From Betaproteobacteria bacterium (GTDB lineage Bacteria > Pseudomonadota > Gammaproteobacteria > Burkholderiales > JACQAP01): a stretch of DNA of 34,612 bases. The notes beneath the pieces are model-generated. The model did not search any database and was not told where the DNA came from. It worked only from the letters and a program-made list of their open reading frames with translations. Below, piece by piece: positions 1 through 34,612 of the stretch; position 1 is the first letter of the stretch, and each line of letters begins with the position of its first letter. The translations under genes and the position numbers were made by a program. Location: positions 1-34,612 of the forward strand of contig JANXVW010000036.1 in assembly GCA_025351455.1 (NCBI GenBank), given 5' to 3'.

Positions 1-453
1 ACGCGTCCGTGGGCGGGGTACGACGGACTTCAGAACCTGTAGACCGGGTTCGGCGAATAAAGTTGGACGTCGTCGTTGCAACCGGCGTAATCGAAGCGGT
101 ATGGGTCCGGGCCTCCCCGGACCGCTCAAACCGTGTCCAGATCGAGGTGCGACCCTTCGCGAGATGGATCTGGCGTTCCGTAAACTGGCACATATGACCT
201 GATTGGAACGAAGAGCGGCGATGCGAGTCCAATCGACGATGCATCCAGCCGGGGCGCAGAAGAAATGCGGCGGGGAAGAAATATTTTCCTGGTTAGCGCG
301 GGGAACTCATGGAGGATATGCCGGCCGGCTAATATCGACAGGTACGCGGGTCGATGCAGAATGCGGATTCAGAATCGGGCGAGCCGACTGCATCCCTGAT
401 TGAAGGTGGGCCGCCTGGACTGCCCCGATAAAAAACAGGAAATCGAACAGACC
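1..453. other. Upstream region with no supported gene
   Basis: No convincing gene is visible ahead of the response regulator. Two short open frames (9-197 and 203-403) give arginine-rich, low-complexity translations without a recognisable domain or a good ribosome binding site. The stretch presumably holds the promoter of the regulator. I found no -24/-12 element with correct GG-N10-GC spacing and no copy of the palindrome seen before the CsbD, DUF3309 and DUF1328 genes. Confidence 0.5.
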
Positions 454-1827
454 ATGCCGCATGCACTGCTAGTTGATGATGACGTCGATACCCTGGAAAG
501 CTTGCAGGAACTGGTCGCGCGCGAGGGGTTTACGGTGGCGACCGCGCCAAGCCTGAAGGCGGCCCGCGAAAACATGGCGTTGCAACGGCCCGACGTGGTG
601 CTGCTGGACCTGATGTTGCCCGACGGCGACGGCATGGACCTGTTTCAGGACGTCGAATCGCGCGCGACCACCGAGGTGGTCATGATTACGGGCCACGCCA
701 GCATCGAGACGTCCATCGAGGCCCTGCGCCTGGGCGCTGCCGACTACCTGATCAAGCCGGTCAACATCAAACAACTCAAGGCGATTTTGTCGCGTGTGGC
801 ACGTCCCACCGATCTGAAGAAGGAAATCAGCGCGCTACGCGGCGAGTTGCGCAGCCTCGGGCACTTTGGCCGCCTGCTCGGTTCTTCCGCGGTGATGCAG
901 GGCGTATACGACCAGATCCAGAGGGTGGCCCCCACGGTTGCCACGGTCCTCATCACGGGTGAAAGCGGCACGGGCAAGGAACTGGTGGCGCAGACGCTGC
1001 ATGACCTGAGCCGACGTCGCAAGAACCCCTTCATTCCGGTGAACTGCGGTGCAATTTCGCCGCAGCTCATCGAAAGCGAAGTCTTCGGCCACGAGAAGGG
1101 CAGCTTTACCGGCGCGATACGCGAGCATAAGGGCTACTTCGAGCGCGCCAACGGCGGCACCCTGTTCCTGGACGAAGTCACCGAAATGCCGGTCGAGTTG
1201 CAGGTCAAGCTGCTGCGCGTGCTCGAGGAAGGGACCTTTATGCGCATCGGTTCCGACCGTGAAATCGAAGTCGACGTGCGCATCATCGCCGCCACCAACC
1301 GCGTGCCGGAGGAGGCGGTGGCCGAAGGCAAGTTGCGCGAGGACCTGTTGTACCGCCTCCAGGTTTTCCCGCTGCACCTGCCGCCGCTGCGCGAGCGCGA
1401 CGCGGATGTGAAACTCATTGCGGAGGAATTCCTCAAGGACCTCAACCAGAAAGAGGGGACCGCAAAGGCGTTCGCGGCGGATGCCCACGCCCTGCTCGCG
1501 GACTGGCGCTGGCCGGGCAACGTGCGGGAATTGCGCAATGTCGTGCAACGCGCCTACATCATGGCCGACGATTCGATCAATGCCGGTTGCCTGCCGCTGG
1601 AAACCGGAAAAACCCGCCAGGCCGCCAGCAATGGGCCTTTCCTGCAGATACGCGTCGGCAGCACGGTCGCGGAGGTCGAGCGCATCCTGACGCTGGCCAC
1701 GTTGCAGCAATGCGGTGGCGTCAAGGAAAAAGCCGCGCAGACACTCGGTGTCAGCCTCAAGACCTTGTACAACCGCCTGCGTGAATATGATTCCCGTACG
1801 GACGCGCTTCCCACCGATCCGGGTTAG
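454..1827 (+). CDS. Sigma-54-dependent response regulator, NtrC family
   Basis: This is a cytoplasmic enhancer-binding protein of 457 residues that should activate RNA polymerase carrying sigma-54 after phosphorylation. The receiver domain (about 1-115) has the acidic pocket D8-D10, the phospho-acceptor D52 in VLLDLMLP and a conserved Lys near 102. The AAA+ domain has Walker A GESGTGKE (169-176), the sigma-54 contact loop as GSFTGA (216-221, where GAFTGA is usual) and Walker [10 protein letters not shown] Fis-type helix-turn-helix lies at about 423-442. The ATG at 454 is chosen because the receiver fold begins there; an in-frame TTG at 400 would add 18 residues of no evident value. No cognate kinase is adjacent. 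It is a candidate activator of the three sigma-54 promoters downstream; that link is inference. Confidence 0.95.
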
Positions 1828-2187
1828 GAATCTGGCCGCCGGGCAAAAAGATCAAAATTCCTTGCGTGTGGTGAGGCCTGCCGGACTGCGCGCCAAGCTA
1901 TCGTTCCCGGATGCCGCAGGCTTCCGGATGAAGGGAGCAGGCGAAAGCGCCGGCAACCGGAACCTGGTCCTGTTCAAAGCCTGTCCCGCGTAACAAGTCC
2001 GATGTAGCGGGCGCCAGGCGCCGCGGCCATGCGCTGTTCGGCGCCTTTGTCCCTGGACGGAACTGTGTTGCGATAGTGCCGTCGAAAGAACAGGTATGCC
2101 GAGATGCCATACCCCGCATGGAAGACCAGCGGCTTCCAGTCGTTTGTGACTGGCCGTTAGCACAATCTCGCTTTGCGAAAAAAGCCG
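1828..2187. other. Intergenic region between regulator and glucan synthase
   Basis: About 350 bases separate the regulator stop from the glucan synthase start. I see no gene, tRNA or clear intrinsic terminator. No -24/-12 element with the right spacing was found, so whether the synthase has its own promoter here cannot be decided from inspection. Confidence 0.4.
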
Positions 2188-5100
2188 ATGCTGTTTACCA
2201 GGCGGGTCCTGAGTTTCGTGGAGCCGGGCGCGAGCGCGCCCGGCCGTTCCGAAGAACCCATTCGCGCCGAATTGTTCAGCCCGGAGCGCATGGAAAGCCA
2301 TGCAGAGAGCCTGGCCGCGGCACAGCGCACCGTCGCCGACGGTTCCGCATCGCGGCCGCTCGATGCGCGCTCGCGCGACAACGGCCGCGTATTGCTCGGC
2401 TGCTACCAGACCGTCGCAACGGCGGCGCGCGAAAAAAAGACCATCACGCCGGCCGCTGAATGGCTGCTCGACAATTTCCACGTCGTTGAAGACCAGTTGC
2501 GCGAGCTCGAACGCAGCCTGACGCCGCGCTTTTGCCGCAGTCTTCCCGCCCTCGCCGATGGCCCGCTTGCCGGCTTTCCGCGCGCCTATGGCGTGGCGTG
2601 GGCTTTCGTTGCGCATTCCGACAGCCGCTTCGACGCGGTCCTGCTGCGCCGCTTCCTGCTCGCCTATCAGCGCGTCGAAACCCTGGACATGCGCGAAGTC
2701 TGGGCGGTGCCGGTCATGCTCGGTTGCGTGCTGATCGAGAACCTGCGCCGCCTCGGCGAGCGCATGGCTGCTTCCCAGGACAGCCGGCGCGATGCCGATG
2801 CATTTGCCGATGAATTGCTCGCACTGGGCAACCAGCCGGCCGAGCCGGCGGACAACGCATTGCGCGCGCTGTCCGACAGGCGGCTCACCCGTGCGTTTGC
2901 TGTCCAGCTCATCCAGCGGCTGCGCTACCAGGATATTTCGCTGCAGCGCCTCAACGAAAAGCTCGCGGGCATGGGCATGGATGCGGAGGCCCTGGTGCAG
3001 ACCGAACATACCAGCCAATCCGCCGGCAACCTGACGGTGCGCAACATCATTACCAGCATGCGCGCCATGGCGGCATTCGACTGGCCGAACTGGTTCGAGG
3101 ACGTCAGCGCGGTGGATGCCTGCCTGCGCAGCAGTCCGGCCTTCGGTGGCATGGACTTCGCCACGCGCGACCGTTACCGGCACGCATTGGAAGAACTCGC
3201 GCGCGACTCCAGGTACTCCGAACTGGATATCGCGCAAGCAGTCATCGCCAGGAGCGTGCACGCCGCCGCCGGTGAAGGCGCGGAGCGGTTGTCCGACCCG
3301 GGCTACTACCTCATCTCGACCGGCCGCCTCGCGTTCGAGCGCGAAATCGATTTTCGTCCCTCGTGGCGGCAGCGCATCCTGCGCACGCGGGCCACCCACG
3401 CGCCGACGGTGTATTTCGGCATGGTCGCTCTCGTCGCGCTGATGATCGTCGTCATCCCGTTGCTGGTTAGCATCCATGCCGGCGTGGGCGCGGCCGGCGT
3501 GGCGCTGCTCGCGCTGCTCGGTTTTTTTCCGGGCTACGACATTGCGGTGGTGCTGGTCAACAAGCTGATCACCTCGCTGATCGGCCCGCGCCACCTGCCG
3601 CGTCTGCAGCTCACGCAGGGTGTGCCGCAAGCGCTGCGCACATTCGTTGTCGTGCCGACCCTGCTGATGTCGGAAGCGGCAATCGTGGAGCAGATCGAAC
3701 GCCTCGAAGCCCATTACCTGTCGAATATCGGCGGCGAAGTCTGCTTCGGCCTGCTTTCCGACTGGACCGATGCAGACACCGCCAGCCGCGCCGACGACGC
3801 GAGATTACTGGAGGCCGCAGCCGCGGGTATCGCCGCTTTGAACGTGCGCTACGGCGGGCTGCCCGGCGGGGAACGCCGCTTCCATTTGTTTCACCGCAAT
3901 CGCCGCTGGAACGAGTCGCAGCAAAAATGGATGGGCTGGGAACGCAAGCGCGGCAAGCTGCATGAGTTCAACCGCCTGCTGCGTGGCGAGGCGACGACAT
4001 CCTTCCTGCCCGCGGAAGGCGTTCCGCAGGGCGTGCGCTATGTCATTACGCTGGACGCCGATACCAGGTTTCCGATCGATACGGTACGGCGCCTCGTCGG
4101 CACCGCGGCGCATCCGCTGAACCGGCCGCGCCACGACGCGCAGACCCAGCGCGTCGTGGAAGGCTATGGCATTTTCCAGCCGCGCATCACGCCGACCCTG
4201 CCCACGACCCGCGAGAGTTCGGTTTTCCAGCGCATTTTTTCCGGGGCAGCCGGACTCGATCCCTATGCGGGTGCGGTCTCCGACGTCTATCAGGATCTGT
4301 TCGGCGAAGGCAATTTCACCGGCAAGGGCATTTACGATGTCGACGCCTTTGAACGTGCGCTGGCCGGCCGTGTGCCGGAAAACGCGGTCCTGAGCCATGA
4401 CCTCTTCGAGGGCGTGTTCGCGCGCTGCGGCCTGATCAGCGACATCGACCTGTTCGAGGATTTTCCGTCGCACATCGAAGTTGCCGCTTCGCGCCTGCAC
4501 CGCTGGATGCGCGGCGACTGGCAACTGCTGCCCTGGATCTTCGGCCGGCAGCGGCGCTCGGTCCCGCAGCTGGGCCGCTGGAAAATGGTCGACAACCTGC
4601 GCCGCTCGCTGTGCGGCCCCGCCGCCTTGTTCGCCCTGGTCGCAAGCTGGTCGATCGCGTTCGCGCCGCGCGGAGTCTGGCTGGGATTCATCCTGCTGTC
4701 GCTCGCGTTTCCGGCCCTGCTGGCCATCGTCTCCGGGCTGGCGCCGCGCAACCACGGCATCTCCAGGAAGCATCACTTCCGCGCCATAGCAGACGATCTT
4801 CTCGTCGGTGCCGGGCATGCAGTGGTGACGCTGACATTGTTGGCACACAACGCCTATTTGAGCCTTGATGCCATCGTGCGCGCGTTGTTTCGAATGGCGT
4901 TCAGCAAGCGCCACCTGCTCGAATGGATGACCGCGGAACAGTCGAAGCAGGCGGCGGGTTTCGCCTTCGGCAGTTTCCTCTGGCCGATGCGCGGCGCCAC
5001 CATCGTCGCCATCGCCGCGACCGCCGTCGTATTGTGGCTCAATCGCACGGGCATGGCGTTCGCCGCGCCGTTCATTGTGTTGTGGTGGGGTTCGCCGGTC

Positions 5101-8100
5101 GTCGCGCGCATCATCAGCCTCCCGCCGAGCAAGCCCGTCAGCGAGCCCCTTGCGCAGGAAGACGTGCCGCGGCTGCGGTCGGCCGCGCGCCGCATCTGGC
5201 ATTTTTTCGAGACCTTCGTGGGCGCCCCGGACCACTGGCTGCCGCCCGACAATTTTCAGGAGACGCCGCAACCGGTCGTGGCGCATCGCAGCTCGCCGAC
5301 CAATTTCGGCCTGTATCTTCTGTCGATTCTCGCCGCGCGGGATTTCGGCTGGATCGGCGTGACCGACATGGTCGAGCGGCTGGAAGCGACGCTGAAAACG
5401 ATGCAAGGGCTGCCGCGCTATCGCGGCCACTTCTACAACTGGTACGACACAGCCGCGTTGCGCGCGCTCGAACCGGTCTATGTCTCCACCGTGGACAGCG
5501 GCAACCTCGCCGGCACCCTGCTGGTGGTGGCGCAGGCTTGCGGCGAGTCGGCCGCGCAAGCGTCGTTGCACTCCACCGACCTGGCGGGAATCGGGGATTG
5601 CGTACTGCTGTTGCGCGAGGCCTTGCAGCGAGTGTCGGACGACCGCACGCAAACGGTCAACCTGCGGCAACTGCGGGAGGCGCTCGACCAGTTCGAGGAA
5701 TTCCTTGCCGTTGGATCCCATGCGCCTTTGCCGTGGGTGACCCGCTGGCGTCGCCTAGAGATGCATGCCGCAACGCTGCTGGATATCGCGCGCACACTGG
5801 AGCAGGAGCGCGGCGCCGCGCAATTCGGCGATATTCTGTCCTGGGCGCGCACGCTCCGCGCCGATGTCGCCAGCCACGTGCGCGACCTCTCGAATTCCGT
5901 GGCGCAGTCTGCATCGATGCAGGATCGCCTGCGCGCGATCGAAGCCGCCGCGCGCGGACTGTTCGACGCCATGGATTTCAGTTTCCTGTTCGATGCCGAC
6001 CGCCGTCTGTTCTCGATCGGCCTGCGAGTCGCCGATGGCACGCCGGACCAGGGCTATTACGACCTGCTGGCCTCCGAATCGCGGCTGACGAGCTTCGTTG
6101 CCATCGCCAAAGGCGACGTGCCGGTCACGCACTGGTTTCGCCTCGGGCGCGCGCTGGCGCCCGTGGAGGACGGCGCGGTACTCTTGTCATGGTCGGGTTC
6201 GATGTTCGAGTACCTGATGCCATCGCTGGTCATGTACACGCCGCGCAGCAGCCTGCTTGACCAGACCTGCCGGCTTGCAATCGAACGTCAGATCGAATAC
6301 GGCGCGGAACACGGCTTACCCTGGGGCATTTCCGAATCGGCGTACAACGTGCGAGACAGCGCCTACACCTATCAGTACTCCGCCTTCGGCGTCCCCGGCC
6401 TCGGGCTCAAGCGCGGGCTCGAAGACGATCTGGTCATCGCGCCCTATGCTACCGCGCTCGCGGCGATGTACAACCCGCATGCGGCGGCCGCGAACCTGCA
6501 GGCGATCGAGGCGCTGGGCGGGCGCGGAGAGTACGGTTACTACGAAGCCGTCGACTTCACCCGCTCGCGTCTGCCCGAAGACGGCATGCCGGCAGCGGTC
6601 AGGGCCTACTTTGCGCACCACCAGGGCATGTCCCTGGTCGCGCTCGACAACATCGTGAACGGCGGCATCATGCGCCACCGCTTTCATCGCGAACCGATGG
6701 TGCGCGCCGCCGAGCTACTGCTGCAGGAACGCACGCCGCGCGAAGTGCCGGCGCGCGGCATGCGCACCGAAAACGTCCGCGCCACGAATGTCGGTACGGC
6801 GGGTGGACAGATCTCGCGCCGCTTCCGTTCGGTCCAGCATCCCGTCCCGTCGAGCCATCTGCTGTCCAACGGCCTCTACGCGCTGATGATCACGTCGGCC
6901 GGTTCGGGTTACAGCCGCTGGGGCGAGCTTGCCGTCACCCGCTGGCGCGAGGATGCAACCTGCGATGCCTCGGGCAGCTATCTGTTCCTGCGCGACGTGG
7001 CGGACGGAACTGTCTGGTCCGCCACGCACCAGCCGAGCAACGTGGAGCCGGATCGCTATGAAGCGCTTTTCCTCGAGGACCGCGCGCGCATCACGCGCAC
7101 CGATGGAACGTTGTCCAGCGCGCTGGAGATTCTCGTCTCCCCCGAGGACAACGCCGAGATCCGCCAACTGTCGATCAGCAACGAGGGGCCGCGCGAGCGC
7201 GAGATTGAAATTACGTCCTATGCGGAGATCGTGCTGGCGCCGCAGGCGGCCGATATCGCGCACCCGGCGTTTTCCAATCTGTTCGTCAAGACCGAATACG
7301 TGCCCGAGGAGCGCGCGTTGCTGGCCGTGCGCCGGCCGCGCAAGGCGTCCGATCCTCACTTGTGGGCCGCACACGTCATCGGGACCGACCTGACCTCCAC
7401 GGTGGAATACGAGACGGACAGGGCGCGCTTCCTCGGTCGCGGGCGCACGATCCATAATCCGGTGGCGGTGATGGACGGGCGCCCGCTTTCCAATACCGTC
7501 GGCCCGGTGCTCGACCCCGTCTTCAGCCTGCGCATTCGCGTGCGCGTTGCTTCCGGCGCCACCGTGCGCTTGTCGTTCTCGACCATGGTCGCGTCCTCGC
7601 GCGAGGAAATTCTCGGGCTCGCCGACAAGTACCGCGATCCCGCCACGTTCGAGCGCAACTCCACCATGGCATGGACCCAGGCGCAGGTGCGCCTGCATCA
7701 CCTGGGCATCAGTACCGACGAGGCGCAGCTGTTCCAATATCTGGCCAACCGCATCTTGTTCAGCGATCCGCACATGCGTCCGGCAGCTGACATCCTCAAG
7801 CGCAATACGTTGAGCGCAAAGGCGCTGTGGCGGCATGGCATTTCCGGCGATCGGCCGATCGCGCTGCTGCGCATAGAGGATTCAGAGGACCGCGCGATCA
7901 TCTGGCAACTGCTGCGCGCGCACGAATACTGGCGCAGCAAGCGCCTGCCGGTGGACCTGGTGATCCTCAACGACAGGAAGGCTTCCTATATCCAGGACCT
8001 GCAGGATTTTCTCGACAACATGGTGCGCGGCAGCCGGGCCGCGCCGGTCGAGGAGGCGGGACAGGGCGGTATTTTCGTCGTCCGCAGCGATATGCTGACG

Positions 8101-10671
8101 GCCGAGGAGGGCACGCTGCTGCAGTGCGTGGCGCGTATGACCCTGAACGCGAAGCAGGGCACGCTTGCCGAGCAGGTCGCCCGCATGCGGCAGGCGAAGC
8201 CGGCGGATAAGCGCCGCGGCACGGCACCGCTCGCGCGCAGCGAAGGCGGCGTCGCCATTGCCGTGCCGCAACTCGAATTCTTCAACGGCCTGGGCGGTTT
8301 TGCCGAAGACGGCCGCGAGTATGTCACCGTACTCGGCGCGGGCCAGCGCACGCCGGCGCCGTGGATCAATGTAATCGCGAATCCGCAGCTCGGCTTCCTG
8401 GTTTCGGAATCCGGTTCGGGCTACACCTGGTCGATGAACAGCCGCGAGAACCAGCTCACGCCCTGGTCCAACGACCCGGTCAGCGATCCGCCCGGCGAGG
8501 CGATCTACCTGCGCGACGAGGACAGCGGCGAGCTGTGGTCGCCGACCGCCGCGCCGATAAGAGTCGAGGCCGCACAGTACGTGACGCACCATGGCCAGGG
8601 CTACAGCCGCTTCGAGCACGCATCTCACGGCATCGCCTGCGACCTCGTTCAATTCGTGTCCTGGAACGATCCCGTCAAGATCTCCTGCCTTGAGCTCGAG
8701 AACCGCTCCCCGCGCTCGCGGCACATTTCGGTAACCGCCTATCTGGAATGGGTGCTGGGTTCATCGCGCGCGGCGAACGCGCCGTTCGTGGTCACCGCGA
8801 TCGACGCGGCGACTGGCGCCTTGTTTGCGCACAACGCCTGGAACAACGAGTTCGGCGCGCGCGTGGCCTTTGCCGATCTCGCCGGAGAGCAGAGTTCGTG
8901 GACCGCGGACCGCACGGAATTCATCGGACGCAACGGCAGCCTGGCCGGCCCGGCCGCGCTTGCACCGGGGGCGCAACTGACCAGGCGCGTCGGCGCGGGC
9001 ATGGATCCCTGCGGCGTTTTACAGACTACCTTCGAGCTCGCGCCGGGACAGCGCCGCCACATTACCGTGTTGTTAGGGCAGGCACCGGACTGGGAGTCGG
9101 CGCGCGAGCTGGTCACGCGCTACCGCACCGTCGATCCGATGTCCGTCCTCGATGACGTCAAGCGCAACTGGGACGGCATCCTCGGCGCCCTGCAGGTGCG
9201 CACGCCGGATCGCGCCATGGATCTGATGTTCAATCGCTGGCTGCTCTACCAGACGTTGTCCTGCCGCATGTGGGCGCGCTCGGCGTTCTATCAGGCAGGC
9301 GGCGCCTATGGGTTTCGCGACCAGTTGCAAGACAGCATGGCGCTGGTGCTGACGCGGCCCGACCTTGCCCGGGAGCAACTGGTGCGCACCTCCGCGCGCC
9401 AGTTCCTGGAAGGCGACGTGCAACACTGGTGGCATCCGCCCACCGGCCGGGGGGTCCGCACGCATTGCTCGGATGACCTCGTATGGTTGCCATACGCCGC
9501 GGCGCATTATGTCGCGGTGACCGGAGACCTGGGCGTGCTGGACGAGGCCTCCGCTTTTCTCGAAGGCCCGGTGCTCGCGCCCGGTCAGGAAGATGCCTAC
9601 TTTGAGCCTGCGCAATCGGACCAGTGCGTTTCGCTGTTCGAGCATTGCGCGCGCGCGCTGGACCGCAGCATGGCCGTCGGTGCACACGGCCTGCCGCTGA
9701 TCGGATCCTGCGACTGGAACGACGGCATGAATCGCGTTGGCCATGAGGGCCGCGGCGAAAGCGTGTGGCTGGCGTGGTTCCTGTATAACGCGCTGACCCG
9801 CTTCGCGCCGCTTGCTGTGCAGCGCGCCGAGGGCGCGCGGGCGCAACGCTGGCAAGAGCACGCGGCCTCGCTCAAGCTTGCCGTCGAACGCGAAGCCTGG
9901 GATGGCGCCTGGTACCGGCGCGCGTATTTCGACGACGGCACGCCGCTGGGAACGTCGTCCGCTGTGGAATGCCGCATCGATTCGATCGCGCAAAGCTGGG
10001 GCGCAATCTCCGGTGCGGCTGATCCGGCGCGGGCGCAGCGCGCCATGCAATCGGTCGATGAGAATCTGGTTCGCCGCGGCGACGAAATCGTATTGCTGTT
10101 CACGCCGCCCTTCGATCGCACCACGCTTGATCCCGGCTACATCAAGGGTTACCTGCCCGGCCTGCGCGAGAACGGCGGCCAGTACACCCACGCGGCGGTG
10201 TGGTGCGCGGTTGCGTGGGCGGCGCTTGGCGACGGCGACAAGGCGGGCGAACTGATGGAGATGCTCAATCCGGTCAACCATGCATCGACGCGCGCCGGCG
10301 TGTACGCATACAAAGTCGAGCCCTACGTGATCGCCGCGGATATTTACGGCGAAGCACCCCAGACCCGGCGCGGCGGATGGACCTGGTATACCGGAGCAGC
10401 GGGGTGGTTGTACCGCGCCGGCACCGAGTGGCTGCTGGGAATTCGCAAGGCAGGCGAATCCCTGACCATCGATCCGTGCATCCCGCACCACTGGCCCGGC
10501 TTCGAAGCCACTTACCGCTTCGGCAAGACGCAGTACGAAATCAAGGTCGACAATCCCGCCAGCGTCATGCGCGGCGTGTCCCGCGTCGAACTGGATGGAA
10601 AAATCCTGACGGGTTCGATTCCGCTTGTCGACGACGGCGCTACGCACAACGTAAAAGTCACGCTTGGATGA
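2188..10671 (+). CDS. ndvB: Cyclic beta-1,2-glucan synthase, NdvB/ChvB type (GT84 + GH94)
   Basis: This is a giant inner-membrane enzyme of about 2,830 residues, the usual size of the rhizobial NdvB/ChvB/Cgs family, which builds and cyclises beta-1,2-glucan from UDP-glucose. Numbering from an in-frame TTG at 2173, membrane segments lie near 410-465, 812-855 and 875-975. The GT84 glycosyltransferase has a DAD motif (D628, D630) and a RLHRWMRGDWQ motif near 774-784 that corresponds to QxxRW. A glycoamylase-like domain follows (about 1065-1500). Two GH94-type beta-sandwich regions (about 1560-1830 and 2035-2300) precede the alpha/alpha catalytic domain, which carries CDWNDGMN (about 2513-2520) with the expected catalytic Asp. 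The family uses the GH94 part for chain-length control. ATG 2188 is preferred over TTG 2173; neither has a strong ribosome site. The stop overlaps the next start. Confidence 0.96.
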   Translation: MLFTRRVLSFVEPGASAPGRSEEPIRAELFSPERMESHAESLAAAQRTVADGSASRPLDARSRDNGRVLLGCYQTVATAAREKKTITPAAEWLLDNFHVVEDQLRELERSLTPRFCRSLPALADGPLAGFPRAYGVAWAFVAHSDSRFDAVLLRRFLLAYQRVETLDMREVWAVPVMLGCVLIENLRRLGERMAASQDSRRDADAFADELLALGNQPAEPADNALRALSDRRLTRAFAVQLIQRLRYQDISLQRLNEKLAGMGMDAEALVQTEHTSQSAGNLTVRNIITSMRAMAAFDWPNWFEDVSAVDACLRSSPAFGGMDFATRDRYRHALEELARDSRYSELDIAQAVIARSVHAAAGEGAERLSDPGYYLISTGRLAFEREIDFRPSWRQRILRTRATHAPTVYFGMVALVALMIVVIPLLVSIHAGVGAAGVALLALLGFFPGYDIAVVLVNKLITSLIGPRHLPRLQLTQGVPQALRTFVVVPTLLMSEAAIVEQIERLEAHYLSNIGGEVCFGLLSDWTDADTASRADDARLLEAAAAGIAALNVRYGGLPGGERRFHLFHRNRRWNESQQKWMGWERKRGKLHEFNRLLRGEATTSFLPAEGVPQGVRYVITLDADTRFPIDTVRRLVGTAAHPLNRPRHDAQTQRVVEGYGIFQPRITPTLPTTRESSVFQRIFSGAAGLDPYAGAVSDVYQDLFGEGNFTGKGIYDVDAFERALAGRVPENAVLSHDLFEGVFARCGLISDIDLFEDFPSHIEVAASRLHRWMRGDWQLLPWIFGRQRRSVPQLGRWKMVDNLRRSLCGPAALFALVASWSIAFAPRGVWLGFILLSLAFPALLAIVSGLAPRNHGISRKHHFRAIADDLLVGAGHAVVTLTLLAHNAYLSLDAIVRALFRMAFSKRHLLEWMTAEQSKQAAGFAFGSFLWPMRGATIVAIAATAVVLWLNRTGMAFAAPFIVLWWGSPVVARIISLPPSKPVSEPLAQEDVPRLRSAARRIWHFFETFVGAPDHWLPPDNFQETPQPVVAHRSSPTNFGLYLLSILAARDFGWIGVTDMVERLEATLKTMQGLPRYRGHFYNWYDTAALRALEPVYVSTVDSGNLAGTLLVVAQACGESAAQASLHSTDLAGIGDCVLLLREALQRVSDDRTQTVNLRQLREALDQFEEFLAVGSHAPLPWVTRWRRLEMHAATLLDIARTLEQERGAAQFGDILSWARTLRADVASHVRDLSNSVAQSASMQDRLRAIEAAARGLFDAMDFSFLFDADRRLFSIGLRVADGTPDQGYYDLLASESRLTSFVAIAKGDVPVTHWFRLGRALAPVEDGAVLLSWSGSMFEYLMPSLVMYTPRSSLLDQTCRLAIERQIEYGAEHGLPWGISESAYNVRDSAYTYQYSAFGVPGLGLKRGLEDDLVIAPYATALAAMYNPHAAAANLQAIEALGGRGEYGYYEAVDFTRSRLPEDGMPAAVRAYFAHHQGMSLVALDNIVNGGIMRHRFHREPMVRAAELLLQERTPREVPARGMRTENVRATNVGTAGGQISRRFRSVQHPVPSSHLLSNGLYALMITSAGSGYSRWGELAVTRWREDATCDASGSYLFLRDVADGTVWSATHQPSNVEPDRYEALFLEDRARITRTDGTLSSALEILVSPEDNAEIRQLSISNEGPREREIEITSYAEIVLAPQAADIAHPAFSNLFVKTEYVPEERALLAVRRPRKASDPHLWAAHVIGTDLTSTVEYETDRARFLGRGRTIHNPVAVMDGRPLSNTVGPVLDPVFSLRIRVRVASGATVRLSFSTMVASSREEILGLADKYRDPATFERNSTMAWTQAQVRLHHLGISTDEAQLFQYLANRILFSDPHMRPAADILKRNTLSAKALWRHGISGDRPIALLRIEDSEDRAIIWQLLRAHEYWRSKRLPVDLVILNDRKASYIQDLQDFLDNMVRGSRAAPVEEAGQGGIFVVRSDMLTAEEGTLLQCVARMTLNAKQGTLAEQVARMRQAKPADKRRGTAPLARSEGGVAIAVPQLEFFNGLGGFAEDGREYVTVLGAGQRTPAPWINVIANPQLGFLVSESGSGYTWSMNSRENQLTPWSNDPVSDPPGEAIYLRDEDSGELWSPTAAPIRVEAAQYVTHHGQGYSRFEHASHGIACDLVQFVSWNDPVKISCLELENRSPRSRHISVTAYLEWVLGSSRAANAPFVVTAIDAATGALFAHNAWNNEFGARVAFADLAGEQSSWTADRTEFIGRNGSLAGPAALAPGAQLTRRVGAGMDPCGVLQTTFELAPGQRRHITVLLGQAPDWESARELVTRYRTVDPMSVLDDVKRNWDGILGALQVRTPDRAMDLMFNRWLLYQTLSCRMWARSAFYQAGGAYGFRDQLQDSMALVLTRPDLAREQLVRTSARQFLEGDVQHWWHPPTGRGVRTHCSDDLVWLPYAAAHYVAVTGDLGVLDEASAFLEGPVLAPGQEDAYFEPAQSDQCVSLFEHCARALDRSMAVGAHGLPLIGSCDWNDGMNRVGHEGRGESVWLAWFLYNALTRFAPLAVQRAEGARAQRWQEHAASLKLAVEREAWDGAWYRRAYFDDGTPLGTSSAVECRIDSIAQSWGAISGAADPARAQRAMQSVDENLVRRGDEIVLLFTPPFDRTTLDPGYIKGYLPGLRENGGQYTHAAVWCAVAWAALGDGDKAGELMEMLNPVNHASTRAGVYAYKVEPYVIAADIYGEAPQTRRGGWTWYTGAAGWLYRAGTEWLLGIRKAGESLTIDPCIPHHWPGFEATYRFGKTQYEIKVDNPASVMRGVSRVELDGKILTGSIPLVDDGATHNVKVTLG

Positions 10672-12176
10672 TGCGGAAAAGATCCGGAATTCCGCGCAAA
10701 AGCATAAGAACTGAGCGCCAGAGACACCGGCCGATCACGACGTCCAGGTCTTTCTTCAGATCTTTTCCACACACGGTCCGGCGCGGGCGGTCAAATTTCT
10801 TCCGCGCCGCCTTATTCGCCTTGCTGGGCGCCGCGTTCCTGGGCGGTTGCGCGACCCTGCCGGAGGTGTCGCGCGGACCGCGTAATTCGCAGGCGGTGCG
10901 CTTCGAGGACGGCAAGGGTCCGCTGACGGGCGCGCAGAGCGCAGCCATCATTGCACGGCTGAAAACGAGCTCCGGCGAAACCAGCATTCTGGACCGGCAT
11001 GTCGCGCTAGAGCAGTCATTTGTCGACAGCCCGCTGGTCGTCGGTAATCGCGTCACGCTGATCAAGGACGGCCCGGCCACTTACCGTGCGATGTTTGCCG
11101 CGATCCGCAAGGCGAAAGACCATATCAACCTCGAGACCTATATCATCGAGGACGATGAAATCGGCCGGAAATTCTCCGACCTCCTGATCGAGAAACAGGG
11201 GCAGGGCGTGCAGGTCAGCGTCCTCTACGACAGCGCAGGCTCGATCAATACGCCGCGCGCCTTCTTCGAGCGCCTCGAGGCAAACGGCATACGCACCCTC
11301 GAGTTCAATCCGATCAATCCGCTGTCGGGCAGGAATAAGAGCTGGCTCGATCACCGCGACCATCGCAAGCTGCTGATCGTCGACGGGCGCATGGCCTTCC
11401 TCGGTGGCGTCAACATCAGCAGCGTCTACTCCGGAGGTTCCGCGCCCAAGGCGAAGCCGGTGATATCGGCGGATGGCAAGAACAAGGTGCCATGGCGAGA
11501 TACCCACTTGCAGGTCGAAGGGCCTGTTGTTGCCGAATACCAGAAACTGTTCCTCGATACCTGGGAAAAACAGAAAGGCGAACCGTTGGCCGGCGGGCAC
11601 TATTTTCCGCAGATCGAGAATACCGGCAAGGACATCGTGCGCGCCATAGGCAGTGCCGCCGATGAACCCTACAGCCGCATCTATGTGACCCTGGTGTCGG
11701 CAATCAACTCCGCCGAGACCTCGATCTATCTGACCAATGCGTACTTCGTCCCCGATCCGCAGCTGCTCGCCGCGTTGAAGGAGGCGGCGCAACGCGGTGT
11801 GGACGTAAGGATCCTGTTGCCGGGCCAGACCGATTTCTGGGCGGTATTCCATGCCGGCCGTTCGCACTATACGGAACTGTTGAAAGCGGGCGTGAAGGTC
11901 TATGAGCGCCAGGGCGCATTGCTGCACGCGAAAACCGCGCTCATCGACGGTGTGTGGTCGTGCATCGGTTCCACCAACCTGGACTGGCGCAGTTTCGTGC
12001 ACAACAACGAGGTCGACGCGGTAATACTCGGCGACAGTTTCGCCCGGCAACTGCAGGCCATGTACGAAGACGACCTCAAGGAATCCAAAATCATCAACCT
12101 GAAGCAATGGCGCAAACGTTCGGTGTTCCTGCGCATGAAGGAATGGTCCGCACGGCTGTGGGAATACTGGCTGTAG
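10668..12176 (+). CDS. Phospholipase D-fold lipoprotein, cardiolipin synthase-like
   Basis: The 502-residue protein has two HKD motifs, HRKLLIVD and HAKTALID, each followed by a typical GGVN or GSTN segment. Members of this family transfer phosphatidyl groups, as in cardiolipin synthase, or hydrolyse phosphodiesters. The N-terminus is odd: about 45 Arg-rich residues precede a hydrophobic stretch ending in FLGGC (lipobox, Cys about 61), so the product is probably a lipoprotein. No ATG, GTG or TTG lies closer to the hydrophobic segment, so the start must be 10668 or 10671. It overlaps the ndvB stop as ATGA, implying translational coupling. The pairing suggests a job linked to the glucan or the membrane, for example adding a phosphoglycerol group, but that is speculation. 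Substrate is unknown. Confidence 0.88.
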   Translation: MMRKRSGIPRKSIRTERQRHRPITTSRSFFRSFPHTVRRGRSNFFRAALFALLGAAFLGGCATLPEVSRGPRNSQAVRFEDGKGPLTGAQSAAIIARLKTSSGETSILDRHVALEQSFVDSPLVVGNRVTLIKDGPATYRAMFAAIRKAKDHINLETYIIEDDEIGRKFSDLLIEKQGQGVQVSVLYDSAGSINTPRAFFERLEANGIRTLEFNPINPLSGRNKSWLDHRDHRKLLIVDGRMAFLGGVNISSVYSGGSAPKAKPVISADGKNKVPWRDTHLQVEGPVVAEYQKLFLDTWEKQKGEPLAGGHYFPQIENTGKDIVRAIGSAADEPYSRIYVTLVSAINSAETSIYLTNAYFVPDPQLLAALKEAAQRGVDVRILLPGQTDFWAVFHAGRSHYTELLKAGVKVYERQGALLHAKTALIDGVWSCIGSTNLDWRSFVHNNEVDAVILGDSFARQLQAMYEDDLKESKIINLKQWRKRSVFLRMKEWSARLWEYWL

Positions 12177-12180
12177 GCGC

Positions 12181-12226
12181 GACCCTCCTTCCCCTTCAAG
12201 GGGAAGGCCGGGATGGGGATGGGTCG
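12181..12226 (+). repeat. REP-like intergenic repeat, copy 1
   Basis: This 46-bp element starts GACCCTCCTTCCCC, contains the palindrome CCCCTTCAAGGGG, and ends GGATGGGGATGGGTCG. It begins 4 bases after the lipoprotein stop and may act as a 3' end structure. It differs from copy 3 at one base. Confidence 0.85.
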
Positions 12227-12280
12227 ATTTTTTAACGGCCCTGTTTGAGAATTTTCTTTTCGTGCTGTTCTTTTCATGCA

Positions 12281-12325
12281 ACCCATCCCCACCCCTGACC
12301 CTCCCCTTGAAAGGGAGGGAGGTTC
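12281..12325 (-). repeat. REP-like intergenic repeat, copy 2 (inverted)
   Basis: This is an inverted, diverged copy of the element at 12181, reading ACCCATCCCCACCCCTGACC on the plus strand followed by a palindromic CTCCCCTTGAAAGGGAG. Together with copies 1 and 3 it can form long hairpins in the transcript. Confidence 0.8.
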
Positions 12326-12392
12326 ATCTGCTTTATCTTGGTTGCCTCTCGGGCAATCCGATCTACGACAACCTTCAGCGACTGGCGCCCGT

Positions 12393-12438
12393 GACCCTCC
12401 TTCCCCTTCAAGGGGAAGGTCGGGATGGGGATGGGTCG
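12393..12438 (+). repeat. REP-like intergenic repeat, copy 3
   Basis: This copy matches copy 1 at 45 of 46 bases and has the same orientation. The three copies fill most of the space between the lipoprotein gene and the promoter of the CsbD unit. Confidence 0.85.
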
Positions 12439-12517
12439 CATGTTCATGGCAGTACCGAGCCTTCACGATCAGGGCCGGTTTCCTGCCGCACCAATCCTGA
12501 AAATTTTTCCGGTCGGC

Positions 12518-12532
12518 CGGTATTTATTACCG
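12518..12532. promoter_or_regulatory. Putative enhancer (UAS) palindrome, CsbD unit
   Basis: The sequence CGGTATTTATTACCG matches the site at 20251-20265 in 12 of 15 positions. It is centred about 62 bases upstream of the -24 element at 12587. A degenerate second half-match, GTAAACCTTAACCG, lies at 12547-12560. Assignment as an activator site rests on similarity to the other two promoters and on position. Confidence 0.5.
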
Positions 12533-12585
12533 TCGTGTCGTGGAAAGTAAACCTTAACCGGATGAATTGCCGACTTAAATGTTAT

Positions 12586-12601
12586 TGGCACGGCGGTTGC
12601 G
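12586..12601 (+). promoter_or_regulatory. Sigma-54 (-24/-12) promoter, CsbD unit
   Basis: TTGGCACGGCGGTTGC is a near-perfect match to the sigma-54 consensus TGGCACG-N4-TTGC. GG is at 12587-12588 and GC at 12599-12600, with exactly 10 nt between them. Transcription should start near 12612, about 78 bases before the CsbD start codon. Confidence 0.8.
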
Positions 12602-12689
12602 ACAGCAACCCTTGCGATAGCCGCTTTCAGCCGCGCATATCGACTGCAAGCGGATGCGTCTTTCAGCCAACGGGAAAAAAGGAGCAGCA

Positions 12690-12887
12690 ATGAACTGGGA
12701 TCGTATCGAAGGGAACTGGAAACAATTTTCGGGCAAGGCCAAGGAGCAATGGGGCAAATTGACCGACGATGAACTCGACAAGGTCGCCGGCCGACGCGAA
12801 CAACTCGCCGGCAAGATCCAGGAATCCTATGGCATCAGCCGCGATGAAGCAGAGCGCCAGGTGAAGGATTGGGAATCGCGGTTCTGA
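12690..12887 (+). CDS. CsbD family stress protein
   Basis: The 65-residue hydrophilic protein opens with MNWDRIEGNWKQFSGKAKEQ and continues with WGKLTDDEL, the hallmark of the CsbD family of small stress-induced proteins whose molecular role is not settled. The ATG at 12690 follows a good ribosome site, AAGGAG, 6 bases upstream. It is the first gene behind the sigma-54 promoter at 12586 and is followed after 85 bases by a small exported protein, with a terminator beyond. The full family length is present and nothing is missing. Confidence 0.93.
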   Translation: MNWDRIEGNWKQFSGKAKEQWGKLTDDELDKVAGRREQLAGKIQESYGISRDEAERQVKDWESRF

Positions 12888-12972
12888 GCGGCGCGTTTCA
12901 AGCGCAATCCTGCAATTGCCGCGACTGACACAAAAATTTCAATAATTGTCTTAACAGGACTAGGAGAAGACC

Positions 12973-13419
12973 ATGCACACACACGACGACTTCCTGCAAC
13001 CCTCCACCGGCGCCATCTGGCGCGACCGCCTTCTGACCGCGGGTGCTGCAATCGTCATTGGCATGACGTTGAGTGCTACCGCGCCGGCGGACGAAACGTC
13101 GAGCGAGAACAAGCGTGCCGCCGATCTGAAATACGATCAGACCGTGCGCCAGGCCAAGGCCGACTACAAGGCGGCCCGCGCGAAATGCAACAGCCTCGGC
13201 GGCAACGACAAGGATGTCTGCGTGAAGGAAGCCAAGGCTGCCGAATCGACCTCGATATCGGACGCGAAGGCCGCAAAGAAGAACGCCGGCACCAATGCCG
13301 AGGCGCACGCCGACGCGCGTCATGCCGAATTCAAGGTCGCCAAGGAAAGGTGCGAATCGATGAGCGGCAACGCCAAGGACATCTGCGTGAAGGAGGCCGA
13401 GGCCAGGTATCGCCAGTAA
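12973..13419 (+). CDS. Small exported protein with duplicated Cys-GNxKDxCVKEA motif
   Basis: The protein has 148 residues. It starts at an ATG behind AGGAG. An N-terminal hydrophobic stretch (LLTAGAAIVIGMTLSATAPA) looks like a signal peptide, so a periplasmic location is likely. The mature part is rich in Ala, Lys and Glu, probably helical, and contains two copies of a Cys-bearing unit: CNSLGGNDKDVCVKEAKA and CESMSGNAKDICVKEAEA. Each has two cysteines eleven residues apart, which could pair as disulfides. I do not recognise a named family. The gene probably shares the CsbD transcript and ends before the terminator at 13535. Confidence 0.85.
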   Translation: MHTHDDFLQPSTGAIWRDRLLTAGAAIVIGMTLSATAPADETSSENKRAADLKYDQTVRQAKADYKAARAKCNSLGGNDKDVCVKEAKAAESTSISDAKAAKKNAGTNAEAHADARHAEFKVAKERCESMSGNAKDICVKEAEARYRQ

Positions 13420-13534
13420 CGCTTAAAGGGAAACCGTAGCGGACACCTCTGCGCGAGGTGACGCTCTCCGGTACCCGTCATTGCAATCCGGGCCGACCGC
13501 TAACCGGCTCGTGACAGTACGCCTAACCACCGCC

Positions 13535-13568
13535 AGCCCCCGGTCCGCAAGGACTTGGGGCTTTTTTT
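13535..13568 (+). terminator. Strong intrinsic terminator
   Basis: AGCCCC-CGGTCC pairs with GGACTT-GGGGCT around a GCAA tetraloop, followed by seven T residues. It lies 115 bases after the stop of the exported Cys-motif gene. The 3' region before it also contains a smaller hairpin, CACCTC-TGCGC-GAGGTG. Confidence 0.88.
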
Positions 13569-13591
13569 GTCTACCGAGACTACCAGGGACC

Positions 13592-13624
13592 TTCACCGCA
13601 AAGACGCAAAGTAACGCAAAGGAA
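13592..13624 (+). repeat. CACCGCAAAG-type repeat, left copy
   Basis: The sequence TTCACCGCAAAGACGCAAAG continues with TAACGCAAAGG. An inverted partner lies at 13753-13784, so the transcript could form a large stem with a loop of about 130 bases. The same paired arrangement recurs at 29636 and 29761. Confidence 0.8.
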
Positions 13625-13752
13625 GGAATGGCCACGCGGGCTCGAGAGGAAGAACCGCTCGCCAAATCACGGTCGATTACAGGTGGCGATCATCGTTGTC
13701 ACCGTTACGGAACGGCGAGTACCCTGGAAGGCTATTGTTCCGCTTGCGCACT

Positions 13753-13784
13753 TCTTTGCGTTCCTTTGCGTCTTTGCGGTGAGA
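13753..13784 (-). repeat. CACCGCAAAG-type repeat, right inverted copy
   Basis: On the plus strand this reads CTTTGCGTTCCTTTGCGTC followed by TTTGCGGTGAGA, the reverse complement of the element at 13592. It ends 19 bases before the stop codon of the minus-strand kinase and could serve as a transcription end for either direction. Confidence 0.8.
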
Positions 13785-13802
13785 AGAATTGGCCCGACGG
13801 GA

Positions 13803-16800
13803 TTACTTGGGTTCGCGGGCGCGAAGGATCGCGCTGTAGAGTTCTTCAAGGTTGACGGGCTTGGCGACGAATTCCTGGTAGCCGGCGGCCATGGCGGCCT
13901 TGTAGTCCTGGTCGCGTGCGTAGCCGGTGAGCGCGACGGCGGGGGTGTTGCCGCCGCTCGCCGCGTTGAGCGCGCGCACCTTGCGCACGAGTTCGTAGCC
14001 GTCTTCTTCCGGCAACCCGATGTCGGAAACGAGAACGTCCGGACGCAGGGACTGCAGCTTTTCCAGGGCTTCCGGCGCGGAGGCTGCGGAGGTGACTTCC
14101 GCGCCGGCACGCTGCAGGGCCTCCTGCAGCATCTCGCGCGTGTTCGGATCGTCGTCGACAGACAGGATGCGTAAACCCGTCAGCCCGGGCTTGGGCTTCG
14201 TGCGCGGCGCGACGCCAGCGTCCGGTGCGCGCGGTGCGACCGTCGCCGGTTGCGCCGGGCCGGCTTCGTGCAGGGAGCGGATGGGGAGTACGACCGCAAA
14301 GCGCGCTCCGCGGCCCTCGCCCTCGCTCTGTGCCATGACGGTGCCGCCGTGCAGTTCGGTGAGATGGCGCACGATCGCCAGGCCCAACCCCAGCCCGCCA
14401 TGCCGGCGTTTTATGCTGGCGTCCGCCTGGCGGAAGCGGTCGAAAACGTAAGGCAGGAATTCGGCGCTGATTCCCTCGCCATCGTCGGCTACGCTGACTT
14501 CGACCTGCGCGTCTTTGCGCGACAGGCCGAGCGTGATGCGGCCGCCGGGACGGGTGAATTTCACCGCATTCGACAGCAGGTTCCAGACGATCTGTTGCAG
14601 CCGGGCGGGATCGCCGGATAGCGTGCCGACATCCGGATCGATGCGACGTTCGAGCGTGATGCCGCGTGCCACGATTGCCGGGCGCAGCGATTCGACGATG
14701 GAATCGATGAGCGAAATCAGGTCGACCGGCTGGATATCGAGCCGCAGGCGGCCCGAGCCGATGTCGGCAACGTTCAGCAGGGCATTGATGAGTTTGGCCT
14801 GCGCGTTGGCGCTTGCGTCGATCTGCGCGAGCGCCCGCCGTACCGTCGCGCGATCGGCTTCCCCTTCCTGCAGGGTCTGGGTCCAGCCAAGAATTGCATT
14901 CAGGGGTGTGCGCAGTTCGTGCGACAAGGTTGCCAGGAAATCGTCCTTGGCGCGGTTGGCCGCCTCCGCCTGCGTGCGCAATGCATGTTCGCGCTGCAAC
15001 AGATCGACGCGCTCCTGTTCGGTCTGTTTGCGCTCGTCGATATCGACCAGCACCACCAGCCACTTTTCCTTGCGGCCGCCGGCATCGTGTACCGGCACGC
15101 CGCGCGCCAGGTGCCAGCGATACTGGCCGTCGGAGGCGCGGCGCATGCGCAATTCCGATTCATAGGCCGCGTCCGAGGCGCGCGCCTGCCTCCAGGTTTC
15201 TATCGCTTTCTCGCGTTCGTCGGGATGGATCTGGTTCATCCATTCGCCGTGCACGCTCTGCTCCAAGGTGAGGCCGCTGTATTCGACCCAGTACTGGTTG
15301 ATGAACTCCGGGCTGCCGTTGCGGCCGACGATCCATACCCCCTGGGGAGAAATCTCCACTAGCGAACGGTAGCGTTCCTCACTGTCGCGCAACCCATCTT
15401 CGGCGCGCTTGCGGGCGGTGATGTTCCTGACGTTGCACTGCATGACCCGCCTGCTGCCCGACATGTAAGCATTACAGGTGAATTCGACGTCCTGGGGTTG
15501 CCCGGAAGGCGTGACCATGGTCAGGTGATCGTAGCGGTGGTAGTTTTTCTTCCGCAGTTCGGCGAAGGCCGCGCGGCCGCGCGCCTCATCGTGGAACAGC
15601 CCCATGTCCCACAGGGACGTGGCGAGCAGCTGCTCGCGCGTCTGGCCCAGCAGTTCGACCATGTACGGATTGACGTCGGTAATGCGTCCCGTATCGGCAT
15701 CGAACAGGAACACGCCGTCCGGCGAGGCCTCGAACAACCTGCGATAGCGCACCTCCGATGCATTCAGCGCCGCGCCGGCGCGCCGCTGCACGAGGTTGAT
15801 TCCGGCCAGCAGGAAGCTGAGCAGAATCCCGCTCAGGGCGACGTTTGGCGCAATGCTGCGCTCCGATGCCTGTTCGAATTCCGGACGCGTGGTGAACGCC
15901 ATGCCCCACGAGCGCCCGGGAAGGTCCACCACCGCCGTAGTCGAAAAGCGCGGCTTGTAGCCCGCGACCCAGTTCGGCCGCATCAGGTCGGAGCGGTACA
16001 TCAGCGAATTGGTCGAAGTTTGCGTGCCGTCGTAAACCTGCAGGTCGACTTCGCGGCCCGCGTCGCCGGAATGCACGGCCGAAAACATTTCGTCGGTCTG
16101 CACCGAGGCGTGGATGAAGCCGCGCAACGCTGCGCGACGCGCCGCTTCCGTAGCCGGCACGCTCCGGCCGCTGTACACCGGCACGAAAACATGGAAGCCG
16201 GCGCGCTTCTTCGCCCAGAATTCCCGGATCACGGTCAGCTTGCCTGAGATCGCCGGCCTGCCGCTGTCGCGTGCGCGTTCCATCGCGGCCCGGCTTTTTG
16301 GATCGGTGAACATGTCGTTGCCCGTGGCAACCTGGCTGCGCCACTCCTGCGGTTCGAGATAGACGAAGCGCAGCCGTCCGTTCGCGCCGTTGTTGAGAAC
16401 AATGCGCGGGATGTTGCCGGCGGATCGCGGGCTCTGCGCAAATTGGCCCGGAGCGCCCTCGCGGCGCATCCAGCCGACGCCCAGTATGCCGGCATACCGG
16501 ATTTCCGAGGATTGCAAGGGGGCGGCGCGCGAGCCGGAGTGCTGCTTTTTCAGGTTGAGGCGGCCCGCGAAAGCGCGAAACTGCGCCAAGCTCGGTTCGC
16601 GGTCGCCGGCGAACAGGGTCGCGCCATCGCGCAGTAAAACCAGGTAGGCATCCATCTGGTCTTTCGTCCCGCGCTGGGTGCTGGCGGCATATTTTTCGAA
16701 CCTTACCGCGTCTTCCGCATCCGCCATGCGCAACAACTGCCAGACAACCGCGCCTGTGGCGGCCAGCGTAATCACCAGGACCAGAAAAGGCCCCCACAGA

Positions 16801-16823
16801 TATTGTCTGGAATCCGGTTTCAT
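13803..16823 (-). CDS. Hybrid histidine kinase, CHASE-PAS-PAS-HisKA-HATPase-REC
   Basis: This 1,006-residue membrane sensor kinase has a first membrane segment at about 8-28. A periplasmic CHASE-type region (about 60-310) contains GVGWMRREG. A second membrane segment lies near 328-346, and two PAS domains begin near 359 and 483. HisKA has LSHELRTPLN with the phospho-acceptor H635. HATPase_c has NLLSNAVKF, DDGEGIS and GLGLGLAIV. A C-terminal receiver carries phospho-acceptor D934 (VSDIGLP) and a conserved ALTGYA/KP pair. All catalytic motifs look intact. I chose the ATG at 16823 because the first membrane segment follows it directly; an upstream in-frame start would add about 35 residues. Ligand and output partner are unknown. 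It lies between two putative sigma-54 units, making it a candidate input to them. Confidence 0.94.
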   Translation of the reverse strand: MKPDSRQYLWGPFLVLVITLAATGAVVWQLLRMADAEDAVRFEKYAASTQRGTKDQMDAYLVLLRDGATLFAGDREPSLAQFRAFAGRLNLKKQHSGSRAAPLQSSEIRYAGILGVGWMRREGAPGQFAQSPRSAGNIPRIVLNNGANGRLRFVYLEPQEWRSQVATGNDMFTDPKSRAAMERARDSGRPAISGKLTVIREFWAKKRAGFHVFVPVYSGRSVPATEAARRAALRGFIHASVQTDEMFSAVHSGDAGREVDLQVYDGTQTSTNSLMYRSDLMRPNWVAGYKPRFSTTAVVDLPGRSWGMAFTTRPEFEQASERSIAPNVALSGILLSFLLAGINLVQRRAGAALNASEVRYRRLFEASPDGVFLFDADTGRITDVNPYMVELLGQTREQLLATSLWDMGLFHDEARGRAAFAELRKKNYHRYDHLTMVTPSGQPQDVEFTCNAYMSGSRRVMQCNVRNITARKRAEDGLRDSEERYRSLVEISPQGVWIVGRNGSPEFINQYWVEYSGLTLEQSVHGEWMNQIHPDEREKAIETWRQARASDAAYESELRMRRASDGQYRWHLARGVPVHDAGGRKEKWLVVLVDIDERKQTEQERVDLLQREHALRTQAEAANRAKDDFLATLSHELRTPLNAILGWTQTLQEGEADRATVRRALAQIDASANAQAKLINALLNVADIGSGRLRLDIQPVDLISLIDSIVESLRPAIVARGITLERRIDPDVGTLSGDPARLQQIVWNLLSNAVKFTRPGGRITLGLSRKDAQVEVSVADDGEGISAEFLPYVFDRFRQADASIKRRHGGLGLGLAIVRHLTELHGGTVMAQSEGEGRGARFAVVLPIRSLHEAGPAQPATVAPRAPDAGVAPRTKPKPGLTGLRILSVDDDPNTREMLQEALQRAGAEVTSAASAPEALEKLQSLRPDVLVSDIGLPEEDGYELVRKVRALNAASGGNTPAVALTGYARDQDYKAAMAAGYQEFVAKPVNLEELYSAILRAREPK
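15464..15476. promoter_or_regulatory. UAS-like palindrome inside kinase gene
   Basis: TGTAAGCATTACA contains the exact 11-mer GTAAGCATTAC that is also the core of the palindrome at 20251-20265. It lies within the coding sequence (Asn-Ala-Tyr), so it may be chance. Confidence 0.25.
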
Positions 16824-16982
16824 CGGATGTCGAAAAAAAGTAAATGCCGAATAAATACGCAGACGACACTGTTCCACACACCGAGTGAATAGACTGCGTG
16901 TCCGCCAATTAGTGCGCGCGACGCGCATCGGCAGTGCTATCTCCGGCGCTTTCCCCCTTACCTCGGGCTACGCGATTCGATC

Positions 16983-16997
16983 AGGTAACCCTTACAA
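16983..16997. promoter_or_regulatory. Putative UAS palindrome 1, DUF3309 unit
   Basis: AGGTAACCCTTACAA is a near-palindrome related to CGGTAAGCATTACCG. It is centred at 16990, 22 bp from the next copy, which is two helical turns, so a cooperative regulator could bind both on one face. Confidence 0.5.
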
Positions 16998-17004
16998 GGC
17001 GCCG

Positions 17005-17019
17005 TTGTAAGCCTTACCG
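17005..17019. promoter_or_regulatory. Putative UAS palindrome 2, DUF3309 unit
   Basis: TTGTAAGCCTTACCG differs from the site at 20251 at only a few positions. Both are followed by the same GCG. It is centred about 82 bases upstream of the -24 element at 17094, a normal distance for a sigma-54 enhancer. Confidence 0.55.
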
Positions 17020-17092
17020 CGACGCGCCTGATCGCGGGCGGGTTTGCGCCGTAGAACGCTGAATCGTCACCAGAATTATTTCTCTGGTGCAA

Positions 17093-17108
17093 TGGCATGG
17101 AAGCTGCT
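17093..17108 (+). promoter_or_regulatory. Sigma-54 (-24/-12) promoter, DUF3309 unit
   Basis: TGGCATGGAAGCTGCT has GG at 17094-17095 and GC at 17106-17107 with exactly 10 nt between. The surrounding block (GCAATGGCATGGA, then TGCTGAATAG) is nearly identical to that at 20379-20402 before the DUF1328 gene, which argues for shared function. Confidence 0.7.
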
Positions 17109-17194
17109 GAATAGCCTGAGGGTGGGCGGGAGAAGCATTTGACCTCGCGTTGAATCCTCCCCTTGCTGCAGCGGTCAAGGAAAAGGTCCGGTTC

Positions 17195-17275
17195 ATGACA
17201 CGAATGATGCTGATGTGGATGTTCGGTGTTCCGTTGACCGTGATGCTGTTGTTCATGGTTTTCGGAATCCTGTGA
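17195..17275 (+). CDS. Predicted 26-residue membrane peptide
   Basis: The open frame MTRMMLMWMFGVPLTVMLLF ends six residues later and forms a single hydrophobic segment after one Arg. It is the first frame behind the sigma-54 promoter at 17093 and lies 56 bases before the DUF3309 gene. The ribosome site (AAGG, about 8 bases upstream) is modest. I do not recognise a family. Its position and membrane character make it plausible, but a frame this short could be chance. Confidence 0.4.
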   Translation: MTRMMLMWMFGVPLTVMLLFMVFGIL

Positions 17276-17331
17276 AAGATGCGGATTGAATCCCTGCGAC
17301 GCCGCTTGTCGCCTGGGCCGAGGAGAGAGAA

Positions 17332-17490
17332 ATGACAATGGGAACATTGCTGTTGATCGTCGTGGTCCTGCTGCTGATCGGCGCCGTGCCGAGTTGGCCC
17401 TACAGTAAAAGCTGGGGATACGGGCCCAGCGGCGTGCTCGGCGTCGTCGTCCTCGTAGTCGTCCTGCTGGTGGTCATGGGGCGAATCTGA
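17332..17490 (+). CDS. DUF3309 family small membrane protein
   Basis: This 52-residue protein has the layout of DUF3309: MTMGTLLLIVVVLLLIGAVP forms a first membrane helix, SWPYSKSWGYGPSG is the conserved Trp/Tyr/Gly loop, and a second helix of mostly Val and Leu ends at MGRI. The ATG at 17332 follows a GAGGAGAGAG ribosome site. The function of the family is unknown; it is common in proteobacteria, often near other stress proteins. The stop codon lies inside the first unit of a 17-bp tandem repeat. Confidence 0.9.
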   Translation: MTMGTLLLIVVVLLLIGAVPSWPYSKSWGYGPSGVLGVVVLVVVLLVVMGRI

Positions 17491-17531
17491 CCACGGCGCG
17501 TATCTGACCACGGCGCGAATCTGACCGTGGC
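17481..17531 (+). repeat. Three tandem copies of a 17-bp unit
   Basis: The unit GCGAATCTGACCACGGC occurs three times in a row with period 17 (17481, 17498, 17515). Copy 2 has one change (GCGTAT) and copy 3 has two near its end. Copy 1 supplies the last codons and stop of the DUF3309 gene. The rest fills part of the gap before the BON gene. Confidence 0.85.
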
Positions 17532-17583
17532 ATCCGGATATGAAGAGTTTTCTAACCGATGTTTAGTCGAACCGGAGATTTTC

Positions 17584-17898
17584 ATGGAATCAGTCAATCG
17601 TGTTTTCCAGATTCTGTTTTCCGCCGTCCTGTTGTCCATCGCGCTGGGCTGCGCGGGCACCACGCACAAGGAAAGCACCGGCGAGTATGTCGACGATTCC
17701 TGGATCACTTCCAAGGTCAAGGCTGCCTTCGTCAATGACAAGACCCTCAGCGCGTCCGAAATAAACGTCAAGACCTTCAAGGGTACCGTGCAGTTGAGCG
17801 GTTTCGTCAAGGACCCCGGCGACGTCAGCCATGCCGCGCACGTGGCCCGCGACATCAAGGGTGTGACGTCGGTCAGGAACGATCTGCAGGTGAAGTAA
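17584..17898 (+). CDS. BON-domain lipoprotein, OsmY-like
   Basis: The 104-residue protein starts at an ATG 7-8 bases after GGAG. Its N-terminal hydrophobic segment ends in SIALGC, consistent with a lipobox, so it is probably anchored to a membrane facing the periplasm. Residues about 38-104 form one BON domain, with DDSWITSKVKAAF at the start, the central VKTFKGTVQLSGFV and the closing VTSVRNDLQV. BON proteins such as OsmY bind membranes and are induced by osmotic stress. Here the gene sits third in the putative DUF3309 operon. Confidence 0.9.
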   Translation: MESVNRVFQILFSAVLLSIALGCAGTTHKESTGEYVDDSWITSKVKAAFVNDKTLSASEINVKTFKGTVQLSGFVKDPGDVSHAAHVARDIKGVTSVRNDLQVK

Positions 17899-17975
17899 CA
17901 GCTGCACATCGTTCTTGCCGTAAACCGGGATGCTCGCACCGCGATCGTCCCGGATCGACAGGGAAAGGGGCTATT

Positions 17976-18365
17976 GTGAATACCGGCGTGATCACCAGAA
18001 TCATGTTGTCGTCCTTGTTCTACACGACCTTGTTGGGGACGACGATCGTCATGCCGCTCATCCTGGCTACGAGCGGCGATGCCGCAATGGCAGTCGGGGC
18101 GGGCAATGCGAATGCGGATGCGAGCTTCCAGGCAAAAACCAATGCCCGGGCCACGGACGATTCCCAGGTATGGGAACGTTCCGCGCCGGCTCGCGCAATG
18201 CAAGAGGAACCGCTGGATATAGGCACCATGGTGGAAATGCACCGCGCTTTGCGTTTTCCGCAGATGGACATTCCGCGTGCCGGGCAGGCAATGACCGACA
18301 AATGCGGTCCGGATGCCGCGATGGTCCGGCCGGGCAAGGCGCGCGCGAAAGCGATCAGGACGTAA
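17976..18365 (+). CDS. Hypothetical exported protein
   Basis: The 129-residue open frame begins with GTG behind AAAGGGG; an ATG at 18003 is an alternative. The N-terminal third is hydrophobic (IMLSSLFYTTLLGTTIVMP), consistent with a signal peptide or anchor. The rest is polar, with a single Cys and several Met residues and no recognised domain. It lies between the BON and glycine-zipper genes with gaps of 77 and 72 bases, so it is probably a member of the same operon. Function is unknown. Confidence 0.6.
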   Translation: MNTGVITRIMLSSLFYTTLLGTTIVMPLILATSGDAAMAVGAGNANADASFQAKTNARATDDSQVWERSAPARAMQEEPLDIGTMVEMHRALRFPQMDIPRAGQAMTDKCGPDAAMVRPGKARAKAIRT

Positions 18366-18437
18366 TCGCCCCGCGGGTGCGGGCGAGGCAACACAGGGGC
18401 AACGCTCGACCGCACCCGTTCAAACATGGAGAAAAAC

Positions 18438-19097
18438 ATGACGACCATCATTGCCGGGATGTTCGATACGGTGCATAAGGCTGAAGATGCCATGGGCAAG
18501 TTGATCGGCGGGCCATTCGGCGCAAAGGATGTCTACACATTCGCCAATAATCCACCGGGACAGCACGATGCTTTCCCGATCGGGGGGGACGAAAACGAAG
18601 ACCCGGGCTCGAAGCACGCCGATGGCGATGCAGGCAAGGGCGCCGCAGTCGGACTGGGCACGGGCGCGGCGATAGGCGCGATCGTCGGCGGTCCACCGGG
18701 CGCGGCGGTCGGCGCCGGGATCGGCGCTTACCTGGGCTCCCTGGCTGGCGCGCTGCATGGCATGGAGGGTCGCGGAACGGAAGAAGACCCCGTGCGCCGG
18801 CCCGCAGGAATTGTCGTTGCAGTCAGGATAGAAAGCGGCAAGGCGGAGCAATTCGCGATTTCGACCCTGCAGACCTATGGCGCCATCCATGTGGAAAAGG
18901 CCGAAGGCCAATGGAATGACGGCAAATGGATCGATTTCGATCCCGTATCCGCGCCGGTCATTCTGCGCGGCAGTTCTGAGCCGGCGCTCCCAGGCGGGTC
19001 CCGCGATGATCTGGAATCTCTGTCACCGCAACGACGCAAAGGCGGCGAAGGAAATCCCCTCCGCCCGGCTTCCTCCACTGAGCGCAGACGGAGCTGA
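18438..19097 (+). CDS. Glycine-zipper stress protein with repeat-derived tail
   Basis: The 219-residue protein starts at an ATG 5-6 bases after GGAG; an ATG 12 bases earlier is an alternative. The N-terminus (MTTIIAGMFDTVHKAEDAMG) resembles general-stress proteins with a short alpha/beta domain. A Gly/Ala-rich segment (about 75-110, GTGAAIGAIVGGPPGAAVGA) is a glycine zipper likely to insert in or span a membrane. A second alpha/beta part follows, with VVAVRIESGKAEQFAISTLQ. The last 25 or so residues are read from a CACCGCAAAG-type repeat and look low-complexity, suggesting the repeat inserted near the original stop and extended the frame. Confidence 0.8.
   Translation: MTTIIAGMFDTVHKAEDAMGKLIGGPFGAKDVYTFANNPPGQHDAFPIGGDENEDPGSKHADGDAGKGAAVGLGTGAAIGAIVGGPPGAAVGAGIGAYLGSLAGALHGMEGRGTEEDPVRRPAGIVVAVRIESGKAEQFAISTLQTYGAIHVEKAEGQWNDGKWIDFDPVSAPVILRGSSEPALPGGSRDDLESLSPQRRKGGEGNPLRPASSTERRRS
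19023..19051 (+). repeat. CACCGCAAAG-type repeat within a gene
   Basis: TCACCGCAACGACGCAAAGG is followed by CGGCGAAGG, a diverged copy of the elements at 13592 and 29636. It falls within the 3' end of the glycine-zipper gene and encodes part of its tail. No inverted partner is obvious nearby. Confidence 0.65.
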
Positions 19098-19166
19098 AAC
19101 TCAGGCGCGAGCCGTGTCTGCGCATTTCCTTTCCCCTGTCCACCGGAAAGCGGACGATCAGAAACC

Positions 19167-20222
19167 ATGCGCACAGGTAAGGTCGCGGATCATCGCCGAG
19201 GCTTGTTCCTTGCCCTTGAGTCGTTTGCGGGCACGGCGGCGCTACTGCTGGACAAGAACGCAAACCTGGAACACGGCAACCGCCAGATCTGCGACTTGCT
19301 GGAATGCGCCGACGACGGCGAATTGGAAGCGAAATGGAGGGTGATCGCGCCGTTGTTCGGGTTGCTGACGCAAACGCCATTTTCCGGGAAACCGCGGCTG
19401 TGCAATGCCGAGATTCCCCTGTCCGCCGGAACGTGTCCAATGAGCCTGGAGCTGCACGCCCTCGATGAATCGGTGGGGCACGGCTATTTCGCCCTCCTCA
19501 GGGATCGCGGCGTCCTCAATCACGTCGAGCGCGAGTTGCTCCAGGCGAGCGAGCGCCGCGGCTGGGGCCATCAGTGCGTAACGCTGATGCACGATCTCAA
19601 GGGCATCCTGAACTCGATGCAGATCTCGCTCGAGCTGATTGCGAATGCCGATGAGGAAGCGGCGGATGTATCGCCGGCAGAAGCGCGCAAGCGCAGACGC
19701 ATTGCCACAGTCAAAGAAGACCTCGGACGCATGAATCTGGCGTTGCGCGCGCTGCCGGGGGTGGACGGGGGCGCGGAACCGCCCGTTACCGAATTCGAAA
19801 CGAGCGATGTGATCCGGGAAAATCTGGCCATCCTGCGCGAGCTTGTACGGCGGAACAGCATCGAACTCAAGCTGGAATTGCCGGAGGCGCCTTTGCCCGC
19901 CCGCGGGCGGCGGCCATGGCTGAAGCAGGCGTTGTTCAATATCACCTTGCATCGCATTAACGCCATGCGCGCGGGCGGCCGGCTTGTGGTCGAAGCGGCC
20001 ATGACGGAGCAAGGCGCGGTCGTGAGACTGCGCAACGACGTGCCGGATATGCGCGACGGCATGGTCGACGCAGGCCATCGCCTGTTGTGTTCGGGCCGCA
20101 GCAACGGCGGCACGACGGATCTCCAGGTCGCCCGCGCGATATTCGAATCCCAGGGCGGTGCAATGGACGTGGAAAGCGGCGGCATGGACAGCACCGTGTT
20201 CGTCCTGCGCATGCCGCGCTAG
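19167..20222 (+). CDS. Degenerate histidine kinase-like protein with PAS-like domain
   Basis: This soluble 351-residue protein has a PAS-like N-terminus (about 20-125, AALLLDKNANLEHGNRQICD). A dimerisation/phospho-acceptor-type helix with LMHDLKGILNSMQ (H142) follows, then a region shaped like an HATPase domain. The nucleotide-binding motifs are eroded. In the N-box, FNITLHRINAM (257-267) has His262 where the Mg-binding Asn is expected. The G1 box reads NDVPDMRDG instead of DxGxGI, and the G2 box reads GGTTDLQ instead of GxGLGL. It probably cannot bind ATP in the usual way and may act as a regulatory pseudokinase. It is the last gene of the putative DUF3309 operon, immediately followed by a stem-loop and then the next UAS. 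Confidence 0.75.
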   Translation: MRTGKVADHRRGLFLALESFAGTAALLLDKNANLEHGNRQICDLLECADDGELEAKWRVIAPLFGLLTQTPFSGKPRLCNAEIPLSAGTCPMSLELHALDESVGHGYFALLRDRGVLNHVERELLQASERRGWGHQCVTLMHDLKGILNSMQISLELIANADEEAADVSPAEARKRRRIATVKEDLGRMNLALRALPGVDGGAEPPVTEFETSDVIRENLAILRELVRRNSIELKLELPEAPLPARGRRPWLKQALFNITLHRINAMRAGGRLVVEAAMTEQGAVVRLRNDVPDMRDGMVDAGHRLLCSGRSNGGTTDLQVARAIFESQGGAMDVESGGMDSTVFVLRMPR

Positions 20223-20247
20223 CCCCTCTCCCCTTGCGGGAGAGGGG
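20223..20247 (+). terminator. GC-rich stem-loop after kinase-like gene
   Basis: CCCCTCTCCC pairs perfectly with GGGAGAGGGG over 10 bp with a 5-nt loop (CTTGC), starting one base after the stop codon. No T-run follows, so it may be a transcript-stabilising hairpin or REP-type element rather than a classical terminator. Confidence 0.5.
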
Positions 20248-20250
20248 CGT

Positions 20251-20265
20251 CGGTAAGCATTACCG
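20251..20265. promoter_or_regulatory. Putative UAS palindrome, DUF1328 unit
   Basis: CGGTAAGCATTACCG is a palindrome with 6-bp arms around GCA. It is the best-formed of the related sites in the window and is centred about 125 bases upstream of the -24 element at 20383. Confidence 0.6.
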
Positions 20266-20381
20266 CGCCTTTGCAATTCCTTCATCCCCCTCGCTGCCCG
20301 CTTGCGCTGCGCGCTTTCTTCGTCGTAGCGAAATGCCTTGTGAAAGAGCGGGTTGAATCTGGCGTCACGCCGCCGCTGCAA

Positions 20382-20397
20382 TGGCATGGACGTTGCT
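20382..20397 (+). promoter_or_regulatory. Sigma-54 (-24/-12) promoter, DUF1328 unit
   Basis: TGGCATGGACGTTGCT matches TGGCAYG-N4-TTGCT, with GG at 20383-20384 and GC at 20395-20396 exactly 10 nt apart. Transcription should start near 20408, about 50 bases before the DUF1328 start codon. Confidence 0.75.
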
Positions 20398-20459
20398 GAA
20401 TAGCGATCAGGAGGTTCTGCCGACGGCATGAACACCAACCAGGCGCGAAGGAGGCCACC

Positions 20460-20621
20460 ATGCTTCAAGCTGCTGCAGTATTTTTCATCATCGCCATCAT
20501 CGCCGCGGTATTCGGCTTCGGCGGCATTGCCGCGGGGGCTACGGAGATCGCCAAGATCCTGTTTTTCATTTTTCTCATCGTGTTCATCGTCAGCCTGGTC
20601 ATGGGCCTGATGAGACGTTGA
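20460..20621 (+). CDS. DUF1328 family small membrane protein (YtjA-like)
   Basis: The 53-residue protein has two hydrophobic helices, [20 protein letters not shown] and a second one ending [10 protein letters not shown], joined by the family signature [18 protein letters not shown]. Full family length is present. The ATG at 20460 follows AAGGAGG by 5-6 bases. Members are small inner-membrane proteins of unknown function, often induced by stress. It is the first gene behind the sigma-54 promoter at 20382 and heads a tight run of four or five genes. Confidence 0.94.
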
Positions 20622-20667
20622 GGCGCAGCAACGTGCAGTTCAATCAATCAGACATCCAGGAGGCGAT

Positions 20668-21009
20668 ATGAACGTGGAGAACAGTGCTGCCAGGCACATC
20701 AACGCAACGAGCGGACGGAAGGACAAGTTGGTGGACGATATAAAATCGGTCGTGACAGACGCGGAAGAAATGCTCAGGAAAGCCAGGACATCGAGTGCCG
20801 AAGGCTATTCCGCGATTCGCGCGGAACTCGAAGACCGCCTCGCGAGTTCCATCGCGCGCCTGCAGGAAGTCCAGGCGCAGATGAAGTCGCGGGCGCGCCA
20901 GGCTGCCAGGGTCACGGACGACTACGTGCACGACAATCCGTGGAAGTCGATGAGCTATGTCGCCATCGCGGGTCTGGTCGTGGGACTGCTCCTCACTCGC
21001 CGCCGTTGA
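20668..21009 (+). CDS. DUF883 family protein (ElaB/YqjD-like)
   Basis: The 113-residue protein begins behind AGGAGG. A long amphipathic helix (about 18-85) is followed by DDYVHDNPWKSMSYVAIAGL, the family's C-terminal single membrane helix, and an RRR end. Known members (ElaB, YqjD) are tail-anchored inner-membrane proteins, some binding ribosomes in stationary phase. It lies 46 bases after the DUF1328 gene and 49 before the oxidoreductase, so co-transcription is likely. Confidence 0.92.
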   Translation: MNVENSAARHINATSGRKDKLVDDIKSVVTDAEEMLRKARTSSAEGYSAIRAELEDRLASSIARLQEVQAQMKSRARQAARVTDDYVHDNPWKSMSYVAIAGLVVGLLLTRRR

Positions 21010-21058
21010 CCGAAGGCGAACGCGGCGCAACCGGCGTTCATCCGACTCCGGTCCGGAC

Positions 21059-22456
21059 ATGCTAATTCGCCATGAGAACTACGATGCGGTAGTGATCGGG
21101 TCGGGCCAGGCCGGGGAACCGCTTGCCATCGAATTTGCGCGCGCCGGGCTGCATACGGCGCTGCTAGAAGGTTGCGGATTCGGCGACGACTGCGTCGATA
21201 CCGGTTGCGCGCCTTCGAAAAGCCTGATCGCGAGCGCGAATGTCGCGCACCTGGCGCGCAATGCCCAGGCGTTCGGCGTGCAGACCGGCAGCGTCGCAGT
21301 CGATTTCGGCAAAGTGCAGATGCGCAAGCAGGCGCTGGTGGAGGGATTGCGCAGCGAGTCCCAGCGGGCGTTGCGGGCCGCGCCGGACCTCACCGTATTG
21401 AAGGGTGAAACGCGCTTCGAAAATGCCGGATCGCTGCTCGTGCGCGAACCCGACGGCTCAATGCGCGGACTGCATGCACCGAGGATTTTCATCAACACTG
21501 GCGCCCGGCCGACCCTGCCGGACCTGCCGGGCCTCGCCCACGTGCCGCACCTGACTTCCAGCAGCGCAATGGAACTCGACGAATTGCCCGACCACTTGCT
21601 GGTACTGGGCGGCAGCTACCTCGGCGTCGAACTCGGCCAGATGTTCCGCCGCTTTGGTTCGGGTGTTTCCGTCATCGAAAGGCAGAGCCAGTTGCTCGCG
21701 CGCGAAGACCGCGATGTCGCCGCGACCATGGCTGAAATCCTGCGCGAGGACGGCGTCGAGGTTTTCCTGGAAACCGAGGCCGTTGGGGTCGCCACCGCTC
21801 CCACGGGCGCAATCAGGCTGACGGTACGGACTCCCTCGGGCGAGCATGTCCTGGCCGGATCGCACCTGCTGGTGGTGGCGGGACGCGAGCCTAACACCGG
21901 CGGCCTCGACCTTGCTGCCGCCGGCATTGACGTGGACGCCCGCGGGTACATAAAGGTCAATGAACGGCTGGAGACGAGCGCCCCGGGCGTGTATGCGCTG
22001 GGCGGCGTCAATGGCGGACCGGCGTTCACCCATGTCGCCTACGACGATATGCGCATCCTCCGTGCCGATGTGCTGGACAACGCGAATACGAACAACATGG
22101 GCCGAATGTGCCCTTACACCGCATTTACCGATCCGCAACTGGGCCGCATCGGCCTGACGGAAACCGAGGCGCGCGAACAGGGCAGGGCGGTCAGGGTAGC
22201 CAAGCCGCCGACGCACAGAGTTGCGCGCGTTGCAGAACAGGCCGGGCCACGCGGGCTGATGAAAGTGGTCATCGATTGCGCAACCGACCGGATCGTCGGC
22301 GCGGCGGTCATCGGGGCCGATAGCGGGGAAATCATGGCCATGCTGCAGACCGCGATGATGGCGGACCTGACCTACACGGCCTTGTGCGAGGGGATGTTCG
22401 CGCATCCGGCACTGGCCGGATCGCGGACCAGCTTGTGCGCGGTACTCGACGGCTGA
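21059..22456 (+). CDS. FAD-dependent pyridine nucleotide-disulfide oxidoreductase, MerA-like
   Basis: The 465-residue flavoprotein belongs to the class I disulfide reductase family (dihydrolipoamide, glutathione and mercuric reductases). It has an FAD-binding GSGQAG (14-19), the redox pair CVDTGC (C45, C50) followed by APSK, a second Rossmann motif LGGSYLGVELGQ, and a dimerisation domain with YTAFTDPQLGRIGLTETEA. The C-terminus has AHPALAG (H449). The Glu expected five residues after the active-site His is Gly454, so catalysis may be altered. The mercury-binding extra domain and C-terminal Cys pair of true MerA are absent. The ATG at 21059 is chosen from the fold boundary; the ribosome site is weak. 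Substrate is unknown. Confidence 0.88.
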   Translation: MLIRHENYDAVVIGSGQAGEPLAIEFARAGLHTALLEGCGFGDDCVDTGCAPSKSLIASANVAHLARNAQAFGVQTGSVAVDFGKVQMRKQALVEGLRSESQRALRAAPDLTVLKGETRFENAGSLLVREPDGSMRGLHAPRIFINTGARPTLPDLPGLAHVPHLTSSSAMELDELPDHLLVLGGSYLGVELGQMFRRFGSGVSVIERQSQLLAREDRDVAATMAEILREDGVEVFLETEAVGVATAPTGAIRLTVRTPSGEHVLAGSHLLVVAGREPNTGGLDLAAAGIDVDARGYIKVNERLETSAPGVYALGGVNGGPAFTHVAYDDMRILRADVLDNANTNNMGRMCPYTAFTDPQLGRIGLTETEAREQGRAVRVAKPPTHRVARVAEQAGPRGLMKVVIDCATDRIVGAAVIGADSGEIMAMLQTAMMADLTYTALCEGMFAHPALAGSRTSLCAVLDG

Positions 22457-22486
22457 TGGCAGAAACTTTAACAAAGGAGAACGGCA

Positions 22487-23035
22487 ATGGACAGACAGCA
22501 ACCCTTCGTATCCGACGTCAAGGCGCTGCGCGAACGTGCGCGGCGGCACATCGAGCAAGGCGCCATCACCGAGGGCTACCGGGCCGATCGCGAAACCGTG
22601 ATCAAGATCTGCAATGAGGCTCTGGCCACTGAAATCGTTTGCGTGCTGCGCTACAAGCGCCACCACTTCGTGGCGGAGGGCATCAATGCCGACAGCGTCG
22701 CGGCGGAATTCGCGGAACACGCGGCCGAGGAGCAGGCCCACGCCGACAGCATCGCCCAGCGCATTATCCAGCTCGGTGGCAAGCCGAATTTTTCACCTGA
22801 AGGACTGAGCAGCCGCAGCCACTCCGAATATGTCGAAGGCGACACGCTGCTCGAGATGATCAAGGAAGACCTGATTGCCGAACGCATCGCCATCGACAGT
22901 TACAAGGAGATCATCGACTACCTGGGAGACAAGGATCCGACCACACGCCGCATGTTCGAGCAGATCCTCGCGGTCGAGGAAGAGCACGCGGACGACCTGG
23001 TTTCCCTGCTGGGCGGCGTGCCCAAAAACGCATGA
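22487..23035 (+). CDS. Ferritin-like (bacterioferritin-type) di-iron protein
   Basis: The 182-residue, mostly helical protein follows AAAGGAG. It shows a full ferritin-type iron centre: E49 (TEIVCVLRYKRHHF), E82 with H85 (EEQAH), E132 (AERIAIDSYKEII) and E164 with H167 (EEEHADDL). The length fits the bacterioferritin/DNA-binding ferritin superfamily. It may store or oxidise iron and so limit oxidative damage; an adjacent flavoprotein reductase could supply electrons, but that is inference. The gap to the oxidoreductase is 30 bases. Confidence 0.9.
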   Translation: MDRQQPFVSDVKALRERARRHIEQGAITEGYRADRETVIKICNEALATEIVCVLRYKRHHFVAEGINADSVAAEFAEHAAEEQAHADSIAQRIIQLGGKPNFSPEGLSSRSHSEYVEGDTLLEMIKEDLIAERIAIDSYKEIIDYLGDKDPTTRRMFEQILAVEEEHADDLVSLLGGVPKNA

Positions 23036-23070
23036 AGCGGCCGATCGATTTGGCGACGGGGGAGGCCGCC

Positions 23071-23196
23071 ATGCACAGGAGCCTTTTGGTCGGCCTTGGC
23101 ATCCTGGCGGCGGCAATAATGAACTTCTCGTTTCGCCGGTCAAGGCGACAATCGAAGGCAAGCGGCGTTGCGCAGGTGCCGCGGGGTTTTCGCTGA
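23071..23196 (+). CDS. Predicted 41-residue membrane protein
   Basis: The frame MHRSLLVGLGILAAAIMNFS continues with FRRSRRQSKASG and ends just before the tRNA. It has one hydrophobic helix followed by a basic tail and a strong GGGGGAGG ribosome site 5-6 bases upstream. An in-frame ATG at 23032, overlapping the ferritin stop as ATGA, would give 54 residues. It is probably the last gene of the DUF1328 operon. No family is recognised. Confidence 0.45.
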   Translation: MHRSLLVGLGILAAAIMNFSFRRSRRQSKASGVAQVPRGFR

Positions 23197-23272
23197 TGGC
23201 GCCCCGAACACGAATCGAACGTGCGACCTACCCCTTAGGAGGGGGTTGCTCTATCCACTGAGCTACCGGGGC
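23197..23272 (-). tRNA. tRNA-Arg (anticodon CCT)
   Basis: Read on the minus strand, 76 bases fold into a full cloverleaf: acceptor GCCCCGG/TCGGGGC, D-arm GCTC-AGTGGATA-GAGC, anticodon arm ACCCC-CTCCTAA-GGGGT (anticodon CCT), a 5-base variable loop, T-arm GCACG-TTCGATT-CGTGT, discriminator G and an encoded CCA. It decodes AGG. Its 3' end abuts the stop codon of the small ORF on the other strand. No integrase or partial tRNA copy is present, so it is not evidently used as an integration site here. Confidence 0.96.
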
Positions 23273-23281
23273 GACGCGCGG

Positions 23282-23310
23282 ATTCTAACCGAAATCCCGC
23301 GGTTTCCCAT
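23282..23310 (-). promoter_or_regulatory. Possible promoter of tRNA-Arg
   Basis: On the minus strand a TAGAAT hexamer (23282-23287) lies 9 bases before the tRNA 5' end. A poor -35 candidate, ATGGGA (23305-23310), stands 17 bases upstream of it. The -10 is convincing; the -35 is not. Confidence 0.35.
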
Positions 23311-23436
23311 CGTCCGGGCAGGGCGCAGATGCAGTCGGGTCGGTAATGTAGCCACATGGAGACGTCTTGTGCATCCGGGTAAAGAGATGATGAACTTGCA
23401 GCAACCAGAATTCCTCCAGGCGCCGTCAATTCCCCC

Positions 23437-24981
23437 ATGAACCCTTTGCACCAGGCGCCTGCCATTCGCGCGCGCGCGCGCCTGCTTTGCGCCGTGCTCC
23501 TGCTGCTTTCCTCGCTGCCGGCCGGCCAGGCCGCCTTTGCGTTCGGCTTCGACGACGTGACGCACCACGCCGAGCAACTCGCGGCCGGTGCTTTCCGGAA
23601 GCCCGCCGATAACCAGCCGAAAGAGCTGGCCGCCCTGACCTACGAGCAATACCACGACATCCGCTACCGGCCGGACAATCCCTGGTGGCGCGACGCCAAG
23701 CTGCCGTTTGAAATCGGCTTCTTCCATCGCGGGCTGTATTACGACCAGCCAGTCAAGATCAATGAGGTCAACGAGCAGGGCATCGCGGAAATCAAGTTCG
23801 ATCCCGGCCTGTTCGACTACGGCGCCAATAAAATCGACGTTGCGCGCATGGGCGGCCTCGGCTTTGCCGGATTCCGCGTGCATTATTCCCTTAACGGCAA
23901 GTTCAAGGATGAGGTGCTGTCATTCCTCGGCGCGAGTTATTTCCGGGCGCTGGGCAAGGAACAGGGTTACGGCATGTCCGTGCGCGGGCTGGCGATCGAC
24001 ACCGGCTTGCCCTCGGGCGAAGAATTTCCGCGTTTCGTCGAGTTCTGGATAGAACGTCCGGCGCCGGCGGCGAAGGAACTGGTGATCTATGCCCTCATGG
24101 ATTCGCGGCGCGTGACGGGTGCCTATCGCTTCACGCTCAAGCCCGGCGTGGAAACCGTCATCGACGTCAAATCGCGGCTGTACTTGCGCGAAGGAGTCGG
24201 CAAGCTCGGCGTAGCACCCCTGACCAGCATGTTCTTCTTCGGCGAAAACCAGCGGCCCATCACCGATGATTACCGGCCGGAAGTCCACGATTCCGACGGC
24301 CTGTCGTTGCATGCCGCCAATGGCGAGTGGATCTGGCGACCGCTGGCCAATCCGAAACGCCTGCTGGTGACTTCGTTTGCCACGGCCAACCCGATCGGAT
24401 TCGGCCTCATGCAGCGCGATCGCGAATTCGATCACTATGAAGACTTGCAGGCACGCTACGAAAACCGCCCCAGCGCCTGGGTTGAGCCGAAAGGATCCTG
24501 GGGGCCGGGCAGGGTGGAACTGGTGCAGATTCCGTCGCCGGACGAATCCAATGACAACATCGTCGCCTATTGGGTGTCGGACGCGCCGCCCCAGCCGAAA
24601 CTGCCATGGGACATCGAGTATCGACTGCTGTGGCAGAAGGAGGCCGACGCGCGCCCGCCGCTGGCGTGGGTCGCCCAGACGCGCAGGGGACACGGCTCGG
24701 AAAAATTGCCGGAAAACAGCATCGGCCTGATCGTCGACTACGAAGGACCGGTGTTCAAGAAACTTCCGGCCGATGCCAGGCTCGAAGGGGTGGTGTCCGG
24801 CGATGCCAACATCGAGATCCTGCGGCGCCGTACGTACCGCAACGAGGTGACCGGTGGATGGCGTGTCGCACTGGCAGTGCGCCGCCTCGACAACGGCAAG
24901 CCCGCCGAATTGCGGGCTTATCTACGCAACGGCAACGACACGGTATCGGAAACATGGAGCTACATACTGCCAACAGACTGA
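23437..24981 (+). CDS. opgG: Periplasmic glucan biosynthesis protein OpgG (MdoG)
   Basis: The 514-residue protein matches OpgG in length (Escherichia coli has 511) and content. It starts with a signal peptide (about 1-35, [20 protein letters not shown]), then [13 protein letters not shown] and [20 protein letters not shown]. Family blocks such as [35 protein letters not shown] and [21 protein letters not shown] follow. OpgG acts in the periplasm and is needed for the backbone or branching of osmoregulated glucans made by OpgH. No strong ribosome site precedes the ATG. Its stop overlaps the opgH start by one base (TGATG), so the two are translationally coupled. Confidence 0.97.
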
Positions 24982-27506
24982 TGCACGATTCGGCCGCGGC
25001 GTGCCGGCGCTATCTCGCGCGACTGCCGTTCGTATCCGGCGGGAAGCAAAAATTCCTGCAGGGAGCGGGCGCCGAATCCGCCGATGCCCATGCCGCCATG
25101 GCTGAAGTCCATGGCACGCTGTCCGATCGCGTGGTCGATCCGCGCGACCCCGCCGAGGCCTCGTACGAACACCGCCTCGAAATCGCGGTCGGCGCCGGCT
25201 ATGCGCCGCAGGCACGGCAGGCGATGGCGCGCGATGCCCAGGGCAGGATGCGGCTCAATACCGGGCCCGCGCTCAATCGAACGTCGATGATTCCGCGGCG
25301 CTGGCCGCCGAAATTCTGGCAGGTCAAATCCTGGTGGCGCAGGCCGGCTCGGGACCGGCGCGCCGATTCACCGGATCCGCAGGGACGCTGGCATCGCGTG
25401 GGCAGCGTGCGCCGCGCCGTGCTGGGGTGGCTCGTACTCGCGCAGACCGTTTTCGCCACGGACTTCATGACTGCCGTGTTGCCGTATCACGGCACGCAGC
25501 CGCTGGAAATCGCCATCCTGGTGATGTTCGCCATCCTCTTCTGCTGGGTGTCCGCGGGTTTCTGGACCGCGGTGATGGGTTTTATCGTGCAGATCACGGG
25601 CGGCGACCGCTACGCGATTTCGCGCACGGCGGCGGGCAATGCGCCGATCGAAGCAAAGGCGCGCACCGCGATCGTCATGCCGATCTGCAACGAAAACGTC
25701 GCGCGCGTGTTCGCCGGCTTGCGCGCCACTTTCGAATCGCTGGCCGCCACCGGTGACCTGCAACACTTTGACTTTTTCGTCCTGAGCGACAGCAACGACG
25801 CCGACAATCGCGTCGCCGAACGCCAGGCATGGCTGGCGTTGTGCCGCGCGGTAGGCGGTTTCGGCCGCGTGTTCTACCGCTGGCGCCAGCACAGGATCAA
25901 GCGCAAGAGCGGCAACGTCGCCGACTTCTGCCGCCGTTGGGGCGCGGACTATCGCTACATGGTGGTGATGGACGCCGACAGTGTGATGAGCGGAGATTGC
26001 CTGGCGACGCTGGTGCGCCTGATGGAAGCCAATCCCGGCGCGGGCATCATCCAGACTGCGCCGCGCGCGGCGGGGCGCGACACGCTCTATGCCCGCATGC
26101 AGCAATTCGCCACGCGTGTTTACGGACCGCTGTTCACGGCCGGGCTGCATTACTGGCAACTCGGGGAATCGCACTACTGGGGGCACAACGCGATCATTCG
26201 TGTCGCGCCCTTCATCAAGCACTGCGCGCTCGGACGGCTGCCCGGGCGGGGCTCGCTCTCCGGTGAAATCCTGTCGCATGATTTCGTCGAAGCAGCACTC
26301 ATGCGCCGCGCGGGGTGGGCGGTCTGGCTGGCCTACGACCTGGAAGGCAGCTACGAGGAAATGCCGCCGAACCTGGTCGATGAACTTAAACGCGATCGGC
26401 GCTGGTGCCACGGCAACTTGATCAACTTCCGCCTGTTCCTGGCCGAGGGCCTGCATCCCGCGCATCGCGCAGTATTCGTCACCGGCGTCATGGCCTACTG
26501 CTCGGCGCTGCTGTGGTTCGTGTTCCTGCTGCTGTCCACGGCGGCGCTGGCCGTGCATACGCTGGTCGAGCCGCAATATTTCATCAGCCCGAACCAATTA
26601 TTCCCGATCTGGCCGGAATGGCATGTCGAGCGCGCGCTCATGCTTTGGTCCTTTACCGCCATCGTGTTGTTCCTGCCGAAAGTCCTCAGCGTGATCCTGA
26701 TCTGGGTCGAGGGCGCAAACGCGTTCGGCGGGAAGATGCGCCTGACGCTGAGCACGCTCCTGGAAGCGTTGAGTTCCATGCTGCTTGCGCCGGTGCGCAT
26801 GTTGTTCCATACGGGGTTCGTGGTGACCGCGCTGGCGGGATTGCGCGCGCAATGGAAATCGCCGCCGCGCGAAGATGCGCAGACGACCTGGGCGGAGGCC
26901 TTGCAGCGCCATGGTTTCCACACGCTGATCGGCGTGGTCTGGGCCGTGGGCGTGTTCTGGTTGAATCCTTCTTTCCTGTGGTGGCTGTTGCCGGTCGTCG
27001 GCGCGCTGATGCTGTCGATCCCGATGTCCGTCTATTCGAGCCGCATCTCGCTTGGGCGCTGGCTGCGCCGCGCCGGGCTGTTCGTGATTCCGGAAGAGGC
27101 GAGCCCGCCCGCGGAACTGCGCCGCTTGCAGACACACCTGCAGCACGCGGCGCCGTTGCCGGGATTCGTCGAAGCGGTGGTCGATCCGCTCGTGCACGCA
27201 CTGGCCTGCGCATCCGCCAACATGCGCCGCTCGCAACCAGCGGGCGTGCGCGAGTCCAGGCAAAAGCTCATCGATGACGCCGTGGCCCACGGGCCCGATG
27301 TATTGAGCAATGCGCAAAAGGCGGCCCTGCTTGGCGATCCATTGGCCTTGTCACGCCTGCATTTCCAGGTTTGGGCCTCGCCCCAGGCGAACGCTGCCTG
27401 GTTCCGGGATGTGCCGGCGGTAGTCGCCGTACCCTCCGCTGAGCCGCCAGCCGCGCAGACTGCGGCGCTTGCGCCGGAGAGGCTCGCTGCGGGGGCGGCC
27501 GGGTAA
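24981..27506 (+). CDS. opgH: Glucan glucosyltransferase OpgH (MdoH)
   Basis: This 841-residue inner-membrane GT2 enzyme uses UDP-glucose to polymerise linear glucan (mostly beta-1,2 in Escherichia coli) and export it to the periplasm. Membrane segments near 150-205 flank the N-terminal part. The catalytic domain contains [14 protein letters not shown] (D331, D333, within [11 protein letters not shown]), [15 protein letters not shown] and the RDRRWCHGN motif near 471, which corresponds to QxxRW. Several helices follow from about residue 490 to 690. The start is the ATG overlapping the opgG stop; the same frame stays open far upstream but that part is antisense-like noise inside opgG. Length fits the family (847 in Escherichia coli). 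Confidence 0.97.
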
Positions 27507-27510
27507 AAAG

Positions 27511-27630
27511 CCGTGACTGTCGTGACTACGTGACTATCGTGACTGCCGTAAATGCTCTGGAGGCTCTAGACCCCGACAGTCACGATAGTCACGACAGTCA
27601 CGGCAGTCACGGTATTTAGTCAGTCACGGC
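27511..27630. repeat. GTGACT-type intergenic repeat, inverted pair
   Basis: The left arm (27511-27549) is a run of 8-9-base units: GTGACTGTC, GTGACTAC, GTGACTATC, GTGACTGCC. The right arm (27573-27612, plus a further unit to 27630) is the complementary series GACAGTCAC, GATAGTCAC, GACAGTCAC, GGCAGTCAC. The arms can pair into a long hairpin with a loop of about 23 bases, between opgH and uup. Confidence 0.88.
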
Positions 27631-27691
27631 ATCTCGGTTATCATGCCGCCTCTTTCCCGGCTCCGTTCCGCGTTCGGAACACCTCCGCTTC

Positions 27692-29605
27692 ATGCCCCTC
27701 GCCACTTTCGAAAATGTTTCGCTCGCCTACGGGCATGTGCCGTTGCTGGATCACGTCGACCTGGTGGTGGAGCCGGGGAGCCGCATCGGGCTGATCGGGC
27801 GCAATGGGGCGGGCAAGTCGAGCATGCTCAGGCTGCTCGCCGGGGTGGCGGTGCCGGATGACGGTCGGATCTGGCGGCAACCGGGTTTGCGCATCGCCTA
27901 CGTGGTGCAGGAGCCCGAACTCGATCCCGCGCATACGGTGTTCGAAGCCACGGTCGCGGGACTCGGCAACCTTTCCCGCATCCTCGCCGACTATCATGCG
28001 GCTGCGCACGCGCCGGAACTCGCTGCGGGAGACGAGAAGGCGATGGAGCGCATGCAGACCGCGCAGGAACTGCTCGAGCAGAACAACGGCTGGCAGATCG
28101 AGCACCGCGTCGAATCCGTGCTGTCGCGCCTGGGCCTGGAGCAGGACGCGCGCATCGATACGTTGTCCGGCGGTTTGCGCAAACGCGTGGCCCTGGCGCG
28201 CGCGCTGGCGGGCGATCCGCAGTTGCTGATACTCGACGAGCCGACCAACCACCTCGATGTGGAGTCGATCGTCTGGCTGGAAAACATGGTGGCCGATTTT
28301 CCCGGCGCGGTGTTTGTCGTGACCCATGATCGCGCATTCCTCGACCGCGCCGTCACCGCCATTGCCGAACTCGATCGCGGCAGACTGGGTCTTTATCCCG
28401 GAAGCTTCGCCGCGTACGAACAGCGCAAGGCCGAGCAGCTCGCGGTGGAAGCGGTGAACAACCAGAAGTTCGACAAGCTGCTGGCGCAGGAAGAGGTGTG
28501 GATCCGCAAGGGCATCGAGGCGCGGCGCACGCGCAACGAAGGCCGCGTGCGCCGGCTCGAAAGCCTGCGCCTGGAACGCTCGGCGCGGCGCGAGCGACTC
28601 GGCCAGGTTTCCATTTCGGTGACGGAGGGCGAGCGCTCGGGGCAACTCGTCGCGGAACTCGAGCACGTCGATAAGCGCCTGGGCGAGCGCCAGATCGTCA
28701 AGGATTTTTCCTGCCGCATCCTGCGCGGCGACAAGATCGGCCTGATCGGTCCGAACGGCGCCGGCAAGTCCACGCTGATCAAACTCATCCTCGGCGAGAT
28801 GCAGCCCGATGCGGGCAAGGTGCGCCGCGGCACCAAACTGGCGGTGGCCTACTACGACCAGTTCCGTGTGCAGCTCGATGAAGAGAGCACGGTTGCGCAG
28901 ACCATTGCGCCCGGTTCCGATTTTGTCGAAATCGACGGCGCGCGCAAGCACATCATGACCTACCTCGCCGATTTCCTGTTTCCACCGGAACGCGCGCGCG
29001 CGCCGGTGAAAGCGCTGTCCGGCGGCGAGCGCAATCGCCTGCTGCTGGCAAGATTGTTCAGCCAGACGGCGAACATGCTCGTACTCGACGAGCCGACCAA
29101 CGACCTCGACATCGATACGCTGGAACTGCTCGAAACGCTGCTGCAGGATTACCCCGGCACCGTGCTGCTGGTCAGCCATGACCGCGCTTTTCTCGACAAT
29201 GTCGTCACCGACACCATCGCCCCGGAAGGCGGCGGCCGCTGGGTGCGCAATCCGGGAGGCTATTCCGACTGGAAACGCCTGACTGAGGAACGCGCGCAGG
29301 CTGCGCGCCAACCCGAAGCGGGCGCGAAGCCGACGCCATCGCGCGAACGCGCCACACCGCAGCGCTCGCGCAAGCTCGGCTTCAACCAGGCGCGGGAACT
29401 CGAAACCATGCCCGCGCGCATCAAGGCGCTCGAAGCCGAGCAGGCGCAGATCACGGCTCGCCTTGCCGATCCATCGCTCTACAGCAAACCGGCCGCCGAG
29501 ATGACCCAGTTGCAGAAACGCTTCGCCGCCATCGACGAAGAACTCATCGCCTGCCTGAAACGCTGGGAAGAACTCGAAGCCATGCGCGACCAGGCTGGTG
29601 CTTGA
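27692..29605 (+). CDS. uup: ABC-F ATPase Uup
   Basis: The 637-residue soluble protein has two ABC ATPase domains and no membrane segments. Domain 1 has Walker A GRNGAGKS (36-43), signature LSGGLRKR and Walker B LLILDEPTNHLD. Domain 2 has GPNGAGKST, LSGGERNR and MLVLDEPTNDLD. The linker between them is Arg- and Glu-rich, as in ABC-F proteins. The C-terminal 80 residues (FNQARELETMPARIKALEAE and onward) form the coiled-coil domain typical of Uup, which binds DNA and ribosomes. Known roles are in transposon excision and ribosome-linked functions. It is likely monocistronic, flanked by repeats on both sides. Confidence 0.95.
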   Translation: MPLATFENVSLAYGHVPLLDHVDLVVEPGSRIGLIGRNGAGKSSMLRLLAGVAVPDDGRIWRQPGLRIAYVVQEPELDPAHTVFEATVAGLGNLSRILADYHAAAHAPELAAGDEKAMERMQTAQELLEQNNGWQIEHRVESVLSRLGLEQDARIDTLSGGLRKRVALARALAGDPQLLILDEPTNHLDVESIVWLENMVADFPGAVFVVTHDRAFLDRAVTAIAELDRGRLGLYPGSFAAYEQRKAEQLAVEAVNNQKFDKLLAQEEVWIRKGIEARRTRNEGRVRRLESLRLERSARRERLGQVSISVTEGERSGQLVAELEHVDKRLGERQIVKDFSCRILRGDKIGLIGPNGAGKSTLIKLILGEMQPDAGKVRRGTKLAVAYYDQFRVQLDEESTVAQTIAPGSDFVEIDGARKHIMTYLADFLFPPERARAPVKALSGGERNRLLLARLFSQTANMLVLDEPTNDLDIDTLELLETLLQDYPGTVLLVSHDRAFLDNVVTDTIAPEGGGRWVRNPGGYSDWKRLTEERAQAARQPEAGAKPTPSRERATPQRSRKLGFNQARELETMPARIKALEAEQAQITARLADPSLYSKPAAEMTQLQKRFAAIDEELIACLKRWEELEAMRDQAGA

Positions 29606-29635
29606 GCTGCACCACGCAAGCAGCTAAAACCAACT

Positions 29636-29670
29636 TTTCACCGCAAAGGCGCAAAGGAACGCAAAGGAAA
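29636..29670 (+). repeat. CACCGCAAAG-type repeat, left copy
   Basis: TTTTCACCGCAAAGGCGCAA is followed by AGGAACGCAAAGG. It is the same family and orientation as the copy at 13592, with an inverted partner at 29761-29796. Confidence 0.82.
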
Positions 29671-29760
29671 GCGAAGTAGAAAGGCATCGGATGTTAAAAA
29701 CTTTGGCGCCGCGGATCGATTGACCACCGTGCTTGCACTTCACGTCGAAATGCCCTTGCC

Positions 29761-29796
29761 CTCCTTTGCGTTCCTCCGCGGCTTTGCGGTGAGAAC
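29761..29796 (-). repeat. CACCGCAAAG-type repeat, right inverted copy
   Basis: The plus strand reads CTCCTTTGCGTTCCTCCGCG then GCTTTGCGGTGAGAAC, the reverse complement of the left copy with a few changes. The spacing between the copies (about 90 bases) is comparable to the pair at 13592/13753. Confidence 0.82.
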
Positions 29797-29900
29797 GAAC
29801 TCGCTCTATTCATTAGTTGTGAGAATGAACACGCTCTATTTGACGCTCGCGGCCCGCTGTGGCCTGATACTTACGTGCTAATCGGATTCCCTGTTCCGTG

Positions 29901-30959
29901 ATGACTACCAGGTCCAACCGCATCGACCGGATTCTCGGCTACGGCACGCTGGCAGCGCTTGTGCTGGGCTGCCTGGTGGTGTTGTTGCCCTTCGTCACGG
30001 GATTGCTGATGGCGGTGATCCTGACGTATTCGACCTGGCCCCTGTATGCGCATCTGAGAAACGCCGTCGGGGGGCGGAGCAATATCGCGGCGGGATTGAT
30101 GATGCTGGCGGCGTGCGTGATCCTGATCGCGCCGTTCGTTTTTGTCGCAGTGAGCCTTGCCGACAGCGTGTCGGAACTCGTCAACGCGATGCGCAAGGCA
30201 TTCGAGAACGGACCGCCCGCCCTGCCGGAATGGCTGGGCAACCTGCCGTTCGTCGGCAAGACGCTCGCCAACTATTGGCAGACCCTGTCGCACGACAGCG
30301 GCCGGCTCCTGGAGGACCTGAAAGGATTGATTTCTCCCGCCAGGTCCTTGCTTGTTAGTGGCGGGGCGATCCTGTTTTCCGGGCTGCTTCAGCTTGGATT
30401 GGCGGTGCTGGTGGCCTTCTTCCTGTATCGCGATGGCGGGGCGGCTGCGGCAAAGATCACGCGCATTACGAGCCGCATTGGCGGGGAGCGCGGCCGCCAT
30501 CTGCTGAACGTCGCGGGCAGCACGGTTGTCAGCGTCGTCTACGGCATTCTCGGCACGGCGCTTGCGCAAGGCGTCGTGGCGGGCATCGGCTTCCTCATCG
30601 CGGGCGTACCGGGCGCGGCGTTGCTCGGCTTTGCGACTTTTTTCCTCTCGGTGGTGCCGGTCGGCCCGCCGCTGATCTGGATTCCCGCTGCCATCTGGTT
30701 GTACTTTCAAGGTTCCACCGGATGGGCCATCTTCATGTTCCTGTGGGGATTGCTGGTCGTGAGCATGGTCGACAACGTGCTCAAGCCGATGATCATCAGC
30801 CACGGCAGCAACCTGCCTTTCATGCTGGTCCTGCTCGGCGTCCTCGGCGGCGCCGCCGCCTTCGGTTTCGTCGGCATCTTCCTCGGCCCGACCCTGCTGG
30901 CGGTGGGATATCGCATGGTGAACGAGTGGGTGGACGGGGAGATCGCGGAAAAGCCGTGA
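29901..30959 (+). CDS. AI-2E family (UPF0118) membrane transporter
   Basis: The 352-residue protein has about seven or eight membrane helices in the arrangement of the AI-2E exporter family (PerM, YdiK). An N-terminal pair (TLAALVLGCLVVLLPFVTGL) and a helix near 65-90 precede a polar cytoplasmic or periplasmic segment (95-150). The C-terminal half contains FFLYRDGG, the family motif VPVGPPLIWIPAAIWL, and ending FGFVGIFLGPTLLAVGYRM. Few members have a known substrate; some export autoinducer-2 or ions. The ATG at 29901 directly follows a GTG that could also serve as start. The end is followed by a half copy of the GTGACT repeat. Confidence 0.9.
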   Translation: MTTRSNRIDRILGYGTLAALVLGCLVVLLPFVTGLLMAVILTYSTWPLYAHLRNAVGGRSNIAAGLMMLAACVILIAPFVFVAVSLADSVSELVNAMRKAFENGPPALPEWLGNLPFVGKTLANYWQTLSHDSGRLLEDLKGLISPARSLLVSGGAILFSGLLQLGLAVLVAFFLYRDGGAAAAKITRITSRIGGERGRHLLNVAGSTVVSVVYGILGTALAQGVVAGIGFLIAGVPGAALLGFATFFLSVVPVGPPLIWIPAAIWLYFQGSTGWAIFMFLWGLLVVSMVDNVLKPMIISHGSNLPFMLVLLGVLGGAAAFGFVGIFLGPTLLAVGYRMVNEWVDGEIAEKP

Positions 30960-30996
30960 CGGGAGATTCCGGAAAAGGCCTGAAGCATCTTTAAAT

Positions 30997-31026
30997 CGAT
31001 AGTCACGACAGTCACGTAGTCACGGC
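30997..31026. repeat. GTGACT-type repeat, single arm
   Basis: CGATAGTCACGACAGTCACG is followed by TAGTCACGGCC, equivalent to the right arm of the element at 27511. No left arm is present, but the permease stop codon about 40 bases upstream reads GCCGTGACGG and could be a remnant. Confidence 0.75.
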
Positions 31027-31148
31027 CCTTAAAAAGTCTTTCGGCCTCGTTAGTTATGCTGTACCATGCGCCCTCAATTCAGATACGGCATTCGCCGGCA
31101 CTGAGGTAACGGCGGCGCCGTCGTGGCGCGCGCAGGAGTCGAAAGTCA

Positions 31149-32618
31149 ATGTCGTTTTCCGATCTGGGGCTCGCCCCGGAGTTGTTACGTGCAATCGCCG
31201 ATCAGGGTTACACCGAACCCACGCCCGTCCAGGCCAAGGCGATCCCCCCAATTCTTGCAGGCCAGGATGTCATGGCCGCAGCGCAGACCGGCACGGGCAA
31301 GACCGCCGGCTTCACGCTGCCGATGCTGCATCGGCTGAAGGAATTCGCCAGCACCAGCGTGTCGCCGGCGCGCCATCCGGTGCGCGCGCTGATCCTGACG
31401 CCCACGCGTGAACTCGCCGCGCAGGTGCAGGACAGCGTCAAGACCTATAGCAAATACATCGCGCTGCGTTCCGCGGTCATCTATGGCGGCGTGCACATCG
31501 ATCCGCAGATCGCCGAATTGCGTGCCGGCGTCGAAATCCTGGTCGCCACCCCCGGACGCCTGCTCGATCACCTCGGCCAGAAAACGGTCAACCTTTCACA
31601 GGTGCAGTTCCTTGTGCTCGACGAGGCGGACCGCATGCTCGACATGGGTTTCCTGCCGGACATCAAGCGCATCCTCGCCACCCTGCCGGCCAAGCGCCAG
31701 AGCCTGCTGTTTTCCGCAACTTATTCCGACGAGATCCGCGGGCTGGCGAAACAACTCTTGACCAATCCGGTCAGCGTCGAAGTCGCGCGCCGCAACTCGG
31801 CTACCGAGACGGTCACCCACCTGGTTTACAAGGTGGAATCCGTCGCCAAGCGCGACCTGTTGACACACCTGATCAAGTCGCGCGACATGCGCCAGGCGCT
31901 GGTGTTCTGCAATACCAAGATCGGCGCGAACCGCCTGGCTTATAAACTGGACAAGGACGGTGTGGGCGCCGCCGCAATTCACAGCGACCGCACGCAAGGC
32001 GAACGCATGCTGGCGCTGGCCGATTTCAAGGAAGGCAAGACCAAGGTGCTGGTGGCGACGGATATCGCCGCACGTGGCCTCGACATCGAGCAACTGCCCT
32101 TTGTCGTCAACTTCGACCTTCCCGGTTCGCCGGAAGATTACGTGCACCGCATCGGCCGCACCGGCCGCGCGGGCATGACCGGCGAAGCCATCTCGCTGGT
32201 GTCGGATGAAGAGGGCGATGATCTCGCGGCGATCGAAAAACTGCTGAACATCAAACTGCCGGTGCAGGAGCCGGGGCACTTCGACCGCGAGCGCGTCACC
32301 GCGCCGCGTGGCGGTTCGCGCCGGTCCGAAGCGCGTCCGCAACGTTCGGAAGGCCGTCCGGCGCGCACGGAAGGCCGTCCGGAGCCCACGGAAGGTCGTC
32401 CGCCCCGTCCGGAAGGGCGGCGTGACGAGCATCATCGTTCCTCCTACGCATCCCGCGCCCCCGCGCAGTCCTCCGACCCGCTGTTCTCCAGGCCTTACAT
32501 CCCGTCCGGCGAAGCATCGCAAGACGTCAAGCCGGCGGCATCGCCCACGCGTGGCCCAAAGAAACAGGTTGCCGCGCTGTTCCTGCCCAAAGCCCCTGCG
32601 GAAAAGCAGGACGCCTGA
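31149..32618 (+). CDS. rhlE: DEAD-box RNA helicase RhlE
   Basis: The 489-residue ATP-dependent RNA helicase carries the Q motif ([20 protein letters not shown] then PTPVQ), motif I AQTGTGKT (45-52), [15 protein letters not shown], motif II DEAD (158-161), SAT, and the second domain with [11 protein letters not shown] and [10 protein letters not shown]. After about residue 385 comes a basic, disordered tail with a seven-residue repeat of the form xEGRPxR (about 395-425), typical of RhlE-type RNA-binding tails. RhlE acts in ribosome assembly and RNA decay, often in the cold. The ATG follows AGGAG by about 10 bases. Confidence 0.95.
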
Positions 32619-32629
32619 GGGGGCCGGCT

Positions 32630-33505
32630 TTGGCTGCAACGCCATCGTCTGCGTCGCAAGGCCGCCTGGCGGACACGATGTCGGAACGCCTGCAGCAGAT
32701 CGTGTCCGGACCCGACGAAGACATCAGCCTGGCCGAGGCCGCGCTGCTGATCGCGGGCCACGGCTATCCGGACCTGAACGTCGCCGCCTATCTCTCGCGC
32801 ATCGAAGAGCTTGCTTACATGCTCAGGCTGCGCATCGATGAAGACGACAGCATTCCCGAGCGCATCAGCGCGCTGAACCAGTTCCTCTTCGGCGAACTTG
32901 GATTCGCGGCCGCTTCCGACGACTACTACGATCCGCGCAACAGCTTCCTCAACGAAGTGCTCGAGCGCCGCACCGGCATTCCGATCACGCTGTCGGTGAT
33001 CTACATGGAGCTTGGCCGCAAAGTCGGCCTGCCGCTGCAGGGGGTGAGTTTCCCAGGGCATTTCCTGGTCAAATGCGTGGTGCCCGAAGGCGCAGTCGTG
33101 CTCGATCCGTACTCCGGCGGCATCTCGCTCGGATTGCCGGACCTGCAGAAACGCCTGCGCGAAGTGCAGGGCGGCGAAGTCTCCCGCGCCATCGTCGCCG
33201 AGCTGCTGGTCTCTGCGAGCAACAAGGAAATCATCGTGCGCCTGCTGCGCAACCTCAAAGCGATCTACCTGCGCGAGCACAAACTCGACAAGGCGCTGCC
33301 GATCATGAACTGGATCATCGCGACCCTGCCGGAACAGACCGCCGAACTGCGCGACCGCGGCATGATCTACCAGGAACTCGAGTGCCCGCGTGCGGCACTG
33401 ACCGATTTCGAAACCTACCTGCAGCTCTCGCCGGGCAGTGATGACGCAGGGGACATACGCACGCGGATTATTGAACTGCGCAAGGAAGTGGCGCGATTGA
33501 ATTGA
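32630..33505 (+). CDS. SirB1 family protein (transglutaminase-like fold plus TPR)
   Basis: The 291-residue protein contains the SirB1/transglutaminase-like core, with SFLNEVLERRTGIPITLSVI then YMELGRKVGLPLQGVSFPGH, where the His is conserved. A C-terminal helical TPR-like region (about 205-280, LDKALPIMNWIIATLPEQ) follows. Members are widespread and poorly characterised. The frame starts at TTG 32630, 6 bases after GAGGGGG and only 11 bases after the rhlE stop; an ATG at 32678 would remove 16 residues but has a weaker ribosome site. It is probably co-transcribed with rhlE. Confidence 0.88.
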   Translation: MAATPSSASQGRLADTMSERLQQIVSGPDEDISLAEAALLIAGHGYPDLNVAAYLSRIEELAYMLRLRIDEDDSIPERISALNQFLFGELGFAAASDDYYDPRNSFLNEVLERRTGIPITLSVIYMELGRKVGLPLQGVSFPGHFLVKCVVPEGAVVLDPYSGGISLGLPDLQKRLREVQGGEVSRAIVAELLVSASNKEIIVRLLRNLKAIYLREHKLDKALPIMNWIIATLPEQTAELRDRGMIYQELECPRAALTDFETYLQLSPGSDDAGDIRTRIIELRKEVARLN

Positions 33506-33511
33506 AGAAGG

Positions 33512-33670
33512 CCGTGACTATCGTGACTACCGTGACTGTCGTGACTGTCGCAAGAACCGTGACTATCGTGACTACGTGACTGTCGTGACTGCCGTAAAAG
33601 ACAGGAAAGCACTGCAGCCTTATGGCGCTTACGACAGTCACGCAGTCACGATAGTCACGACAGTCACGAT
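33512..33670. repeat. GTGACT-type intergenic repeat, long inverted pair
   Basis: The left arm (33512-33595) has about eight units such as GTGACTATC, GTGACTACC, GTGACTGTC, partly broken by CGCAAGAACC. The right arm (33631-33670) reads GACAGTCAC, GCAGTCAC, GATAGTCAC, GACAGTCAC. It is the largest of the elements in this window and lies between the SirB1 and EamA genes. Confidence 0.9.
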
Positions 33671-33688
33671 CCCACCCGACACGTTCCC

Positions 33689-34588
33689 ATGAAGTTCCTG
33701 CGCTCCCCATCCCCGTACCTGTTGCTGTCGCTAACGTCGTTGTTCTGGGCCGCGAACTGGGTCGTCGGGCGGGCGATGCGCAACGAGATGCCGCCGGTGG
33801 CGATGGGGTTCTGGCGCTGGACGATCGCGCTGCTGATCCTGCTGCCGTTCGCCGCGCCGGAGTTGCGGCGCAAGCGGGATGTCGTGCGCGCCAACTGGCT
33901 GACCCTGACGTTGCTCGGCGTTCGGGGTGCGATCGCCTTCAACACGCTGATCTATGTCGGGCTGCAGTACACGGCGGCGACGAATGGCGTGCTTTTCAAT
34001 TCGATTTCGCCGGTTCTGATCATCCTGTTGTCGTGGGTGATTTCGCGCGAACGCATCTCGAAGCTGCAGGCATGTGGCGTCGTGCTCTCGCTGTGCGGCG
34101 TGCTGGTGATCGTGGCGCGCGGCGATGGCGCCACGCTGGCCGCATTCCACTTCAACCGCGGCGATCTGTGGCTGATCACGGCCATGGTCCTGTGGGCCTT
34201 CTATACGATCGTGCTGCGCCGGCGGCCCCCCGAGCTTTCCGCGACGGGTTTCCTGACGGCGATGCTGCTGCTCAGCCTGCCGTTCCTGTTGCCGTTCTAC
34301 CTGTGGGAATTCAGCCAGCGCGGCGGCTTCGCATTGACGCCGGCGACGGTCGCGGCCCTCGCGTACTACGGCACCATCCCGTCGATCGTCGCCTATCTGT
34401 TCTGGAACCGCGGCGTCGCGCAAGTCGGTCCCAACAAGGCCGGCCTGTTCGTGCACCTGATGCCGCTGTTCGGCGCGATCCTGTCGGTGATTTTTCTCGG
34501 TGAACGGTTGTACGCGTATCACTACGCGGGAGCGGCGTTGATTTTTACGGGGATATGGATGACCACACGGCGGGGGCGAAATCCGTGA
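33689..34588 (+). CDS. EamA family (DMT superfamily) transporter
   Basis: The 299-residue protein has ten predicted membrane helices in two EamA repeats. The first begins LLLSLTSLFWAANWVVGRAM and includes NTLIYVGLQYTAATNGVLFN. The second includes LWLITAMVLWAFYTIVLRR and IPSIVAYLFWNRGVAQVGPN. Members export or import metabolites such as amino acids; the substrate cannot be read from sequence. The stop codon TGA is provided by a GTGACT repeat unit that starts at 34583. The ribosome site before the ATG is weak. Confidence 0.93.
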   Translation: MKFLRSPSPYLLLSLTSLFWAANWVVGRAMRNEMPPVAMGFWRWTIALLILLPFAAPELRRKRDVVRANWLTLTLLGVRGAIAFNTLIYVGLQYTAATNGVLFNSISPVLIILLSWVISRERISKLQACGVVLSLCGVLVIVARGDGATLAAFHFNRGDLWLITAMVLWAFYTIVLRRRPPELSATGFLTAMLLLSLPFLLPFYLWEFSQRGGFALTPATVAALAYYGTIPSIVAYLFWNRGVAQVGPNKAGLFVHLMPLFGAILSVIFLGERLYAYHYAGAALIFTGIWMTTRRGRNP

Positions 34589-34596
34589 CTGTCGTG
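34583..34596. repeat. GTGACT-type repeat at window end
   Basis: CCGTGACTGTCGTG matches the opening of the left arm at 27511. The EamA stop codon lies within it. The window ends 16 bases later, so the full element cannot be seen. Confidence 0.6.
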
Positions 34597-34612
34597 CGCC
34601 GCAAGCGGCACA

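Follow-up and report, generated by a model that had tools for sequence, protein, structure and literature searches.

Based on comparative sequence analysis, three operons of small envelope and stress proteins in the window (the whole analysed stretch of 34,612 nt) are presumably transcribed from sigma-54 promoters and activated by one NtrC-type protein of the KTLYNRL helix-turn-helix group, which would act at helically phased GTAA-N3-TTAC palindromes; we assign this reading a probability of about 0.8. The original prediction, in which a single enhancer-binding protein governs a sigma-54 regulon made up of small envelope and stress proteins, is supported to this extent. The matching control sites of the three operons are probably bound by a sigma-54 activator, and the recurrence of such sites beside related activators suggests a stress-response circuit that has so far gone undescribed.

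The three -24/-12 elements with GG-N10-GC and the upstream palindromes on which the prediction was built proved to be real, and their coordinates were verified:

12519..12531, no strand: palindrome GGTATTTATTACC, 55 nt upstream of the -24 element, one core mismatch
12586..12601, + strand: -24/-12 site TGGCACGGCGGTTGCG, before CsbD
16984..16996, no strand: palindrome GGTAACCCTTACA, 97 nt upstream of the -24 element
17006..17018, no strand: palindrome TGTAAGCCTTACC, 75 nt upstream of the -24 element
17093..17108, + strand: -24/-12 site TGGCATGGAAGCTGCT, before the 26-aa ORF and DUF3309
20252..20264, no strand: palindrome GGTAAGCATTACC, 118 nt upstream of the -24 element
20382..20397, + strand: -24/-12 site TGGCATGGACGTTGCT, before DUF1328

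Exactly three sites in the window reached a sigma-54-like score of at least 7 of 8 (scores 7, 8 and 8), and they precede CsbD, the 26-aa ORF with DUF3309, and DUF1328, respectively. All three carry GG-N10-GC within the pattern TGGCAYR-N4-YTGCW, the sequence by which sigma-54-dependent promoters were recognised. Each of the three has, within 160 nt, a palindrome with no more than one mismatch among the eight letters; GTAA-N3-TTAC thus lies upstream of all three sites, one copy being mismatched. This weakest palindrome, at 12519, has GTAT in place of GTAA, yet forms a perfect CGGTA-N5-TACCG dyad. The distances to the -24 elements (55, 75/97 and 118 nt) differ by whole helical turns. When the window was simulated 150 times with a first-order Markov model, the joint arrangement of palindromes and sigma-54 sites appeared once in a single run and was absent from the other 149. 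A fifth copy, an exact GTAA-N3-TTAC at 15465, falls within the ORF of a hybrid kinase and has no sigma-54 site coupled to it.

The genes of the three units are the following:

12690..12887, + strand: CsbD-family gene (Pfam CsbD 2.9e-22)
12973..13419, + strand: small Cys-repeat protein of secreted appearance, possibly part of the CsbD unit (no Pfam or NCBIfam match)
17195..17275, + strand: 26-aa ORF MTRMMLMWMFGVPLTVMLLFMVFGIL (no match in Pfam or NCBIfam), resembled by a 25-aa ORF that follows the same promoter layout in genome G218
17332..17490, + strand: DUF3309 gene (Pfam 2.4e-21)
17581..17898, + strand: BON-domain lipoprotein-like gene (Pfam BON 5e-19)
17976..18365, + strand: small hypothetical ORF with a GTG start
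18426..19097, + strand: glycine-zipper protein (Pfam Gly-zipper_YMGG 9.4e-8)
20460..20621, + strand: DUF1328 gene (Pfam 1.1e-14)
20668..21009, + strand: DUF883 (ElaB/YqjD-like) gene (Pfam DUF883_C 9.2e-13)
20957..22456, + strand: pyridine-nucleotide-disulphide oxidoreductase ORF, possible operon member (Pfam Pyr_redox_2 from residue 42; the true start is probably further in)
22487..23035, + strand: ferritin-like (Dps/bacterioferritin-like) gene, possible operon member (Pfam Ferritin 1.2e-28)

An Rfam scan of 12280-23500 revealed a single tRNA and nothing else. The predicted products (CsbD, the 26-aa ORF, DUF3309, BON, glycine-zipper, DUF1328, DUF883 and ferritin-like proteins) would be small membrane, periplasmic and stress proteins, and the three operons together may constitute a local envelope or general-stress module.

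Two further genes of the window are candidates for the regulatory part of the circuit:

457..1827, + strand: NtrC-type sigma-54 activator, candidate regulator (Pfam Response_reg, Sigma54_activat, HTH_8)
19167..20222, + strand: NtrB-like kinase, candidate partner of the activator (partial ZraS, PrsK and AtoS model matches)

The product of 457-1827 comprises a receiver, an AAA+ domain and a C-terminal Fis-type helix-turn-helix of the KTLYNRL group; with these Pfam domains, a Walker A motif (GESGTGKE) and a GAFTGA-like loop (GSFTGA) it has the features of an NtrC-type enhancer-binding protein. Relatives at E<=1e-105 were detected in 44 of 399 genomes of the order, the window's own included. The kinase gave partial NCBIfam matches (best 4.2e-8) and no Pfam match at 0.01, and none of 249 other order genomes contained a match to it at E<=1e-15; it was discarded as a marker of the system, being present in one of 250 order genomes, namely the window's own.

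Sigma-54 RNA polymerase would transcribe the three operons from 12586, 17093 and 20382, and one KTLYNRL-group NtrC-type protein, most likely the 457-1827 product, would activate all three. A kinase such as 19167-20222 may phosphorylate this activator in response to a presumed signal, and expression of the operons would then depend on its predicted binding to GTAA-N3-TTAC sites placed 55, 75, 97 and 118 nt ahead of the -24 element. Since these positions differ by whole helical turns, the bound activator would always meet the polymerase from the same side of the helix.

The comparison with other genomes relied on 42 activator neighbourhoods, which were picked by the activator protein and not by the motif. 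Among 3,328 gapped 4-mer palindromes tried, 764 had at least 8 sites, and GTAA-N3-TTAC ranked first of these 764 upstream of sigma-54 sites, with 17 occurrences observed and 1.27 expected (P 5e-14); exact sites numbered 4 against an expected 0.13. Furthermore, the spacings are helically phased (n=21, R 0.68 at 10.7 bp, P 9e-6; 0 of 20,000 simulations), so that a recurrent upstream palindrome in helical phase with -24/-12, the hallmark by which a sigma-54 enhancer was recognised, is seen in these neighbourhoods. Under the strict score the coupled motif was found in only 11 of the 42. In an underpowered control with 20 other activators it accompanied 0 of 19 sigma-54 sites compared to 14 of 92 (Fisher P 0.06). 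A single palindrome between divergent sigma-54-like sites was detected at six loci; in G251 such a palindrome is found approximately 400 nt downstream of a KTLYNRL activator gene. Four of 13 collection matches (L034, L037, L038 and L040) were judged unconvincing.

The coupled sites in other genomes precede the same families as in the window, namely CsbD (G030), DUF3309 (G097), DUF1328 (G178) and DUF883 (G119, G030). In three genomes of the order (G097, G206, G335) rpoN paralogues are located behind the palindrome and a sigma-54-like site, and in G126 it is an activator gene, with a weaker -24/-12 element. The rpoN genes on Comamonas and Xanthomonas plasmids were rejected as motif targets, being ordinary lptB-rpoN copies without the palindrome. 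Several such arrangements were observed in G218, which belongs to another family and encodes a KTLYNRL activator: the palindrome and TGGCACAGCGCTTGC precede a CsbD-DUF1328-DUF883-like-ferritin cluster behind a PLD gene (the DUF883-like member scoring below the cut-off), a palindrome pair and TGGCACGCAAGCTGC precede the 25-aa ORF resembling that of the window, and a further palindrome lies between divergent sigma-54-like sites (score 6/8), one of which precedes a BON protein. The composite pattern occurred at four places in 12 genomes, in each case ahead of small stress, membrane or lipoprotein genes, and its reversed form at none. Of seven genomes in G218's genus, one contained the strict pattern. 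The three genomes from the window's own genus gave neither an activator match at E<=1e-105 nor a composite match; in G114, which belongs to the window's genus and has no activator match at this threshold, the DUF3309 gene is preceded by a CsbD fragment, whereas motif and sigma-54 site are both absent. In G237 the 420 nt before a 24-aa ORF resembling the tiny ORF of the window showed no clear motif.

The 457-1827 product is inferred to be the binder, and it is here that the best-surviving alternative applies: the sigma-54 promoters and enhancers would be real, and the palindromes would be read by another activator of the same helix-turn-helix group whose gene lies outside the window, such as a receiver-less paralogue. 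Receiver-bearing and receiver-less activators have the KTLYNRL end in common and are often arranged as divergent pairs, the coupled-motif loci L201 and L202 entered the set through receiver-less relatives, and 457-1827 is located 11 kb from the first operon. Moreover, among six additional plasmid regions that hold orthologues, five show neither the palindrome nor the coupled motif, four of these five still carrying BON, DUF1328 or rpoN genes. Coupled motifs, however, also occur where every activator in view bears a receiver (L172, L177, L190, L193, L196), and no sigma-54 activator besides 457-1827 was recognised in the window. Taking both sides into account, a different binder seems unlikely, and the 457-1827 product is retained as the probable activator.

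A second alternative regards the -24/-12 elements as minor or silent look-alikes, with sigma-70 or a general-stress sigma factor running the operons and the palindromes binding an ordinary dimeric regulator. CsbD, DUF1328 and BON-type families are usually placed under general-stress sigma factors, and none of seven CsbD genes from other plasmids has the motif and a sigma-54 site, so that the CsbD family as a whole is not under sigma-54 control. An unrelated regulator, however, would leave unexplained the co-occurrence of the palindrome with -24/-12 and their helical phasing across many genomes, and we therefore consider this explanation very improbable.

The palindrome counts within single genomes were controlled by the same pattern read backwards. 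In the 3.94-Mb genome GTAAGNNTTAC occurs at six places, four of them in the window's contig including the kinase-internal copy, and TGGCAYGNNNNTTGC ten times, twice in this contig. Among the eight TGGCAYGNNNNTTGC sites outside the contig only C10:9740 has an upstream site (one mismatch in eight core letters), which is out of phase. The backward-read pattern was the commoner one (15 and 17 strand matches versus 3 and 4), and thus the palindrome is not enriched across the whole genome. Likewise, GTAANNNTTACCG was not commoner than its backward-read form across 13 genomes. A large regulon within one genome was consequently rejected, since the counts in the window's genome (G000) and 12 further genomes did not exceed those of the backward-read pattern, and the regulon in the window's genome appears to be local. 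The predicted enrichment of the palindrome upstream of -24/-12 sites is hence not widespread in this genome and strong in other genomes, where the sites are phased and precede the same families. That the three control regions merely descend from a recent duplication of one promoter segment, or resemble each other by chance, without function, is hardly credible despite the CAATGGCATGGANGNTGCTGAATAG common to the second and third promoters and the lack of genome-wide enrichment, as the spacings differ by whole turns, the flanks differ and the same layout precedes the same families in unrelated genomes.

Sigma-54 control by KTLYNRL activators may extend well beyond the window. Tentatively, and at somewhat less than even odds, we propose an undescribed, widely distributed sigma-54 envelope or general-stress response, in which the KTLYNRL family, often as a divergent receiver-bearing/receiver-less pair, would read phased GTAA-N3-TTAC. 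In the window's order its targets would be CsbD, DUF1328, DUF3309, DUF883, BON and very small membrane proteins; Acidobacteria, Myxobacteria and Planctomycetes would have related circuits, and some lineages would have placed an own sigma-54 paralogue under its command. A putative DNA code, regulator family and sigma factor would thereby be assigned to small stress proteins, for whose control in these bacteria no description was found in the open-access literature. For annotation, a palindrome with a phased -24/-12 element may serve to flag ORFs of 25-26 codons that are otherwise missed.

To our knowledge, the palindrome and the target set match no known NtrC/AtoC-type system. The window activator resembles NtrC, AtoC, ZraR and PrsR (the latter of PEP-CTERM systems) in having a receiver, AAA+ and Fis-type helix-turn-helix with an enhancer upstream of -24/-12, and the kinase fragment resembles ZraS, PrsK and AtoS. 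Unlike these regulators, it scored below each curated NCBIfam equivalog cut-off among the best 25 of 111 families (AtoC 403.6/714, NtrC 383/558.6, PrsR 370.7/502.6, ZraR 334/760) and was not accepted as an equivalog of any of the four. In the parts of the open-access literature that were covered, which do not include the D. vulgaris motif logos of PMC4641369, no description of a GTAA-N3-TTAC motif or regulon was found.

The phage-shock regulon is similar in placing membrane-stress genes under sigma-54, as stated for PspF (PMC3162934). In contrast to PspF, the window activator bears a receiver and scores 285.3, below the cut-off of 443.55. No psp genes were recognised among the first genes listed downstream of coupled sites, and the phage-shock response was dismissed on both grounds.

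CsbD, DUF1328 and BON genes are usually placed under the general-stress sigma factors SigB, RpoS and EcfG. The window contains the same small protein families, but its promoters look like the sigma-54 type, which suggests a stress module under sigma-54 in place of a general-stress sigma factor.

Finally, Ralstonia solanacearum possesses a second rpoN gene, rpoN2, with its own sigma-54 promoter and rpoN1-dependent expression, the role of which is termed enigmatic by the authors (PMC4371752). By this description it can be likened to the rpoN paralogues that follow the palindrome together with a sigma-54-like site in three further order genomes. Second rpoN genes thus gain a testable role and, if true, the command of an own sigma-54 paralogue by the proposed circuit would provide these enigmatic genes with a function.

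A check on the sequence confirmed the positions that the original prediction gives for its three -24/-12 sites and its four palindromes; the features concerned are the following:

457-1827, NtrC-type activator (receiver, AAA+ and HTH by domain matches)
12586, -24/-12 promoter TGGCACGGCGGTTGCG, before the first unit (CsbD, perhaps with a small Cys-repeat protein)
17093, -24/-12 promoter TGGCATGGAAGCTGCT, before the second unit (26-aa ORF, DUF3309, BON protein, hypothetical ORF, glycine-zipper protein, NtrB-like kinase)
20382, -24/-12 promoter TGGCATGGACGTTGCT, before the third unit (DUF1328, DUF883, FAD oxidoreductase, ferritin-like protein)

The operon extents are those suggested by gene order and strand, and for each equivalog listed the activator's score stays under the curated cut-off. 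No other sites in the window reach 7 or 8 of 8 when scored simply for sigma-54 letters, and each of the three is preceded within 160 nt by GTAA-N3-TTAC with at most one mismatch. When the window was simulated 150 times with a Markov model, this joint arrangement turned up once, in a single simulation. From the end of the palindrome to the TGG there are 55 nt (12586), 75 and 97 nt (17093) and 118 nt (20382); successive gaps differ by 20-22 nt, close to two helical turns. A second one-mismatch palindrome 28 nt from the 12586 promoter is weak and was disregarded. A fifth exact GTAAGCATTAC lies at 15465-15475 within a hybrid sensor-kinase ORF (13803-16928, minus strand), where no coupled sigma-54 site was found. 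The repeat-like GGTCGGGATGGGGATGGGT upstream of the CsbD unit (12410-12440) recurs on contig C274 (L007, near 1290-1320), there too ahead of a sigma-54-like site.

The stress operons are flanked by a 2832-aa GH94/glucoamylase-type ORF resembling cyclic glucan synthases (2173-10671), an MdoG gene (23437-24981) and an MdoH-like glycosyltransferase-2 ORF (24570-27506), which suggests an osmotic/envelope island. A tRNA gene (23200-23272, minus strand) is located between the ferritin-like gene and mdoG.

Activators matching at E<=1e-105 were detected in 44 of 399 genomes of the order, the window's own counted, and a deltaproteobacterial MAG encodes one with 60% identity over residues 1-447. Forty regions holding 43 of the 52 matches were taken; those in G248 and G021 were read apart, and G119:C55, G295:C1, G265:C11, G026, G207, G176 and the window's own were left out. 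Together with two plasmid regions this gave 42 regions (798 kb, 92 sigma-54-like sites), in which gapped 4-mer palindromes upstream of these sites were ranked (3,328 tried, 764 with at least 8 sites). Among the 764, GTAA-N3-TTAC took the top rank: 14 promoters carried 17 sites in all, versus 1.27 sites expected (P 5e-14). Exact sites numbered 4 versus 0.13 expected, and the exact-only ranking again placed it first (P 2e-5 before multiple-test correction). Under strict scoring the coupled motif was present in 11 of the 42 regions, and in all 32 regions with a recognised Walker A word the activator's HTH end was KTLYNRL or differed from it by one or two letters.

Genes behind coupled motifs near the activators, with their loci (Pfam matches except the last two lines, which have none)
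CsbD: L201
DUF3309: L172
DUF1328: L190
DUF883: L165, L201
rpoN paralogues: L172, L194, L196
BON: L128
Short-chain dehydrogenases: L177, L204
Activator gene, with a weaker -24/-12 site: L171
Small membrane protein: L129
Cys-repeat proteins: L129, L202

Some first genes fall outside the stress theme, such as a glycosyltransferase-like gene in L193. A single palindrome between divergent sigma-54-like sites occurs in L030, L033, L128, L177, L204 and L230. The gaps of 21 promoters in the activator regions, a set wider than the 14 of the ranking that includes some weaker -24/-12 letters, cluster at a 10.7-bp period (R 0.68, P 9e-6), a degree of clustering that no run among 20,000 uniform simulations matched. 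Taken by themselves, the window's four gaps have an R of 0.97 at 10.5 bp (P 0.014).

Among further features of activator neighbourhoods, L225, L228 and L229 from Burkholderia megaplasmids carry two neighbouring opposite-strand sigma-54 activator genes (approximately 16600-19400) in stress or glycosyltransferase islands, and L228 also has consecutive rpoN, DUF3008 and DUF1328 genes. The orthologue on a plasmid of Paraburkholderia sabiae has a BREX phage-defence cluster within a few kb of it (L203, 16375-25329), and on a Comamonadaceae plasmid rpoN and the orthologue are close on opposite strands, the palindrome being absent (L227, 13095-16431).

The predicted enrichment of the palindrome upstream of -24/-12 sites was borne out near related activators but not in the rest of the window's genome. 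In its 3.94 Mb GTAAGNNTTAC occurs at 6 places, four of them on the window's contig and the others at the end of a gene and within an HD-GYP-like ORF, and TGGCAYGNNNNTTGC occurs 10 times, twice on this contig. Of the eight remaining TGGCAYGNNNNTTGC sites, C10:9740 lies before the gene of a small secreted Cys-repeat-like protein; GCAATCGTTAC is found 93 nt upstream of it but out of phase, so that it is only a weak candidate for an additional regulon site. Given these counts and this single weak case, the regulon looks local in this genome. The third-best genome match to the window promoter letters, TGGCATGGTAAATGCTGA (G000:C204:3532, near 1501 of L013), precedes a porin-like outer-membrane protein ORF and lacks the palindrome.

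A composite pattern of palindrome and sigma-54 site matched two of 250 genomes of the order, the window's own and G218 of another family. The G218 match precedes a 25-aa ORF whose sequence, MKMFILWLLGVPLSLLIVLKLFGVL, resembles that of the 26-aa ORF in the window. A second site there precedes CsbD, DUF1328, a DUF883-like protein that at 21.2 bits misses the cut-off of 27, and ferritin; as in the window, it follows a PLD gene. A third site lies between divergent lower-scoring sigma-54-like sites, one preceding a BON protein. In 12 genomes a looser pattern matched four places (the window's genome, two in G218, and G256), all of which precede small genes for stress, membrane or lipoproteins; the reversed pattern matched nowhere. 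A scan of 84,980 species genomes yielded 13 stretches against about 7 expected by chance, estimated from uniform base frequencies; the match length was 100-103 in eight of them versus 1.7 expected, and several look real. These are four in two Archangium genomes, two in Bryobacterales that precede a universal-stress protein (Pfam Usp in one), one in a planctomycete between two sigma-54 sites, and one in a gammaproteobacterial MAG, likewise between two sigma-54 sites and adjoining an activator ending in LGISVKTLYNRLKSY.

Near 20 other activators the motif was found at none of 19 sigma-54 sites versus 14 of 92 in the 42 regions, a contrast that is suggestive only (Fisher P 0.06). The combination of motif and sigma-54 site occurred at none of seven plasmid CsbD genes of other bacteria, taken from 280 records with a match. 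One of six further plasmid regions, that of Cupriavidus EM10, carries the coupled motif; the other five lack it despite activator orthologues of 54-57% identity, and four of these contain BON, DUF1328 or rpoN genes. Either the sites have diverged in the palindrome-free regions or the activators there read another word.

NtrC-type activators form oligomers and remodel sigma-54 closed complexes. The palindromes are most likely bound by dimers of a KTLYNRL activator under kinase control, which would then assemble into an oligomer that remodels these complexes, and the helical phasing would bring the activator to the same side of the DNA as the polymerase. Since the kinase (19167-20222) belongs to the second unit, a feedback loop may be formed.

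Among the open-access papers listed by literature searches, none was recognised as describing the GTAA-N3-TTAC motif or its regulon, and PMC4371752 leaves Ralstonia rpoN2 without a role. PMC3162934 makes the case that the main task of sigma-54 is control of the bacterial exterior, and it describes two sigma-54 variants in some Burkholderiales. The regulon, which we take to be a new one of an already known kind of system, fits this picture.
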